A DNA stretch of 64,000 nucleotides, taken from NCBI RefSeq assembly GCF_003315245.1, contig NZ_QNRT01000002.1, positions 177,245 to 241,244 of the forward strand. The letters are read 5' to 3'. Positions 1 to 64,000 of this stretch are shown one piece after another. The notes beneath the pieces were generated by a model. The model made no database searches, was not told where the DNA came from, and saw only the letters and a program-made list of their open reading frames with translations. Both the position numbers and the translations under genes were made by a program. The DNA comes from Arenicella xantha (lineage in GTDB: Bacteria; Pseudomonadota; Gammaproteobacteria; Arenicellales; Arenicellaceae). The first letter of the stretch is position 1, and each line of letters starts with the position of its first letter.

Positions 1-3
1 CGA

Positions 4-716
4 AGACTAATAGGGACAGGCATAGTAACACTTGAAAAGCACCTTCCAAAATGTCACTCTAGTCACACAAGGAAACAAACTGGAGTTACGGAATGACTCA
101 ACCACGCGGCACGCTCGTGTCGGCTACCGACACGCCCTATTACCATTGCGTTTCACGGTGCGTTCAACGGGCCTTTTTATGTGGCTACGACCAACACACT
201 GAGACCGATTACGAACATCGTCGACAATGGCTAGAGTCCAAACTGCATCATGTTGCGACCGTGTTTTCGATCAAGCTATGTGCGTATGCCGTGATGAGCA
301 ACCACTACCATGTGGTCGTACATCTTCGGCCAGACGACGCCGCGCACTGGAGTAACCGCGAGGTGGTTCAACGCTGGCATACGCTCTTTAGAGGAACCTA
401 CTTATCGCAATGCTATAAAACAGAGATACGCTACTACCCGCGCAAACTGCGGTGCTTTATCGTGACATCGAAACATGGCGTGAGCGCTTATCAAGCCTGT
501 CATGGTTCATGAAAGTGGTGAACGAATCGATTGCTCGAAAGGCCAATATAGAAGACAACTGCACAGGCCATTTCTGGGAGAGTCGATTTAAGAGTCAGGC
601 CCTGCTGGATGAGCGAGCTTTACTTACGTGTATGGCCTACGTTGACCTGAACCCGATTCGAGCGAAGATGGCTGCCACGCCCGAGACATCAGACCACACC
701 TGTATAAAAGCCAGAG
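4..716 (+). mobile_element. RAYT/IS200-like element, copy 1 (3'-truncated)
   Basis: The sequence from position 4 closely matches copies at 2058 and 4751, including an almost identical leader of about 90 nt before the transposase start. The left end carries TAATAGGGACAGGCAT at 8-23, which is the inverse of sequences at the 3' ends of the other copies. Similarity to copy 2 stops abruptly near 716, so the right end is missing or replaced. The extent is inferred only from copy-to-copy comparison within the window. Confidence 0.75.
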
Positions 717-733
717 GCGAGCGACGCACTTGA
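93..733 (+). pseudogene. REP-associated (Y1/IS200-like) transposase, frameshifted copy 1
   Basis: The conceptual protein has the HUH motif of Y1 transposases (SNHYHVVVHL, about residues 70-79) and, after a frame change, the family block [16 protein letters not shown] and [10 protein letters not shown]. Compared with copies 2 and 3, one base is missing near 418 (CTATA-AA against CTATTTGA). The N-terminal frame therefore runs to 512, and the rest of the domain is read in another frame from about 420 to 733. The C-terminal part present in copy 2 is absent. In the stretch NESIARKAN, where relatives often have a tyrosine, this copy has serine. Such enzymes cut and join single-stranded DNA at REP-like hairpins; this copy should be inactive. 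Confidence 0.85.
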
Positions 734-1120
734 GTGGAATAGGGTGAAAAGTACAGCTACACCAGCTAGCAATCCGCTAGTGGATCTGCTGACTTGAAAA
801 GTTAAGCGATTGCTGCCGCGGCTCATGAGCTTATTCGGTTTGCATTTAGTGAGGTACTCATATTCGTCCTAGTTTGTTTGCAGTCATTTGACTTCCTATT
901 TACCAATGCTTCTCTCGTAAGCTCATTCGAATTGTTCATACTTGCTCTTGCTCTATTAGCGATGTTATCGATTAACGCCGTACGGTCGAACCACCTTGCC
1001 ACGGCAATCCGAATACTTTGATTGCATTTGTGAATAAGCCATATTATTGATCAAATAACCCGACGGCCGCATCTACCTGCCCCAACCACAGTGTTCCTTT
1101 CGTCCCGACTACTACGCTAT
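734..1120. other. Intergenic, no gene recognised
   Basis: About 390 bases between the broken transposase copy 1 and the convergent lipoprotein gene. I see no open frame with a ribosome binding site, no tRNA and no clear hairpin with a T-run. The sequence does not resemble the downstream part of transposase copy 2, so it is probably original chromosome or an unrelated remnant. Confidence 0.5.
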
Positions 1121-2023
1121 CTAGGGTCTGAGTATCACTCCATCCTTGAGGTTCTTGCGCAAATCAAATTCAACATTTCGGTCATTTGGCGTGGGATTAA
1201 AGTAATGAGTAATCATTGGAAACTCACCATAAATTTTACCGTAATGTGCTGATTCGATATTACCGTCTTCATCGATTTTGGTGCGCACTCGGAAGTAGTA
1301 GTTGCGATTCTGATCGAACGTATTAATAGGTTTTGAATCAGGCCCACTTCTTGATCTTAAGAAACTCCACTGGCCTATATACCCAGTTGCCGGAGCGAGA
1401 TAGGCGGACTTATATTCACTTTCGATATCACTTTTCCATTTATTGCTCATTTCAGTAACGTAAAAGGGAATAAGGCCGTCTAGATCACCGCCAAATTCTA
1501 TTGTTAACTCAAAATTATGCTGAAAAGCCTTTTGATAATTATAACTGCCCGAAAATATTAGATCAGAAACATGGCCCTTACCAAATGGCCCTGTAAAGTC
1601 CCCCGCAAGCAAATCATAGCCTATAGACTTAGCTGGGTTTTTTTCAATAAGACTCTGAATTTCTTCCTGTCTGGCTACATACATTGCAATCGGGTTTTTA
1701 ACTTCGCGAAGCTCTAATGTCAAATCCTGATCACCATAACCTGTACGGTGGCCGCTATCGTAATAACCCTCCTTGGTAACCAAAATTGATTGCCCATAAA
1801 TCCCTTTTTCCGTTGCTTCTACCTTTCCATCAGTATCAGTATAACCTATGTAAGAATTCCCTCCCTGGCTCAGCATAAACCCCATATCAACTTTAGCGCC
1901 TTCGACGGGGTGATGATCTTGATCGACCACCTGCAACTTGACGTTAACAAGTTTACCTGCCGCACAAGCTGAAAGTGAAATCATCGACAAACCAAATATT
2001 GCTATAAACTTAACAAATTTCAT
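1121..2023 (-). CDS. Putative lipoprotein with carboxypeptidase-regulatory-like domain
   Basis: A 300-residue protein starting MKFVKFIAIF. The start at 2023 is preferred over an upstream Met at 2077 because it has AGAGGG upstream and gives a clean signal: a short basic N-terminus, a hydrophobic stretch and the lipobox LSAC with Cys20, so membrane anchoring by SPase II is expected. Residues of about 26-100 (VDQDHHPVEGAKV, then a TDTDGK turn and KEGYY) look like a beta-sandwich of the CarboxypepD_reg type. The remaining 200 residues are not recognised. The gene lies between transposase copies 1 and 2; copy 2 begins only about 34 nt upstream of its start codon, so its promoter has probably been replaced or lies inside the element. 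Function unknown. Confidence 0.75.
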   Translation of the reverse strand: MKFVKFIAIFGLSMISLSACAAGKLVNVKLQVVDQDHHPVEGAKVDMGFMLSQGGNSYIGYTDTDGKVEATEKGIYGQSILVTKEGYYDSGHRTGYGDQDLTLELREVKNPIAMYVARQEEIQSLIEKNPAKSIGYDLLAGDFTGPFGKGHVSDLIFSGSYNYQKAFQHNFELTIEFGGDLDGLIPFYVTEMSNKWKSDIESEYKSAYLAPATGYIGQWSFLRSRSGPDSKPINTFDQNRNYYFRVRTKIDEDGNIESAHYGKIYGEFPMITHYFNPTPNDRNVEFDLRKNLKDGVILRP

Positions 2024-2057
2024 AGTGCAGAACCCTCTGTTAATTCGGCGATGGATG

Positions 2058-3303
2058 AGACTAATAGGGACAGGCATAGTAACACTTGAAAAGCACCTTC
2101 CAAAATGTCACTCTAGTCACACAAGGAAACAAACTGGAGTTACGGAATGACTCAACCACGCAGCACGCTCGTGTCGCCTACCGACACGCCCTATTACCAT
2201 TGCGTTTCACGGTGCGTTCGACGGGCCTTTTTATGCGGCTACGACCAACACACTGAGACCGATTACGAACATCGTCGGCAATGGCTAGAGGCCAAATTGC
2301 AACATGTCGCGACCGTCTTTTCGATCAAGCTTTGTGCGTATGCCGTCATGAGTAATCACTATCATGTGGTAGTGCATTTGCGACCAGACGATGCCGCGTA
2401 ATGGAGCAAATGTGAAGTGGTTCGACGCTGGCATAGGCTCTTTAAAGGAACTTACTTATCCCAATGCTATTTGAACAGAGATACGCTTTTACCCGCGCAA
2501 ATAGCCGTGCTTGATCGAGACATCGAAACTTGGCGTGAGCGCCTATGTAGCCTGTCTTGTTTCATGAAAGTGGTCAATGAATCGATAGCCAGAAAAGCCA
2601 ACATAGAAGACAACTGTACAGGCCATTTCTGGGAGAGTCGATTTAAGAGTCAGGCCCTGCTGGATAAGCGAGCTTTACTTACGTGTATGGCCTACGTTGA
2701 CCTGAACCCGATTCGAGCGGAGATGGCTGCCACGCCCGAGACATCAGACCACACCTGTATAAAAGCCAGAGTCGACATTCTGAAAAATCAACAAAAGCCG
2801 AGTCGCTCCATTGAGGAATTCGCGGGATCTAATCCCGAGAAAAAAGGCTTACCCTTTGTGTTAAGAGACTACCTTGAACTGGTTGATTGGACGGGGAGAA
2901 TTATTCGTGAAGGTAAACGTGGCTACATAAACCCGTCAACACCACCGATTCTTGAGCGCTTGACACTCGATCGTGATGCTTGGCTAATTTGACTACCCAG
3001 TTCGAACAACAGTTCGGCCAATGGGTTGGGTCTGAGATCATGGTAAGGCAAGTTTACTCAGATCGGCACTATCAACGTATACCCGCCACAAATTCACTGC
3101 TTTAATTCGTTAACAAAGTCCTCTAGAGACCCAATCGCCGGTGGCGAGAATGGCACTCGCCTAGACTTTGCAAAAAGACCAAATCACTCGAGTTTTAGCA
3201 CAGAAAATATGAGTCTTGAGCTATAAAGAACTAGATTTACTTGCGATTCGTTATCGGAAAAATCAAGTTCATATCTCTCCTTAACATGCCTATCCTTGTT
3301 ATT
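2058..3303 (+). mobile_element. RAYT/IS200-like element, copy 2 (most complete)
   Basis: This is the longest copy. Its left end TAATAGGGACAGGCAT is at 2062-2077. Its right end, AACATGCCTATCCTTGTTATT near 3283-3303, is an imperfect inverse of it and matches the right end of copy 3. The element therefore looks bounded by short REP-like inverted repeats with a leader of about 90 nt, one transposase gene and about 180 nt of 3' non-coding DNA. The boundaries are inferred from copies 1 and 3. Confidence 0.7.
2147..3105 (+). pseudogene. REP-associated (Y1/IS200-like) transposase, copy 2 with nonsense and frameshift
   Basis: Read through, this copy gives a full-length family member of about 318 residues. 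It has the HUH motif SNHYHVVVHL, the block [27 protein letters not shown], and a C-terminal FGQWVGSE and RHYQRIP. Two lesions break it. TAA at 2399-2401 replaces the CAA glutamine codon present in copy 3 (reading continues in the same frame afterwards). One base is lost near 2990, where the frame ends DRDAWLI-stop while the conserved C-terminus (TTQFEQQFGQW) resumes in another frame to a TAA at 3103-3105. No copy in the window can make an intact enzyme. Confidence 0.85.
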
Positions 3304-3633
3304 CTTATCTGGAAAATCTAACCATGCTGACGCATTCAACTTAGTTTGGCCGTTGCTGCTCTAGATAACTTCACAATTCCCCACATTGAACTAAAAAATT
3401 GAATGAGATTAGACGTGTAAGTAGGCAACCAGTTCTTCTTTAGAGTGGCTGTCCATTATTATTTTTGTATTCTTCCAAATGAGAATTGAGCTTGATCTAT
3501 TACGGGGCAGCGTAGTTCTGCCTCTAATGTGAGTTCCTTGGAACCAGTTTGTAAAGAAGATCAATAGCGATGTCAACATTGGCGCTGACGTCGCTCAAAC
3601 TGACGACATAATGAGTTGTCGATTCAGACATAG
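3106..3633. other. Intergenic with element end and REP-like remnant
   Basis: No gene recognised. It holds the 3' non-coding end of element copy 2 (to about 3303) and a further short REP-like motif at 3434-3465. The rest is AT-rich and full of stops in all frames. Confidence 0.55.
3434..3465. repeat. REP-like remnant (TGGCTGTCC type)
   Basis: TTCTTTAGAGTGGCTGTCC followed by ATTATTATT. The core TGGCTGTCC with flanking TTCTTTAG recurs at 14817-14835, and TGGCTGTCCATT recurs at 14857-14868. The motif also resembles the right ends of the RAYT copies (ATGCCTGTCCTTATTATT), so these are probably non-autonomous relics mobilised by this transposase family or a related one. Confidence 0.5.
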
Positions 3634-4605
3634 CTAATCGGTTTCAGACGCATTCATTGCTTCTTCCTTGTGGCGGTGAATGAAATCTATCAATCTGTAG
3701 TAATTTGGAGGCCAGTCCACTGATTCGAGATGACTCAAAATCTGGTGCTCTACGTCGATATCATGATGTTCCAGCTTGTCTGTATATTCATAATTGACGT
3801 GATACCCCAATAAACTTCCTAAAAATCTCCGAACTGCATCTTGTTGCTCAAACGCTTTTTTTTCGTTTCCAGTCATCTTCCCCTCCAAATATCGATCTAA
3901 ATCATGCTTCAGGCTGAAAGCGCCACTATTTGTTACGTAGTCCTTCTTGATAACTGGAATAAGGGAATACCAATAATTAAGATCAGGTAAGACGACAATA
4001 TCTCCATCATCAATGTCTTGATCAAATAAGTAACGCTCTATCTGCATCATTATTCCGACGAATGTATCAACTGGGTCAATGTAAATTTGAGGCACCCATT
4101 CGTTTACACCCAAACTGAGTGGAAAATCGTTCACAGCCACAAATTCAGAACCGTAAATCATTCTGAATAATTTCAATGTAATCGACGTATCCACGACAGG
4201 CCCGGATGGCAATGTATGAAACACGCTCCAAAAGTATCCATTCTCCGGAGAGCTCGCCCCTTTGTACAAGTGCGGATTCAAAACTCTTTCCGTCGTATTT
4301 TGAAGTACCCAATCCCAAAAAATGGAGATATTGTTAAGATACGAATCCAAATCCCTGTTGAAAGTGTAACTAGCAACCGTCGACCAGCTAGGTACTATAC
4401 CCAAATCATCTAACTCCCCAATATAATTCGATACATCTCCAGAATCGTAGAATCTGCGTATAGCAAGGAACTGGGGCGATTCGGATACATCTATACCATC
4501 AATTTGGTGAACAGACGAGATACTATCAATTTGTTTTCTAATCCATTCTGACCTCAAAGCATCAAACTCAGCGTCAGTCATTTGGGTTTCATCTTTGTAC
4601 TTCAT
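3634..4605 (-). CDS. Hypothetical protein, 323 aa
   Basis: The protein starts MKYKDETQMTDAEFDALRSE and I do not recognise it. It is acidic and rich in aromatics, without a signal peptide or membrane segment, so probably cytoplasmic. The N-terminal 30 residues look helical. A basic patch (KMTGNEKKAFEQQDAVRR, about residues 243-260) is followed by a His/Glu-rich stretch (LEHHDIDVEHQ). The start is supported by direct abutment to a small upstream ORF: the stop TAG at 4606-4608 is followed immediately by ATG. The pair lies between transposase copies 2 and 3 and could be cargo of, or simply trapped between, the elements. Confidence 0.65.
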   Translation of the reverse strand: MKYKDETQMTDAEFDALRSEWIRKQIDSISSVHQIDGIDVSESPQFLAIRRFYDSGDVSNYIGELDDLGIVPSWSTVASYTFNRDLDSYLNNISIFWDWVLQNTTERVLNPHLYKGASSPENGYFWSVFHTLPSGPVVDTSITLKLFRMIYGSEFVAVNDFPLSLGVNEWVPQIYIDPVDTFVGIMMQIERYLFDQDIDDGDIVVLPDLNYWYSLIPVIKKDYVTNSGAFSLKHDLDRYLEGKMTGNEKKAFEQQDAVRRFLGSLLGYHVNYEYTDKLEHHDIDVEHQILSHLESVDWPPNYYRLIDFIHRHKEEAMNASETD

Positions 4606-4743
4606 CTATTCTAAACCTTCCTCTCTCAAATTTTGCAATGCCTCTTCAGCTAATGAAAAACCTTTTATTTTGAGCTGATTTAATAGTTGTGCTGCCCCAT
4701 CGACATTAATCGAATCGACTTTATCCGATTTAACTGTGGACAT
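4606..4743 (-). CDS. Small hypothetical protein, 45 aa
   Basis: A short frame ATG (4741-4743) to TAG (4606-4608) encodes MSTVKSDKVDSINVDGAAQL and then a helix-like, Glu-rich second half ending LREEGLE. Its stop touches the start codon of the 323-aa gene, as in translationally coupled pairs. Upstream there is no good Shine-Dalgarno sequence, and transposase element copy 3 starts eight bases away, so the gene may have lost its 5' part to the element. The size ratio resembles a toxin-antitoxin pair, but no family is recognised. Confidence 0.45.
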   Translation of the reverse strand: MSTVKSDKVDSINVDGAAQLLNQLKIKGFSLAEEALQNLREEGLE

Positions 4744-4750
4744 CAGACTA

Positions 4751-5290
4751 AGACTAATAGGGACAGGCATAGTAACACTTGAAAAGCACCTTCCAAAATG
4801 TCACTCTAGTCACACAAGGAAACAAACTGCAGTTACGGAATGACTCAACCACGCAACACGCTCGTGTCGGCTACCGACACGCCCTATTACCATTGCGTTT
4901 CACGGTGCGTTCGACGGGCCTTTTTATGTGGCTACGACCAACACACTGAGACCGATTACGAACATCGTCGGCAATGGCTAGAGGCCAAATTGCAACATGT
5001 CGCGACCATCTTTTCGATCAAGCTTTGTGCGTATGCCGTCATGAGTAATCACTATCATGTGGTCGTGCATTTGCGACCAGACGATGCCGCGCAATGGAGC
5101 AAATGTGAAGTGGTTCGACGCTGGCATAGGCTCTTTAAAGGAACTTACTTATCCCAATGCTATTTGACCAGAGACACGCTTTTACCCGCACAAATAGCCG
5201 TGCTTGATCGAGACATCGAAACTTGGCGTGAGCGCCTATGTAGCCTGTCTTGGTTCATGAAAGCTCATTAACATGCCTGTCCTTATTATT
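4751..5290 (+). mobile_element. RAYT/IS200-like element, copy 3 (internally deleted)
   Basis: The left end (TAATAGGGACAGGCAT at 4755-4770), the leader and the first 141 codons match copies 1 and 2. At about 5262 the sequence jumps to TTAACATGCCTGTCCTTATT (5269-5288), which matches the right end of copy 2. Both termini are present but the middle and 3' part of the gene are lost, which is how a MITE-like derivative would look. Confidence 0.7.
4840..5271 (+). pseudogene. REP-associated (Y1/IS200-like) transposase, 3'-deleted copy 3
   Basis: The frame is open from ATG to a TAA created by the deletion junction and encodes 143 residues. The first 141 align without interruption to copies 1 and 2, including the HUH motif SNHYHVVVHL. 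The last residues (KAH) come from the junction. The conserved GHFWESRF half of the domain is missing, so the product cannot be a complete transposase even though the frame is intact. Confidence 0.8.
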
Positions 5291-5509
5291 TACATTTAAA
5301 GTGTCCGTTAAACTATGACAGCTTCAAAAAAGATTCTAGGCGATCAAATTCGTTCTCAAATCAAAACACACAGCCACCGCTGTTTACAAGAACTTAAACT
5401 GTAACTATGAACGTTTTTTAATATACAATCAGTGGCAGCTGTTCGTTACAGTTATTTGGGCCCAAAATGACTGGCTATACTGCCAATATAATAATAAAAC
5501 TCAGAGACT

Positions 5510-6865
5510 ATGACCTTGTATAACATTCCTGTAAAAACAACATTCCTATTATCGTTTTCGTTACTTGCATCCCTATTTCATTTTGCCTCCACGGCTCATG
5601 CTGGCGCATTGCAAGATGCGATTGACAACGAAGTTCAAAAACTTACCGAAGAGTCGGTTGGCAACCTCGAAAAACAAGCGATGGATGCTAGAGTAAAAGC
5701 CACTCGTAGCGCTCTTTTTCCATCGGTAAGAATTAGCGGCACCGAGGCTCAGCGCAGACAGTCGATTCGCGCAGAACAGAACAGCTTGATACTTTCAGGG
5801 GACAACACCTTTGATAATAGGCGCTATATGGCTATTCTCGAACAGCCGCTATTCGATAGAGAAAAAACCAGCGCCTTAGACGAAGCAAAAGTTTACGCCG
5901 AATTTGCCAGCCAAACAGTCGACTTCGAACGCCAACAAGTCATTTCAGGATTGCTAGCTGCATACCTGGAAATTGCGAAAGGCAAAGAAATTGACGAATC
6001 ATTCACTCGAACGTTGACCAATTTAGAACGAGAACATAAATCGGCGCAAAAAAAGCTCGATTTAAAGCTTATTACTTCTGGCCAATTAAATACAATCAAA
6101 CTGCATCTTCTTAATGCCACAAAGAATCGCGACCTAAGTAACTCAGATACAGCAAGAGCAAGATCGTTCATGGACGCACGACTCTTAGGTGGCGCAGCTG
6201 CGATTCCAACCGTAGCCGATAATGCCGACCTACATGCTCTGACGATACCAGCAGAAGACCAACTGTCTAGATCTGACGCGGATATCATTAGCTTGAACAC
6301 CGACATTGCATTACTGAAGGCCAGAGCAAAGAAAGAAAAAGCAAAACGTTTGCCAAAAATCAATTTAGTTGCGTTATATGAATACGATGATGCGGCCGAA
6401 ACGGTATTCGGCGGCCCGAGCCGTATTGAAGATTATGAGGTGGGAATAGTTTTACAATGGGATCTATTCAAGGGCGGTTATTCAAAACATAAGGTCCAAG
6501 AAATTAAGTTTCTACAACGCGCCAAAGAGCAACGCCTCAACGAAGCGCTGGCAGGAGTTAACAGCACATTACTGTCGCACTCTGGCGCATTTCAAGACGC
6601 GCTGGCTCGCTTAACACTTGAGCGCGACATGATGACATTTCGGAAGCAAGTGCTTGACGCAACGGTAAAAGGTTTTAGTGTTGGCGAACAAGATTACCTC
6701 GGTACTATTGACGCGGCACTGTTATACGAAGAAAGCCGACGAAACCAAATCGAAGCCAAATATAAGGTGTTAACCGAATTTGTTGCTGCCCACCGCCTAG
6801 CCGGATCACTTAGCTCTGACGCGGTTCCGCAAATTGAATCACTGTTTGAGCAACAGGTGTTGTGA
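5510..6865 (+). CDS. TolC-family outer membrane efflux protein
   Basis: A 451-residue protein with a signal peptide (hydrophobic LLSFSLLASLFHFAS, cleavage after STAHA). The rest is long amphipathic helices typical of the OEP family: two halves, each with a helical hairpin and a short beta segment (RYMAILEQPLF at about 104-114, and EVGIVLQWDLFKGGY at about 308-322). TolC proteins form trimeric channels across the outer membrane for type I secretion or RND/ABC efflux. No periplasmic adaptor or pump is encoded nearby; the only close gene is the small secreted protein nine bases downstream. Annotated starting at ATG 5510; no strong ribosome binding site is visible. Confidence 0.8.
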   Translation: MTLYNIPVKTTFLLSFSLLASLFHFASTAHAGALQDAIDNEVQKLTEESVGNLEKQAMDARVKATRSALFPSVRISGTEAQRRQSIRAEQNSLILSGDNTFDNRRYMAILEQPLFDREKTSALDEAKVYAEFASQTVDFERQQVISGLLAAYLEIAKGKEIDESFTRTLTNLEREHKSAQKKLDLKLITSGQLNTIKLHLLNATKNRDLSNSDTARARSFMDARLLGGAAAIPTVADNADLHALTIPAEDQLSRSDADIISLNTDIALLKARAKKEKAKRLPKINLVALYEYDDAAETVFGGPSRIEDYEVGIVLQWDLFKGGYSKHKVQEIKFLQRAKEQRLNEALAGVNSTLLSHSGAFQDALARLTLERDMMTFRKQVLDATVKGFSVGEQDYLGTIDAALLYEESRRNQIEAKYKVLTEFVAAHRLAGSLSSDAVPQIESLFEQQVL

Positions 6866-6874
6866 GCAGACATT

Positions 6875-7267
6875 GTGAATAGACAAAAACTTAAAAAATT
6901 GATTGCGGTAACGCTATTCTGCGCGGCGGCGACTGCGTCCGCCGATGAAGCATTGTCAACATTAAGCTTTAATGTTGACAATCGACATGGCAAGGACGAC
7001 ATCACGCTCTTTCAGTGCAGCTCATTGGACTGCAGTGGGCAATCGAAAGAGTTACTCGCCAATATAGCGCATGGACAGTTAGGTGACGGTTGGCCGGTAA
7101 CCACTCGTCATCCGACTCAGCAAGCGGTATTGAAACTATTGCTACAGAATAAAACTGATCAACGCACGTGTAGCGTTACTCTGGGGCAACATGGTCCGTT
7201 CATGCTAATCACGCCTAGATTTGACGACCATGAGGTTAACTGCGATGTCTCGCACATCACTAATTAG
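6875..7267 (+). CDS. Small secreted protein, unknown
   Basis: A 130-residue protein with a GTG start nine bases after the TolC-like gene, so very likely co-transcribed. The N-terminus (KKLIAVTLFCAAATASA) is a cleavable Sec signal. The mature part has four cysteines (FQCSSLDCSG near residues 46-55, RTCSV, and VNCDV near the end), which suggests two disulfides in the periplasm or outside the cell. The family is not recognised. The pairing with an outer-membrane channel makes an exported or periplasmic partner role plausible, but this is inference. Confidence 0.65.
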   Translation: MNRQKLKKLIAVTLFCAAATASADEALSTLSFNVDNRHGKDDITLFQCSSLDCSGQSKELLANIAHGQLGDGWPVTTRHPTQQAVLKLLLQNKTDQRTCSVTLGQHGPFMLITPRFDDHEVNCDVSHITN

Positions 7268-7547
7268 CCCAATTTCGATACAAGAAATACGTCTTTTCGA
7301 CCTGTGATTTGAATTAGGTGTTAAACCCATCGCTTGTTGCGAGCTGTTAGTCAATTCAGCTCTGAGCATTGTTTTACCGCCTTTGTCAGCGCGCCTTATT
7401 AGCTGGACTTGACACCTTTTCGTGTAGTCTAAGCCCATCAGAGCGCGCTAACTGCGGGACGCATCTCAGTACCTCCAAGTACGCCAATGTAAGAAGAAAA
7501 CTGCTTAGGCAGGCACTTGGTTTGCGATGCAGGATTAAATCAAAACA

Positions 7548-9410
7548 TCATAAACAGATTGGACTAATAACGCCTGTGTGAGCCACCTTGATGATAAAAC
7601 ACATTGATTGATCCCGCTCTACTAGCTCATAAATAACACCAGACATTGAGTCTGAAGCTCGGTCGGTATTGGCTGAAATAAAGACCCGCCCGTTTGCCAA
7701 AACCTTAATTGAATGCATTATCTCGATTGAAGATGAACCCAACTTTAGTTCTATTGGCGTGAGCAGGTACTCATCTAAGTCTCCATTGAAATCGACACCA
7801 AGCAACTTTAGGTTATTTTGAGAATCTATCGAGTCTCGCACTCCCACCAACCAATCGAAGTCTTGCCCAGCTAACGTGGTGTTGTCTTTACTCAACGCCT
7901 CCAGAACAACGCCCTGCCCTAGGCTACGATCTATAGCGAGTACCGGTGGTTCATCGCTTGCTTGCGCGTCTCGATTACTAAGATAGCTGTCATCTAAGAA
8001 TCCATTAAAATTGTAACTGTATGTACCTTCGGCTTGGTTCCAGCCATAAAACTGTGCGGCGCTAAGCCAGTTAATTTCATCAATAGCAACCTCACCGAGG
8101 TCTACAACGAATAGAGCACCACTGGGGTCTTGACTAATTTGAGACGGACTTCTAAAGCCATACGCAAAGACCTCTTCAACTAAGCCACTGACTCCCACAA
8201 ATGGATTGTCAAACGGGATGCTGTACTGCCCGTTCGCCGCGGTATGACCTTGTGGGTCAATTCGCAACACTGAGCCCAGAGGGTTGCTTAAATCACTCGC
8301 ATTACCTTCTCCATGACCTCTAACGGTCTGAAAGATTGATCCGTTGAATTCAATAGTTTGGTCTTGATCGCCTTCCGCACCACCATCACCAAACCCTATA
8401 AGCAATGCGCCTGTAGAATCGAAATGCATTGCACCACCATTGTTACCTGCCTGAGGCTGAGCTATGCGCAACAGAGTCCTAGAGCTAAACGATGTAACTG
8501 CCAGATCTGATTGGGCAAGCACTGTCCATTCTGTAACGACATTATTGTGATGCGCGTCAACTCCATTGGGCAAGGTGGTGAAATCAACCGGTACCGCGCT
8601 TAACGGCTCGGTATGAAAAGTATAGAACTTTTTACTAGTGGCGTAATCTGGCGCAAACACCATATTGAGCAAACCGTGCTCAGAGACTCCTTGGCTTAAA
8701 TCTGTTTCAACTAACAACCTTTCAGCAAGCTCTAAACCAAGGTCGATAAATACGCTGGCTTGATTATTGGAGGTATCAAAGCGGGTTATTAAACCATTTA
8801 AATCTACGATGAAAATCACATTTGGCTGGCTTGCCTCAACAACCAAGCCACGTGGCCAACTTAGACCAGACTGCCGGCTCTCTGCTGCCAGCTCGATGGC
8901 ATCGCCGGATAGAGTCAAAGGCACACTAGGATTTAAGATTTTAGCCGGAGGATCTAACAGAGCCACTGACAGGTTGGCTGGTGGCAGTTGATTATTCACA
9001 ACAGAGTGTGAGCCACTGGGCGATCCAAAATAATGGCTGTTTACCGAGCCCTCGCTCCAGCCAGGAAAGTATCCGGCTTGAACCTCGGTAATATTACTAG
9101 AGCCAGACTGATTTTGATCTGAATTCTCTAAACCAGCGAAATCAAAAGCATAGTCTAAATCAGACACGTCAAAGGGTCGCCGTGACTCGAGCAATTCAAA
9201 GACTTCCCAACCATAACTATTCCAGCCGTTGGTGGAACCGCCCGCTGGTGATACATGGCAGATTTGGCAAGCTGCTTGGGATTCGCCAATGTCCGTGAAT
9301 TGCGCATAGCGGGCATTCCAGCGCTCAAGAAATGAGCCCATGGCATATGCCCCTTCCGCGCTGACACCTTGAATCGCTATACAAACAACTAGCCAAAAGC
9401 AAACACGCAT
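7548..9410 (-). CDS. Haem c / glucose-sorbosone dehydrogenase-like secreted protein
   Basis: A 620-residue protein with a signal peptide (cleavage near GAYA), then a single c-type haem site CQICH at residues 48-52. From about residue 170 it has a beta-propeller of the glucose/sorbosone dehydrogenase (GSDH) family: GLLNMVFAPDY, GAMHFDSTGALLIGFGDGG, AYGFRSPSQIS and YGWNQAEGTY. Known relatives oxidise sugars or aldoses with PQQ in the periplasm, so the haem site could pass on electrons; the substrate here is unknown. The C-terminus, SMCFIIKVAHTG then VISPICL, resembles that of the Delta-60 protein at 15161. It is the last gene of a three-gene operon, 15 bases after the DUF1501 gene. Confidence 0.75.
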   Translation of the reverse strand: MRVCFWLVVCIAIQGVSAEGAYAMGSFLERWNARYAQFTDIGESQAACQICHVSPAGGSTNGWNSYGWEVFELLESRRPFDVSDLDYAFDFAGLENSDQNQSGSSNITEVQAGYFPGWSEGSVNSHYFGSPSGSHSVVNNQLPPANLSVALLDPPAKILNPSVPLTLSGDAIELAAESRQSGLSWPRGLVVEASQPNVIFIVDLNGLITRFDTSNNQASVFIDLGLELAERLLVETDLSQGVSEHGLLNMVFAPDYATSKKFYTFHTEPLSAVPVDFTTLPNGVDAHHNNVVTEWTVLAQSDLAVTSFSSRTLLRIAQPQAGNNGGAMHFDSTGALLIGFGDGGAEGDQDQTIEFNGSIFQTVRGHGEGNASDLSNPLGSVLRIDPQGHTAANGQYSIPFDNPFVGVSGLVEEVFAYGFRSPSQISQDPSGALFVVDLGEVAIDEINWLSAAQFYGWNQAEGTYSYNFNGFLDDSYLSNRDAQASDEPPVLAIDRSLGQGVVLEALSKDNTTLAGQDFDWLVGVRDSIDSQNNLKLLGVDFNGDLDEYLLTPIELKLGSSSIEIMHSIKVLANGRVFISANTDRASDSMSGVIYELVERDQSMCFIIKVAHTGVISPICL

Positions 9411-9425
9411 ACTTGTTGTTACAGC

Positions 9426-11162
9426 CTAAACGTTGCTTTTAAATAAATTATCAAACAATTGCGCTTGTTCAAGAATCGGCGCTTCGCCGGTGTAGTCAGG
9501 CGCGACACGCGGGAACACTACACTTCCGGACGTTGGCGCAATCGCTTCACATACGGATGCAAATAAGTGATCAAACTCGGTGCGCGGCGTGATATCTGGC
9601 GTGAATAATGCAGCGTCGGTGTATTTAGCAATCTCGTCATCTTGAAACAATTCGCCGTAAACACCACCGTTTACTGATTCACCAAATACCAACATAATAT
9701 TCCCAGCACCGTGATCGGTACCTGAATCACCATTATCTCTAATCTGGCGACCAAACTCTCCTGCCGCCACAAACACGAGGTTTTGCTTGGTAGTTGAGTC
9801 TAAGTGTTTCCATAATGCCGATAGCCCGTAATGCAATTCAGCACCAAGCTCATCTTGCGGCCCACCAAACACATCTTGAAATGCACTTTCAATGCCACGA
9901 TTAATATATGGGTCCTGCAAATCAGGTACATCCATGTTCTTTCTTTGCTGCGAATGACTGTCCCACTCGAGCGTGTATTGCAACGAGGCTACTTTCAAAT
10001 CCAGCAAACAGTTTGCAGCCAGTACATCGTATAAATTACGAATTTGCTCGCCCCATTTTTGATCAAAACAAACATGCCTGGCAACGCCGTTAACGTCATC
10101 ATTGAAGTCATGGGTTGGAAATTCTTCCGCGCTCCCCATTGGGTCTTTGCTTCGATCTAACGTGGGAGCATACAGAGCTCGTATCTCATCAGGCACATTG
10201 AAGTTGAGCTGGGTACTCATTTGCTGTCCCAACACGCGCAACCGCTGCTCGTGGGCTAACGGTTTATCATACTGTTGATTAAGGGTTTCCTGCTGCAACG
10301 ACCCGTAGTAACTCTTGAGGGTTCGAGCCAACGCAAAGTCGGCTCGATTTGACTGGTCTTGATCTAAATCGTGCTCACGTAAACCAAGATCACGTGAGTT
10401 ACGAATCGCTACTAAATTTGAATTGTCGATCAAATTTGGCTCGTAAACAGGTGAGGTAACTGGCCCAAAAGTAAAAGGGCTCGGTGTCTCGGTTAGTGCG
10501 ACGCTGGCACCGCCAGCCGCTGTTGCAAGACGACCTCCCCAACCAGAGCGACCTCCGTCATCGACATTCGAAAGTATGTTTCCCTGATCTAATTGAATGA
10601 CCGCGTGGTCATGAGCGCGATGAGTAGCGCCGACCATATTTGCACAGATAGCAACCTTGCCTTCTTTAAACATTCTGATCAGCCAGCCAGCACCATGCCA
10701 AATTCCAAACTCAGTGGTTGAGGAACTGGGGCCAACATAGATTGGATCTCCCACATTATTGGCAGTAGTAGCAAACGTGGCTGTATCAAAATGTTCGTAA
10801 TGATCATTCCAGCGTGCACGCCAGGCGGCTTCTTGGGCAATAAGGTGAGCGTCATCCGATGCAAAGCCGCCACGAGCAACTTCGGTACGATGCGCACGTG
10901 AACGATATTTCCAGTACAAATATGCAAAGCTAGAACGCTGCTCGGTTGGCACCAGCACGCCGTCTACCCCAGGCATACCCGGCACTATAAAGTGACGAAA
11001 ATCTGGGCCACCACCTAACATGATGTTGATCAATGCTCGTTGATTTAAAGGCTCAAAACCACTACCAACACAACCAGCAGCGCTGGCACTTTGCGAAAAT
11101 GACGGAAGCGATGCAGCCGCTAAGGCAGCCGCGAGGCTTTGAATAAACTCTCTACGTTTCAT
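9426..11162 (-). CDS. DUF1501 family protein, Tat-exported
   Basis: A 578-residue protein. The N-terminus MKRREFIQSLAAALAAASLP is a twin-arginine signal (KRREF), implying export in folded form. DUF1501 proteins belong to the sulfatase/alkaline-phosphatase-like group; visible family features are GGPDFRHFIVPG, HRAHDHAVIQ, GGRLATAAGG, AAGEFGRQIRDNGDSGTDHG and FGESVNGG. Their biochemical role is not established. The start codon overlaps the stop of the DUF1800 gene by four bases (ATGA), so translation is coupled. DUF1800 and DUF1501 are recurrent neighbours in many bacteria. Here they are joined by a haem/GSDH protein, suggesting one exported system. Confidence 0.85.
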   Translation of the reverse strand: MKRREFIQSLAAALAAASLPSFSQSASAAGCVGSGFEPLNQRALINIMLGGGPDFRHFIVPGMPGVDGVLVPTEQRSSFAYLYWKYRSRAHRTEVARGGFASDDAHLIAQEAAWRARWNDHYEHFDTATFATTANNVGDPIYVGPSSSTTEFGIWHGAGWLIRMFKEGKVAICANMVGATHRAHDHAVIQLDQGNILSNVDDGGRSGWGGRLATAAGGASVALTETPSPFTFGPVTSPVYEPNLIDNSNLVAIRNSRDLGLREHDLDQDQSNRADFALARTLKSYYGSLQQETLNQQYDKPLAHEQRLRVLGQQMSTQLNFNVPDEIRALYAPTLDRSKDPMGSAEEFPTHDFNDDVNGVARHVCFDQKWGEQIRNLYDVLAANCLLDLKVASLQYTLEWDSHSQQRKNMDVPDLQDPYINRGIESAFQDVFGGPQDELGAELHYGLSALWKHLDSTTKQNLVFVAAGEFGRQIRDNGDSGTDHGAGNIMLVFGESVNGGVYGELFQDDEIAKYTDAALFTPDITPRTEFDHLFASVCEAIAPTSGSVVFPRVAPDYTGEAPILEQAQLFDNLFKSNV

Positions 11163-13582
11163 TGCGAAGCCTCCGAAGAAATGTTCTCGTCACCAAACAC
11201 GAATGGCGTTGCAAATATGAATGATAGAGCATGGTTAATACGCTCATTTGCATAGCGGCTCACCTGCCCTTCTTCGCTACCTAATGGCAGCTCCGTTTGG
11301 TGTAACTGATCTAACAATGCCTGTATCGTCGGATCGTTACTGATTTCGCTAGTGGTAAACTGCCTATTTAGCCATTCTTTTTCCTGAGTTGAATACCCGC
11401 CTTGATGAGAACAGTAGTTCAAGTCTGACAAAATATCGTTGATTGTCGCGACACTCTGATTATTGGCAATACGGTCTTCACGCATGCACAACAGATAAGC
11501 TAGATCATAAAAACGATCGTTATGTCCAACGTCATCGCTGATCGAGTAGTATCGCGTAGCCGCTAATAGAGGCAAAAGATGCGCCTCTTCAAGGTCTGTA
11601 TAATCGTCCAAATCACCTATCGTATGCTCCCACAACCATCTGGCTACATGCCCGGCTGGGTAGGTTCCATTGACGCTAGGAATCACTTTTCTCCAATCCT
11701 TTGCCCAGCTATCGCCAGCATCGCAATCATTACAATAAGCGGCATTTCGGAACTGCAGCGACTGATCAGTCGCGCGATTGTAGTTATTAGCAAAGATCGC
11801 TACTGAGTCAGCCGCTTCTTTGGGAGTTTGCCCACCAAACACATTGTGCTCGGGCCTAAATACATCGACTAATTCATCATCAGTAATTATATCATCAAGC
11901 GGACGCCCAACACTGCCGCCGTTGCGGTATGAATAGAGTGCTTCGATGTTATCAATATTAAAACGGTTAGCTTTGTAGAAAGCTCTCTCAAAGCTTGTCA
12001 ACGAGCGACTTTGTAATTCGTCGTGCAACAACGATGAGGTGGCGTACGCACGGATGAACTCTAGGAAATTTTTATTGCTGCCCATGCTTTGCCATGCCGC
12101 TCGCAAACTAATTTTCTTGTCTTCATTCAGCGTGTCATCAGCTAATCCTTCAACAATCATAACGGGCAAGTTTTTAAGACTCTCGACATGCTCAATAGAG
12201 CGCATCATCAAGTTATCGATTTTCTCTGACGCACTCGCACCAGAGACCTGCGTGTCATAAACGTCGGATGGATTGAAGATAGTTAGAGTTGGAACATGAT
12301 GACTGTTAGTGCCGAAGTTAACAAACCGCGGATTTGCCGGCCCCACTGACATATCAGTAAGCATCTTGCTAGTGTTCTTAATGGTTACATTTTCATGATA
12401 GCTCGGGTCGCTAACACCAAAGATACCAAAATAGAGTTGGTGAATCTCGCGCGCAAAATCATCATTACAAAAACAAATTCCATTAAAAAAAACGCTGTTT
12501 TCATGCCCGTATTGAACCGCCACCGCCGAAGTCTTAGCCGCCAGCGCAAGCACTTGTTCATAACTAGCGCCAGACTCATGCGCCTCCATAATGACATCGT
12601 AATAATGGGCCATCTGAGTCGTGCTCACGGTCGCGTCTAGAGATAATGCCAAATGATAGTTAGTTTCCCAAAACCCAATGCGCTGCCGGAACGGGTTTAG
12701 GCCTCTAATAGTAGACATAATGTAGAAGCTTTCTTCTAGATTTTGACCCAGCAGCCTAAAGTGGTTACGAACACTGTAATCCATAGGTAGGTTAGGAAAC
12801 GACTCTAGCCCCATGTAGTTGTCGGCGAATTCCACCAACGAAGCAAACTGAGTTGCAGCTTCAGGGTAACGTTCCCCAGGGATTAGCGGCGAAAGCTTTG
12901 AGTTATGTTCGTCAAAGTTCAACATCTCTTGGATCGCTACTTCGGGCAACATATTCGCCCAAGCCACAATTTGACTGTCGAAGGCTTGCCCGCCAAAAGC
13001 GAATAGCTTCAACACTTTGCGAACAGCTCGAACGTCCCAATCAAGGCGGTTAAGCCGCGGCAACTGCAAATCGAATTGCTGTGTTACTAGATCAACATTA
13101 GTAATCGTGCCGCTAGTCTCTGATTGATTTTCCAGCACCACGCTATTAGAGCCTACCAACAAACTAGCGTCTAACTGAATGCAGTACTCGCCCTCTCCTT
13201 TTAGCAAAAATGCATCCTGTTCAACGCCATTCAATGTCAGTACGAAAGCGCTCGGATCATTACTCTGATTTAAAGAATAGGCAAAACAAAAAACGGCGGA
13301 CTCATTTGACTCCGGAAATACCTTAGAATATGGCTCGTCCACGGTGTACACGTTTGCATCGAGCACGTTGAGCGAAGCCGTTGGAGTAACCGAAATAGTC
13401 TCATCGTTTATGAGCAATGATAAGATTGCCGGCATATAGCCTTTCGCATCAGCCGCGGCATGAGCAAAACCGCTTGGAGAAAACAGACTCAACCCCCAAA
13501 CTAGAAACACCGACAACAGTTTGACCCTGATTTTCAATAGTTTTGAAACTAATGAAGTCGAATTATTAAGTATTATTATCAT
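11159..13582 (-). CDS. DUF1800 family protein
   Basis: An 807-residue protein beginning with a basic and then hydrophobic segment (LLKIRVKLLSVFLVWGLSLF, with likely cleavage after FAHA) that should direct Sec export. The first 170 residues form a beta-rich module with two cysteines (VFCFAYS, EYCIQL). The DUF1800 region follows from about 175: LNRLDWDVRAVRKVLKLFAFG, REIHQLYFGIFGVSD, LHDELQSRSLTSFERAFYKAN, and a C-terminal LIFATPFVFGDE-like end. DUF1800 is found paired with DUF1501, and its role is unknown. First gene of the operon; a Shine-Dalgarno sequence is not obvious before the ATG. Confidence 0.8.
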   Translation of the reverse strand: MIIILNNSTSLVSKLLKIRVKLLSVFLVWGLSLFSPSGFAHAAADAKGYMPAILSLLINDETISVTPTASLNVLDANVYTVDEPYSKVFPESNESAVFCFAYSLNQSNDPSAFVLTLNGVEQDAFLLKGEGEYCIQLDASLLVGSNSVVLENQSETSGTITNVDLVTQQFDLQLPRLNRLDWDVRAVRKVLKLFAFGGQAFDSQIVAWANMLPEVAIQEMLNFDEHNSKLSPLIPGERYPEAATQFASLVEFADNYMGLESFPNLPMDYSVRNHFRLLGQNLEESFYIMSTIRGLNPFRQRIGFWETNYHLALSLDATVSTTQMAHYYDVIMEAHESGASYEQVLALAAKTSAVAVQYGHENSVFFNGICFCNDDFAREIHQLYFGIFGVSDPSYHENVTIKNTSKMLTDMSVGPANPRFVNFGTNSHHVPTLTIFNPSDVYDTQVSGASASEKIDNLMMRSIEHVESLKNLPVMIVEGLADDTLNEDKKISLRAAWQSMGSNKNFLEFIRAYATSSLLHDELQSRSLTSFERAFYKANRFNIDNIEALYSYRNGGSVGRPLDDIITDDELVDVFRPEHNVFGGQTPKEAADSVAIFANNYNRATDQSLQFRNAAYCNDCDAGDSWAKDWRKVIPSVNGTYPAGHVARWLWEHTIGDLDDYTDLEEAHLLPLLAATRYYSISDDVGHNDRFYDLAYLLCMREDRIANNQSVATINDILSDLNYCSHQGGYSTQEKEWLNRQFTTSEISNDPTIQALLDQLHQTELPLGSEEGQVSRYANERINHALSFIFATPFVFGDENISSEASQ

Positions 13583-13842
13583 ACGACAATTGTAGCCGAC
13601 TTTATGCTGGGAGCATTAACGAAAGCAACGCCTAATCAACGTTGCTGGACACATGCTTTTTAGTCACACACACATAGCTAGACACATGACTACCTCTGTA
13701 TCATTTTAGCGGTGTTATTGAAAATTCCCACACGACTAACTTTGAAAGAATCGAGTTTTGTCTGAAACCTGAGCTAGTCAAACAAAAATAGAAATCGACT
13801 TTGCTGGAGTGCGCATCCATTTCTACACTCCTTAATAGCAGG
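13583..13842. other. Intergenic upstream of the DUF1800 operon
   Basis: This stretch must hold the promoter of the minus-strand DUF1800 operon and the downstream region of the cupin transcription unit, which also runs on the minus strand. It is AT-rich with no ORF. I could not settle a convincing -35/-10 pair. Confidence 0.4.
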
Positions 13843-13896
13843 TAAAAAATAAGCCCCAGAAAATGTAGCTAACAACGATTTCTGGGGCTTAAAAAA
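13843..13896 (-). terminator. Rho-independent terminator after the cupin gene
   Basis: AAGCCCCAGAAA at 13851-13862 pairs with TTTCTGGGGCTT at 13879-13890 (12 bp, loop of about 16). Read on the minus strand, the stem is followed by ATTTTTTACC, a proper T-run, 18 or more bases after the cupin stop. The plus side has AAAAAA before the stem when read in that direction, so it mainly serves the minus-strand transcript. Confidence 0.8.
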
Positions 13897-13914
13897 CTTA
13901 GCTATTGCTAAGCA

Positions 13915-14340
13915 CTACGCACAACTACACTGATAGCAGTAACACATTGTTGCGCCCTGCGGTCCCACCTCAAACTCATAACCAGCGCCGGCAGGAATAT
14001 ACATCCAGTCACCTTGAGTTAATTCGACATCCCCGAAATGGATAGACCCACTTATCATAAACCGGATACCAGCGCCCTCATCATGGCTGTGTTTCGGCAC
14101 CTTGGTATAAGGCGCTCCGGACGAAATATACATTGTTGATGCAGACTCGAAATACACCGGTAGTAAGGTTTTGGTGAATCCCTTTGGAACGTTATCTACC
14201 GCTAGCGCTTTGTACATTAACTTTCTAATCTTAGGCTGACGAGAGTGCACGATTTCGCGAGAATTGATGCCTGCTTCCTTTTGCATCGATAGTATATTTT
14301 CAATACAACTCGCGAGTGTCGATTGGTTTGGATTAAACAT
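13915..14340 (-). CDS. Cupin-domain protein with Cys-rich C-terminal tail
   Basis: A 141-residue protein. Residues of about 78-130 form a small cupin barrel: motif 1 with H84, H86 and D87/E88 (KHSHDEGAGIRFMISG) and motif 2 GDWMYIPAGAGYEFEVG. The protein ends MCYCYQCSCA, placing C133, C135, C138 and C140 in a CxCxxCxC array directly after the barrel, which is unusual and suggests a second metal site or a modified tail. The start is well supported by AAGGAG eight bases upstream. It sits behind a 32-aa ORF and a possible 25-aa ORF and before a strong terminator, forming its own short transcription unit. Cupins bind metals and range from enzymes to sensors; the role here is unknown. Confidence 0.75.
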   Translation of the reverse strand: MFNPNQSTLASCIENILSMQKEAGINSREIVHSRQPKIRKLMYKALAVDNVPKGFTKTLLPVYFESASTMYISSGAPYTKVPKHSHDEGAGIRFMISGSIHFGDVELTQGDWMYIPAGAGYEFEVGPQGATMCYCYQCSCA

Positions 14341-14355
14341 TTTAATATCTCCTTA

Positions 14356-14433
14356 TTAATTGGTAAAACTTAGACAAAACCAAGCTCCAACCCGACAACA
14401 CATTCCTTTGAATTTAACGTCAGCTAAGTTCAT
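14356..14433 (-). CDS. Possible 25-aa Cys-containing peptide
   Basis: The frame MNLADVKFKGMCCRVGAWFC plus five residues ends 15 bases before the cupin start codon. It has three cysteines. No good Shine-Dalgarno sequence precedes the ATG (an AAGGAG lies 42 bases upstream, too far), so this may be non-coding leader. It is listed because it adjoins a protein with a Cys-rich tail. Confidence 0.2.
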   Translation of the reverse strand: MNLADVKFKGMCCRVGAWFCLSFTN

Positions 14434-14489
14434 TATCCATAAACCTATCCATAAACTTAGCTATACCAATCTGTCTCCTTAGCCCACCG

Positions 14490-14588
14490 TCATTCAGCTT
14501 GACTGAGAAAGGTGGAAATAGACATACCCAAACCTGTAATCAAAAATGCATATATCACACTTGGTCTACTCTTAAGTGCGCCAAACAT
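14490..14588 (-). CDS. Small hydrophobic peptide, 32 aa
   Basis: ATG at 14586-14588 is preceded by GGGAGGAA at ideal spacing, a very strong ribosome binding site. The peptide begins MFGALKSRPSVIYAFLITGL and ends with SISTFLSQAE: a short basic start, one hydrophobic segment and a polar end, resembling either a single-pass membrane peptide or a bare signal peptide. It lies about 150 bases upstream of the cupin gene in the same direction, after a candidate promoter, so it is likely the first cistron of the unit. No family recognised. Confidence 0.45.
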   Translation of the reverse strand: MFGALKSRPSVIYAFLITGLGMSISTFLSQAE

Positions 14589-14662
14589 CCAATTCCTCCC
14601 ACTACTTAGTTTTATTATCGCATGATAAATAGCCGTGCATAAAAGCCAGCTCCACTAGAACG

Positions 14663-14691
14663 ACTTATGACGTAGTCTATTTTGGTGTCAA
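14663..14691 (-). promoter_or_regulatory. Candidate sigma70 promoter of the small-peptide/cupin unit
   Basis: On the minus strand, TTGACA (14686-14691) is followed by a 17-base spacer and ATAAGT (14663-14668), which would start transcription some 65 bases before the 32-aa ORF. The -35 is perfect but the -10 is poor. Confidence 0.35.
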
Positions 14692-14816
14692 AACCCTTAG
14701 TTTCATCGGCTCTTCAACGCCATAATTTCTTTAGCCCTCGCGTTGCTTGCGCTCATAAAATCCCAAACTAAGCTCAAAAATATTGCGAAATTAGACGAGT
14801 GGATGGGGAGTCGACT

Positions 14817-14876
14817 TTTCTTTAGTGTGGCTGTCCTCTTCAGGATGTCTTTAGGATGGCTGTCCATTTCTATTAA
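14817..14876. repeat. Two REP-like remnants (TGGCTGTCC type)
   Basis: TTCTTTAGTGTGGCTGTCC and, 30 bases on, TTAGGATGGCTGTCCATTTC share their core with the motif at 3434-3465 and resemble the right ends of the RAYT elements. They lie in the otherwise gene-free stretch before the Delta-60 gene (about 14590-15160), where I see nothing else apart from the cupin-unit promoter. Confidence 0.45.
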
Positions 14877-15160
14877 CTCACCCTACTTTTCGCCAAATTG
14901 GTAGGACGGCTCACCCATAGAAATTGACAGACAGGGAACCTCACCGTCGATTTGAAAAATAGGTACCTATACTCATGTACAGGGTAAATGACTGCGCTAG
15001 GATAAATTCTGGTCTATCTACATCGCAGCGCTGGCTGTTGTTTGTTTGCAGCTCAAACAGCATTTCACTGGAGCCATTATTGAATGACATATCTCACTTC
15101 CCCTAACTTACAACAATTTGAATTAACTTGAAAAATTACGATATTGATAATTGGATCGAC

Positions 15161-17713
15161 ATGCTGCCATCGACTTGGGTCTTTAGACAGACACATCAAG
15201 CGATAAGGCTAATGGCAGTGTTTCTAGCGCTGACGATTAATTGTTCGGTACACGCTCTATCTGGCGGTGATGCTGAAGACGGCTTTCAAGCATTCGCGAA
15301 CTACACAATAAATTCAATTGCCATACAGCACGACGCTACCATTGTGCTCGGTGGAGCGTTTTCGACTATAAACGGCTTCTCGCGACCTGGTTTAGTGCGG
15401 CTCCACCCTGACGGCAGCCTTACCACCAACCCAGGTGCAGACGCGCCAATACTCGGCGTTGCTGTACAAGCAGATAACAAAATACTTATCGGAGGCTTAT
15501 TCACTAGTGTTGGTGGTGTTGAGCGCGCGGGCATTGCTCGGTTGAATGCGGATGGCACACTCGATTTAAGTTTTAATCCAGGTGCGGAAGGTGCCACTGG
15601 TTCATTTGCTTTTCTAGAGAATGGACAAATTATGGTAGGTGGTTTATTTAGCAGTATTGCCGGTGTTTTGAATAATAATATTGCGCGTCTAAATATGGAC
15701 GGCAGCATTGATTCAACGTTTCAAGCAACTACCGATGGCGCCGTGCGAAGCATAATTCAACTACCCGATGGAAAAACACTGATCGCGGGCGAATTCAGCA
15801 CCGTTAATGGTGAAAGTAGACGCGGTTTAGCACGCCTTAATGCAAACGGTTCTCTAGACCATCAGCTGAATGCAAACTTAGATGATGATGTATTCGCAAT
15901 GCAGCGTCAGATTGATGGAAGCATCATTATTGGTGGTCGCTTTACCCAAGTTTTCGGCGCTATTAGAGAAAGGTTAGCTAGAATAAATGACAACGATTTA
16001 CTGGATGCTAGTTTCGATCTACAGCCCGACGATGAAGTTAGAAGCATAGCAATACAAGACAACGGCGCCATTATTATCGGAGGCATGTTCAACTCTGTTT
16101 TTAAACCAGGCGTTGGGGTCACCGCGCGGAATCATATTGCCAAAATCACTAACTCGGGATTTCTTGATAGCAGTTTTGTTCCTAATGCAGACGGTGATGT
16201 GTTGGCCCTAGCACTACAACGCGATGGCAATATTCTTGCTGCCGGTCATTTTAATAGCGTGAATGGCTACAGTCGACCTTATATAGCCAGGCTCTATCCA
16301 AATGGCATCGTAGACCAAGACCTTATTGCCGATACAAATAGCAGTGTGCATGACCTCGCTGTGCAAGGCGACGGTAAAATAATCGTGGCAGGAAATTTTT
16401 CAAGCATTGGTGGGATTACAAAGGACAGGGTCGCGAGAGTTAATCAAGACGGAACCATAGATTCCACTTTTAGCGATCCAAATGTCAGTGGTTTTGTTTT
16501 TACTACGGCTATACAGCCTGATGGAAGGATTTTGATTGGTGGAAATATTGAAAGTGTAGATGGGACGACACGAACAAACATTGCTAGGCTTTTACCGAAC
16601 GGTGATCTAGATCCAATGTTTGATCCAAATGCAGATAATTCAGTGCTTGGCTTTGGCCTACAGAGAGATGGAAAGATAATCGTAGTTGGCCGTTTTGAAC
16701 ATATCGGTGGTGTTGAGAGGCACAGCATTGCCCGGTTGAATGCCGACGGCAGTATTGATGGCGCATTCAATCCAAATATAAATAACAGTGTTTCTGGCGT
16801 CCATGTCAGAGATGATGACAAAATGTTGGTAATTGGGGGGCTATCGAATATAGGGGGACAGCCCGTTTCCGGGATTGCACAGCTGAATCCGGATGGAAGC
16901 TTAGATACGTCATTTACCTCTCCATCAATATTTAGTATTGATACTATGGCTGTTCAGAAAAATGGAATGGTTGTAGTCGGCGGTAGATTCAACTCTGTTG
17001 GAGGAATTGCCAGGAACCGTTTAGCTCGATTTGATATAGATGGCAGCCTTGATATGACCTTCGACCCTGATGTCGATATGTCGGTGACAGCTCTGTCTAT
17101 TCAACCCGATGGTATGATTCTAGTCGGCGGGCGCTTTTCAAGCATTGGAGGTACGTCAAGAAGCATGCTTGCTAGGCTATTTCCAGATGGATCGGTTGAC
17201 CCAAATTTTGACCCCAATGTCGATAACACGGCTGAAGGCAATGAGACTATATCTTCAATTTTGTCGCAACACGACGGCAAGATTTTGATCGGTGGAAACT
17301 TCTCACAAATCGGGGCTAATAATAGAGAAAATTTAGCTCGATTAACGCCTGGCACACCAGCGCAACAGAGTCTTGATGTACTTCAGGACGAAGGTTCAGT
17401 TTTCTGGCATCGAACTGGATCAGGGCCTGAATTGAGCGACGTGCGATTTATGATTGAGTTTTTAGACGATGGTAATGTTGAAGACCTAGGGTTAGCCACC
17501 CCTGTTGATGGCGGTTGGCAAATAAGTGGAATCTCATTACCTGAAGAACGGCTATTTTCATTACATGGCATGGGTAGTTATGGCACCCGAAAAAGTAGTC
17601 GTGGTTCTAGTTTGCACAGTGAAAAAATATTTTATTTAGAACCACTCCCTGATGACTCCATGTGTTTTCCAATCATTGCAAGTAATGCAAAAATTGCAAT
17701 GATTTGTTTATGA
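15161..17713 (+). CDS. Delta-60 repeat beta-propeller-like secreted protein
   Basis: About 850 residues, mostly 13-14 tandem copies of the Delta-60 repeat: each has DGKILIGG-like and FSSIGG-like segments followed by R..IARLN.DGSLD..F. Such repeats form extracellular beta structures of unknown function. The open frame extends to a TTG at 15128, but ATG 15161 gives a plausible signal peptide (RQTHQAIRLMAVFLALT, cleavage near SVHA); ATG 15212 with TAAGG upstream is a third option. After the repeats comes a C-terminal domain of about 110 residues ending DDSMCFPIIASNAKIAMICL, similar to the tail of the haem/GSDH protein at 7548. It stands alone and is not obviously in an operon. Confidence 0.85.
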   Translation: MLPSTWVFRQTHQAIRLMAVFLALTINCSVHALSGGDAEDGFQAFANYTINSIAIQHDATIVLGGAFSTINGFSRPGLVRLHPDGSLTTNPGADAPILGVAVQADNKILIGGLFTSVGGVERAGIARLNADGTLDLSFNPGAEGATGSFAFLENGQIMVGGLFSSIAGVLNNNIARLNMDGSIDSTFQATTDGAVRSIIQLPDGKTLIAGEFSTVNGESRRGLARLNANGSLDHQLNANLDDDVFAMQRQIDGSIIIGGRFTQVFGAIRERLARINDNDLLDASFDLQPDDEVRSIAIQDNGAIIIGGMFNSVFKPGVGVTARNHIAKITNSGFLDSSFVPNADGDVLALALQRDGNILAAGHFNSVNGYSRPYIARLYPNGIVDQDLIADTNSSVHDLAVQGDGKIIVAGNFSSIGGITKDRVARVNQDGTIDSTFSDPNVSGFVFTTAIQPDGRILIGGNIESVDGTTRTNIARLLPNGDLDPMFDPNADNSVLGFGLQRDGKIIVVGRFEHIGGVERHSIARLNADGSIDGAFNPNINNSVSGVHVRDDDKMLVIGGLSNIGGQPVSGIAQLNPDGSLDTSFTSPSIFSIDTMAVQKNGMVVVGGRFNSVGGIARNRLARFDIDGSLDMTFDPDVDMSVTALSIQPDGMILVGGRFSSIGGTSRSMLARLFPDGSVDPNFDPNVDNTAEGNETISSILSQHDGKILIGGNFSQIGANNRENLARLTPGTPAQQSLDVLQDEGSVFWHRTGSGPELSDVRFMIEFLDDGNVEDLGLATPVDGGWQISGISLPEERLFSLHGMGSYGTRKSSRGSSLHSEKIFYLEPLPDDSMCFPIIASNAKIAMICL

Positions 17714-18107
17714 TGAGGTTATAGCGAGCTCTGACAGTCGGCTTTCTAGCCCATACCGGACATGAGCCCATTCGCTAGCAAAACAGCATAAAATGAATTA
17801 TCTCACCCGAGAATTGGTACTAAGTTTGGGGAAAGGTCAGATGGAAGATGACCTAAAGAAAGCAAGGTGATAGCGAAGGGGTCGATGCAGGAGCGTATTC
17901 ATCGCTCCGCACGACCGCAACGCTATCTTTGATACCTTGGAGTTCTGACAATAACTGTATGCACGATATGCAGAATTTCAAACCCGATCTAGCGAAGTAT
18001 GTAAGGAGGTTTCACTGCTCTATGAAAGTCGATTTTTTGCCCAAAGCGGTCAGTTAAGAGCTAACCAACCGGTGAACACAAAGAGAACGCTTTAATCAAT
18101 TAAATCA
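17714..18107. other. Intergenic between convergent genes
   Basis: About 390 bases between the Delta-60 gene (plus) and a membrane protein gene (minus). No ORF with a ribosome site, no clear terminator with a T-run and no repeat shared with the rest of the window were found. Confidence 0.45.
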
Positions 18108-18899
18108 TTATGTCTTGAGCAGATAAACCAATGTCATCAGCCCTACGACTAAAGGAAGAAAAATTTCATACCACCACAAAAGGCTTCCATATAGTTTTTT
18201 TCGGTATCTTTTCATTACCTTTTTACTCCATTCCGATCGAGCTTTTGTTATATAAGTTGATTCTTCTGAAGTCATGGCTTCATCACTAATTACATTCCAT
18301 GTAGACTGTCCCGATGTCCCACCCGCTTCCATCTTTCTTAAACGAACAGCCCATTCAGCACGCTTGCTCATACTTTTAGTGAGATACAAATCACTTACCA
18401 GAACTGTCACGCCCGTTTCCACCTCGACACGCTTATCGCCGATGGCTGCATCGGGGTTCAAACCCTTTAAACGGATGACGCACTCTTCACGATCACCAAA
18501 ATCAAATTGATCAGTTTTCCGAACCCAGTCACTCCTAGGCACAATTCTATAAAATCTTAATCCATCGATGCTCACCATAATCCGTTTAATATCCGAATAA
18601 AAATCAAACAAAAATGATAGTTCGAAGTATGCGATAAAGATCGCCATCATCCAGAAAACGGGGTTCAAATCCCTCAGCGGTTCACTAAACTTTATAAACA
18701 GTATTGACGACAGCTCTAACTTTGGATCCAAGGTCGCCAAATACAAAAGCGCTAGGCTCACGGATATCCCAAGGATAAGGTTACGCCTCTTGGATCTTGT
18801 AAATTGGCTTAGTACATGGTTTGGAGTCAACGCAGCCAATGAATACTTTGAGACATAATAATCTTGATCTGATTTCACGTTTGGGCTGTGTCCTAACAT
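18108..18899 (-). CDS. Hypothetical inner-membrane protein, 263 aa
   Basis: Three hydrophobic segments are visible: about 40-57 (NLILGISVSLALLYLATL), 80-101 (VFWMMAIFIAYFELSFLF) and 240-260 (IFLPLVVGLMTLVYLL). Between the second and third lies a soluble region of about 135 residues, rich in charge (DWVRKTDQFDFGDREECVIRL, then VEVETGVTVLVSDLYLT). GAGG precedes the ATG. It is a single gene with no co-directional partner, lying between the Delta-60 gene and the island. The family is not recognised. Confidence 0.6.
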   Translation of the reverse strand: MLGHSPNVKSDQDYYVSKYSLAALTPNHVLSQFTRSKRRNLILGISVSLALLYLATLDPKLELSSILFIKFSEPLRDLNPVFWMMAIFIAYFELSFLFDFYSDIKRIMVSIDGLRFYRIVPRSDWVRKTDQFDFGDREECVIRLKGLNPDAAIGDKRVEVETGVTVLVSDLYLTKSMSKRAEWAVRLRKMEAGGTSGQSTWNVISDEAMTSEESTYITKARSEWSKKVMKRYRKKLYGSLLWWYEIFLPLVVGLMTLVYLLKT

Positions 18900-19146
18900 T
18901 TCAAAGTCCTCTTCACTAGCTAGTTTGTGATCGTGCTTCTGCAGTGAGAATATAATTTCACCGACTCGGGGCAGCTATAGCCTCAAATCAATGGATGGCC
19001 GAAATGAGTATGTTTCTGACCATGCAAAAAGTCAATTTCTGCTCTACAGTGCATATCCACATCCAGTTAGTTCGGAGGATGACCTTACGCGGAAATCATA
19101 TGCATGTACTCTGCAATTCCGAATACGGTTGGTTTCTAGAATCATA

Positions 19147-19210
19147 AAGCACCTTCCCAATGTCTACATTGCGTCTACGTAACAGAAATGCATCGACAGA
19201 CTGGAGTTAA
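19147..19210 (+). repeat. Fossil of the RAYT element leader
   Basis: AAGCACCTTCC(C)AATGTC, then CTGGAGTTA about 45 bases on, match in order and spacing the leader before the three transposase copies (AAGCACCTTCCAAAATGTC ... CTGGAGTTACGG). The middle is diverged and no transposase frame follows. It lies just outside the left att site of the island. The preceding bases 18900-19146 show nothing else. Confidence 0.45.
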
Positions 19211-19257
19211 GAAAATATTGAAAAATTATCTAAATCATTGTTTTTTTAAGGAATTTA

Positions 19258-19273
19258 AATGGTGCCGGGGCCG
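19258..19273. repeat. Left attachment site (att)
   Basis: A 16-base sequence equal to the tRNA-Leu 3' end plus CCA and flank, except for one missing C in the C-run. It marks the distal island junction. Confidence 0.8.
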
Positions 19274-19335
19274 CACCAACATGACTTCCACAACACATTG
19301 ATTAAATTAAATATTCCAACAACATATATGCAAAC

Positions 19336-19360
19336 TACCCCCATTTATACCCCCAAATAA
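19336..19360. repeat. Integrase arm-type repeats, left end
   Basis: TACCCCCATTTATACCCCCAAATAA holds two TACCCCC units. The second, TACCCCCAAATAA, is identical to a copy at the right end (30094-30106). Paired TACCCCC units near both ends fit arm-binding sites of the P4-type integrase. The rest of 19274-19572 has no recognisable gene. Confidence 0.6.
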
Positions 19361-19572
19361 TTTTATACAACCGCTTTTATGAGATAATTTAGTGGTTAAA
19401 AGTTCCAGCTGTCTATACATAAAAAACCTAGTAAGCGTCTTCAATAAGCTCGAGAGTACAGAGGTGTACCGCATACTCCATGTATGTAAAGTCACTTCAA
19501 AATTCACCAGCTAGATCACCACAGCGCGGCAGAGCTACCCCTGCCAATTCATCGTAGACAGAACCTAAGGAG

Positions 19573-20025
19573 TTAGGGCGCTAGACCATTCTTATTAGCT
19601 ACCGTTTTAATCTTGCTTAACAGGTACTCCTCAAGCGCGGGGGCTTCGAATCTTGAGGTATCTGGCACCACAATCATGTAAACATATCTAACGTCAAAGT
19701 TCTCCCATTCATGTCTAAGTTTGCAGGTAGTTCTAAGTTTGTCTGCATAAGTGCAATAACTATTCACTCTATAGCCTAGCCCATTTCCCATGGATGCTTT
19801 GCCGATATAGAAAACTTCAAGGCTCGATGTCAAAAAAGCATAGACACCCGCCTCATCAAGGTACGGCCATGGATCAACCCATGTAGAACCAACAAGACTA
19901 GATGCGCCCGATTTCTCAGGAAAGAGATCAATCAGCTCGCTCCTTTTAAACGCCTCTAAACTCGAATGTCTATAAGTCTCACAATAAATATCAACGGCTG
20001 CATCTAAATCATCTAAAGTCATCAA
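19573..20025 (-). CDS. GIY-YIG domain protein
   Basis: A 150-residue protein. GVY at residues 60-62 and YIGKA at 73-77, followed by R86 and a late ALEEYLLSKI...NKNG, fit the GIY-YIG nuclease fold (the glutamate in LEEYL would bind metal). The first 55 residues are not recognised. It is the outermost gene at the left end of the island, 49 bases downstream of the integrase. It could be a homing-type or defence nuclease, or a DNA-binding relic. Known families UvrC and homing endonucleases share only the core motif. Confidence 0.7.
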   Translation of the reverse strand: MMTLDDLDAAVDIYCETYRHSSLEAFKRSELIDLFPEKSGASSLVGSTWVDPWPYLDEAGVYAFLTSSLEVFYIGKASMGNGLGYRVNSYCTYADKLRTTCKLRHEWENFDVRYVYMIVVPDTSRFEAPALEEYLLSKIKTVANKNGLAP

Positions 20026-20074
20026 TTATCCACCTCATAGTAAAATCAAAATACTAGCATGGCGAATCCCCAGC

Positions 20075-21172
20075 TCAAACAACGCTCTGATTTCTTATTT
20101 CCAGCGCAACTGCTCTCGCCAACTCCTGAACATGGTTCGGCTCTTCAGCCTGCGGGTTTCTAAATTGTTCAAAAATTTCCGATTGTTTTTGAGGTTGCAC
20201 CTCACCGTAACTCATGAAGGTAGTCAAAACCTTCGTATGCCCAAGATTTTGGCTCCATGCCTTGAATTGTTCAACAGTGTTACAACGCTGTTCGCCAAGT
20301 GAGGCAAGAGTGTCCCGAAAACTATGAGGATTGAAGTAATCTAAATCGGCTTGAGTGAATGCCTCTTTGAAAATATCGCGAATTGGATTAGTTGTTGTCC
20401 AGTGCTCTCTTTTTAGGCCACTTGCTTCAAACTGCTGTTGTTCGTTTACAATCATTCTAGTTTTAGGAAATAAGGGGTCATCGTTGCCGAACAGCGCCTC
20501 AGACCTCAGGTAGTTAATCCAATCGGCCACAATCCCGATAATATCCTCACCCACAGGGAAGAAGTAGCTAGTAAAGGATTTGCTAAACTTGGTATCGACT
20601 TCTCTTGCGTCCTGAATTACACGCTGACCTGCCAAGTCGACGTGCTTCAACTTCATTGATGCTATCGCGGCATCACGAGCGCCTGACAATAGCGTGAAGG
20701 CTATAAGCGCCCTATTTCGACGCTGTATAGGCGTGCTTACTTCCATCGAATCGAGAACGTGCCGAATTTGTTCTATGGTTGGCGCTAGCTTTTCACGACG
20801 AGTCGTGGCTATTCGGGCGTCTTTGGTTGATAGGTTGAAATATTCCATATCACCATATTGAAGACTAGACTTATATCCAGTTTGCTGGCACAACCACTGA
20901 AAAAATGATTTAACATGCCTGAGCGTAGTGTGTAGTGTAGACCTGCTAAGTGGTTTACCGGTCGACTTATTGAGTTGTTTTGCTAAGTGGGCTTTAAAGC
21001 CTTTTGCCTGTTGGTAATGAAACTTCTTAAAATCACCGTTTTTTATGTAATCCTCAAACCGACTAAGAGCCATCGCGACGCCATCGACAGTGGCGGAGTT
21101 TTGGCCCTTGGCATCGCTTAGAAATGTGAAGTATTGACGCTTGATACGCTCGTTTTTTGCATTGTGTTTCAT
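20075..21172 (-). CDS. Tyrosine site-specific recombinase (second integrase)
   Basis: A 365-residue protein. The N-terminal SAM-like core-binding domain spans about 10-115. The catalytic domain has R166 (LLSGARDAAI), H283-x-x-R286 (NPHSFRDTL), H312 (LGHTK) and the nucleophile Y322 (FMSYGEV), so all catalytic residues are present. It differs from the P4-type integrase at 28863, having no DUF4102 arm domain. Its neighbours, an HTH/zinc protein and AlpA upstream, suggest it belongs to its own recombination module, either a nested element or an excision system. Confidence 0.85.
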   Translation of the reverse strand: MKHNAKNERIKRQYFTFLSDAKGQNSATVDGVAMALSRFEDYIKNGDFKKFHYQQAKGFKAHLAKQLNKSTGKPLSRSTLHTTLRHVKSFFQWLCQQTGYKSSLQYGDMEYFNLSTKDARIATTRREKLAPTIEQIRHVLDSMEVSTPIQRRNRALIAFTLLSGARDAAIASMKLKHVDLAGQRVIQDAREVDTKFSKSFTSYFFPVGEDIIGIVADWINYLRSEALFGNDDPLFPKTRMIVNEQQQFEASGLKREHWTTTNPIRDIFKEAFTQADLDYFNPHSFRDTLASLGEQRCNTVEQFKAWSQNLGHTKVLTTFMSYGEVQPQKQSEIFEQFRNPQAEEPNHVQELARAVALEIRNQSVV

Positions 21173-21236
21173 GGTGTATTTATCTCTTAGTAAAAGTAAC
21201 TGTATTAAGGGGGTTGGTATTACCTACCTATGTGTT

Positions 21237-21653
21237 TTAGGCCTCTCTTACAGTCACCTCCAATTTACGTCGAAGTTCAGGCAAAGTATTTACGCTGGAG
21301 ATCTTATTGAGCAGGGTTTCGCACACAGAGCAAATTGCGACTAATCTCCCGGTAGTTTGGTTTATTGGAGCAAATTCGACCATATCGCCGTAAGGTGTTC
21401 GTGGTTGTCGGCATTTCAAGCAGTACAGCTCATGTAACTCACAAGGCTGCTTCAATCGCTTGTTTTTGGTCTTTAAGTAATCCCTTAATTGTTGACCTTG
21501 CACGCAGATTGGGCGCAAGCCATCAATCGGCCTCAATCCATCTTTTAGCCATGCCCGCACAGTGCCTTTGAAAACACCAAAGAGCGTGGCGATCTCTGCA
21601 ACGGAATAGCTATAGTGAATTTTTGCTAGATTTGGATTGTAGCGTTTAGCCAT
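21237..21653 (-). CDS. HTH and zinc-ribbon-like regulatory protein
   Basis: A 138-residue protein. Residues of about 16-60 read as a helix-turn-helix with AlpA/MerR character (VAEIATLFGVFKGTVRAWLK). Two CxxC pairs follow (CLKC at about 78-81 and CSVC at about 108-111), which would bind one zinc. Its ATG overlaps the stop of alpA by one base (TAATG), so the two are coupled. It is probably a DNA-binding accessory of the neighbouring integrase. Confidence 0.6.
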   Translation of the reverse strand: MAKRYNPNLAKIHYSYSVAEIATLFGVFKGTVRAWLKDGLRPIDGLRPICVQGQQLRDYLKTKNKRLKQPCELHELYCLKCRQPRTPYGDMVEFAPINQTTGRLVAICSVCETLLNKISSVNTLPELRRKLEVTVREA

Positions 21654-21847
21654 TACCCTACCTCCCTGCTGCCTTCAATTCTCTCGACAAGCCAATTCTG
21701 AATATCACTTTCTAGCCAGCCCACCGCTCGCCCGCCCAAAGAAATTGGCTTTGGGAACTCGCTGTTTGCTATACGTAAATAGATGCTGCTACGAGATAAA
21801 CCAGTAATTTCTCTAACATCGGGAAGCCTTAGTATTTTGTGTGTCAT
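21653..21847 (-). CDS. AlpA family transcriptional regulator / excisionase-like protein
   Basis: A 64-residue protein with the AlpA pattern: LRLPDVREITGLSRSSIYLR (winged-helix recognition), then FPKPISLGGRAVGWLESDIQNWL. AlpA proteins activate integrase or excision functions of islands and prophages. It is the first gene of the module alpA, HTH/zinc protein, integrase, with a palindrome-rich upstream region of 96 bases. Confidence 0.9.
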   Translation of the reverse strand: MTHKILRLPDVREITGLSRSSIYLRIANSEFPKPISLGGRAVGWLESDIQNWLVERIEGSREVG

Positions 21848-21904
21848 CGTTGAACCTCATAAAGGTAATTAGGATGACTGTAAGGCTATGTGTAATGTCC
21901 ACAA

Positions 21905-21941
21905 CTAAGGACTAACTAGGTTTTAGGATTCCTAATTAGGT
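21905..21941 (-). promoter_or_regulatory. Operator-like repeats upstream of alpA
   Basis: On the minus strand AACCTAATTAGG is followed after about 20 bases by AACCTAGTTAG, two direct copies. The first contains the perfect palindrome CCTAATTAGG (21931-21940). A related AATTAGGAT occurs nearer to the gene (21866-21875). This placement fits autoregulation or promoter binding of the alpA module. Confidence 0.5.
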
Positions 21942-21943
21942 TG

Positions 21944-22933
21944 TTATTTGTTTCTTGATTCAAGCGCTGCGGGTATTTGACTTAAAACCTTTCTAATAGT
22001 GTCGTCACTGACTCTCGCACCCATTTCTTCGGTTGCAGCTTCTATTGCTTTAGATATACCTCGCTGGTTATAGTCGAAATTCGCTTGATCGCACATAGTC
22101 GCCAATAAAACCAACAACGTATTTCGCTCCCTAGCACCAAGGCTCGAGCCTGAGCCTTGCGTGTCTTCACCCAATGATGACAAAAACCTGAGCACTTCAT
22201 CGCTTTTCACGACATAGACAGCATCGTTAGGCAGTCCCCCCATTGGATAGTAGTCATTCTCCTTCGCGGTCTCTGATCTCTTTTCAAGGTACTCAGCTCT
22301 CGACGCGCGGTAGTCTTCGTGTAGCTTTCGAGCCGCTTTTTTTGAAATATTTTTCTCAATGATCGTTCTTTCTAATAACTCTCCACTTGCCTTGGAACCT
22401 TTTTCAAACTCATTCTGCTCAAAGCTTTCTTGCAACTGGCAAACCTGATTACCGCGCTGTAAAAAGACACCTTCAATCGTTTCCAATGTGACTGCGGGAC
22501 CATCAGTTAACATTTGGTATTCATGCTCTAAGTCCAATTGCTCAGCACCCCACATAGACAAATCCCACGTACCCCCGACAGTTATGATTTCATCGTCCAA
22601 ATTAATATATTTGTCCTCGCTTAACTTGAGGCTCTTAAGCACCGTTATTTGAGCAATGTCCTGCTCCAACTCTACTCCGTCAGACAGCAACCTCTTCAGC
22701 AATTCTGGGGTAAAAATCGAGGGAGAATCATAATAGACTGCATCTTCAAGACCACCAACTGTCCCTATTCGTGCTTTCGCAAAGTTCACAAGATTAACCG
22801 ACAACTTCAAATGCCCATCAAGCGCGAGCCGAAATATGTCTTTCTTTTCAACTTGCTCGCCAAAAGCCGATGAAAAATGGGTTGCGGCCTCGGCTATCGT
22901 CAACCATTCTTTGAGTTTAAATAGCTTGCTCAT
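21944..22933 (-). CDS. Unknown protein, 329 aa, coupled to the hsd operon
   Basis: Not recognised as a named family. The N-terminus (EWLTIAEAATHFSSAFGEQV...KDIFRLALDGHLKLSV) looks like a helix-turn-helix with a wing. The centre has a helical, Glu/Lys-rich segment (about 170-225), and the C-terminal 80 residues (NTLLVLLATMCDQANFDYNQ ... VSDDTIRKVLSQI) again look like a DNA-binding helix pair. Its ATG overlaps the stop of the 171-aa gene by four bases. It is the last gene of the chain hsdM-hsdS-hsdR-171 aa-329 aa, hence probably an accessory or regulator of the R-M system. Confidence 0.6.
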   Translation of the reverse strand: MSKLFKLKEWLTIAEAATHFSSAFGEQVEKKDIFRLALDGHLKLSVNLVNFAKARIGTVGGLEDAVYYDSPSIFTPELLKRLLSDGVELEQDIAQITVLKSLKLSEDKYINLDDEIITVGGTWDLSMWGAEQLDLEHEYQMLTDGPAVTLETIEGVFLQRGNQVCQLQESFEQNEFEKGSKASGELLERTIIEKNISKKAARKLHEDYRASRAEYLEKRSETAKENDYYPMGGLPNDAVYVVKSDEVLRFLSSLGEDTQGSGSSLGARERNTLLVLLATMCDQANFDYNQRGISKAIEAATEEMGARVSDDTIRKVLSQIPAALESRNK

Positions 22934-23442
22934 TGGTTATATACTTGATCAGCATACTTAAGATTTTTCTTTGTTAGACTCAAAAACCAAGCCTTCTGCG
23001 TCGAACTCCAGCTTTTCAACTCCCAAAACAAACCCCACTCAAACCGATAAATAGCCCTTAGCAACATTGAATCATTCAAGATACAGACCAACAGATAGTC
23101 GAAACGCTTATCTTGCAAATTATGATCATTTGATAGATGAAATAAACCCGTACGCTTTGCGCTCGATAGAGTTACTGATTTGGTGGAATAAGCCAACCAG
23201 TCGCAGTCTTCTGCATCCACATCCTTTGCATTTGTGGGTAGTACGGCAAAACTCGGAAGCCCTACCTGTTTATTGAAAATAGTCTCACAATAACGCTCAC
23301 CCAGCTCACCGACGATATTCTTGGTTCGGATAATTCCCCTTTCGCGAAGCGCCCCCAAAACGTGACCATAGGCCAGAATTAACTCCTCATCAGTGAGGTT
23401 GGACAAGTCTAGAGGCAATCTAATCTCCCCCCCGCTGCTCAT
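22930..23442 (-). CDS. Unknown protein coupled to hsdR
   Basis: 171 residues if started at ATG 23442 (MSSGGEIRLPLDLSNLTDEE); an upstream Met at 23496 lies deep inside hsdR and is less likely. The pattern ALRERGIIRTKNIVGELGER resembles small proteins often found beside restriction or mobile loci (I think of DUF6998, unverified). The centre (CDWLAYSTKSVTLSSAKRTG, then RFDYLLVCIL) could be a PD-(D/E)xK-like fold, but no clear triad is visible. It overlaps the end of hsdR by 23 bases and the next gene by four. Confidence 0.55.
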   Translation of the reverse strand: MSSGGEIRLPLDLSNLTDEELILAYGHVLGALRERGIIRTKNIVGELGERYCETIFNKQVGLPSFAVLPTNAKDVDAEDCDWLAYSTKSVTLSSAKRTGLFHLSNDHNLQDKRFDYLLVCILNDSMLLRAIYRFEWGLFWELKSWSSTQKAWFLSLTKKNLKYADQVYNQ

Positions 23443-26005
23443 AAAGATACTTCTGAAACCCAACAAATGTATCTCGAATAACCTTGGTTGAACCAAATTC
23501 CGTTGCTGCGTCGCTCAGTGTGGCGTACTTCAGTTGAATTAAACTTTGCATTTTCTTAGTAGACAGTTCTTGGACACCATCGGCGATGTATTTCTGCAAT
23601 ACAAAACTAATAAACTCTTGTTGCTTGGCGCTGTAGTTCTCTCGAATCTCTTCGATAGCGTACTGCGCCCTGCCTTCTCGTGTCTCGGTTTCTGCTTCAA
23701 ACGCCACATACGCCAGCACGTCGTACACATCGCTGTCTCGGGCATCTATTAGGTCTCTCATGCCTTCTAGCTTTTCAGCGTCGTAGCCGTCCTCTGAGAG
23801 GTCTTCTAGTAGCTTTTCACGGGTATTTGGGTCACTCCATATCTCGCGTAGCTGGTCTTCGTTTTCAAAGAATCTAGGTAGGTCGCCGAACATGCGTTCT
23901 ACGAACTCTTTGGCGGTGATGGGTTTACCTGAATCGCTCCAATACATTACTGCGTCTATGTGTCTAATCTGGCGAGTTTTGCCGTCGCTCAGTGTAATGA
24001 CTATTTTCTCATTGCAGGTACACGGGCTATTACCGCAAATTGCACAGGCACCGGGTTCGCAGATACAGGGCGTTGTACCGCAAATTGGGCAGTTTTCTGG
24101 TTCACACACACACGGGGTTTGCTTACATTTTGTGCAAGGCTTGTCGCAAGCACAGGGTGTAAAACCGCATTCATCACATGGCTCTGGTTCACACGTGCAG
24201 GGAGTGTTATTGCAGACCTTGCAATCTTCTGGCGGTAGTGGCTCGCCATCCCATTCGGGGTCGGCGAAGTTGTGGTGGGCTTTGACAAAATCGTACACCG
24301 TGAAGAAATCTTTGCCTTCGATCACGCGTGTGCCTCGCCCAATGATCTGCTTGAACTCGATCATATTATTGCAGGGCCGCATCAGTACAATATTGCGTAT
24401 ATTGCGGGCATCCACTCCAGTAGATAACTTTCTTGAAGTGGTTAGGATGGTGGGGATGGTTTTTTCATTGTCTTGAAACGTCTTTAAGTCGGTCTCACCC
24501 GCCTTGCCATCGTTGGCCGTTACCCGCACACAGTAGTCTGTATTCGTTGTCCACCCTCGTTCAACCGCGTACTGATTAATAAAATCCCTAACACTTCCAG
24601 CGTGTTCTTGGGTAGCGCAGAAAACAAGCGTCTTATCTTTAGGGTTGATTTTGTCCATCCAATACTTAACGCGGCGTTGCTCGCGTGCTGGAATGGTGAT
24701 GATTCTATTGAAGTCGCCCTCCTTGTATAGCCTACCGGGTTCAGGTTCTCCCTTTACCACTAAGCCATCACCGGGGGTATAAACATACTCATCCATGGTG
24801 CCGACGATGGTGAACACCTTAAACGGTGTTAGAAAACCATCATTAATGCCCTCTTTAAGTGTGTAACTGTAAACAGGGTCGCCAAAATAGTCGTAGGTAT
24901 CGACGTTGTCTTTACGCTTTGGCGTAGCGGTTAGACCTAACTGCACCGCTGGTGAAAAATGCTCTAAGACTTCGCGCCAGCTACTTTCATCGTTCGCCCC
25001 GCCACGATGGCACTCGTCAATAATAATGAAATCAAAAAAGTCTTCTGTGTAGTCCTCAAAGTAAGCCTTGTCACTCCCTTCGTCATCTTTGCCACTCATA
25101 AAAGTTTGGAAGATGGTAAAAAACACCGCCGCGTTTCTAGGCACGTTACGCATTTTGGTTGAGCGCACATCCTTTGGTTTGGCGATGGTCATTGTGACGT
25201 CATCGACTTGCTGATTGAGTTTATGCAACTCATCAGAGGCGATGCGTACCAGTGCATCCTCGCCAAAGGCGTCGAAGCTATTAAACGCCTGATTGGCCAG
25301 AATATTACGATCTGCTAGAAACAAAATGCGCGGGCGTCGTTTAGCCGAATCGGGGTCTTTTTGTGTTTTTAAGGTCCAACGAGCATGAAACAATTTCCAC
25401 GCGATTTGAAAGGCAATGGACGTCTTACCAGTGCCAGTAGCCAAGGTTAATAGAATCCGATTCTCACCTTGCGCGATGGAATCCAACACCTTATTGATGG
25501 CGTTCTCTTGATAGTAACGTGGTGTCCAACTGCCGCTTTTGGTTTCGATTGGAATAGCGGCAAACCGTTCACGCCAGCCACTAGTGAAATCAGGTTTAGG
25601 CGTACCATCTTCGGGGCTAAATGTAAGTGTCCAAAGCTGCTCAGGCGTTAGGTAGTCATCAACTAACGACTCTTGCCCAGTGAGTATATCAATCTGATAA
25701 ATATCATGCCCATTAGTGGCATAGGCTATGCGGCACTGTAAACGCGTCGCGTAATCTTTGGCCTGACGAACACCCTCAACGTAAGACAAACCTTCTCGCT
25801 TGGCCTCAACGACCGCTAGCTTACGGCCTTGGTAGATCAATACGTAGTCACTGGATACCTTAGTGCCACGCTTGCCGCCAGTAATGATGCGACCAGGACA
25901 GATTTCTTCACGGCGGATATAACTGTATTCTACCACGCCCCAGCCATCTTGCTTGAGCTTAGGGTCAATCAGGTCTGCACGTGTATCCGCCTCTTTTCGA
26001 TTCAT
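23420..26005 (-). CDS. hsdR: Type I restriction endonuclease subunit R
   Basis: An 861-residue motor and nuclease subunit. The N-terminal nuclease has D53 and E67-x-K69 (VVEAK). The helicase has ATGTGKT (189-195) and DECH (330-333), motif III GLTATPKR and motif VI QIIGRGTR (553-560). It translocates and cleaves DNA lacking HsdM methylation. It has an odd insertion: residues 595-664 contain five tandem CxxCxxxPCxC units (20 cysteines) between the helicase and the C-terminal helical domain. The start overlaps hsdS by four bases (ATGA). A run of seven G lies at the 3' overlap with the next gene. Confidence 0.92.
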   Translation of the reverse strand: MNRKEADTRADLIDPKLKQDGWGVVEYSYIRREEICPGRIITGGKRGTKVSSDYVLIYQGRKLAVVEAKREGLSYVEGVRQAKDYATRLQCRIAYATNGHDIYQIDILTGQESLVDDYLTPEQLWTLTFSPEDGTPKPDFTSGWRERFAAIPIETKSGSWTPRYYQENAINKVLDSIAQGENRILLTLATGTGKTSIAFQIAWKLFHARWTLKTQKDPDSAKRRPRILFLADRNILANQAFNSFDAFGEDALVRIASDELHKLNQQVDDVTMTIAKPKDVRSTKMRNVPRNAAVFFTIFQTFMSGKDDEGSDKAYFEDYTEDFFDFIIIDECHRGGANDESSWREVLEHFSPAVQLGLTATPKRKDNVDTYDYFGDPVYSYTLKEGINDGFLTPFKVFTIVGTMDEYVYTPGDGLVVKGEPEPGRLYKEGDFNRIITIPAREQRRVKYWMDKINPKDKTLVFCATQEHAGSVRDFINQYAVERGWTTNTDYCVRVTANDGKAGETDLKTFQDNEKTIPTILTTSRKLSTGVDARNIRNIVLMRPCNNMIEFKQIIGRGTRVIEGKDFFTVYDFVKAHHNFADPEWDGEPLPPEDCKVCNNTPCTCEPEPCDECGFTPCACDKPCTKCKQTPCVCEPENCPICGTTPCICEPGACAICGNSPCTCNEKIVITLSDGKTRQIRHIDAVMYWSDSGKPITAKEFVERMFGDLPRFFENEDQLREIWSDPNTREKLLEDLSEDGYDAEKLEGMRDLIDARDSDVYDVLAYVAFEAETETREGRAQYAIEEIRENYSAKQQEFISFVLQKYIADGVQELSTKKMQSLIQLKYATLSDAATEFGSTKVIRDTFVGFQKYLYEQRGGD

Positions 26006-27222
26006 GCAGCTATGTCCTTGCTTTTGGTCAGTTCTCCTGAGAAGGCTTTTTGGAGTAGGGATTTTTTGAGTTCTTCGAGCGCGGTTAGCTTTTCCTTGTA
26101 GATAGAAGTGATTCTCTGCGACTGTCTAACGAAGGCTAATACCCTTTCCACTATCCTTTGCTGTTCAGCATGACACGTCGGATAAGTAACGAGCATTTTA
26201 TCAACCCTCGTTATATAAATATGTTTGATCGTGGCCCCACCAGCGTTTCCTATCATCTTTTTTTGATAGTCAGGACTACTCAATAAAAGACGAAGAAAAT
26301 GCGAGCCTACTTTTTCATTGGGCCGCAACACAGCTACCGATTGGTTAACACAAATATCCGTTTGTTCTACTACTGCAAGCCTCCCAAGCGTCCCATCTTT
26401 CGTGAGTAGCACGTCGCCTAACCTTGGGCGACTTTTATCCGTCAAGAGGTTCTCGAAGGCATCACGTGAAGTGTGGCGAGCTGTCGTGTAGTCGACTTGG
26501 CCATCAATAACATTTTTCGCAGTTACCATCCACGGCCCATCTTCGACTGCTGGCATGGGGTTTGTAAATCCGTATGTGATCAGTTCGAGACATTCCGCAA
26601 GTGGGGTCTCAACCCACCCCTCACCACGCTGGCTAAACACCTGCTGCAAATAGCTATCAAATAACTCACGGGCATTCTTTAGATTCTGCTCGGCGTTGGC
26701 GCGGGCTTTGTCGATGTCGGCAAAGGCTTGATCGAGGATGGCGACGATGCGTTGTTGTTCGGGGATTGGGGGGAGTGGTATTGGAAATTTTCTTACCGTT
26801 CCAACATTCAGATTTCCTACTCCTGAACCACTGATACTAGATTTAGCAAGTTGCTTTACCTCGCTAGAGTTTAAATAGTATTTCAAAAACCGATTATACA
26901 ATATGTCGTGCTTTGGCTTAATCAAAGTAAGGCTTACAAAAACGCTAAACTCTTCATCTGAATCAACAATTGCGGCCTCTCCAAAACTTCCAACTCTTGT
27001 GTATAAAATATCTCCCCTTGTAGGCTTATTATTTTTTGTTAATTCATCATGGTCTTGCTTAGTAATGTACTGATAACCATTCCAAATAATCATGCCATTT
27101 TTAACATTTTTAGCAGATAAAAATGGAATGCCCGAGTCTACATAATTTGGTCTCTTTGCTACACCGCAAGTAATTAGGTCGGTGACATCTACTAAATTGT
27201 GGACTGGCCAACAATCCATCAT
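26002..27222 (-). CDS. hsdS: Type I R-M specificity subunit
   Basis: A 406-residue protein with two target-recognition domains. The first runs to about residue 150 and is followed by the conserved spacer PLPPIPEQQRIVAILDQAF and a long helix. The second starts near 200 and is followed by a weaker copy (CHAEQQRIVERVLAF and a C-terminal helix KLTALEELKKSLLQKAFSGE). The halves define a bipartite DNA target that cannot be read from sequence alone. Overlaps hsdM (start ATGATGG across its TGA) and hsdR by four bases. Confidence 0.92.
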   Translation of the reverse strand: MMDCWPVHNLVDVTDLITCGVAKRPNYVDSGIPFLSAKNVKNGMIIWNGYQYITKQDHDELTKNNKPTRGDILYTRVGSFGEAAIVDSDEEFSVFVSLTLIKPKHDILYNRFLKYYLNSSEVKQLAKSSISGSGVGNLNVGTVRKFPIPLPPIPEQQRIVAILDQAFADIDKARANAEQNLKNARELFDSYLQQVFSQRGEGWVETPLAECLELITYGFTNPMPAVEDGPWMVTAKNVIDGQVDYTTARHTSRDAFENLLTDKSRPRLGDVLLTKDGTLGRLAVVEQTDICVNQSVAVLRPNEKVGSHFLRLLLSSPDYQKKMIGNAGGATIKHIYITRVDKMLVTYPTCHAEQQRIVERVLAFVRQSQRITSIYKEKLTALEELKKSLLQKAFSGELTKSKDIAA

Positions 27223-28673
27223 AACAACTCCCGAATATTACCCAGAATTACTTCACTCTCTTTATCCAATGCCATAATCTCTTCGATAATCACCGCTGGC
27301 TCACGGAAGATAACTTCATCGTTTTTATTCGGGTTTTTAACCGATAAATCCCAAGTGCTTTGGTCTATCTCGCTAACATCAACTGACCAAGATTGATCAG
27401 AATCAGCAAAGGTTTTCTGCAAGGCGACAAACCCTTTCAGGTCATTGTCATTCAGTGGGTTGGTCTTGCCCATGTTGCGGCCCACGTCTAACTGGTAGAA
27501 CCAAACTTTCTGCGTGGGCGCGCCTTTCTCAAAGAACAACACCACGGTCTTTACACCCGCACCAATGAACGTTCCACCGGGGCAATCTAATACGCTGTGC
27601 AGGTTGCAGTTCTCCAACAGCTCCTTACGCAGAGCGACAGCGGCGTTGTCTGTGTTAGACAGGAAAGTATTCTTAATGACTACCGCAGCGCGACCACCGG
27701 GCCTTAGCTTCTTGATAAAGTGTTGCAAGAATAAAAAAGCAGTCTCGCCAGTTTTAATAGTGAAGTTCTGCTGTATTTCTGGGCGTTCTTTGCCACCAAA
27801 CGGCGGGTTAGCCAATATGATGTCATGGCGATTGCTGTCCTGAATATCGGCTATATTCTCACCCAGAGTATTGGTATGGATTACGTTGGGCGCTTCGATG
27901 CCATGCAGGATCATGTTCATGATGGCGATGACATAGGCCAGCGATTTCTTCTCTTGAGCATAGAAGGTGCTTTCTTGTAGAATTTTCAGGTCAGTGCTAG
28001 ATAGCCCCTCACGCTGGCGCAATACATCGTAAGTTTCACATAGAAAGCCTGCTGAACCTGCCGCACCATCGTAAACAGTCTCACCTATCTGCGGGTTGAC
28101 TACCGCTATCATGGCGCGAATCAGGGGCCTTGGCGTGTAGTATTCTCCGCCATTACGACCAGCGTTGCCCATGTTCTTGATCTTGGTTTCGTAGAGGTGC
28201 GACAGCTCGTGTTTTTCTTCTTGCGAGCGAAAGCGCAACTCGTCTATTTTCTCTAGCGCATCCCTGAGACTGTAACCGCTTTGAATTTTGTTTTTGATCT
28301 CACCGAAAATCTCACCAATCTTGTATTCAATGGTGTCTGGGCTTGTCGCGCGTTGCTTAAATGACTTGAGATATGGAAACAGCTCATTATCGACATACTC
28401 CATCAGGTCATCGCCAGTGAGCGCTTCATTGTGATCGAAGTTACCCTCAGCGTCTTTCGGAGCCGCCCATGTATTCCAGCGATGCTCTGGATCAATGATG
28501 TGGCTGTACTCTTGCTCCATCAGCTCAGCAGCAAGCGCCTTCTCGCGTTCTAGGTCATCAAGGTACTTTAGGAAAAGCATCCATGAGGTTTGTTCTGTGT
28601 AATCCAGTTCACTCGAACAACCCGCGTCCTTATGGAGAATATCGTCTATGTTCTTAAAAACTTGCTCAAACAC
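27219..28673 (-). CDS. hsdM: Type I R-M adenine methyltransferase subunit
   Basis: A 484-residue N6-adenine methylase. An N-terminal HsdM helical domain (about 5-140) is followed by the SAM motif DGAAGSAGF (202-210) and the catalytic NPPFGG (289-294). With HsdS it methylates the host target; with HsdR it forms the restriction complex. It is the first gene of the operon, so the methylase is made before the nuclease. An operator-like repeat cluster lies about 80-125 bases upstream. Confidence 0.93.
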   Translation of the reverse strand: MFEQVFKNIDDILHKDAGCSSELDYTEQTSWMLFLKYLDDLEREKALAAELMEQEYSHIIDPEHRWNTWAAPKDAEGNFDHNEALTGDDLMEYVDNELFPYLKSFKQRATSPDTIEYKIGEIFGEIKNKIQSGYSLRDALEKIDELRFRSQEEKHELSHLYETKIKNMGNAGRNGGEYYTPRPLIRAMIAVVNPQIGETVYDGAAGSAGFLCETYDVLRQREGLSSTDLKILQESTFYAQEKKSLAYVIAIMNMILHGIEAPNVIHTNTLGENIADIQDSNRHDIILANPPFGGKERPEIQQNFTIKTGETAFLFLQHFIKKLRPGGRAAVVIKNTFLSNTDNAAVALRKELLENCNLHSVLDCPGGTFIGAGVKTVVLFFEKGAPTQKVWFYQLDVGRNMGKTNPLNDNDLKGFVALQKTFADSDQSWSVDVSEIDQSTWDLSVKNPNKNDEVIFREPAVIIEEIMALDKESEVILGNIRELL

Positions 28674-28751
28674 CCTTCGCCCCTTTTCCGTGTATTAAGG
28701 TCGGCCTGCACTATGGCTTTGATAAAGCTCACGATGTATAGGCCATTAATA

Positions 28752-28797
28752 TCTAATCTAGTCTTAGGTAGTCTAATCTAAAAAGCGGTTTAGATTA
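28752..28797 (-). promoter_or_regulatory. Operator-like repeats upstream of hsdM
   Basis: TCTAATCTA occurs at 28752-28760 and again exactly 20 bases on at 28772-28780. The second overlaps a perfect inverted repeat TAATCTAAA (28774-28782) / TTTAGATTA (28789-28797) with a six-base spacer. Regular spacing of two helical turns suggests binding of a regulator in the hsdM promoter region. Confidence 0.55.
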
Positions 28798-28862
28798 AGT
28801 ATTGATCACACTCCATATGAGACAGGCGACTTACTGCGCTGGCTTTACTTATTTTCCGCTAT

Positions 28863-30062
28863 TCAATTCTCACTTTTATTAGTTTTTAGAGGAATAACGT
28901 TTTCATTCATTGAGGCTAAATAGCGACTCCAATCATTGAGCATCCTAGTTCGCTCAGCAAGGTACTCACTTCTATTGTAAGCGGCCCTAACCTTATCTCG
29001 TTCGCCGTGTGATAGCTGACGCTCGATAGCGTCAGCGTTGTAGCCTGATTCGTTTAGAAAAGTGCTGGCGGTGGTTCTAAAGCCATGTACCGTCGCCTTG
29101 TTTTTATAGCCCATTCGGTACAGCAATTGAATCATGGCATTAGTGCTAATTGGCTGTTTGGGCCTTTGCGGGCTAGCAAATACGTATTCACGACTTCCGT
29201 TGTGTTGCTGCAAAATTGTAAACAGCTCAATTACCTGATCTGAGAGCGGTATTAGGTGATCAGCAGCTTGAGTTTTCATGCGCTCAGCAGGGATAGTCCA
29301 TAAATGGTTTTCAAAGTCGATCTCAGCCCATGTGGTGAACCTTAACTCTTGGCTACGCACAAATGTATGCGCCACAATCTTGGTCGCCGCTTTTACTATT
29401 GCATGGCTATCGAAGCCTTCTAGCTTGCTGAAAAACGCGGGGAGTTCCTTCGCTTCTAGCGCATTTAGGTGTTTAACCTTTTTAGTTTTTAGTACACCAA
29501 CTAACTGAGTTGCTGGATTGGTTTGAGCGCGCTCAGTTAGGATGGCGTGTTTAAAAATCACTTCACAGCGTTGACGCAATCTGGCCGCCACGTCTAATGC
29601 ACCTCGCGCTTCTACTTTTTTAAGCACTTCAAGTAGGTCAGTGGGCGATATTTGATCGATTGGCTGGTCTTTGAGAATCGGGAACAGATCACGCTCCATT
29701 TGTCGCCAGACTTTATTTGAGTGTATGGGCTTCCAGTTAATCTCTTCTTTATCAAACCACTCCTTCGCAACATTACCAAAGGTGTTAGATAGTTGCGCTT
29801 TTGCTTGGCGCTTGGCCTTGGCAGGGTCGTTGCCCTTTTCCAGTAATGCGAGCGCCACATCTCTTAGCTTTCTGGCTTCGGCTAATGATGTGAATGGGTA
29901 TTTACCGTGAGTGAGCAGCTTCTCCTTGCCGTTGATACGGTACTTTTGCCTCCATGTTTTAGTTCCACTAGGACGAACATAGATATGCAAGCCATGAGCA
30001 TCTGAAACCTTGTACGGCTTCTCTTTGGCCTTCAATGAATTGATCTTGCTAGTAGTAAGCAT
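28863..30062 (-). CDS. P4-type tyrosine integrase
   Basis: A 399-residue protein. The N-terminal DUF4102 arm-binding domain spans about 1-90 (KVSDAHGLHIYVRPSGTKTW), followed by the core-binding domain and a catalytic domain with R236 (TFVRSQELR), H326-x-x-R329 (VHGFRTT), H352 (LSHGE) and nucleophile Y362 (AAYNRSEYL). These enzymes insert islands at tRNA 3' ends. It lies about 150 bases from tRNA-Leu and reads away from it, with TACCCCC arm-like repeats just upstream. All residues needed for activity are present, so the island may still be mobile. Confidence 0.93.
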   Translation of the reverse strand: MLTTSKINSLKAKEKPYKVSDAHGLHIYVRPSGTKTWRQKYRINGKEKLLTHGKYPFTSLAEARKLRDVALALLEKGNDPAKAKRQAKAQLSNTFGNVAKEWFDKEEINWKPIHSNKVWRQMERDLFPILKDQPIDQISPTDLLEVLKKVEARGALDVAARLRQRCEVIFKHAILTERAQTNPATQLVGVLKTKKVKHLNALEAKELPAFFSKLEGFDSHAIVKAATKIVAHTFVRSQELRFTTWAEIDFENHLWTIPAERMKTQAADHLIPLSDQVIELFTILQQHNGSREYVFASPQRPKQPISTNAMIQLLYRMGYKNKATVHGFRTTASTFLNESGYNADAIERQLSHGERDKVRAAYNRSEYLAERTRMLNDWSRYLASMNENVIPLKTNKSEN

Positions 30063-30082
30063 AAAATCACTATAACAAAAGA

Positions 30083-30106
30083 ACCCCCAAATGTACCCCC
30101 AAATAA
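30083..30106. repeat. Integrase arm-type repeats, right end
   Basis: AACCCCCAAATGTACCCCCAAATAA contains two ACCCCCAAAT units. The second, TACCCCCAAATAA, is identical to one at the left end (19348-19360) and lies in the same orientation. It is in the promoter region of the integrase gene. Confidence 0.6.
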
Positions 30107-30211
30107 TGTGGATTTACTGAAATGGCAATGGACTAGCTAGGACGTAAAACAGGCGAAAACCCGCATTAAATATGGCTTATTGGAACTTTACAGGATTGAA
30201 TAAAACTAAAG

Positions 30212-30228
30212 AATGGTGCCCGGGGCCG
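30212..30228. repeat. Right attachment site within tRNA-Leu
   Basis: The 17 bases at the 3' end of tRNA-Leu, nearly identical to 19258-19273. The tRNA remains complete after integration. Confidence 0.8.
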
Positions 30229-30300
30229 GACTTGAACCGGCACGGTGTTGCCACCGACGGATTTTAAGTCCGTTGCGTCTACCAATTTCGCCACCCGGGC
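30214..30300 (-). tRNA. tRNA-Leu (anticodon TAA)
   Basis: An 87-base class II tRNA with encoded CCA. The acceptor GCCCGGG pairs with CCCGGGC. The anticodon loop CTTAAAA gives TAA, and a variable arm of leucine type and the T-loop GGTTCAAGTCC are present. It is the last gene of the Gly-Cys-Leu cluster and the integration site of the island. Confidence 0.95.
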
Positions 30301-30445
30301 ATACTAATTAGGTGTGTAGGGATTGGCTTCCCTCTACTAATTTTTCATAGCGGCTCGTTGCGAGCTGCCGTTGGTCGTGTTTGCCAGCTATTGCTGACTG
30401 ACCTTTACTGATGCGTGCTTCTAGCACGACTACCGCTAAACTAAA

Positions 30446-30519
30446 TGGAGGCTCGAGCCGGAGTCGAACCGGCGTACACGGCTTTGCAGGCCGCTGCATA
30501 ACCACTCTGCCATCGAGCC
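30446..30519 (-). tRNA. tRNA-Cys (anticodon GCA)
   Basis: A 74-base cloverleaf with encoded CCA. The acceptor GGCTCGA pairs with TCGAGCC. The anticodon stem-loop GGCCTGCAAAGCC gives GCA, and the T-arm is CCGGTTCGACTCCGG. Confidence 0.95.
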
Positions 30520-30632
30520 ATTTAGTGCAGTACTGAGTTTATTATAAACTAACCGACCTAAATTCGATCAACAATATAACTTGCTCAAATAGAAACGGGA
30601 AAAGACGTTGCTTTTCCCGTTTCTGTTGTCTT

Positions 30633-30707
30633 TGGAGCGGGAAACGAGATTCGAACTCGCGACCCCAACCTTGGCAAGGTTGTGCTCTACCACTGAGCTA
30701 TTCCCGC
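30633..30707 (-). tRNA. tRNA-Gly (anticodon GCC)
   Basis: A 75-base cloverleaf with encoded CCA. The acceptor GCGGGAA pairs with TTCCCGC. The anticodon stem-loop CAACCTTGCCAAGGTTG gives GCC, and the T-arm is GCGAGTTCGAATCTCGT. First gene of the tRNA operon. Confidence 0.95.
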
Positions 30708-30719
30708 TTGAGTGGCGCT

Positions 30720-30747
30720 ATTATATGCAGATGAATCGGCTAGTCAA
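30720..30747 (-). promoter_or_regulatory. Sigma70 promoter of the tRNA Gly-Cys-Leu operon
   Basis: Minus strand: TTGACT (30742-30747), a 16-base spacer and a perfect TATAAT (30720-30725), about 12 bases before tRNA-Gly. The three tRNAs are close and co-directional, so one transcript is likely. Confidence 0.75.
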
Positions 30748-30787
30748 TCGTTGATTTAGGTTTTATTTCAAAAATCTCGAAACTAGC

Positions 30788-31375
30788 TTAATCTGCCTTA
30801 ACTGCATTATAGGCAGCGCGCAAATAGATCGACATTGACCAGATAGTGAGAACACCTGCTGCGTACAACATTAGCTCGCCGATCAACAACACCGGTAATC
30901 CAATAAAGTGACTTTGAAACAACAGGCAGCCAATGGCTCCCATTTGAATGCCGGTTTTGTATTTACCAACGGTGGAGACCGCAACATTGGCACGTTTACC
31001 TAATTCTGCCATCCACTCGCGCAATGCCGACACAGTGATCTCGCGACTGATAATGACAATCACCGTTACGATAAACAGCATCTCGCTCCACAATCGCGAA
31101 TGCAGGTTCACATCACTGATAACCAGCAGCAACATGGTTGAGACTAATAACTTGTCGGCAACCGGGTCGAGAAACGCACCGAGCTTACTGGTTTGATTCC
31201 AACGTCGGGCTAAGTAGCCATCAAGGGCGTCACTAATTCCGGCTAAGGTAAACACGATGGTGGAATACCAATTGCCGTATTTAATGTCCGAAAAATAGAT
31301 GATCGCAATTAGCGGAATCGCGATAATTCGAAACAGAGTCAGGCAATTAGGAATGTTTAAGCGCATGGTTTTCAT
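30788..31375 (-). CDS. pgsA: CDP-diacylglycerol-glycerol-3-phosphate 3-phosphatidyltransferase
   Basis: About 195 residues. It makes phosphatidylglycerol phosphate from CDP-diacylglycerol and glycerol-3-phosphate in the inner membrane; PgpA (40890 in this window) catalyses the next step. The CDP-alcohol phosphatidyltransferase signature DG..AR...G..DP..D is complete (ALDGYLARRW ... LGAFLDPVADK), and there are several membrane segments. The N-terminus MRLNIPNCLTLFRI is typical. I use ATG 31375; a TTG at 31381 and ATG 31366 are alternatives. It follows uvrC by about 100 bases, as in many gammaproteobacteria. Confidence 0.92.
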   Translation of the reverse strand: MKTMRLNIPNCLTLFRIIAIPLIAIIYFSDIKYGNWYSTIVFTLAGISDALDGYLARRWNQTSKLGAFLDPVADKLLVSTMLLLVISDVNLHSRLWSEMLFIVTVIVIISREITVSALREWMAELGKRANVAVSTVGKYKTGIQMGAIGCLLFQSHFIGLPVLLIGELMLYAAGVLTIWSMSIYLRAAYNAVKAD

Positions 31376-31477
31376 CGACAAGCGATGTTAATAATTAGGG
31401 TAACTACGAGTTGTAGTTTAACATTAAAGCAAGGCGAGATTTAACTCGCTTTGATAAGTTGTGGTGGACTTAATTGG

Positions 31478-33286
31478 CTATTTTCGCAAGTAGTGATAGA
31501 TTTTATCAGCGAGGTCTTCGTTAATGCCAGTGACTTTTGCAAGATCTCTCATGCCAGCCTGTTGAATGCCCTGCAGCCCGCCAAAATGCTTCAGCAAAGC
31601 TTGCCGGCGTTTTGCACCGATACCCGGTATCTCTTGTAGAATCGATTGCGTTTGTGCCTTACCGCGACGAGCTCGATGCCCGGTAATCGCGAAGCGGTGA
31701 GCTTCATCACGAATCTGTTGCACCAAGTGCATGGCCGGCGAGTTGGCAGCTAGCTTAATGCCAATTGACTGACCCTCAACAAACAAGGTTTCAAGCCCGG
31801 GTTTTCTGCCCTCACCTTTGGCTACCCCAACTAACAAAACATCGGTGATTTGCAATTCACGCATAATCTCTGCCGCCGACGACAACTGACCCTTGCCGCC
31901 ATCAATTAACAGCAGGTCGGGTAGCTTGCCCTCTTCTTTGAGTACACGCTTATACCGACGCATAATGGCTTGTCGCATAGCGGCGTAATCGTCACCGGGC
32001 GTAATGCCAGTAATGTTATAGCGCCGATAATCAGATTTAGTAATCCCCTTCTCAGTGAACACCACACAGCTAGCGACTGTTTGCTCGCCCTGTGTGTGAC
32101 TGATGTCGAAACATTCGATCCTTGTTAGTTGTTGCTCGAGTTGAAATACCGCCGACAATGCTTGCAGACGTTTCTCAACGCTTTGTTTCTCCGACATATG
32201 CCGCTTGAGTCGCTCGGTAACGTTGAGCTGTGCCATTTGCAGCCAGTCACGCCGGTGACCACGCACGGAATGAACGATCGATACCTTGCGGTCGCCTTGT
32301 TCGGTAAGCCATGTTTCTAAATTGTCGCCGTCAGGTAAGGCTTGCCCGACCAATATCTCTTTCGGCGCGGAACGTCGATGATAATACTGTGTGATAAATG
32401 CGCTGAGTATTTCAACCTCAGTAAAATCTAAGGGCACCTTGGGAAAATGACCATTACTGCCGCTATGGCGACCACCACGAATAAATGTCACCTCAACGCA
32501 GACCTTACCGTGCAGAGTCGCAACGGTAATAATGTCGATATCAGAATGCCCGGCAGTAATCGATTGATGCGATTGCACTCGGCGCAACGCATTAATACGG
32601 TCGCGCCAACCAGCGGCTTCTTCAAACTTAAGGTTTTTTGACGCTTTCTCCATATTGGTTTGCAGCAAGGTATTTAATGAGTCGTCTTTGCCTTGCAGAA
32701 ATAATGCCGCAAGCTCAATATCTTTGCTGTAGTCCTCTTTCGAGATAACACCAACACAGGGGCCACTGCAACGTTTGATCTGGTACTGCAAGCATGGGCG
32801 TGAGCGATTGCTGAAAAATACATCGTCACATTGCCGAACCGGTAATACCTTTTGCAATAAGGCCAAAGTGTCGCGAATTGCAGTAACCCCAGGATACGGG
32901 CCAAAATAACGCCCGGGTTGACTGCGGTCGCCGCGATAAAAGCTTAACCGCGGATAGTCATGCGAATCGTCGATATGAATGAATGGGTAGCTTTTGCTGT
33001 CACGCAGTAGAATATTGTAGCGTGGCTTATGTTGCTTAATAAGGTTGGACTCTAAAATCAACGCCTCATTCTCGGTGTGTGTGACTACCACCTGAATGTC
33101 TTCGACCTTTTGCATCATCGCTTCGGTTTTAATCGGCAAACCGGTGGTGCGAAAATAACTGGATAATCGTTTTTTTAGATTTTTCGCTTTGCCAACATAC
33201 AGTAAGGCACCTTGCGCATCGAACATTTGATAAATGCCCGGCGCTTGTCCGACGTGTTGCAAAAAAGTTTTAGAATCAAAAGCCAA
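31478..33286 (-). CDS. uvrC: Excinuclease ABC subunit C
   Basis: A 602-residue nuclease of nucleotide excision repair that makes both incisions with UvrB. Domains: GIY-YIG at about 15-95 (APGIYQMF, LLYVGKAKNLKKRLSSYF), the UVR motif at about 205-240 (NLKFEEAAGWRDRI), an RNase H-like C-terminal nuclease (ECFDISHTQGE, LLIDGGKGQL) and tandem helix-hairpin-helix at the end (LQEIPGIGAKRRQALL). The start is TTG at 33286, because no ATG lies before the GIY motif. Divergent from efp. Confidence 0.95.
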   Translation of the reverse strand: MAFDSKTFLQHVGQAPGIYQMFDAQGALLYVGKAKNLKKRLSSYFRTTGLPIKTEAMMQKVEDIQVVVTHTENEALILESNLIKQHKPRYNILLRDSKSYPFIHIDDSHDYPRLSFYRGDRSQPGRYFGPYPGVTAIRDTLALLQKVLPVRQCDDVFFSNRSRPCLQYQIKRCSGPCVGVISKEDYSKDIELAALFLQGKDDSLNTLLQTNMEKASKNLKFEEAAGWRDRINALRRVQSHQSITAGHSDIDIITVATLHGKVCVEVTFIRGGRHSGSNGHFPKVPLDFTEVEILSAFITQYYHRRSAPKEILVGQALPDGDNLETWLTEQGDRKVSIVHSVRGHRRDWLQMAQLNVTERLKRHMSEKQSVEKRLQALSAVFQLEQQLTRIECFDISHTQGEQTVASCVVFTEKGITKSDYRRYNITGITPGDDYAAMRQAIMRRYKRVLKEEGKLPDLLLIDGGKGQLSSAAEIMRELQITDVLLVGVAKGEGRKPGLETLFVEGQSIGIKLAANSPAMHLVQQIRDEAHRFAITGHRARRGKAQTQSILQEIPGIGAKRRQALLKHFGGLQGIQQAGMRDLAKVTGINEDLADKIYHYLRK

Positions 33287-33361
33287 GGTAAGCTACATAA
33301 AAGACCAATTTCAAGCACATTATAACGTTAATCAGGCTGGTCTTGAGACGCTTCGTTCACC

Positions 33362-33367
33362 TATAAT
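33362..33367 (+). promoter_or_regulatory. Candidate -10 element of efp
   Basis: A perfect TATAAT lies 33 bases before the efp ATG. A matching -35 at 16-18 bases is not evident (TTGAGA at 33343 is too close), so this is only a partial promoter call. Confidence 0.35.
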
Positions 33368-33400
33368 CGCGACTTACCAAAATTACCCCTCTACAAGGCA

Positions 33401-33964
33401 ATGGCAAAGATATCGGCAAATGAAATTCGACTTGGTGGCTTAGTTGAGCACCAGGGCAACTTATGGCGCGTTCTTAAAAAGAGCCATGTGAAACCTGGCA
33501 AAGGTGGTGCGTTTGTTCAATGTGAATTGAAAGACATCATCAACGGCACCAAATTGAATGAGCGCTTTCGCTCTACCGATAAAGTCGAGCGACCACATGT
33601 AGAGCCACGCAAGATGCAATACCTTTATGCTGACGGCGATGACCATATCTTTATGGATAGCGAAACATATGAGCAGCTAATTTTGAGCGCTGATGACATA
33701 TCAGAGCAAGCCGGCTACCTACTGCCAAACACTGACGTGCAAATCAACTTCTACGATGAGACTCCGATTGGCGTTGATCTACCGGCCAACGTGGTACTCG
33801 AAGTTGTCGACACAGAAGGCGTGGTTAAAGGTCAAACTGCCGCGAGCGGTGGCAAACCGGCCAAATTGGAAACGGGGATCCGTATCACTGTGCCTACATT
33901 CGTTAACATTGGCGAGAAAGTCAAAGTTAACACTGAAACCGGCGAGTATGTTGAGCGAGCCTAG
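33401..33964 (+). CDS. efp: Elongation factor P
   Basis: 187 residues, standard length. EF-P rescues ribosomes stalled at polyproline. The KOW-like domain 1 carries the loop KPGKGGA with K34, the lysine that EpmA/EpmB modify in lysine-type EF-P; the OB domains and the C-terminal VKVNTETGEYVERA are intact. The ATG is preceded by AAGGC. It is a single gene, divergent from uvrC. No epm gene is present in the window. Confidence 0.96.
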   Translation: MAKISANEIRLGGLVEHQGNLWRVLKKSHVKPGKGGAFVQCELKDIINGTKLNERFRSTDKVERPHVEPRKMQYLYADGDDHIFMDSETYEQLILSADDISEQAGYLLPNTDVQINFYDETPIGVDLPANVVLEVVDTEGVVKGQTAASGGKPAKLETGIRITVPTFVNIGEKVKVNTETGEYVERA

Positions 33965-33988
33965 TAAGCCCGAACATTTTCAAGCTTA

Positions 33989-34021
33989 ATTGTGAGGCTG
34001 GTATTCAGCGAGCCTCACAAT
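33989..34021 (+). terminator. Hairpin downstream of efp
   Basis: ATTGTGAGGCT and AGCCTCACAAT form a perfect 11-bp stem with an 11-base loop, 25 bases after the efp stop. There is no T-run after it, so it may be a weak terminator, an RNA-stabilising hairpin or a protein site. Confidence 0.45.
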
Positions 34022-34159
34022 CGAATATTACCTTCGCTGGGCTTTTAAAAATTACAGAGCTTTAAAATTAAAAGGCTGTGAAAGTTAATAGTCCGACAGC
34101 GAGTCAAACTGAGAATCACATACAAGTAGCAAACAATGGCCGCTACGCGCTATTGATAT

Positions 34160-34188
34160 TTGACGTGTAAGATTGTCTCAGTTTATGT
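34160..34188 (+). promoter_or_regulatory. Candidate promoter of tRNA-Arg
   Basis: TTGACG (34160-34165), a 17-base spacer and TTATGT (34183-34188) lie 18 bases before the tRNA. The -35 is good and the -10 poor. Confidence 0.45.
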
Positions 34189-34206
34189 GTGTTAATAGCT
34201 AAATAC

Positions 34207-34283
34207 GTCCTGGTAGCTCAGCTGGATAGAGCAGCCGCCTCCTAAGCGGCAGGTCGGAGGTTCAAATCCTCTCCAGGACGCCA
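34207..34283 (+). tRNA. tRNA-Arg (anticodon CCT)
   Basis: A 77-base cloverleaf with encoded CCA. The acceptor GTCCTGG pairs with CCAGGAC. The anticodon loop CTCCTAA gives CCT (reads AGG), and the T-arm is GGAGGTTCAAATCCTCT. It ends 13 bases from the convergent queA stop. Confidence 0.95.
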
Positions 34284-34296
34284 CACATAGCCACCG

Positions 34297-35340
34297 CTAA
34301 GCTGTGCTCTTTTCCAGCAGCATGGCATCGCCATAACTAAAAAAACGATAGCCTTGCGCAATAGCGTGCTGATAGGCTTGTTGAATTGGTTCTGTACCAG
34401 CAAACGCACTGACTAGCATCAGCAAGGTTGATTCAGGTAAATGGAAGTTGGTCTGCAGTAAGTCGATCACCTTAAACTGGTAACCTGGATAAATAAAGAT
34501 ATCCGTGTCGCCCTGAAACGGCGCTATCAATTCATCACCAGTCGCTTGCGCCGCCGTTTCGAGTGAACGCACCACCGTTGTACCAACCGCAACAATACGC
34601 CCGCCTCGCTCTTTAGTCAGTTTGATCTGATCGCAAACCTGCTGATTTACATCTACGTACTCAGAATGCATAACATGATCTTCGACCTTGGTAACGCGAA
34701 CCGGTTGATACGTTCCAGCACCAACATGTAAAGTTACTGTGGCGATATCCACTCCTTTGGCTCGAATGCGGGCTAACAACGCATCGTCGTAATGTAACCC
34801 TGCGGTTGGCGCGGCGACGGCGCCCTGCTCCTTAGCAAACACAGTCTGATAGCGATCAGCATCACCAGCCGTGTCGTTGCGATCAATATACGGCGGCAAA
34901 GGCATATGCCCTACCCGCTCAAACCAATCAAACAAAGAACCTTGCTGATTGGACTCTAATTCAAAAAACGTGTCACGCCGCCCAGTCACCATTAGGCGTG
35001 CTGAATCATCACCATCTACGTGTAAAACTTGGCCTGGTTTGGGCGCTTTACTGGCTCTAATTTGCGCTACAAATTGATTTGCACCGGTTATACGCTCAAG
35101 CAATATTTCAACACGGCCACCCGTCTCTTTTTGCCCATGCAATCGAGCTGGAATCACCTTGGTGTTATTCAACACCAACAGGTCTCCAGACTGTAGTTCG
35201 TCAACAAGATCAGGGAACTGCGAGTCTTCAATCCCGCGACCTTGCATAAGTTTCAGCAAGCGACTAGCGCCGCGTTGAGGACTAGGAAATTGAGCGATCA
35301 ACTCGTCAGGTAGATCATAGGTAAAATCAGCAATATTCAT
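34297..35340 (-). CDS. queA: S-adenosylmethionine:tRNA ribosyltransferase-isomerase
   Basis: 347 residues from ATG 35340 (MNIADFTYDLPDELIAQFP), the usual QueA start; an upstream Met at 35370 adds ten untypical residues. QueA transfers the ribosyl part of SAM to preQ1 in tRNA, giving epoxyqueuosine. Family features: RLLKLMQGRGIEDSQFPDL, LVLNNTKVIPARLHGQK, AAPTAGLHYDDALL, VTLHVGAGTYQPV and NFHLPESTLLMLVSAF. In many gammaproteobacteria queA precedes tgt directly; here tgt is 17 kb away in the same orientation. Confidence 0.95.
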   Translation of the reverse strand: MNIADFTYDLPDELIAQFPSPQRGASRLLKLMQGRGIEDSQFPDLVDELQSGDLLVLNNTKVIPARLHGQKETGGRVEILLERITGANQFVAQIRASKAPKPGQVLHVDGDDSARLMVTGRRDTFFELESNQQGSLFDWFERVGHMPLPPYIDRNDTAGDADRYQTVFAKEQGAVAAPTAGLHYDDALLARIRAKGVDIATVTLHVGAGTYQPVRVTKVEDHVMHSEYVDVNQQVCDQIKLTKERGGRIVAVGTTVVRSLETAAQATGDELIAPFQGDTDIFIYPGYQFKVIDLLQTNFHLPESTLLMLVSAFAGTEPIQQAYQHAIAQGYRFFSYGDAMLLEKSTA

Positions 35341-35400
35341 ATTTGCGGAGTCTATCAGCTCACTTAGCAAAGCTCTATATCAACGCGCTACTGACCTACC

Positions 35401-36630
35401 TCATGCAGCACTTTTTAATGCCTGAACCTGACTCATAGCCTGATGACGGCCAAGTAATAAAAATGGGGCTGAAATGACACATATTGAGCATAACCCAATG
35501 CTTAGCGCGATTGGAATCGGGCTGAGTAGTGCCATAGTGAACAACACGGCTATCCGCATCCACTCAAGCACGCCAGCATAATGGCGATTTTCTAGCACCG
35601 ACCCAATGGCGAAGCTACTAAACAATACAAAGCCGATTAACGAAGCTAGCTCTGCAAAAGCTAGGTCCGCTGCAACGATGCCAAACCAAACCCCTAAGGT
35701 GGCGGTCGCGCTGTATTGCAAAATACTATAAATCTTCAGTGCACCGGGTATGGCGATATCGAATTTCTCAAAGTCTTCTAACTCATTTTTTTCCAACGGG
35801 TATTGGTCTACCACATCCGGTGGCCGCCATCCGGTTCGACGAAACCACAGCGTCAGCTTATGCCACCAATTCTTCGTATGCACAGCATCCCAAAATAGCT
35901 GATTGTAGATTTGAAAATTTACCCATAACGGATTCCAAGAACGCACCGCACCACGAATTCCATACACGGGCAGATCATCGTCTTGCTCTTCCTGATAAGT
36001 GCCAAAAAAACGGTCCCAAAGAATAAAAACACCGCCGTAATTACGATCAATATAAACAGTGTTCTGCGCGTGATGGCCACGATGATTGGATGGCGTTACA
36101 AAAAACCACTCAACCCAACCCAGTTTGCCAACATGGCGAGTATGTACCCAAAATTGATACACTAAATTAAGCGCACCGACGGTAACCAACATCAACGGAT
36201 CGATACCCATTACGGCCATTGGTAGATAAAAAATAAAGCCTAAGAAGCCCGTACCTGTCTGACGTAAAGCCGTGGTCAGATTATATTCTTCACTTGAATG
36301 GTGAACCACATGCGAGGCCCACAAGATATTCATCTCGTGGCCCATGCGATGCTTCCAGTAGTAAAAGAAGTCATACACAATAAACGCTATGATCCAACCC
36401 CACGCAGAATCGGGCCAACTAAACAGCGCCACACTGTCGTAGACCATCACGTAAATGGTGAATGGAATTAGCCTTTTACTAACCGCGACGAGCTGATTAA
36501 TGGTTCCGGTTGTGAGGCTGGTTAAGGAATCATTGACGCGGTAATAATTAGTTCCACGCCACTTATCTACGATTAGCTCTAGCGCTATCAAAAGTAGAAA
36601 AAAGGGAACGGCGTATAACAGTATATTCAT
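35401..36630 (-). CDS. Fatty acid hydroxylase / sterol desaturase family membrane protein
   Basis: A 409-residue multi-pass membrane protein. Three histidine clusters that bind the di-iron centre are visible in the first half: HRMGHE, HVVHHSSE and HRGHH. Members hydroxylate or desaturate lipids (C4-sterol oxidases, carotene hydroxylases, alkylglycerol monooxygenase). The length and additional C-terminal membrane segments resemble the alkylglycerol monooxygenase-like subgroup, but the substrate cannot be assigned. It lies 60 bases upstream of queA and downstream of the fad genes, which fits lipid metabolism but does not prove it. Confidence 0.8.
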   Translation of the reverse strand: MNILLYAVPFFLLLIALELIVDKWRGTNYYRVNDSLTSLTTGTINQLVAVSKRLIPFTIYVMVYDSVALFSWPDSAWGWIIAFIVYDFFYYWKHRMGHEMNILWASHVVHHSSEEYNLTTALRQTGTGFLGFIFYLPMAVMGIDPLMLVTVGALNLVYQFWVHTRHVGKLGWVEWFFVTPSNHRGHHAQNTVYIDRNYGGVFILWDRFFGTYQEEQDDDLPVYGIRGAVRSWNPLWVNFQIYNQLFWDAVHTKNWWHKLTLWFRRTGWRPPDVVDQYPLEKNELEDFEKFDIAIPGALKIYSILQYSATATLGVWFGIVAADLAFAELASLIGFVLFSSFAIGSVLENRHYAGVLEWMRIAVLFTMALLSPIPIALSIGLCSICVISAPFLLLGRHQAMSQVQALKSAA

Positions 36631-36778
36631 GAGCGCTGTCTCATCTCGTGCAAGTTATTATTAGACCTACGACTCCCCCACAGCAACCCATGCAACACCA
36701 TCATACAATAGGCTATCGGGCTAACGCCATGGCGCAGCGAAAACCCGACTCCCGCGTGGTTGTACTCTGTTGCGCCCA

Positions 36779-38893
36779 TTAGCTATAAAACGATGTGCCT
36801 TCTTTTGCATGTTTAAGCAGTACTGGAGCCGGGGTATAACGTTTGCCAAACTCAGTTTGCAGCGCGCTAAGCTTTTCTACTATCGTGGCAGCACCAATGG
36901 AATCCATATAGCGGAAAGGCCCACCAAGAAACGGCGGAAAGCCCAAACCGAAAATCGCGCCGATATCACCGTCACGTGGGCTGCGTAAGATGCCCTCCCC
37001 TAAGCAGTACGCGGCCTCATTAAGCATGGTCAACATAATGCGCTCGGCAATATCCTTGCGGCTCAACTCAGTTCGACCGTGATTTGAAACCTGCATCACT
37101 TGGTAGATTGTCTCGTCTACGCGCTTACCTTTAGAAGACTCAGAGTAGTCGTAAAAACCCCTGCCATTTTTGCGCCCTTGACGGTCATCGTTCAACACTC
37201 GCTCTACACCATCGATTAGCGGAACACGATTACCAAAAGCTTGATTCAGCGTAGTTACGATATGCGCCCCAACGTCTATGCCGACTTCGTCCATCAACTT
37301 AATTGGGCCAACCGGCATTCCAAAGTCCTCCAGCGCTGCATCAACCTCTTCTATTGAGACACCTTCTAACACTAAGCGAACCGCCTCCATGTTGTATGGC
37401 ACCAATACTCGCGTGGTGTAGAACCCTGGCCCGTCGTTCACCACAATCACCGTTTTACCTTGTTGTTTACCAAGTTCAACAGCGGTTGCGGTAACCCAGT
37501 CTGCGGTTTTTGAACCTTTAATGACTTCTAATAGCGGCATCTTTTCAACTGGTGAAAAATAATGCATACCAACCACGCGCTCGGGAAACTTAGCTTTAGC
37601 AGCAACCGCATCAATGGGAATAGCCGAGGTATTAGTGGCAAAAATGGTCTCTTTATTAGCCGCTAAAGATTCAATGTCGGCCACCATTTTTTGTTTAAGC
37701 TCAAGACTTTCAAACACGGCCTCAATCACCACATCACTGTTCTTAAACCCGCGATAGTCCGTGGTGCCAGTCAATTTAGCCATCGTCGCTTGCCGATCAA
37801 GCGGCTTCATTCGGCGCCTTGATACAGCTTTGTCGAGAATTTTTCCCACATAGCTAATCCCTTTTGCCAAACCGTCATCTGAGATGTCCTTCAATCGAAC
37901 CGTGTGATTAGCCTTCGCCACACTCACATAACTAATACCGGCGCCCATTAAGCCGGCGCCTAACACACCAACGTGGTCGATATCGCGCGCAGTTTCTGCG
38001 GAATCTACCCCGCTGTCTTTTTTAAGTTCAGTCGTAGCAAAGAAGATGTTAACCAACTGATTTGAGACCGGCGTCATCAACAGCTCAGCAAAGCCTTGCG
38101 CTTCGATCTTCAAGCCCTTGGCAAGACTAGTGCCTAAACCACGGTTAACCACATCTAATATTTTTAACGGTGCTGGGTAGTGGCCTTTAGTCATTTTAAG
38201 CGCTTGAGCTCGCGCCTTTGAGATCACATAGGACCGCATCGGTCCAATTTTCATCAATTTGTTGATCACGCCTTGCTTACGGCGAGGTTTGCGCTTGGCA
38301 ACATAGTCGGCGGCAACTCGCTCTAGTAACGCGGCTGGCACTACCGAATCGACCAAACCGGCATTTAACGCTCGTTTAGCATTTAGCTGCTTACCGGTTA
38401 ACAATAAATCCAACGCGGTTGGCAAATCAATGAGTCTCGGCAAGCGCTGGGTACCACCGCCGCCAGGCAAAATACCTAACTGCACTTCGGGCACGCCAAT
38501 TTTGGTTGCTTTAGAGTCAGACGCTACGCGATAGTCAAATGCGAGAGCCAATTCCAAACCGCCGCCCAAACATACGCCATCAATCGCGGCCACGGTAGTG
38601 AATGGCAGATCAACAATGCGCTGAAACATTGCATGCAGCAACTCAGAGGATTCGGCCGCTTGCGCCACAGAATCAATACCTTGCAACATTGATATATCAG
38701 CACCGGCCAAAAAACAACCAGGCTTAGCAGACTTGAAGATTAACCCCTGCACGGTTGTATCTAGCTCTAATTGACTAAATACCGCCTCGTAGTCGGTTTG
38801 GATTGCTCGATTCAGAACGTTTTGCGGCTGAGTTACATCGTTCATCGTGATGATGGCGATATCATTTTGTTTTTCTAAGTTAAACACACTCAT
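36779..38893 (-). CDS. fadJ: Fatty acid oxidation complex alpha subunit (enoyl-CoA hydratase / 3-hydroxyacyl-CoA dehydrogenase)
   Basis: 704 residues from ATG 38893, chosen over ATG 38899 because AGGA is seven bases upstream of it. The N-terminal crotonase half (about 10-190) has GADISML, GVCLGGGLELALAFDYR and LGILPGGGGTQRLPRL. The dehydrogenase half has the NAD motif GVLGAGLMGAGIS (about 310), EAVFESLELKQ, TNTSAIPID, GMHYFSPVEKMPLLEVI and NDGPGFYTTRVL. It performs two beta-oxidation steps. It forms a pair with the thiolase just upstream (37-base gap), as fadI-fadJ do. Confidence 0.92.
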   Translation of the reverse strand: MSVFNLEKQNDIAIITMNDVTQPQNVLNRAIQTDYEAVFSQLELDTTVQGLIFKSAKPGCFLAGADISMLQGIDSVAQAAESSELLHAMFQRIVDLPFTTVAAIDGVCLGGGLELALAFDYRVASDSKATKIGVPEVQLGILPGGGGTQRLPRLIDLPTALDLLLTGKQLNAKRALNAGLVDSVVPAALLERVAADYVAKRKPRRKQGVINKLMKIGPMRSYVISKARAQALKMTKGHYPAPLKILDVVNRGLGTSLAKGLKIEAQGFAELLMTPVSNQLVNIFFATTELKKDSGVDSAETARDIDHVGVLGAGLMGAGISYVSVAKANHTVRLKDISDDGLAKGISYVGKILDKAVSRRRMKPLDRQATMAKLTGTTDYRGFKNSDVVIEAVFESLELKQKMVADIESLAANKETIFATNTSAIPIDAVAAKAKFPERVVGMHYFSPVEKMPLLEVIKGSKTADWVTATAVELGKQQGKTVIVVNDGPGFYTTRVLVPYNMEAVRLVLEGVSIEEVDAALEDFGMPVGPIKLMDEVGIDVGAHIVTTLNQAFGNRVPLIDGVERVLNDDRQGRKNGRGFYDYSESSKGKRVDETIYQVMQVSNHGRTELSRKDIAERIMLTMLNEAAYCLGEGILRSPRDGDIGAIFGLGFPPFLGGPFRYMDSIGAATIVEKLSALQTEFGKRYTPAPVLLKHAKEGTSFYS

Positions 38894-38930
38894 ATTCATT
38901 TCCTAGTTTGTCGCTGCCAAGCCAAGCTTG

Positions 38931-40214
38931 TTACGCAGATTCGAGCACCATTGCTGCACCGAGACCACCAGCCGCGCAAGCTGTGATCAACCCAAATTGT
39001 CCACCAGTGCGCTTTAAATCATAAAGCATCTGGGTCAACTGACGTGTGCCAGTAGCGGCAAATGGATGCCCGAGTGAAATTGAACTGCCGGAGACGTTCA
39101 GTTTATCAAAATCAACTTCGCCAATTGCTGTGTCACGATTGAGTCGTTCTTTAGCGAACTGTTTGGAGCCAAAGGCTTGGGTATTCGATAACACTTGCGC
39201 AGCAAATGCTTCATGCATATCGATAAGATCTATTTGTGCCAGCGTCAAACCAGCTAAATCAAGCGCCTTGGGGGTAGCAAAAGAAGGTCCCATCAACATC
39301 TGCCAATTCGGATCGATCGCCGAGAATGCAAAACTGTTAATGTAGCCGAGCGGCTGCAAACCTAATTGTTTGGCTTTACTCTCGCTCATTAGAACCACCG
39401 CCGACGCACCGTCGGTAAGCGGCGAGCTAGTTGCGGCCGTAACAGTGCCGTATTTACGGTCAAATACCGGTTTTAGGCGCGCATATTTTTCTAGCTCAGA
39501 GTCAGCCCGAAACAGATTGTCTTTACTGATAGGCTGGTAACTGGGCCCAGTAATCACCGACATTACTTGCTCATCGAACCAACCTTGCTCCCACGCTTTT
39601 GCCGCATTAATGTGTGACCGGTGCGCCAGCGCATCTTGATCCACTCGGCTAATGCCGTTCTCCTTCGCCATTTTTTCAGCCGCCTGCCCCATGGTGAGCT
39701 CCGAAGAAGGCTCTTTGATCGCGGGTTGCGTAGGTATAAGATCTTTTAAACCGATGCCTTTAAATGCTTTCCACTTTGGTCCTTTGCTATAACTAGAGCG
39801 AACCATGGCCTCGGTCATTTTCTTGTTGAAACTAATCGGCGGTTGCGACATGACATCGCAGCCTCCGGCAATGCCAGTATCTATGATTCCCGCTTGTATA
39901 TTCATGGCAATATCAACCGCTGACTGATAGCTGCTAGCACACGCCCTGGAAACACTGTATGCATCGGTCTGCACTGGCAAGTTTGCACTCATCACGATTT
40001 CTCGCGCTATATTTGGTGAGTCCGGTGCCATTACGACTTGCCCAAACACTAATTTTTCAATTAATTGCTTGTCAACTTCAGCTCGTTGCACCAGCTCGGC
40101 GACCAACTCAGCCGCCAATGTTCGAGCGGGTAACTTACTGTAACCGGTTGCGATTCGCAGAAAAGGTGTTCTGGCGCCGGCGATAACCGCCACGCGTTGC
40201 TTGGATGTATCCAT
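38931..40214 (-). CDS. fadI: 3-ketoacyl-CoA thiolase (FadI type)
   Basis: A 427-residue thiolase that cleaves 3-ketoacyl-CoA in the last step of beta-oxidation. Nucleophile C92 lies in SRACASSYQS; the second conserved regions are DMHEAFAAQVLSN and the C-terminal SLGHPFAATGTRQ and CAAGGLGAAMVLE. The length and the partner fadJ fit the FadI subfamily (longer than FadA). Probably one operon with fadJ; no FadR-like site was identified. Confidence 0.92.
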   Translation of the reverse strand: MDTSKQRVAVIAGARTPFLRIATGYSKLPARTLAAELVAELVQRAEVDKQLIEKLVFGQVVMAPDSPNIAREIVMSANLPVQTDAYSVSRACASSYQSAVDIAMNIQAGIIDTGIAGGCDVMSQPPISFNKKMTEAMVRSSYSKGPKWKAFKGIGLKDLIPTQPAIKEPSSELTMGQAAEKMAKENGISRVDQDALAHRSHINAAKAWEQGWFDEQVMSVITGPSYQPISKDNLFRADSELEKYARLKPVFDRKYGTVTAATSSPLTDGASAVVLMSESKAKQLGLQPLGYINSFAFSAIDPNWQMLMGPSFATPKALDLAGLTLAQIDLIDMHEAFAAQVLSNTQAFGSKQFAKERLNRDTAIGEVDFDKLNVSGSSISLGHPFAATGTRQLTQMLYDLKRTGGQFGLITACAAGGLGAAMVLESA

Positions 40215-40329
40215 GGTGAATTTCCGTGGTGAGTTGGAATACGCTCAAATTGCGTAAAACAATTGAGTTACACAATAATAGCAAACTATCAGCTAGTCGC
40301 GCAGACAGGCTCGACAATATGTCCACTAT

Positions 40330-40878
40330 TCAGAGTTCGAATAGCCGCTGCCAATTAAAGTAGGGGCCGGGGTCGGGTTTGCGCCCTGGAGCGATATCGC
40401 TGTGCGCAAAGATATTCGACTCAAGGATGTTAGGGTAAGCCGCGCGTAAACTAGCGATCAGCTCACGTAATTCTCGATATTGTGCGTCGGTGAAACCATT
40501 CGGATCGGTGTCTAAGCCTTCTAACTCAATACCAATTGAAAAATTATTTACTTTAGGCCGTTGCAAGCATACCGACTCACCGGCGTGCCACGCGCGGTCA
40601 TGGGTAGCCACAAACTGTATCAACTCACCGTCGCGCTTTACTAAAAAATGTGCCGAGACTCGCAGGTCGGCTATGTGCGTAAAATATGGATGCTCGTGCC
40701 CAGCTAGTTGATTAGTGAAAAAACGTTCTATTTGATCACCACCATATTCACCAGGCGGTAACGAAATACAATGCACGATTATGCATTCAGGCTCAGCACC
40801 GATGTCGCGCTGATCAAAATTCTCCGACGGCAGATGTCGCGCTGAATCAATTAACCCTGAACTGGTGTCTAAATGCAT
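40330..40878 (-). CDS. ampD: 1,6-anhydro-N-acetylmuramyl-L-alanine amidase
   Basis: A 182-residue cytoplasmic zinc amidase that recycles murein by removing peptides from anhydro-MurNAc. Zinc ligands are visible: His in CIIVHCISLPPGEYGG, and His and Asp in FAHSDIAPGRKPDPGPYFNW. Other family blocks are VSAHFLVKRDGELIQFV, DRAWHAGES and NNFSIGIELEG. There is no signal peptide, as expected for AmpD. It follows pgpA by 11 bases. Confidence 0.94.
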   Translation of the reverse strand: MHLDTSSGLIDSARHLPSENFDQRDIGAEPECIIVHCISLPPGEYGGDQIERFFTNQLAGHEHPYFTHIADLRVSAHFLVKRDGELIQFVATHDRAWHAGESVCLQRPKVNNFSIGIELEGLDTDPNGFTDAQYRELRELIASLRAAYPNILESNIFAHSDIAPGRKPDPGPYFNWQRLFEL

Positions 40879-40889
40879 TCTGGTATTAG

Positions 40890-41378
40890 TCAGAATGTAA
40901 GGTACGGCTGTGCAAAAAACAAAATAAGGCCGGCAAACACACCAGCCAACACATCATCAATCATAATGCCAAAGCCACCATGTACATGGCGATCGAGCAG
41001 CTTAATCGGCCACGGCTTTAAAATGTCGAAGATTCTGAATAGAACAAACCCAACAACCACATTGAGCCAAGTTGGTGGCACCGCGATGAGAGTAATAAAC
41101 AAACCAACAAATTCATCCCAAACGATGCTTCCATGATCATGTGCGCCTACATCGGAAGCTGTTTTACCGCACACATAAACGCCAACCACGAAGCTAAGCA
41201 GAATGAATGCTAGGTATGCTGGCAGTGTGGCAGGCAACCAGGCCACCGCAACTAAATAGAATGGCACGGCGGCCAAGGTACCCCAAGTACCCGGTGCAGG
41301 CTTAAGTAGCCCAGACCCAAACCCAAGTGCGACTAAATGTACTGGGTCGCTAAGGGTAAATTTAACCGGATCGTTCAT
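40890..41378 (-). CDS. pgpA: Phosphatidylglycerophosphatase A
   Basis: 162 residues. It dephosphorylates PGP to phosphatidylglycerol in the inner membrane, the step after PgsA. Family features: LALGFGSGLLKPAPGTWGTL, VGAHDHGSIVWDEFVG, FRIFDILKPWPIKLLDRHVHGG and IMIDDVLAGVFAG, with about four membrane segments. It starts three bases after the thiL stop, in the usual order nusB-thiL-pgpA. Confidence 0.95.
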   Translation of the reverse strand: MNDPVKFTLSDPVHLVALGFGSGLLKPAPGTWGTLAAVPFYLVAVAWLPATLPAYLAFILLSFVVGVYVCGKTASDVGAHDHGSIVWDEFVGLFITLIAVPPTWLNVVVGFVLFRIFDILKPWPIKLLDRHVHGGFGIMIDDVLAGVFAGLILFFAQPYLTF

Positions 41379-41381
41379 TGT

Positions 41382-42350
41382 TTATCCAAAATGTTGAAAT
41401 CCTAAATCAGAATTAAGTTTAACGGGTTTTCCGTTTGCCAGTAATCTTACGGGTATAGCAGTTTTTTCGACCACGCTACCGATGCGTGTAAGCGGCACGG
41501 AAACAACATCTGATATAGCTAATATAGCTTCACGTTGTTTGCTTGGTGCGGTGAAGGCCAACTGGTAGTCATCGCCGCCGGCTAAAGCGGACTCGTAGCT
41601 GCCACCAGACTGTAGATAGGCTCGATACGTGTCAGACAGTGGCACTCGCTCCTGATGTATTTCAATACAGACCTGACTAAGACTTGCTACGTGAGCCAAA
41701 TCGGCCAATAAACCGTCTGAGATATCCAGCGCTGCCGAAGCTACTCCACGTAGCGCTAGACCCAGCGCAACTTGCCCAGTGGGACGATGCAATGCGGGCG
41801 CAATATTCGAGAGAGCCGATTCAGGCAACTCGATCTGCCCTAAAATTACTTTGAGAGCCAGCGCCGCGTCCCCCACCGTATTGCTTAGCCAAACATCATC
41901 ACCGAACTCAGCACCTGCTCGTGAAATAGCTTTACCTTTTGGCACTAAACCCATGATAGTTAACGATAAACAAAGAGGCCCCTTAGTCGTGTCACCACCA
42001 ATTAGTTGTACTCCAGCTGATTCCGCTGCGGCGTCAAGTGCATTAGAAAACGCGGCTAACCATGCCGCGTCTTCATGCGGCAAGGTCAATGCTAACGTTG
42101 CCCATTTAGGTTCGGCGCCCATCGCGGCCATATCGCTGAGATTAACCGCTAATAGCTTATAGGCAAGGTCAGCTGGAGCCACGCTAGGAAAAAAGTGGAC
42201 ACCTTCAACCATAGTGTCAACGCTAACCGCTAACTGCATTCCGCTAGGGACATTAACGACCGCGGCATCGTCACCAACACCGATCACTGTGTGCTCGGAG
42301 GTAGCACCGATACCCTTACAAAAACGGTCGATTATCGAAAACTCAGACAC
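41382..42350 (-). CDS. thiL: Thiamine-monophosphate kinase
   Basis: 322 residues. It phosphorylates thiamine monophosphate to the active cofactor. Visible blocks: GVGDDAAVV, AVSVDTMVEGVHF, LAVNLSDMAAMGAEP, LIGGDTTKG, ALDISDGLLADLAH and ALAGGDDYQLAFT, the PurM-like ATP and metal sites. It is 21 bases downstream of nusB. Confidence 0.95.
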   Translation of the reverse strand: MSEFSIIDRFCKGIGATSEHTVIGVGDDAAVVNVPSGMQLAVSVDTMVEGVHFFPSVAPADLAYKLLAVNLSDMAAMGAEPKWATLALTLPHEDAAWLAAFSNALDAAAESAGVQLIGGDTTKGPLCLSLTIMGLVPKGKAISRAGAEFGDDVWLSNTVGDAALALKVILGQIELPESALSNIAPALHRPTGQVALGLALRGVASAALDISDGLLADLAHVASLSQVCIEIHQERVPLSDTYRAYLQSGGSYESALAGGDDYQLAFTAPSKQREAILAISDVVSVPLTRIGSVVEKTAIPVRLLANGKPVKLNSDLGFQHFG

Positions 42351-42371
42351 CGTTATTCGCGCGCCTATTAG

Positions 42372-42803
42372 TTAGTCGGCCTTGCTACGTAGTGTATTAG
42401 CAAGCTTATCCATAACGCCGTTAACGAATTTATAGCTATGATCGGAACCGAACACTTTGGCCAGCTCGATCATTTCATTAAGCACAACCTTGGTTGGCAC
42501 ATCACTGCGATACAACAGTTCATAAGCACCAAGCCTTAGGATCGCTCGTTCCACGGGGTCGAGACTAGTGAAATCACGCCCAATGTAGGGGCTAATGGCG
42601 TCATGCAGAGCCGGCTCAACTTTCGGAAGCTCAGTCATAATCTCACGCAAATACTTGCGGTCGACGTTCTGCATGTCGTGAATTTGAGTGAACTGCCCTT
42701 CTATCTCGTGAGCAGCCTGTTTAGTCAGATCCCATTGGTACAGCGCTTGCACCGCTGCGCGGCGCGCATTATGCCGACTAGATAGCGGTTTGCTATTGGC
42801 CAT
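42372..42803 (-). CDS. nusB: Transcription antitermination factor NusB
   Basis: 143 residues from ATG 42803 (MANSKPLSSRHNARRAAVQA), one base after the ribH stop; the frame extends to 42839 but that Met lies inside ribH. NusB with NusE/S10 binds boxA RNA in rRNA antitermination. The conserved ends RRAAVQALYQWD and the C-terminal LRLGAYELLYRSDVPTKVVL and FVNGVMDKL are present. Confidence 0.95.
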   Translation of the reverse strand: MANSKPLSSRHNARRAAVQALYQWDLTKQAAHEIEGQFTQIHDMQNVDRKYLREIMTELPKVEPALHDAISPYIGRDFTSLDPVERAILRLGAYELLYRSDVPTKVVLNEMIELAKVFGSDHSYKFVNGVMDKLANTLRSKAD

Positions 42804-42804
42804 C

Positions 42805-43272
42805 TTAGAGCTTAGCCATAAGGTTAACCATTTCAACAACGGTCATTGCTGCTTCGGCACCTTTGTTACCAGCTTTAGTGCCGGCACGCTCAATCGCCTG
42901 CTCAATACTATCGACAGTCAACACACCGAATCCAACTGGAATACCTGTCTCCAGCTGTACAGAGTTAAGACCTTTAGCACATTCGCCAGCAACAAAGTCG
43001 AAATGAGGAGTCGAACCGCGAATCACAGCGCCAAGCGCAACCACACCGTGGTATTTACCGCTTTCTGCCATTTTTTTGACTGCCAACGGAATTTCGAAAG
43101 CCCCTGGCACATAGGCCACACTGATATTCGATGTGGACACGCCGTGGCGCTCCAACACATCGATAGCGCCGCCTAATAAGGCGTCACCAATAAAACTATT
43201 AAAACGCCCTAACACGATAGCGATGTTCTGGTCGTTGCCTTGCAACTCGCCTGTAATGACCTTGTGACTCAT
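42805..43272 (-). CDS. ribH: 6,7-dimethyl-8-ribityllumazine synthase
   Basis: 155 residues. It joins the ribityl-aminouracil with the RibB product 3,4-dihydroxybutanone phosphate. Blocks: [71 protein letters not shown] and [14 protein letters not shown]. It lies 43 bases downstream of ribBA and one base before nusB. Confidence 0.96.
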
Positions 43273-43315
43273 AATTTTCTCTTTAACTCTATAATGCCGT
43301 GATTAGTATCGACGG

Positions 43316-44410
43316 TTATTTTTCAATGTATTCCACGATTTCGATATCGAATCCAGAAAGACCATGTGTTTTTCGTGCGCGACCCAAGACTTGGATCTTA
43401 CGTGCTCCAAGACTAGATAGTATCTGACTACCTGCGCCTAATAAGCGTAGATGTCCTTGACTTCCGGGGCGCTTATTATCTTTTATTTGATCGATATCGT
43501 AAATGATTTCATCTGCGCTTTGTGCATAGCGCAAGATGACCACAATACCAGTCCCCGCTTCCAATATATAGTCAACCGCGTCTTGAACTGGGAATGTGCT
43601 CTTATTGTTAAGCCCTTTCAAAACACTCAAGAAATCTGATTCCACATGGATACGCACTGGCACAGGCGTATCTGGGTCAATCTCGCCGCATACCAACGCA
43701 ACGTGAGTTTCGTCTCGTTCAGTATCTTGAAACAACACGGAACGAATGGTGCCATGTTCAGTGGGAATTTCAGTGTCATTGACAGGTACTACTGTCGGCT
43801 CTTTCTCCAACCGATATCGGATTAGCTCGGCGATAGAACAGATCTTTAAATCGTGTTCCTTGGCAAACTCGACTAAGTCAGGCATGCGCGCCATTGAACC
43901 GTCTTCATTGAGGATTTCGCAAATCACACTAGACGGATCACGATCAGCTAAACGCGCAAAATCAACGCCAGCTTCAGTATGCCCTGCTCGACTTAATACT
44001 CCACCGGATTGCGCCATAATCGGAAAAATATGCCCAGGCATAACGATGTCACCAGGCTTTGCATCGTGCGCTACCGCCGCTTGTACCGTACGCGCTCGAT
44101 CACCTGCGGAAATACCCGTGGTAACTCCTTCGGCGGCTTCAATAGACATGGTGAAATTGGTGGAAAAGCGCGCGCCGTTGTTGTCGCCGACCATCAGCGG
44201 CAAACCGAGCTGCTCACAACGATCTTCAGTCAACGTTAGGCAGATCAACCCACGTCCGTAACGAGCCATGAAATTGATGTCTTCGGGCCGAACTCGGTCC
44301 GCTGCCATCATCAAGTCTCCTTCATTTTCACGGTCTTCGTCATCAGTAATAATGACCATTTTACCGTTACGATAATCTTCTAAAATTTCTTCTATGCTGC
44401 TTAATGCCAT
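43316..44410 (-). CDS. ribBA: 3,4-dihydroxy-2-butanone-4-phosphate synthase with degenerate GTP cyclohydrolase II domain
   Basis: 364 residues. The N-terminal DHBP synthase (1 to about 205) is complete: TDDEDRENEGDLMMAA, ISAGDRARTVQAAV, PGHIFPI, and RAGHTEAGVDFARLA. The C-terminal part has the GTP cyclohydrolase II fold (EIPTEHGTIRSVLF, HVALVCGEIDP) but not the zinc Cys triad (usually a Cys, then CDC eleven residues on): the equivalent stretch reads VESDFLSVLKGLNNKS, and the catalytic HRQEGRG is replaced by RYAQSAD. It therefore likely supplies only RibB activity, with RibA encoded elsewhere. In the operon ribD-riboflavin synthase-MAPEG-ribBA-ribH-nusB. Confidence 0.9.
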   Translation of the reverse strand: MALSSIEEILEDYRNGKMVIITDDEDRENEGDLMMAADRVRPEDINFMARYGRGLICLTLTEDRCEQLGLPLMVGDNNGARFSTNFTMSIEAAEGVTTGISAGDRARTVQAAVAHDAKPGDIVMPGHIFPIMAQSGGVLSRAGHTEAGVDFARLADRDPSSVICEILNEDGSMARMPDLVEFAKEHDLKICSIAELIRYRLEKEPTVVPVNDTEIPTEHGTIRSVLFQDTERDETHVALVCGEIDPDTPVPVRIHVESDFLSVLKGLNNKSTFPVQDAVDYILEAGTGIVVILRYAQSADEIIYDIDQIKDNKRPGSQGHLRLLGAGSQILSSLGARKIQVLGRARKTHGLSGFDIEIVEYIEK

Positions 44411-44443
44411 GGGAATTCTCTTCGTTAAGTTCAGCGGAATTAG

Positions 44444-44836
44444 TTAAACCGACACAGGGATGTAAAACATCAGGAGGGTTATGCAGGCTTTGACGATTAC
44501 GCCTAAAGTCGCCAACACGCCAATTTGACGACAAATCATAAGGTTTTTAGGGTAAGCCATTCCAACGACGTGTAGTACGCGACCTATTAGTAAAATTGAG
44601 CCTAACCAGAACGCCTCAAACGACGATAAAGTCATGCTTTCAACCATCCACATAAGAAACAATGCAAATGGCACATTTTCACCAAAATTAGCATGTATGC
44701 GACTCGCCTTAATGAGTTCTATGTTGTCGCTTTCACCGTAAGCGACTCGATAACGAATTCGAAAACGAATTACGTTGAAGGCCAGCAGTACATACAAAAG
44801 TCCGAGTACGGCTGCAAATAATGGAGTTACAAACAT
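44444..44836 (-). CDS. MAPEG family membrane protein
   Basis: 130 residues with four hydrophobic segments and the MAPEG-like core RIRYRVAYGESDNIELIKAS followed by RIHANFGENVPFALFL. MAPEG proteins include glutathione-linked membrane enzymes, but bacterial members like this have no assigned substrate. It sits inside the riboflavin operon between riboflavin synthase and ribBA (33 bases to ribBA), so it is probably co-transcribed, though no functional link to flavins is known to me. Confidence 0.8.
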   Translation of the reverse strand: MFVTPLFAAVLGLLYVLLAFNVIRFRIRYRVAYGESDNIELIKASRIHANFGENVPFALFLMWMVESMTLSSFEAFWLGSILLIGRVLHVVGMAYPKNLMICRQIGVLATLGVIVKACITLLMFYIPVSV

Positions 44837-44887
44837 AGTGTGTTGTCTTGGTTATTTGATTTGTTTGAAGGCGATCGACGGGCAGAT

Positions 44888-45535
44888 TTAAGTAAATCCA
44901 TGCTCCGCCAAAAATGACTGACTAATACTAGACGTTGATGACTTTTCACCAGTCAATAAGCGCTCTAAATAGCGCGCTATTAAATCCACCTCAATATGTA
45001 CCTTGTCACCAATACTTAGGTCGCCAAGCGTGGTCACTTCAAAGGTATGCGGTATCACATTCACATCAAAGCAGTTATCGTTTACCGCGTTGACCGTCAG
45101 ACTGGTACCGTTGATCGTGATACTGCCTTTTTTCGCAATGTACCGTTTTAAATCATCAGGAACCTTAAAATCCATACGCCAAGAACGTGCATCGCCAGTT
45201 AATCCGATCAACTCAGCTAATCCATCGACATGACCTGACACTAAGTGTCCGCCGAGCCTGGTAGTTGGTAACAGTGCCATCTCAAGATTAACGCGTGTAC
45301 CAACTTGCCACTGTCCAATCAATGAGTGGTTGATCGATTCCAGCGACACATCGAATGAAAATTCATCGCCGTTAAGCTCGATGACCGTTAAGCAGACCCC
45401 ATTGACCGCAATACTATCACCGAGCGCAACGGTTCGGTCTTGATAGTCAGCAGCACGAATAGAAATTCGCACATCGCCGCCCACTGCGCGTTTGGCAGAG
45501 ACGGTCCCAATAGTTTCAACAAGTCCGGTAAACAT
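44888..45535 (-). CDS. ribE: Riboflavin synthase alpha subunit
   Basis: 215 residues (named ribE or ribC in different species). It dismutates two lumazines to riboflavin. Two lumazine-binding repeats are clear: MFTGLVETIGTV with LGDSIAVNGVCLTV, and VSGHVDGLAEL with KKGSITINGTSLTVNAV. It starts ten bases after the ribD stop. Confidence 0.95.
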   Translation of the reverse strand: MFTGLVETIGTVSAKRAVGGDVRISIRAADYQDRTVALGDSIAVNGVCLTVIELNGDEFSFDVSLESINHSLIGQWQVGTRVNLEMALLPTTRLGGHLVSGHVDGLAELIGLTGDARSWRMDFKVPDDLKRYIAKKGSITINGTSLTVNAVNDNCFDVNVIPHTFEVTTLGDLSIGDKVHIEVDLIARYLERLLTGEKSSTSSISQSFLAEHGFT

Positions 45536-45545
45536 AAGTATTTCG

Positions 45546-46688
45546 TCAGTCTTTAGTTACAAGCGTTTGCCAGCTGGCCTGATTGATCGCCGTCAAACAG
45601 ACATCTGGACCAACCATTTCAGCCGAGCGAATGTGAAAATCAAAGCGCTCTGCAAACGACAATGGTGATTCAAACTGAAACATGCTCTGAGCCTTATCGC
45701 CAAGCACACTGCCAGCGTAAAACACCGTCAGTTCGTCAATTAACCCTGCTTCCATAAAGGCGCCGCTCAAAGTTTGGCCAGCTTCGAGCAAGACTTCATT
45801 ACATTGCCAGTTACTCAACTCAGCCATGACATCATGCAGGTTGATGCGACCCGAGCTAGTATCATTTAACTGCACTACCTCGACTCCCGCTTCAGTTAAT
45901 GCACTGACTCGGTCGAGGTCTTGAGACAAGGTAAACACGATTAATTTTTGATCTGTGCCAATAATCTGCGCATCAATAGGCAGCTGTAAATGGCTGTCTA
46001 ATACCACTCGATATGGCTGACGCTCGGCGCCGTCTATGCGAACGTTCATATTCGGGTCATCGGCCATTACGGTACCGATACCGGTAACTACCGCCGAGCT
46101 ATTAGCACGTAGCTCCTGCACGGCAATGCGCGCTTCAGGACTCGTGATCCATTTGCTTTCGCCATCATAAGCCGCCGTACGCCCATCCAATGTTGCGCCC
46201 GTTTTCAACGCTACCCATGGCCGACCTCTCACCATTCGACTAACAAAACCGCGGTTTAACCAACGTGCTTCGTTTTCTAACAACCCATACTCGACGTCAA
46301 TTCCGGCGTCGGTTAGCAGCTCAAAACCACCACCTTCAACTAATGGATTTGGGTCTCGCATTGCCGCCACAACCCGAGAGATTCCAGCATCGACTAAGCC
46401 ATCTGTACATGGCGGCGTCCGGCCCTGATGACAACAAGGTTCTAGATTCACAAAAGCCGTACCACCGCGCGCTAATTCACCGGCCTGCTCAATTGCTAAG
46501 CGTTCAGCATGCGGCTCACCAGCCATATGATGAACCCCTTCCCCAACGATTTCCTTACCATTTACAATGATACAAGCGACTCGCGGGTTAGGTTGCGTGG
46601 TCGATGTGCCCTGCGATGCGAGCTCGAGGACTCGCTGCATGATAGACGTATCAAAATCACTTAAATTGTCATTTAGGTTACTATTCAT
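45546..46688 (-). CDS. ribD: Bifunctional diaminohydroxyphosphoribosylaminopyrimidine deaminase / uracil reductase
   Basis: 380 residues. The N-terminal deaminase carries zinc ligands H60 (PHAE, with E62 catalytic), C85 and C94 (PCCHQGRTPPC). The C-terminal reductase (from about 155) has RPWVALKTGATLDGRTA, WITSPEARIAVQELRA and LLEAGQTLSGAFMEAGLIDE. It performs steps two and three of riboflavin synthesis. It lies 26 bases downstream of nrdR, the usual order nrdR-ribD. Confidence 0.95.
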   Translation of the reverse strand: MNSNLNDNLSDFDTSIMQRVLELASQGTSTTQPNPRVACIIVNGKEIVGEGVHHMAGEPHAERLAIEQAGELARGGTAFVNLEPCCHQGRTPPCTDGLVDAGISRVVAAMRDPNPLVEGGGFELLTDAGIDVEYGLLENEARWLNRGFVSRMVRGRPWVALKTGATLDGRTAAYDGESKWITSPEARIAVQELRANSSAVVTGIGTVMADDPNMNVRIDGAERQPYRVVLDSHLQLPIDAQIIGTDQKLIVFTLSQDLDRVSALTEAGVEVVQLNDTSSGRINLHDVMAELSNWQCNEVLLEAGQTLSGAFMEAGLIDELTVFYAGSVLGDKAQSMFQFESPLSFAERFDFHIRSAEMVGPDVCLTAINQASWQTLVTKD

Positions 46689-46714
46689 AGCGTTGCATCA
46701 TACCGATCATAGTG

Positions 46715-47272
46715 TCAGGACTTGTGAGATTTATCGCTTGAGCTTGAGTGAGAGTCGGCTGGATTGATCGAGCGTGACTTGGTCTGCACTCTGGCTCTCG
46801 ATTCACGTCGCCCTCTCATTGTTTGTTCTTGCAGCCGTCTAATTTCGTCACTGAATGCATCAACGTCTTGAAACGAACGGTACACCGAGGCAAATCTCAC
46901 GTAAGCGACTTGGTCGACGTCGCGTAACTCATTCATTACCAGCTCGCCAATTTCACGGGCTGCAATCTCTCGCTCGCCACAGGTCAACAGGCTGCGCTTA
47001 ATTCGGTGTAAGATATTCTCAATTTCGTGCGATTCCACCGGCCGCTTTTCCAGCGCCCGCTCTAAACCTCGAGCCAGCTTAGACTCATCATAATGCTCTC
47101 GATCGCCGTTAGACTTTACAATATAGGGCAACTTGAGGCTGGCTTCTTCCAAGGTACTAAAACGCTCCCCACATGCCTCGCAAGATCGACGACGCCGAAC
47201 GGCATCGCGATCTTCGGTTAAACGCGAATCAATAACACGAGTGTCATCGTTTTGACAAAATGGGCAGCGCAT
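46715..47272 (-). CDS. nrdR: Transcriptional repressor NrdR, long C-terminal tail
   Basis: 185 residues. The zinc ribbon has C3/C6 and C31/C34 (MRCPFCQNDD, RRSCEACGERFS); the ATP-cone follows (PYIVKSNGDREHYDESKL). NrdR represses ribonucleotide reductase genes by sensing (d)ATP. Members usually have about 150 residues; here a basic and serine-rich tail of about 35 residues (RGRRESRARVQTKSRS, then DSHSSSSDKSHKS) is added. It lies between glyA and ribD, as often in gammaproteobacteria. Confidence 0.93.
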   Translation of the reverse strand: MRCPFCQNDDTRVIDSRLTEDRDAVRRRRSCEACGERFSTLEEASLKLPYIVKSNGDREHYDESKLARGLERALEKRPVESHEIENILHRIKRSLLTCGEREIAAREIGELVMNELRDVDQVAYVRFASVYRSFQDVDAFSDEIRRLQEQTMRGRRESRARVQTKSRSINPADSHSSSSDKSHKS

Positions 47273-47301
47273 CGTTGCTTACTGGTTAACTGAGTAATTA
47301 A

Positions 47302-48579
47302 TTAGTCGGCGTAATCATAGACAGGAAAACGTGCGCACAGCTCTAGCACTTCTGTTTTAACACGCTCCGCCACCGCTTGATCAAAACCACCGCTAGCATC
47401 AATAGTGTCCATTACGTCGGCCATCCAAGTTGCTAGACGCTCCATCTCGGGCACACCAAATCCGCGGGTAGTGATGGCTGGGGTACCAATGCGAATTCCG
47501 CTAGTCACGAACGGGCTTTGCGGGTCACTCGGCACACTGTTTTTATTGACGGTAATATTGGCCGCACCTAACGCAGCTTCGGCAGCTTTACCGGTAATGC
47601 CTTTTTGAACCAGACTGATCAAACTTAAGTGATTGTCCGTGCCACCTGAAACTGGGGAATAACCGCGCTCTTTCAAACCCGCCGCTAAGGCTCGAGAGTT
47701 ATCCAAAACGCACTGTTGATATTCCTTGAACTCAGGAGCCAGTGCTTCTTTAAACGCAACCGCTTTAGCCGCAATAACGTGCATTAGTGGACCGCCTTGG
47801 GTACCCGGAAAAACCCGAGAACTAAGCGCTTTCTCTAATTCAGGGTTACTTTTAGCCATAATGACGCCGCCACGAGGGCCGCGTAATGTCTTATGAGTTG
47901 TGGTGGTTACTACATCAGCTATCTGGACCGGGCTGGGGTATAGACCCGCTGCAATTAAACCCGCTACATGCGCAATGTCACACATCATGATTGCGCCAAC
48001 CTTATCTGAAATATCTCTAAATCGTTGCCAGTCAACGACGCGAGAATAAGCGCTGAATCCAGCAATAATCATTTTCGGCTTATGCTCTAGCGCTAATGCT
48101 TCGACTTGGTCGTAGTCAATTTCGCCAGTGGCTTCCACCAAACCATACTGCACTGAATTATAGAGACGTCCGGAGAAATTAATCTTGGCACCATGCGTTA
48201 AATGGCCACCATGGTCGAGGCTCATTCCCAACACGGTGTCACCGGGTTTTAATACCGCTTGGTAGACCGCAATATTTGCGGAAGAGCCAGAGTGCGGTTG
48301 AACGTTGGCGTAATCTGCGCCAAATAGCTCTTTAAGGCGAGCTATGGCTAAATCTTCAGCCACATCAACGTAAGCGCAACCGCCGTAGTAGCGCTTGCCT
48401 GGGTAACCTTCTGCATACTTGTTGGTTAACTTTGTGCCTTGTGCTTGCATCACCGCAGGGCTTGCGTAATTTTCTGATGCAATCAGTTCGATATGCTCTT
48501 CCTGACGCGTATTTTCATCACAAATCGCACTCCAGATCTCGGGGTCTGACTCAGCTATGGTATTGGCTTTTTTAAACAT
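47302..48579 (-). CDS. glyA: Serine hydroxymethyltransferase
   Basis: A 425-residue PLP enzyme converting serine and tetrahydrofolate to glycine and methylene-THF. PLP lysine in [13 protein letters not shown]; other blocks [41 protein letters not shown] and [17 protein letters not shown]. Shine-Dalgarno GGAGA precedes ATG 48579. The 170-base leader holds a hairpin at 48618-48650. Confidence 0.96.
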
Positions 48580-48617
48580 TAGGATTTCTCCGCAAAAAAT
48601 TTTAGAATCTGGCTAAC

Positions 48618-48650
48618 CGACGCTGAGGAATTAACTCTATCGAAGCGTCG
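48618..48650 (-). other. Hairpin in the glyA leader
   Basis: CGACGCT (48618-48624) pairs with AGCGTCG (48644-48650), a 7-bp stem with a 19-base loop, about 40 bases before the glyA start. There is no T-run, so it is not a standard terminator for secF; it may affect glyA mRNA. Not a recognised riboswitch. Confidence 0.3.
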
Positions 48651-48749
48651 ATTTACAATGTCTGTTGGCCCTCGGCCTCGGTTGTTTAACTCGCATCATT
48701 TACCCTTAGTAACTCGGCCATCAATCCTATGACGATTAAGGCGACTAGC

Positions 48750-49700
48750 CTAAGGCGTATACATAGTTGGGTCGTCTACACCTTCTTTTTCGACGATCTC
48801 AACCATTAAATCTTCGGCTTTAGCACCGAGTTGCAGTACCGCTGGGCTCGCAACGAAGATAGACGAGTAAGTACCAACTACGACGCCAATAATCAAAGTA
48901 ATGGCAAAACCTTGCAATGCTTCACCGCCGTACACGTATAACGCACCTAAAACCAGCAAAGTGGTCAGTGAGGTTAAAATGGTTCGCGTCAAAGTCTGAT
49001 TAATAGAGACATTCATAGTCTCAATAGTGTCGACATCACGTAACCGTCTAAAATTTTCACGTATACGGTCGAACACAACAATCGTGTCGTTTAATGAGTA
49101 CCCGATTACCGCCAACAATGCCGCCAACACGGGCATGGTGAACTCCAGTTGAATCAATGAGAACAGACCAACTGTGATCACAACATCATGCGCAAGCGCA
49201 ATTACCGAACCGAGTGAAAACTTCCACTCAAAGCGAAACGCCACATAGATCATCACACCAATCAGCGCGTATACCAACGCCAAGATGCCCTTCTCAAATA
49301 ATTCCTTACCAAAAGTTGGCCCTACAAACTCGACACTTTGCACCGTGCCGACACCAATAGCGGAGCCTTGCAGCAGGTCCACGACACGAGTGCTGACATT
49401 TTCATCACTGGTGCCGGCGGTGAGCGGTACGCGTATCAAGACGTCTTGGTTGCTTCCAAAGTATTGAACTACAGCCTCGGGAAAACCGCCCTGCTGCAGC
49501 ACAGAGCGCACGTCGGTAACATCTACGTCGTTGCTGTAGAGTAACTCCATCTTGGTACCGCCAGAGAAGTCGATACCATAATTGAGCCCCTTTGTTGACA
49601 AGGAATAGATGCCAACAACGAGCATTACTATCGAGAACACTAGGGCAATAAATCGCTTGCCAATGAAATCAATCGTCGTTTGTGATTTAAATAATTGCAT
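48750..49700 (-). CDS. secF: Protein translocase subunit SecF
   Basis: A 316-residue inner-membrane protein. With SecD it uses the proton gradient to pull proteins through SecYEG. Six membrane segments; family blocks GLNYGIDFSGGTKMELLY, SVEFVGPTFGKELFEKG, VIGYSLNDTIVVFDRIREN and TRTILTSLTTLLVLGALYVYGG. It lies 20 bases downstream of secD. Confidence 0.95.
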   Translation of the reverse strand: MQLFKSQTTIDFIGKRFIALVFSIVMLVVGIYSLSTKGLNYGIDFSGGTKMELLYSNDVDVTDVRSVLQQGGFPEAVVQYFGSNQDVLIRVPLTAGTSDENVSTRVVDLLQGSAIGVGTVQSVEFVGPTFGKELFEKGILALVYALIGVMIYVAFRFEWKFSLGSVIALAHDVVITVGLFSLIQLEFTMPVLAALLAVIGYSLNDTIVVFDRIRENFRRLRDVDTIETMNVSINQTLTRTILTSLTTLLVLGALYVYGGEALQGFAITLIIGVVVGTYSSIFVASPAVLQLGAKAEDLMVEIVEKEGVDDPTMYTP

Positions 49701-49720
49701 TTTGGTTTACCAATACTGCG

Positions 49721-51577
49721 TTACATCGACAGTTTATCTAAGCGGCGGTTGCCATAAATCATATTGACCAACACACGGGTCACGAAAATAGCAGTGACCA
49801 TTGATGTTGCTATACCAATACTTAAGGTAATAGCAAAACCACGAATAGGTCCTGTGCCAAAATTGAATAACACCAAAGCAGCAATCAATGTCGTAAGGTT
49901 CGCATCGATAATGGTCGAAAACGCGTTGTCATAACCGCGATGAATCGCCATCTGCGGTGCAGCGCCATCTTGAATTTCTTCTCTAATACGCTCAAAAATC
50001 AACACATTAGCATCTACCGCCATACCCACCGTTAATACCATACCGGCCACACCAGGCAGGGTTAAGGTAGCTTGCAGCAAGGACAATACGCCGACAATAA
50101 TCACCAAATTGAGGATGAGAGCAAAACTTGCTACAGCACCAAAAACTCGGTAAAAAATCACCATAAAGACCAATACCGCCATAAAGCCATAAAACACTGA
50201 CTGGAAGCCTTTGGCGATATTTTCAGCACCAAGACTTGGCCCAACTGTACGTTCTTCGATAATGTAAACCGGCGCGGCGAGCGACCCTGCACGCAGCAAC
50301 AAAGCGATGTCTTGGGTCTCTTTAGGACTGCTTAATCCGGTGATAATGAAGCTCTTACCTAGCTGGTCATTGATCGTCGGCGCAGTGATCACCTCTTCGA
50401 CCTTCTTGGTGATTATTTTGACATTGCCCTTAGCATCGGTAATGGTCTGCGGAATTGATTCAACATAAACCACCGCCATTCGCTTACCGATATTGTCGCC
50501 GGTGACATCCGAATTAATGGTCGTACCCTTGGCATCTAATCTGATACTCACCACTGGCCCACCGTCTTGCTGACTGATGCTCGCACTGGCGTCGATAATA
50601 TTTTCGCCTGAGTAGAGAACTCGCTTCTGCAGCAGAATTCCGCGGCCATCGCGAAAATAGAATCGCTGCGAACCGCTTGGCACACGCCCTCTTTCATTTG
50701 ACGCCTGATTTTCTTCATCGACCAAGTGAACTTGCAGCGTAGCGGTTTTACCTAATATGTCCTTTGCCACCGACGGATCTTTGACGCCCGGCAACTGCAC
50801 CACAATCCGATCCACTCCTTGCTGTTGAATCACTGGCTCAGATACCCCGAGCTGATCGATTCGATTACGCAACGCAAGCATGTTCTTCTTCAAAGCGGCA
50901 CTGCGTATTTCAGACAAAGCGGTTTCGTTGACTTCGATGTTAAGGAAAAATTTATCGCCGTCTTGCGTGTCGAAGCGGTGTAGCTCAGCATATTGAACGG
51001 AGATTAGGCTATTTGCTTGGTCGCGGATTGTTTGATCAGCAAAGCGAATGCTAATCGCACCGTTCTTCTGACGCACCATACCCGAATAGCGCAAGCCTTC
51101 TTCACGCAATAGTCTACGAATATCTTCGTAATAATCGTCATTGGCTTTCTTTTCAGCCGCAGCCATATCGACCTGCAATAGAAAATGAACACCGCCACGC
51201 AAATCCAGCCCTAAATACATGGGCGCACCGCCCAAATTTTGCAGCCATTGCGGAGTTGTAGTGATGTCTGCAAGCGCAACTGGGTAATTGTCACCGAGCT
51301 CCTCTTTCAACAACACTTGACCGCGTGTTTGGTCGTCTTCAGAGCTCAGGCGCGCTCGAAGCTTACCCTGCTCGAGCGACAGAGATTTAATCTCAATGCC
51401 CGCCTCATCAAGGGTCTTCTTGACACGCTGCAGCACGACATTATCGACATCTGCAGTACGCGCGCCAACAACTTGCAAGCCCGGGTCGGCTTGATACAGG
51501 TTGGGCGTAGCGTAAATGACGCCAAATGCCACAATAAACAGCAGTAACAGATACTTCCAGGTCGGATTCTTATTCAT
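49721..51577 (-). CDS. secD: Protein translocase subunit SecD
   Basis: A 618-residue protein with an N-terminal anchor, a large periplasmic P1 head (about 110-440, starting MYLGLDLRGGVHFLLQVDM) and a six-segment export domain with AGMVLTVGMAVDANVLIFER and GFAITLSIGIATSMVTAIF. It works with SecF and YajC. Order on this strand is tgt-yajC-secD-secF, the classical arrangement. Confidence 0.96.
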   Translation of the reverse strand: MNKNPTWKYLLLLFIVAFGVIYATPNLYQADPGLQVVGARTADVDNVVLQRVKKTLDEAGIEIKSLSLEQGKLRARLSSEDDQTRGQVLLKEELGDNYPVALADITTTPQWLQNLGGAPMYLGLDLRGGVHFLLQVDMAAAEKKANDDYYEDIRRLLREEGLRYSGMVRQKNGAISIRFADQTIRDQANSLISVQYAELHRFDTQDGDKFFLNIEVNETALSEIRSAALKKNMLALRNRIDQLGVSEPVIQQQGVDRIVVQLPGVKDPSVAKDILGKTATLQVHLVDEENQASNERGRVPSGSQRFYFRDGRGILLQKRVLYSGENIIDASASISQQDGGPVVSIRLDAKGTTINSDVTGDNIGKRMAVVYVESIPQTITDAKGNVKIITKKVEEVITAPTINDQLGKSFIITGLSSPKETQDIALLLRAGSLAAPVYIIEERTVGPSLGAENIAKGFQSVFYGFMAVLVFMVIFYRVFGAVASFALILNLVIIVGVLSLLQATLTLPGVAGMVLTVGMAVDANVLIFERIREEIQDGAAPQMAIHRGYDNAFSTIIDANLTTLIAALVLFNFGTGPIRGFAITLSIGIATSMVTAIFVTRVLVNMIYGNRRLDKLSM

Positions 51578-51637
51578 AGTCAGCGATAAATTGTTTGAGC
51601 TGCGGCTGAAGCATCAACCACACAGCCCTAGCCAATT

Positions 51638-51967
51638 TTAATAGGTTCCTTTAGGCATCATTGCCTGTACAGACATACGCTGAACGCGAATCTGAGTGTC
51701 TTTTGCAATCTCAACAGTAAGAAAATTGTCGTCAACTTCAATCACTTTGCCTAGCAAGCCGCCCATCGTGACAACCTCATCACCTTTGCTCAAGCCGGCA
51801 ACCATACCCTTGTGCTCTTTCTGGCGTTTTTGTTGAGGTCGTATCAGCAAAAAATAAAAGATCACGAACAACGCAACCATTGGCAAGAGACTCATCAAAT
51901 TGCTACCGCCGCCGCCAGCCGTTTGCGCTGCTGCATCTGAAATAAAGAAACTCAATAACTCATTCAT
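51638..51967 (-). CDS. yajC: Preprotein translocase subunit YajC
   Basis: A 109-residue single-pass membrane protein: a hydrophobic segment LMSLLPMVALFVIFYFLLIR followed by PQQKRQKEHKGMVAGLSKGD and a small beta domain with VVTMGGLLGKVIEVDDNFLT. An accessory of SecDF; located 60 bases upstream of secD. Confidence 0.95.
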   Translation of the reverse strand: MNELLSFFISDAAAQTAGGGGSNLMSLLPMVALFVIFYFLLIRPQQKRQKEHKGMVAGLSKGDEVVTMGGLLGKVIEVDDNFLTVEIAKDTQIRVQRMSVQAMMPKGTY

Positions 51968-52079
51968 GGGTTGATACCTTTGTTAGAAGTCCAGTCTAGT
52001 CGACATGGTTAGCTAGTAATTGCTCCGCTCTTCACTAAATAGCTAAAAGCAGCTGCTGCGTCAAAAAATCAAGCGCGAA

Positions 52080-53273
<1,194 letters not shown>

Positions 53274-53289
53274 TCAAGTCAAACAACTT

Positions 53290-53733
53290 TCAAGCAAGCC
53301 CGCTAGAAAGTTCAGCAGCAAGGAACTCAATCGCATCGATGTAACCCTGCTTACCGCGACCGGAAACCTGCTGCAAACACACATCCTTAATCATCGACAC
53401 GTGACGAAAAGCCTCGCGCGAATAGATATCTGATAAATGCACTTCAACCGTGGGAATTTGACATCCGGATATGGCATCTCTCAACGCCACGGAATAGTGA
53501 GTTAACCCACCGGGATTAATCACCAACCCATCAACCCGTCGACGATGCTCATGCAAATAGTCAATCAACAGGCCTTCATGATTGGATTGAAAAAACGCCA
53601 ATTGGTGAGCTTGACTCGATTCATGCTGCTCTATCCAAGCATTGACGTCGGCCAGCGATTCACTCCCGTACACCTCCGGTTCACGCTCGCCCAACAGATT
53701 CAAGTTCGGACCGTTGACAATTAATAGCTTCAT
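53290..53733 (-). CDS. aroQ: 3-dehydroquinate dehydratase, type II
   Basis: 147 residues. It catalyses the third step of the shikimate pathway as a dodecamer. Start LLIVNGPNLNLLGEREPEVY is diagnostic, with the catalytic Tyr in this loop; later FFQSNHEGLLIDYLHEHR, LVINPGGLTHYSVALRDA and VEVHLSDIYSREAFRHVS. Its ATG overlaps the aroB stop by four bases, so the two are translationally coupled. Confidence 0.96.
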   Translation of the reverse strand: MKLLIVNGPNLNLLGEREPEVYGSESLADVNAWIEQHESSQAHQLAFFQSNHEGLLIDYLHEHRRRVDGLVINPGGLTHYSVALRDAISGCQIPTVEVHLSDIYSREAFRHVSMIKDVCLQQVSGRGKQGYIDAIEFLAAELSSGLA

Positions 53734-54827
53734 TGCACCGCACTCAAACTCTGCCTAATGTCATCCTCAGAGACATCAGTTGAAACCAAGCCATTACCGA
53801 TACGATCAAGCAATATAAAATTGAGCTTGCCATTGATCATTTTCTTGTCATGCGCCACAACACCAAGCACCTGGTCAGCTGTCACTTCTGCTAACGCGGG
53901 CAACTCAAAACGATCAAGCACTGCTTTTGCACGCTGATACTCAAGATCACTCAACAAACCTTGTTTATGAGAAATAAACCCAGCGCACTTCATTCCGTAG
54001 AGCACCGCTTCTCCGTGATACAAACCTTGATAGGCCTGCAGCGTTTCAAATGCGTGCCCGATGGTGTGTCCATAATTCAGCAATCGCCGCTCACCATTTT
54101 CAAACTGATCATTTGAAACAATTTGCGCTTTTATCCGGCAACTCTTAGCAATTATTTCGCTGAGTAACGCCTCATCATTCAAACTGACCAAGTCATCAAA
54201 TCGAGTCTCGAAAGTGTCAAATATTGATGAATCGCGAATAAAGCCGTATTTAACCGCTTCAGCTAACGAGGAGATCACATTACGACGCGGCAGCGTCGCC
54301 AAAAAATCAGGGTCAATAAGTACCGCTTTCGGCTGATAGATAGCACCGACTAAATTTTTTCCAGCAGTTAGATTAACAGCAGTTTTGCCGCCAATCGCTG
54401 AATCAACCATTGCCAGCAGAGTAGTTGGCACTTGAATAAAGGGAATACCGCGCATGTAGGTAGCTGCAACGAAACCGCCGAGATCACCAACCACACCGCC
54501 ACCGAGCGCCAATAGAATTGACGAGCGATCACATCCCATGGCGACCATTTGACTCCAGACTGATTCAGCATGCTGTATGTGTTTAGCCGATTCGTCACCA
54601 GGCACAATAATCGTTTCGATGCGAAATCCAGCGGATTTAAGTTGATTGACGACCGGCTGATAAATATCAAAAATTGCTTGCTGCGTTAACACAACCCATT
54701 GCTGGCCTTGATTCCATGGAGCAAGATGGTCGGCTAGATGGTTTTTGAGACCAAAATCTACGTGAATTTGGTAAGACTGTTCGCCCAGTTCGACGGGAAC
54801 AGAGTGGTTTAATTTGACGGAGTTCAT
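53730..54827 (-). CDS. aroB: 3-dehydroquinate synthase
   Basis: 365 residues from ATG 54827 (MNSVKLNHSVPVELGEQSY); the frame extends to 54869 but that segment is atypical. An NAD- and zinc-dependent enzyme for the second shikimate step. Blocks: PGDESAKHIQHAESVW, LLALGGGVVGDLGGFVAATY, PTTLLAMVDSAIGGKTAVNL, RRLLNYGHTIGHAFET and YHGEAVLYGMKCAG carry the metal ligands. Usually next to aroK; here aroK is absent and aroE and aroQ flank it. Confidence 0.95.
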   Translation of the reverse strand: MNSVKLNHSVPVELGEQSYQIHVDFGLKNHLADHLAPWNQGQQWVVLTQQAIFDIYQPVVNQLKSAGFRIETIIVPGDESAKHIQHAESVWSQMVAMGCDRSSILLALGGGVVGDLGGFVAATYMRGIPFIQVPTTLLAMVDSAIGGKTAVNLTAGKNLVGAIYQPKAVLIDPDFLATLPRRNVISSLAEAVKYGFIRDSSIFDTFETRFDDLVSLNDEALLSEIIAKSCRIKAQIVSNDQFENGERRLLNYGHTIGHAFETLQAYQGLYHGEAVLYGMKCAGFISHKQGLLSDLEYQRAKAVLDRFELPALAEVTADQVLGVVAHDKKMINGKLNFILLDRIGNGLVSTDVSEDDIRQSLSAVQ

Positions 54828-54884
54828 TGAATAAAGTGGATCGTGCGCAGCGATAGCACTACGCAACATTTAACAGCGGTGGTG

Positions 54885-55766
54885 TTATTTTATCGCTTTC
54901 TCTAGGTCTCTGACCAGCGCATTCATGTCTACATGTGCCACAATATTGCCGCCCATCCAAATCTCCACCGAATAAACCGCCTGCGCCACTAACATTTGAA
55001 GCCCATTAACGATAGCTGCGCCTTGACTCTCAGCATCACTGAGAAACTTGGTTTTCATTGGCGAATACACCAAATCAAAGGCTAAGCAATTCTCACTAAA
55101 TATAGACTCGCTTATCGGCGACATCTTGGTGTTAGGCGCCATGCCTAAGGAAGTGGTGTTAATAACGCAATCTAACTCAGCAGACCGCTCGGCCAATTCT
55201 TGTTCACTGCACACGGTAACGCTTATCGCATCGTTAACAGCCAGAATAATTTCTTTGAGTCGCTCAGCACGTTCAGGCGTACGATTGACAATGTAAACCT
55301 GCTTCGCAGCGCCTTCGGCCAACACGGCGCCAACCGCTTGCGCACTGCCACCAGCGCCCAATATGGCAAACACATTGCCGTCGATATGCACGTTGTTTTG
55401 ACGCAAAGAGTAAGCAAAGCCAAGTAGATCTGTATTGTAACCGGTCAATTTGTTGCCAACTCGGTTAACACAGTTCACCGCATCGATTAACTTTGCCTTG
55501 CTGTCAACTTCATCGAGCAACTGAATAACACGCGACTTATGCGGTATCGTGACATTGACACCATCAAACCCACCAACTCGAAAACCAGTGAAAAAGCTCT
55601 TGAGCCGCTCTTCAGGCAACTCAACCGTGCGATAGGAAGCATCATCAATTTCCAATTGACGATAGATAGCCTTATGCAGTAAGGGACTCAAACTATGTCC
55701 CACCGGTTCCCCCAATAACGCAAATCTCTTCAAATTATACCCTGTCAACGCTGTTGAGCGGCTCAC
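54885..55766 (-). CDS. aroE: Shikimate dehydrogenase
   Basis: About 293 residues, with GTG start at 55766 preceded closely by GAGG; a downstream TTG is possible. It reduces 3-dehydroshikimate with NADPH. Blocks: LLGEPVGHSLSPLLHKA, GFDGVNVTIPHKSRVIQ (catalytic Lys), DAVNCVNRV, YNTDLLGFAYSL and the nucleotide motif ILGAGGSAQAVGAVL, then IVNRTPERAERL. Between the DAHP synthase gene and aroB on the same strand. Confidence 0.95.
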   Translation of the reverse strand: MSRSTALTGYNLKRFALLGEPVGHSLSPLLHKAIYRQLEIDDASYRTVELPEERLKSFFTGFRVGGFDGVNVTIPHKSRVIQLLDEVDSKAKLIDAVNCVNRVGNKLTGYNTDLLGFAYSLRQNNVHIDGNVFAILGAGGSAQAVGAVLAEGAAKQVYIVNRTPERAERLKEIILAVNDAISVTVCSEQELAERSAELDCVINTTSLGMAPNTKMSPISESIFSENCLAFDLVYSPMKTKFLSDAESQGAAIVNGLQMLVAQAVYSVEIWMGGNIVAHVDMNALVRDLEKAIK

Positions 55767-55819
55767 TCCTCAAGCCACTCTAATATGATGAATAAATGTT
55801 GTGTTTCTCCGATCGAGCT

Positions 55820-56884
55820 CTAGGCAGCGCGAACGGCACGCCTTGATCGTACCGCATTTGCAAGATTTCGGCAAAGTTCTTCCGTTTCGTCCCAACCAAT
55901 ACAGCCATCGGTAATGCTTTGTCCATACACCAACGGTTGCCCTTCGACCACAGACTGACTGCCGCCGACCAGATGAGACTCAATCATCACACCAAATATA
56001 CGGCTCTCGCCCTGCTCTATTTGATGACACACATCAGCACATACTTCGCGCTGACGTGATGGTTGTTTGTAACTATTAGCATGACTAAAATCAATCATGA
56101 TATTAGGTGTTAAGCCAGCTTTGGTTAACATATTAGCCGACTCTTCTACAAATGAAGCGGCGTAATTAGGTTCACTACTGCCGCCACGAAGAATAATATG
56201 AGTATATTTGTTACCAGTACTCGCGACGATGGCGGTACGCCCTTCTTTGGTAACCGACAAAAAATGATGTGGATTACTGGCCGCACCAATTGCATCGATA
56301 GCAATTTTAAGATTGCCATCAGTACCATTCTTAAAGCCCACCGGACAAGACAAGCCAGACGCTAACTCGCGATGACATTGGCTTTCGGTGGTACGTGCAC
56401 CAATAGCGCCCCACGACACTAAATCTCCAGTGTATTGCGGGGTTATTAGATCAAGGTATTCACAGCCAGCCGGCACACCAAGGTCATTGATCGACAATAA
56501 TAAGTTACGCGCGATCCCCAAGCCCTTATTAACACTAAAACTGCTATTTAGATCCGGATCATTAATCAAACCCTTCCAACCAACAGTGGTACGCGGCTTC
56601 TCAAAGTAAACACGCATTACGATAACCAGATCATCAGTCAACTCGGCCTTCAGCCCAGCAAGACGCTGCGCATACTCAATAGCCGATTTCGGGTCATGGA
56701 TAGAACACGGCCCAACAATTGCGACCAAGCGATCGTCGTCGCCCGACATGACGGCCTCGATATCGGCACGTGCTCGCGCAGTAGTTTCAGATGCCATATC
56801 AGTAACAGGAAATTGCTCATGAATATGCACTGGCGCTATCAATTCTTTGGTTTGCGCTATTCGCAGGTCGTCGGTTTGCTTCAT
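55820..56884 (-). CDS. 3-deoxy-7-phosphoheptulonate (DAHP) synthase, AroFGH type
   Basis: 354 residues from ATG 56884 (MKQTDDLRIAQTKELIAPVH), the usual family start; a longer frame to 56974 is unlikely. It catalyses the first shikimate step from PEP and erythrose-4-phosphate. Blocks: VAIVGPCSIHDPKSAIEYA, VMRVYFEKPRTTVGWKG, IGARTTESQCHRELASGLS, GFKNGTDGNLKIA and IMIDFSHANSYKQ. The feedback specificity (Phe, Tyr or Trp) cannot be decided. First gene of the aro cluster and divergent from ppk. Confidence 0.93.
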   Translation of the reverse strand: MKQTDDLRIAQTKELIAPVHIHEQFPVTDMASETTARARADIEAVMSGDDDRLVAIVGPCSIHDPKSAIEYAQRLAGLKAELTDDLVIVMRVYFEKPRTTVGWKGLINDPDLNSSFSVNKGLGIARNLLLSINDLGVPAGCEYLDLITPQYTGDLVSWGAIGARTTESQCHRELASGLSCPVGFKNGTDGNLKIAIDAIGAASNPHHFLSVTKEGRTAIVASTGNKYTHIILRGGSSEPNYAASFVEESANMLTKAGLTPNIMIDFSHANSYKQPSRQREVCADVCHQIEQGESRIFGVMIESHLVGGSQSVVEGQPLVYGQSITDGCIGWDETEELCRNLANAVRSRRAVRAA

Positions 56885-57131
56885 AATTCTACAGTTGGCT
56901 CTACACTTATTTGAAACTTTGAGTGTGATACGATCTAGGGTCAGTAGAGATGTGCGATCGCAGCACTCAGTCATTGGATTACTAATATACCATGACGAGC
57001 ACGATTATCATTCCTTGATGTATATTTAGAATTAACTCGTACACACCTGAACTATTGTCACAATTGCGCGCTAGCGTGTGCAGGTCCCGAGTTTGCATTC
57101 ACACCTCTTTTTGAAACTTCTTAGCCAAGCA

Positions 57132-59231
57132 ATGAACGATTTGACCATTATTCCGACAGCTGCGAGCAGTCAACCACAGACCCAATACCTAAACCCCGAA
57201 TTGAGCCTACTCTCATTTCACGAGCGGGTTTTGAGCATGGCTCTGGATACTCGTACTCCAGTGCTGGAGCGTCTTAAGTTCTTATGCATCTTTAGCGCCA
57301 ACATGGATGAATTCTTTGAGATTCGAGTTTCGGGATTAAAAGCTATGGCACAAAGCGCTGTTGCTGGCGAGAGCATCGACGGCCTAACACCACAAATCGC
57401 CTTAGACAAAATCAGCGAACGAGCTCACCGCTTAGTTGATTTACAGTACCAAACACTCAATCAACAAGTATTGCCTGAACTCAAGACCTATGGCATTCAG
57501 TTTCTTGCTCAAGAAGAATGGACCGCAGGACAAAGCAAGTGGATCCGCAGCTATTTTAAGCGCGAGGTGTTACCGATACTAACCCCGATTAGACTTGATC
57601 CAGCACATCCTTTTCCGCTGACCATCAACAAAGGACTCAGCATTGTCGTTGACTTACACGACCCAGAGCGTGATGAAACACATAATATTGCGATTGTGCC
57701 CGCGCCAAGAGCGCTCCCGCGCTACATTCGACTTCCGCCAGAGCTGTGCATTAACGAATACGAATATGTCTACTTATCATCAATCATTTCAGCCAACGTG
57801 GGCCGCCTATTCAGCAACGCTGAGGTGCTAGGTTGTTACCAGTTCAGAATTACTCGTAACAGCGATTTATACGTTGACCTTGAAGCGGTCGAAGATTTAG
57901 CGCGCACACTTGAAGGCGAGTTGCCACGGCGTCTCTACGGCGAAGCCATTCGGCTAGAAGTCTCAGAAAATTGCCCCAAAAAGATATTAAACTTTCTCAA
58001 AGAACGTTTTCAAATTAGCGACGACTACATATATGCGGTTGACGGCCCAACCAATTTGAATCGCTTGATTACACTACCCGACTTGGTCAATCGCCCACAT
58101 ATTAAATACCAAGGCTTCACGCCTTCAGCGCCAGATAATTTAAGTCAACAAAATAATATTTTTGACACAATCAACAACGCTGACGTACTGCTGCATCATC
58201 CATTTCAATCATTCGCACCGGTCGTCGAATTATTGCGTCAGGCAGCTAATGACCCAGAGGTCCTTGCGATTAAGCAGACGCTGTACCGCACCGGTTCAGA
58301 CTCAGTCATGGTTGAATATTTAGAAGATGCCGCACGCGCTGGCAAGGAAGTGACTGTAATCGTAGAGCTAATGGCGCGCTTTGACGAACAAAACAATTTG
58401 GATACCGCGCAAAAACTTCAGTCTGCTGGCGCGCATGTGGTGTATGGCATGGTCGGCAAGAAAACTCATGCAAAGATGTTACTCATTGTACGCCGAGAAG
58501 GTAAAAAGCTCCGTCGCTATGTACACTTGGGCACCGGGAATTACCATCAAGGCAACACTCGCGTATACACCGATTACGGCCTGCTAACCAATCAGCGTGA
58601 AATAACCCAAGACGTGCATGAGCTATTTATGCAGCTGACCACGCAAGGCTCCAACCCAACGCTGATTCGCCTATTCCAATCACCAATGGGCATCAGCGAC
58701 ATGTTGGTGAAAAATGTACTCCGCGAGGCTGACAATGCGCGCGCTGGCCGGCCAGCGCATGTTATCGCCAAGGTAAATGGTTTATCCAGCCCAGCCGTAA
58801 TCAACGCTTTATACGAAGCATCTCAGGCCGGCGTCAAAATAGACCTTATCGTGCGTGGCATATGCTGTTTACGCCCCGGTATCCCTGGCTTATCCGAAAA
58901 CATTGAAGTCCGCTCCATTGTTGGCCGTTTCCTCGAGCATGGCCGAGTATTTTACTTTTTAAACAGCGAAGCAGAAAGTGAATTATTCCTATCGAGCGCA
59001 GACCTGATGCCGCGCAATCTTCGCAACCGAATTGAACAATGCACACCGATTCTTGATTCCAATATCAAAGAAACCATCTTGGCAGATCTGCACGTGTATC
59101 TTGCCGACAATCGAAACTCATGGTTAATGCAAGCCGATGGCCGGTATGTGCAGACGATCAAGAAAACGCCGGACGAGCCCGATCTAAATGCGCAGCAAGT
59201 TTTACTAGAAGCCCATGCCGACACCTACTAA
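57132..59231 (+). CDS. ppk1: Polyphosphate kinase 1
   Basis: 699 residues from ATG 57132 (MNDLTIIPTAASSQPQTQYL); a GTG at 57078 would add 18 residues of no family character. It makes polyphosphate from ATP. Domains N, H, C1 and C2 are all present: PELSLLSFHERVLSMALD, TPIRLDPAHPFPLTINKG, HHPFQSFAPVVELLRQAA, the catalytic-His region GKKTHAKMLLIVRREG with HLGTGNYH, and GISDMLVKNVLREADNA. It converges with ppx. Confidence 0.95.
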   Translation: MNDLTIIPTAASSQPQTQYLNPELSLLSFHERVLSMALDTRTPVLERLKFLCIFSANMDEFFEIRVSGLKAMAQSAVAGESIDGLTPQIALDKISERAHRLVDLQYQTLNQQVLPELKTYGIQFLAQEEWTAGQSKWIRSYFKREVLPILTPIRLDPAHPFPLTINKGLSIVVDLHDPERDETHNIAIVPAPRALPRYIRLPPELCINEYEYVYLSSIISANVGRLFSNAEVLGCYQFRITRNSDLYVDLEAVEDLARTLEGELPRRLYGEAIRLEVSENCPKKILNFLKERFQISDDYIYAVDGPTNLNRLITLPDLVNRPHIKYQGFTPSAPDNLSQQNNIFDTINNADVLLHHPFQSFAPVVELLRQAANDPEVLAIKQTLYRTGSDSVMVEYLEDAARAGKEVTVIVELMARFDEQNNLDTAQKLQSAGAHVVYGMVGKKTHAKMLLIVRREGKKLRRYVHLGTGNYHQGNTRVYTDYGLLTNQREITQDVHELFMQLTTQGSNPTLIRLFQSPMGISDMLVKNVLREADNARAGRPAHVIAKVNGLSSPAVINALYEASQAGVKIDLIVRGICCLRPGIPGLSENIEVRSIVGRFLEHGRVFYFLNSEAESELFLSSADLMPRNLRNRIEQCTPILDSNIKETILADLHVYLADNRNSWLMQADGRYVQTIKKTPDEPDLNAQQVLLEAHADTY

Positions 59232-59304
59232 AGTATTATTAGAGCACTCTTAAAGACTCTGCTAGCACACAACTAAAAGCGGTGGCGGCTTAAGCTGCCA
59301 TACG

Positions 59305-60894
59305 TTATCGAAAACTAAGTTTAAGCCCTATCGATTTAAGCCAAATTCGCTCTTGGCGAAGATCTGCTTCGGTCAACGGGTTACTCTCAAGCCAGTTCGG
59401 CTCGAATTTGAGAACGATTTGCTGCGCCTCTACGCTCATATCAATTGAGCTTGGCACATGGCTGCCTCTACCTCGATGCAACAACACCGCCAACCGCAGC
59501 ACGACGGCAACACGCTTAGCCGGCGTAACCATCGTGGACGGCAGATCCTCAAAGGTGTCCGATGGGAATTTACGTCGATGGCCCCGCACTAAGGCCGCAA
59601 GAAGCAATTGATCGCGGCGCGCAAAACCAGCAAGGTCCGCATTACCCACTAGGTACGCGCCATGTTTGTGATATCCGTCATGACTAATCTGTAAGCCAAC
59701 CTCGTGCAATTGCGCCGCCCAGCCCAAAGCTGACCGAAACAAGCTGTCACGAATATCCCAAGCCGAAGCGACTTGATCATAGAGATCAATCGCGGTATTT
59801 CGCACGCCAGTGGAATGCTCGGTGTCGACCGACCATCTCAACAACATTGAAGCCACGGTCGTGTCGCGAATATCCTCCGCGGCGCTACGCCCAACCAAGT
59901 CGTACAACACACCTTCACGCAGCGCAATATCAGAAACCATCATTTCTTGGATATCAAACAGCTCGAACAATGCGAGAAGAATAGCCAATCCGCCGCCAAA
60001 CACTGGCAAACGGTCTGAATTCACGCCAGACAAATTAAGTTTATCCACATGACCAGCCTCAATGGCATGATCACGCAGCCGGAATAAGCCTTCGCGATTC
60101 AAGCGATCTTTTGACCAGCCTCCTTGGATTACCGCCTCAGCCATTGACTTCATGGTTCCGGAACAGCCGATCACCTGAGTCCAACCGTGCAAACGAAACT
60201 GTTCGACCACGGGTTGAATGGCCAATTCAGCCGCCAACATCGCGCGCTTAAAGCGTCGATTGCTCAGCTTGCCTTCGGAAAAGTACTGCCGACTTAACAC
60301 CACACAACCAACTTCGAGACTCTCGCGACACACGGCCGACTCACCACGACCCGCAATAATCTCGGTGCTACCGCCACCGATATCGATCACTAAGCGAGAT
60401 TCGTCGCCGTAAGCTGACCATTTAGAAACCCCGAGATAAATGAGTCGGGCCTCCTCACGACCAGCAATAATTTCAATATTATGGCCAATCGCCGCTTCAG
60501 CTCGCTCCATGAAGCCTTTCTTGGCATTCAATCGGCGTAACGCATTGGTGCCAACCGCACGCACATTGGCCGGCGGCAGAGTTCTTAACAATTGACCAAA
60601 CCGAGACAAGCAATCAAGCGCACGCTGCGCAACCTCTTCGGACAAATTATTATTGTCATCCAAGCCCGCCGCTAGACGTACCACCTCTCGCTGCCGGTCT
60701 AGCACCACAAATTCGTCGTGAACATATCGCGAGATCACCATATGAAAACTGTTTGAACCCAGATCAACCGCCGCATAGCAATCATCGCCTAGACCACCAG
60801 CGCCTAGCGACAAGCTGCTGCCCGCCTCGGTGTTAAAGGGGTTTACTGTCTGGTCGCCGACAATTGACGCGTTACTACTAGGTTGATCTGACAA
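59305..60894 (-). CDS. ppx: Exopolyphosphatase (Ppx/GppA family)
   Basis: 529 residues. The N-terminal actin-like fold has DLGSNSFHMVISRY, GTNALRRLNAKKGFM, EIIAGREEARLIYLGV, DIGGGSTEIIAG and GCSGTMKSMAEAV; a C-terminal HD-like helical region follows (AAQLHEVGLQISHDGYHKHG, LVRGHRRKFPSD). It degrades polyphosphate or hydrolyses pppGpp. Being next to ppk (convergent, 73-base gap) favours exopolyphosphatase. The first 35 residues are Ser/Asn-rich and not conserved, so the true start might be internal. Confidence 0.9.
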   Translation of the reverse strand: MSDQPSSNASIVGDQTVNPFNTEAGSSLSLGAGGLGDDCYAAVDLGSNSFHMVISRYVHDEFVVLDRQREVVRLAAGLDDNNNLSEEVAQRALDCLSRFGQLLRTLPPANVRAVGTNALRRLNAKKGFMERAEAAIGHNIEIIAGREEARLIYLGVSKWSAYGDESRLVIDIGGGSTEIIAGRGESAVCRESLEVGCVVLSRQYFSEGKLSNRRFKRAMLAAELAIQPVVEQFRLHGWTQVIGCSGTMKSMAEAVIQGGWSKDRLNREGLFRLRDHAIEAGHVDKLNLSGVNSDRLPVFGGGLAILLALFELFDIQEMMVSDIALREGVLYDLVGRSAAEDIRDTTVASMLLRWSVDTEHSTGVRNTAIDLYDQVASAWDIRDSLFRSALGWAAQLHEVGLQISHDGYHKHGAYLVGNADLAGFARRDQLLLAALVRGHRRKFPSDTFEDLPSTMVTPAKRVAVVLRLAVLLHRGRGSHVPSSIDMSVEAQQIVLKFEPNWLESNPLTEADLRQERIWLKSIGLKLSFR

Positions 60895-61133
60895 TCTGTT
60901 TTTCTCGTAGGCTATTGAGTTAGCTATTGTAACTAAGTTTACGGCACTCGGCGAACTCTGAGTTTAATCTATGCTTAGGAAGCAATTGCGCAGCAACAAA
61001 TTCCAATTAATTCCCGAAATTACTTGAGTTTGGCGCCAACCTTCCTTAAAGTCCGCCTAGCATTTTCAAACAGTCGTTTGATCCAAACCCGTGATCGAGA
61101 AATCGTTTTTCACTGATTCAGCGTGCTTTACTT

Positions 61134-61784
61134 ATGTCGAATAATATTTGCAAATCTATCTTATTAGTAATGACCTTAACTGGCATTTTCACTTCACCTG
61201 CGTGGGCCGAAGGCGATCCCGTACGAGGTGAAAACCTAGCGCAGACCTGTAATGGCTGTCATGCTGGTGAGGGTTATCGCAACCCCGGCCCAGTCTATAA
61301 CATCCCCAAAATTGGTGGTCAACACGCTGAGTACCTAGTGTCTGCGCTAAAGGCTTATCGTTCTGGAGAACGCTCACATGGCACTATGCGCGCTCAAGCT
61401 GCCAACTTATCCGATCAAGATATTGCTGACATCGCCGCGTTTTACGCTGCCATGTCTGGCCACAAACGCTCAGCGGTAGTCAACAAAGCGCAGGCAATGA
61501 AAGGCCAAAAAGCTTCAGCAACATGCGCGACGTGCCATGGAGCAACTGGTGACGGCGACCAACCTAGTTTTCCAAAGCTAGCTGGTCAGTACGAGAGCTA
61601 CCTTGTTCAAGCACTTAAAGATTACCGCGCCGCTGCAACATCTGACGGAGCTACCGGCCGCAACAATGCTGTGATGAAAGGTTTCGCCTCAGGGCTCAGC
61701 ATCGAAGACATCGAAGCACTTGCGGCATGGTTTGCATCTCAAGACGGTGAACTTTCCGCGCCAGGGGTTAAATTGTTCAAATAG
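61134..61784 (+). CDS. Cytochrome c4 (dihaem)
   Basis: 216 residues with a Sec signal (ILLVMTLTGIFTSPAWA). Two c-type haem sites, CNGCH (39-43) and CATCH (131-135), each head a class I cytochrome c domain; the Met ligand region is GTMRAQAANLSDQDIADI in the first domain and VMKGFASGLSIEDIEALAAW in the second. It carries electrons in the periplasm, typically to terminal oxidases. Followed by a clean terminator. Confidence 0.93.
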   Translation: MSNNICKSILLVMTLTGIFTSPAWAEGDPVRGENLAQTCNGCHAGEGYRNPGPVYNIPKIGGQHAEYLVSALKAYRSGERSHGTMRAQAANLSDQDIADIAAFYAAMSGHKRSAVVNKAQAMKGQKASATCATCHGATGDGDQPSFPKLAGQYESYLVQALKDYRAAATSDGATGRNNAVMKGFASGLSIEDIEALAAWFASQDGELSAPGVKLFK

Positions 61785-61807
61785 TCGAACAATTGCTCAG
61801 TCTGTAT

Positions 61808-61838
61808 AAAAAGGCTCGCCCAGTGCGAGCCTTTTTTA
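61808..61838 (+). terminator. Rho-independent terminator after cytochrome c4
   Basis: AAAGGCTCGC and GCGAGCCTTT form a 10-bp stem with a 5-base loop, followed by TTTTATT, about 25 bases after the stop codon. Confidence 0.9.
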
Positions 61839-61917
61839 TTGATTTGACAGACCATCGCACAATGATCACAATTGCATTAGTATCTAATTATCGCCATAAC
61901 TTCTGACCATCAATACC

Positions 61918-62262
61918 ATGACTAAAAGACTCTCTATTCTTACTGCTATCTTACTCACATTAACTAGCCAAGCATCTATTGCTGAGTGTATTGCGCCTAC
62001 TAACACACCAATTATCCCGGATGGCCACGTTGCTAGCCAAGACGAGCTAATTGCTGCGCAAAACGCGGTTAAGGCGTTCCAAGAACGAAACCTAAGCTTC
62101 TTACTTTGCCTTGATGAACAGCGCGCGGCATTGACCCCAGAAGCCGAAGGCAACGAAGAAAAAATGGCCGCATTTAAACAGGCTGAAGATGACGCAATTG
62201 AACTCGAAAAGTCAGTTGCGAATGAGTTCAATACGGCGCGTAAAGCCTTCATGGCGCGTTAA
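61918..62262 (+). CDS. Small exported protein, unknown
   Basis: 114 residues. The N-terminus TKRLSILTAILLTLTSQASI is a Sec signal with likely cleavage before ECIAP. Mature part: a proline-rich start, then helices of Ala/Glu/Lys character; two cysteines (in AECIAP and FLLCLDE) may form a disulfide. Annotated starting at ATG 61918. Flanked by terminators on both sides, so transcribed alone. No family recognised. Confidence 0.65.
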   Translation: MTKRLSILTAILLTLTSQASIAECIAPTNTPIIPDGHVASQDELIAAQNAVKAFQERNLSFLLCLDEQRAALTPEAEGNEEKMAAFKQAEDDAIELEKSVANEFNTARKAFMAR

Positions 62263-62344
62263 AGGTAGTTATGCTAATAGGTAGGTAAGGTAGCTCGTTA
62301 GGCGATCGCCCTACCATCAGTGGACTAGCCCCGATTAACAATTT

Positions 62345-62381
62345 AAAAAGGCGTACCGTGATTACGGTACGCCTTTTTTTA
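62345..62381. terminator. Bidirectional rho-independent terminator
   Basis: AAAAAGGCGTACCGT and ACGGTACGCCTTTTTTT form a 15-bp stem with a 4-base loop, with A-run before and T-run after. It can stop both the small exported gene (plus) and pckG (minus). Confidence 0.9.
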
Positions 62382-62437
62382 TACTACTGATAGTTAACAT
62401 CGTTGAGATAGCACTGCCTCAACGATGCTAGCAACTA

Positions 62438-64000
62438 CTAGCTCGCTAAAGCAGCCTTAACAAGTTCATGCTGCGCTTTGAGCTTAGCCGGCAAACGATC
62501 GCCAAAGCTGGCCAAATACTCGCCAAATTCATCCATTTCTTGTCGCCACTGCTCAGGCTCGATCGAAATCAGCGACTGCCAGACGGCTGGGTCGATACCT
62601 AAATCATCAATATTCAGCCCTTCAGCGTTCGGCAAATAGCCAATAGGTGTTTCGTCTGCATCGACTTCGCCCTTGCAGCGCTTAATAATCCACTCAAGCA
62701 CGCGCAAATTATCACCAAAACCAGGCCAAAGAAAATCACCGTCCTCATTCTGCCGAAACCAATTCACGTGAAACACCTTTGGCAATTTATCTAGGCGCTC
62801 AGAGAAACTCAACCAATGCCCCCAATAATCAGCGAAGTTATATCCACAAAACGGTTTCATCGCCATCGGATCACGTCGCACAACACCAACCTTTCCAGTC
62901 GCAGCCGCAGTCGTTTCTGATGCCACGCTGGCACCGACTAATACGCCGTGCTCCCAAGATTTAGCTTGATAAACAAGCGGTGCAAGTTCGCGTCTACGAC
63001 CGCCGAAAATAATCGCGGATATAGGCACGCCATCAGGTGCTTCAGCCAGCGATGAATAGGCTCGATTTTCAGTCGCGGCCACCGTAAAACGTGAGTTTGG
63101 ATGCGCCGCAGGACCATTGCTAGATTGATAGGCATCGCCCTTCCAGTCAATGCTTGGCACGCCCTCTTTCTTGTCTTCCCACCAAGGTTGACCATCTGCG
63201 GTTTGCGCCACATTGGTGAAAATGGTGTTTCGTTGAATCATGTCGAAGGCATTGCGATTAGTCTTGGCATTGGTACCCGGCACTACGCCAAAATACCCAG
63301 CCTCTGGATTAATTGCGCGCAACTGACCATCGTCACCTGGATGCAACCACGCAATGTCGTCGCCCAATGTCCAAATTTTCCAATCCTTATATTCCTCTGG
63401 CGGAATCAACATGGCAAGATTGGTTTTTCCGCAGGCTGAGGGGAATGCCGCTGCAATATAGTGAATCTCGCCGGCCGGGCTTTCTAAGCCCAAGATCAAC
63501 ATATGTTCGGCTAACCAGCCTTCGTCTTTAGCTTGCCAACTAGCGATACGTAAGGCGTGACATTTCTTACCAAGCAATGCATTGCCACCATAGCCCGAAC
63601 CATAACTCATAATGCTGAGTTCTTGCGGGAAGTGCATGATGAAACGGCGCTCTGGGTCTAACTCACCGATAGAATGCAAACCTTTAACAAAGCCGCCCTC
63701 TTGCTCGATTCTGGCTAACGCCGCTGCGCCCATCCGAGTCATCAATTTCATATTGATAACGACGTAAGGACTGTCGGTTATTTCAACACCGCAGCGCGAG
63801 TAAGGTGAGTCAATGGGGCCCATACAATACGGCACAACGTACATCGTTCGACCCTGCATACAGCCGTCGAACAAAGCATTCATTTTCGCCTTTGCATCGG
63901 CAATCGGCATCCAGTTATTGTTGTCACCAACAGTGTCTGGCGCGTCAGTACAGATATACGTAAGATGTTCAACCCGCGCAACATCCTGCGGGTCAGAGAG
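62438..64000 (-). CDS. pckG: Phosphoenolpyruvate carboxykinase (GTP), 5' end outside the window
   Basis: The frame stays open from 62438 to the window end: 520 codons visible of about 600 in the family, the N-terminus being cut off. The Met at 63910 is internal, because the preceding 30 codons (DPQDVARVEHLTYICT) are conserved PEPCK sequence. Features: MYVVPYCMGPIDSPYSRCGV, the P-loop FPSACGKTN with the reactive Cys of GTP-PEPCK, WTLGDDIAWLH (metal site), AINPEAGYFGVVPGTNAKTN and FGGRRRELAPLVYQ. It makes PEP from oxaloacetate for gluconeogenesis, in line with growth on fatty acids. Confidence 0.95.
   Translation of the reverse strand, partial: LSDPQDVARVEHLTYICTDAPDTVGDNNNWMPIADAKAKMNALFDGCMQGRTMYVVPYCMGPIDSPYSRCGVEITDSPYVVINMKLMTRMGAAALARIEQEGGFVKGLHSIGELDPERRFIMHFPQELSIMSYGSGYGGNALLGKKCHALRIASWQAKDEGWLAEHMLILGLESPAGEIHYIAAAFPSACGKTNLAMLIPPEEYKDWKIWTLGDDIAWLHPGDDGQLRAINPEAGYFGVVPGTNAKTNRNAFDMIQRNTIFTNVAQTADGQPWWEDKKEGVPSIDWKGDAYQSSNGPAAHPNSRFTVAATENRAYSSLAEAPDGVPISAIIFGGRRRELAPLVYQAKSWEHGVLVGASVASETTAAATGKVGVVRRDPMAMKPFCGYNFADYWGHWLSFSERLDKLPKVFHVNWFRQNEDGDFLWPGFGDNLRVLEWIIKRCKGEVDADETPIGYLPNAEGLNIDDLGIDPAVWQSLISIEPEQWRQEMDEFGEYLASFGDRLPAKLKAQHELVKAALAS

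Follow-up and report, generated by a model that had tools for sequence, protein, structure and literature searches.

The 64,000-nucleotide stretch of the Arenicella xantha genome analyzed here (the window; contig NZ_QNRT01000002.1, positions 177,245 to 241,244) encodes two proteins that end in similar tails (Table 1). The first is a glucose/sorbosone dehydrogenase (GSDH) with a CQICH motif near its N-terminus, which is signal peptide-like as judged by eye. A fold search with the AlphaFold2 model of this protein returned HHIP and PQQ sugar dehydrogenases. The second, a delta-60 beta-propeller, is listed from a TTG codon, and a signal peptide-like stretch near 15212 suggests a later start. The positions of both reading frames and their tails in the original prediction were borne out. 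The two protein ends are 55% identical, and 14 residues separate the cysteines in the GSDH and 13 in the delta-60 protein, the range of 13 to 14 that had been predicted. An S-M-C-F pattern had been predicted as well; the paired cysteines of this pattern recur in the tail family described below, but the S-M before the first cysteine is not conserved. With its 14-residue cysteine spacing and without the proline of the consensus, the window GSDH tail is an atypical family member.

The tailed GSDH gene lies in a trio with a DUF1501-like gene, whose product has a twin-arginine-like N-terminus (MKRREF..., by eye), and a gene for an 807-aa protein, which we take to resemble DUF1800. In the own genome this trio occurs at three places, and one more lies in locus L112; the neighbors were recognized by eye, and within the trio only the GSDH carries a tail. 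Elsewhere in the window, direct repeats spaced 2.05 to 2.7 kb apart occupy the left edge, and an island-like stretch lies to the right of the tailed genes.

Table 1. Coordinates of the window features and of features in other loci named in the text
Sequence	Feature	Position	Strand	Evidence and remarks
Window	Three near-identical 300-base direct repeats	4-303, 2058-2357, 4751-5050		95-98% to reference
Window	Second repeat pair	419-718, 2474-2773		92%
Window	Trio (DUF1800-like, DUF1501-like, tailed GSDH)	7548-13582		Neighbors by eye
Window	Tailed protein 1, GSDH (PQQ-type glucose/sorbosone dehydrogenase), 620 aa	7548..9410	-	PF07995, E = 2.9e-23
Window	Tail of protein 1, DQSMCFIIKVAHTGVISPICL	7551..7613	-	Profile match; stop codon 7548-7550
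Window	DUF1501 protein, untailed	9426..11162	-	PF07394, E = 1.7e-10
Window	First gene of the trio, untailed, 807 aa	11159..13582	-	No Pfam match
Window	Tailed protein 2, delta-60 (DUF5122) beta-propeller, 861 aa	15128..17713	+	PF17164, E = 1.9e-147; TIGR02608, E = 1.4e-81
Window	Tail of protein 2, DDSMCFPIIASNAKIAMICL	17651..17710	+	Profile match; stop codon 17711-17713
Window	Island-like stretch	19573-30300		Names by eye
Window	Integrase-like ORF	20075-21172		By eye
Window	Type I restriction system	about 22930-28673		By eye
Window	HsdR-like type I restriction subunit	23420-26005	-	Name by eye; cysteine-rich repeat run (CxxCxxxPCxC-like) after helicase-like part
Window	Second integrase-like ORF	28863-30062		By eye; adjoins tRNA-Leu
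Window	tRNA-Leu	30214-30300
L103	Trio	5998-17961		Neighbors by eye
L112	Trio	23-5191		Neighbors by eye
L101	PD40 propeller gene with tail, reading frame split in two (overlapping)	5867-7569
L252	Second type II-like set	2292-11585		E, F, pseudopilins, K, L, M, secretin; by eye

The similarity of the two ends goes beyond chance, as the tail belongs to a larger family in the own genome and in relatives. In the own genome (4.44 Mb, 29 contigs), a profile built from the two window tails only (A1) gave 10 nonseed matches at E <= 10. Seven of these (six long ORFs and one 20-aa remnant) end their reading frames, with the stop codon at the match end or one residue later, and A1 holds no stop information; the remaining three are not at frame ends and look like chance matches. 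Later profiles were built from 8 and then from 39 tails (A3). The 8-tail profile brought further own-genome tails, and A3 gave 12 matches in this genome at E <= 1e-4, namely 11 long ORFs and the remnant; weaker tail remnants were seen in very short or interrupted frames. Among the collected loci, all 47 distinct A3 matches of at least 20 bits (39 seed tails and 8 nonseed matches) have a stop codon at the model end, in four cases one residue later. The chance of a stop for all eight nonseed matches is about (3/64)^8 = 2e-11. None of the three A3 matches that score below 10 bits lies at a stop codon. Searching the genome and its relatives, the check put forward with the original prediction, thus returned many more tails, and the tail is not limited to two proteins.

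The consensus consists of an acidic stretch and a hydrophobic residue followed by C-[FVL]-P-I-[KR]-x(6)-[VI]-A-[VL]-[IV]-C-L-stop, which gives a tail of about 17 residues. Both cysteines are present, 12 to 14 residues apart, in 46 of the 47 distinct A3 matches that reach 20 bits. The sole match without the first cysteine (L101) comes from a gene with a broken reading frame (Table 1), as expected of a decaying gene. Residue frequencies were taken from 68 distinct tails gathered with a text pattern in which the first position must be C or R, the second-to-last C and the last L, I or F. The pattern thus presupposes some of the consensus, and variants such as the L127 tail escape it; the counts of signal peptide-like starts, terminal basic residues and hydropathy given below also concern tails gathered in this way. 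The cysteine spacing in this set is 13 residues in 64 tails, 12 in two and 14 in two. Positions -4 to -2 before the first cysteine are mostly D or E, and position -1 is L, I, M, F or V in 65 tails. The first cysteine is followed by F, V or L (62 tails), P (63), I (57), K or R (49) and A, T or S (61), then by a variable turn that often contains N-G, and finally by V, I or L (57), A, V or S (65), V, L, M or I (61) and I or V (64). The final residue is L in 63 tails, I in four and F in one.

Tail sequences also end very short frames (20 to 56 aa) in L107, L110, L046, L241, L242 and L240, and these resemble the leftovers of tailed genes that have decayed or shifted frame. A CFV-type subgroup (CFV[TV]..., ending VVTFCL) was seen in L076, L109 and L111.

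Two genes with the same end, these ends lying about 10 kb apart, could also result from a DNA repeat or mobile element that duplicated a common gene end. When compared within the tails, identical residues share the same codon in 133 of 332 cases (0.40, against 0.394 predicted from usage), and all three stop codons occur among the 11 own-genome tails. Codon sharing at the level expected from usage indicates that the tails are conserved as protein and not as copied DNA. We therefore discarded a DNA-repeat origin on the codon and stop-codon comparison; its probability is close to negligible.

At E <= 1e-4, the tail was detected in 21 of the 109 genomes of the order. It is present in all 18 genomes of the genus Arenicella and in none of the three genomes from other genera of the same family. 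Among the 91 other genomes of the order, three carry it: G028 (family f9, genus g11) and G442 and G445 (f9, g23). An even sample of the class (369 genomes) contained five genomes with the tail, four of the genus and one outlier from another order, G183, whose tailed protein ends VMCFPIVARPGKIAVICI; that order comprises two genomes, one of them with the tail. Named records with a tailed GSDH came from three Arenicella MAGs and from Proteobacteria bacterium UBA7415 (L142-L145).

The 11 own-genome carriers span unrelated folds. They comprise three GSDH proteins, two DUF5122 propellers, two PD40 propellers, an M12 reprolysin-like protease with thrombospondin type 3 repeats, an M36 protease, a protein with choice-of-anchor Q and no Pfam match, and one protein without any match. 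Carriers in other genomes include a GDSL esterase fragment, a subtilase, an M12 protease with choice-of-anchor D, a beta-helix with choice-of-anchor Q and a GSDH with a laminin-G-like domain; the Pfam scan gave no match for the tailed loci L113, L115 and L043. The carriers fall into different Pfam families, in line with the predicted difference in fold. A larger shared domain, which had been named as the finding that would speak against a tag, was not seen, as a variable linker precedes the tail on these different families. Among complete tailed ORFs longer than 100 aa, 39 of 42 have a signal peptide-like start according to a crude hydropathy rule applied without a control set. Two of the three exceptions (L131 and L062) have damaged starts, and the third (L053) has no such explanation.

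The behavior of the tail within protein families was most apparent for GSDH. An alignment of 19 GSDH sequences, in which the 18 others are 28 to 34% identical to the window protein, shows no variation at Cys604, Cys619 and Leu620, and the linker upstream of the tail varies in length and sequence. There are 24 GSDH matches in the genus; two are cut by contig ends, and all 22 with a complete C-terminus are tailed. The two GSDH matches in other families are both untailed, and one GSDH-domain protein outside the genus is tailed (L238, in the tail-bearing genome G442). From 80 GSDH loci of named genomes, 26 were chosen by hand for inspection of their C-termini: four have the Arenicella-type tail and the other 22 are untailed. 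Judged by eye, homologue L175 has a PEP-CTERM-like end, L180 (Flavobacterium) a T9SS-like end and L146 a helix with RR. The tailed M36 protease scored 434, 287 and 82 bits against the myxosortase-, rhombosortase- and T9SS-dependent M36 models of NCBIfam, far below their cut-offs of 1500, 1700 and 885, and is thus a relative of these families named after sorting tags, not a member. Choice-of-anchor Q was found above cut-off in the tailed L108 and L111, and choice-of-anchor D in the tailed M12 protease L239.

Among the general marks of C-terminal sorting signals, for which we used the criteria given in the excerpted text of PMC3237569, the tail has the C-terminal place, the signal peptide on its carriers and the suffix behavior, including a swap in homologues. 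We are highly confident that the tail is a modular C-terminal suffix in the slot of known sorting signals. This supports the predicted processing, anchoring or secretion tag, a function that we infer. The data establish a family of modular tails with paired cysteines, located exactly at the C-terminus of cargo with signal peptide-like starts.

None of the 69 listed tails (one of which is an antisense false match) contains K or R in the last six residues, and a 19-residue hydropathy of at least 1.6 within the last 60 residues was reached in only 4 of 62 tails. As a helix-length hydrophobic stretch is rare, the tail has no transmembrane anchor of the kind found in CTERM tags, and, with neither transmembrane helix nor basic end, it does not have the tripartite build of the known CTERM tags. 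The analogy to PEP-CTERM and GlyGly-CTERM in the original prediction therefore holds for the slot and the suffix behavior but not for the tripartite architecture. The residue pattern would suit a strand-turn-strand hairpin closed by a disulfide. In the AlphaFold2 model of the window GSDH, strands 604-608 and 615-619 follow the last strand of the preceding domain at a pLDDT near 40, so that the hairpin shape is only a hint.

A disulfide-closed hairpin could also serve as a local structural cap that guards the C-terminus from proteolysis or pairs protein copies, without any sorting machinery. The paired cysteines and the hairpin-like pattern would agree with such a cap, as would the fact that the carriers look exported and would meet proteases. 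We nevertheless consider a cap unlikely, because the tail sits in the slot where homologues carry sorting tags and is found in few lineages, yet on many unrelated folds. Moreover, a hydrophobic last strand and the final leucine are conserved along with the cysteines, and a generic cap would not need them.

The cysteines could have a different role if the tail were a processing or lipidation signal, in which one of them would accept a lipid or undergo transpeptidation and the remainder of the tail would be cleaved off, as proposed for MYXO-CTERM. An invariant cysteine is a MYXO-CTERM feature according to the excerpt of PMC11980579, and the mostly acidic stretch and single hydrophobic residue ahead of the first cysteine would be compatible with this reading. 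However, the tail has no basic cluster, and only rarely the helix-length stretch, for holding a precursor in the inner membrane. The joint retention of both cysteines also fits a pair better than a single acceptor, and we regard a lipidation signal as quite unlikely. Nonpolar C-termini are also bound by PDZ-type proteases, and the tail could mark proteins for periplasmic quality control or degradation by such an enzyme, which we consider very improbable. Nearly every tail does end in three hydrophobic residues, but the sequence requirement extends about 17 residues upstream, PDZ ligands are shorter than that, and a permanent degradation tag on secreted enzymes is implausible.

NCBIfam and Pfam scans of the 39 tails gave no model above cut-off. 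Isolated weak matches involved two families in NCBIfam, two in Pfam and three in PHROGs, with one member each; PF09989 matched one tail at 15.2 bits (cut-off 29.4). A comparison of the tail profile with solved structures (PDB) returned five chance-level matches. The best of these is a GAF domain segment of phosphodiesterase 2A, LCFPIKNENQEV, which is like the first half of the tail. We rejected this segment as a relative, as it reflects a common sequence pattern with no evident ancestry (E = 0.67). The titles and abstracts of the searched literature on sorting tags, the CFI-box and tail strings contained no description of the tail. Within these models, titles and abstracts, the predicted lack of a described system with this exact pattern was upheld, and the tail is a real, lineage-restricted, paired-cysteine C-terminal tag that has apparently not been described before.

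The CFI-box (NF041763) is likewise a short putative sorting motif, with weak local resemblance to the CFV-type tails L076 and L109. Its model has 14 positions and matched one of the 39 tails at 13.5 bits; no tail reaches its 15.9-bit cut-off, and none of the 18 genus genomes exceeds it. Among the 30 CFI-box loci retrieved, only L076 (genome G015) holds a tail, which is of the CFV type. On this resemblance, the CFI-box and the CFV-type tails could be distantly related. That the tail is a member of an already modeled sorting motif (GlyGly-CTERM, PEP-CTERM, MYXO-CTERM or the CFI-box) is extremely improbable. The place in the protein and the kind of cargo are the same, and NF041763 touches one of the 39 tails and, below threshold, the L076 tail. 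Yet every CFI-box match is below cut-off, the tripartite architecture is missing, and rhombosortase fails to reach its cut-off in the own genome, as in all but 4 of the 21 tailed genomes of the order.

Comparison with the individual systems shows where the tail departs from each of them. The Flavobacterium GSDH homologue L180 has a T9SS-like end in the same slot (by eye), but T9SS C-terminal sorting domains are whole folded domains of Bacteroidota, whereas the tail is a 17-residue two-cysteine segment. The excerpt of PMC3237569 also separates the Por (T9SS) signal from the tripartite tags by its architecture. PEP-CTERM/exosortase (TIGR02595) shares the slot as well, as judged by eye from the PEP-CTERM-like end of GSDH homologue L175, but the tail has no PEP motif, helix or basic end. 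GlyGly-CTERM/rhombosortase (TIGR03501/TIGR03902) resembles the tail in occupying about 20 terminal residues of signal-peptide proteins with unrelated folds, and within a protein family it can stand in for other sorting signals (excerpt of PMC3237569). In Vibrio, GlyGly-CTERM is linked to type II cargo and confers membrane association, with a second secretion signal still required (excerpt of PMC13393428). The tail differs from GlyGly-CTERM in that it has no Gly-rich motif, transmembrane helix or basic cluster, and in the scarcity of rhombosortase among tailed genomes. TIGR03902 was found above cut-off in 7 of the 109 genomes of the order, four of them among the 21 tailed ones, and the best match in the own genome reached 52.4 bits against a cut-off of 84. 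Rhombosortase was therefore ruled out as the partner of the tail. MYXO-CTERM/myxosortase (TIGR03901) shares an invariant cysteine with the tail, and among the M36 models the myxosortase-dependent one gives the tailed M36 protease its highest score. The available part of PMC11980579 gives an invariant cysteine, a type II route and a lineage-wide expansion for MYXO-CTERM. MYXO-CTERM is built of a signature cysteine, a helix and an Arg-rich end, whereas in the tail two cysteines bound a short segment that ends the protein. We conclude that the tail functions like a CTERM tag, yet is outside the described CTERM families.

The presence of the tail was compared with that of type II secretion. At E <= 1e-60, 19 of the 21 tailed genomes of the order contain GspD, compared with 27 of the 88 without tails (Fisher test with kinship ignored, P = 5.6e-7). 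The test overstates the evidence because 18 of the 21 tailed genomes belong to one genus. Above the curated cut-off, the counts are 18 of 21 and 23 of 88. Within family f9, GspD was found in all three tailed and in 5 of 21 untailed genomes (P = 0.028). The outlier G183 also has GspD, so that 20 of the 22 genomes with tails contain it. In the tailed genome G009 (85% complete) no GspD was found, G005 (82% complete) has only a 137-position GspD fragment, and G001 has a partial GspD under the curated cut-off. Type II secretion is not sufficient, as is evident from the 27 untailed genomes with GspD. Judging from these genome contents, tailed cargo probably needs type II secretion plus some further reader. 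For the co-occurring component of the original prediction, the analysis thus gave only a correlation with GspD and type II secretion; no dedicated membrane enzyme was identified and rhombosortase does not fit.

Inspection by eye of tailed loci in the own genome, G014, G015, G028 and G183 revealed no shared neighbors except the trio beside GSDH, no neighbor common to tailed loci of different lineages, and no gene that would be a dedicated partner of the tail. No obvious extra gene was seen by eye in the type II gene clusters of G028 and G445. A second type II-like set is present in the own genome (L252; Table 1), separate from the gspDEFG cluster in L250.

We propose that the cargo would enter the periplasm via its N-terminal signal peptide and then fold. 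The two tail cysteines would form a disulfide and thereby close a short beta-hairpin of one strand (C-[FV]-P-I-K), a turn and a second strand (V-A-V-I-C-L), in which the hydrophobic last strand ends at the carboxyl group. A putative dedicated component would recognize this hairpin, and the cargo would be routed through type II secretion or be kept at the cell surface afterwards. A tag that cooperates with type II secretion has precedent in Vibrio GlyGly-CTERM and in MYXO-CTERM, as far as the excerpts of PMC13393428 and PMC11980579 describe them.

The steps of this proposal differ in strength. It is likely that the tail sorts, secretes or retains proteins, whereas we see evenly balanced chances that it does so together with type II secretion and via an oxidized hairpin. 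Taken as a whole, a disulfide-closed hairpin that tags type II cargo for sorting or retention is the explanation toward which we lean. Only tentatively, and with doubt prevailing somewhat, do we suggest a new class of sorting signal, in which a disulfide-closed C-terminal beta-hairpin without transmembrane anchor or sortase-type protease would be read in its oxidized state by a periplasmic or outer-membrane receptor and would direct cargo to type II secretion or to the surface. In simpler terms, the tail probably acts as an address label, so far undescribed, that marks proteins for secretion or for the cell surface, because marine Arenicella bacteria have the same tail on many unrelated exported proteins, at the place where other bacteria carry sorting tags.

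C-terminal tags have been a key to whole processing systems, since one tag defines a list of cargo and its distribution points to the enzyme. Exosortase and rhombosortase were discovered via their tags (excerpt of PMC3237569). The tail described here combines a tight consensus with a cargo of seemingly extracellular enzymes. As it has no helix of the kind used in sortase-like systems, its reader should be of another type. How type II secretion recognizes its cargo has long been an open question. With a short, portable tag on cargo of the type II kind, this recognition would become testable by means of a reporter fusion.
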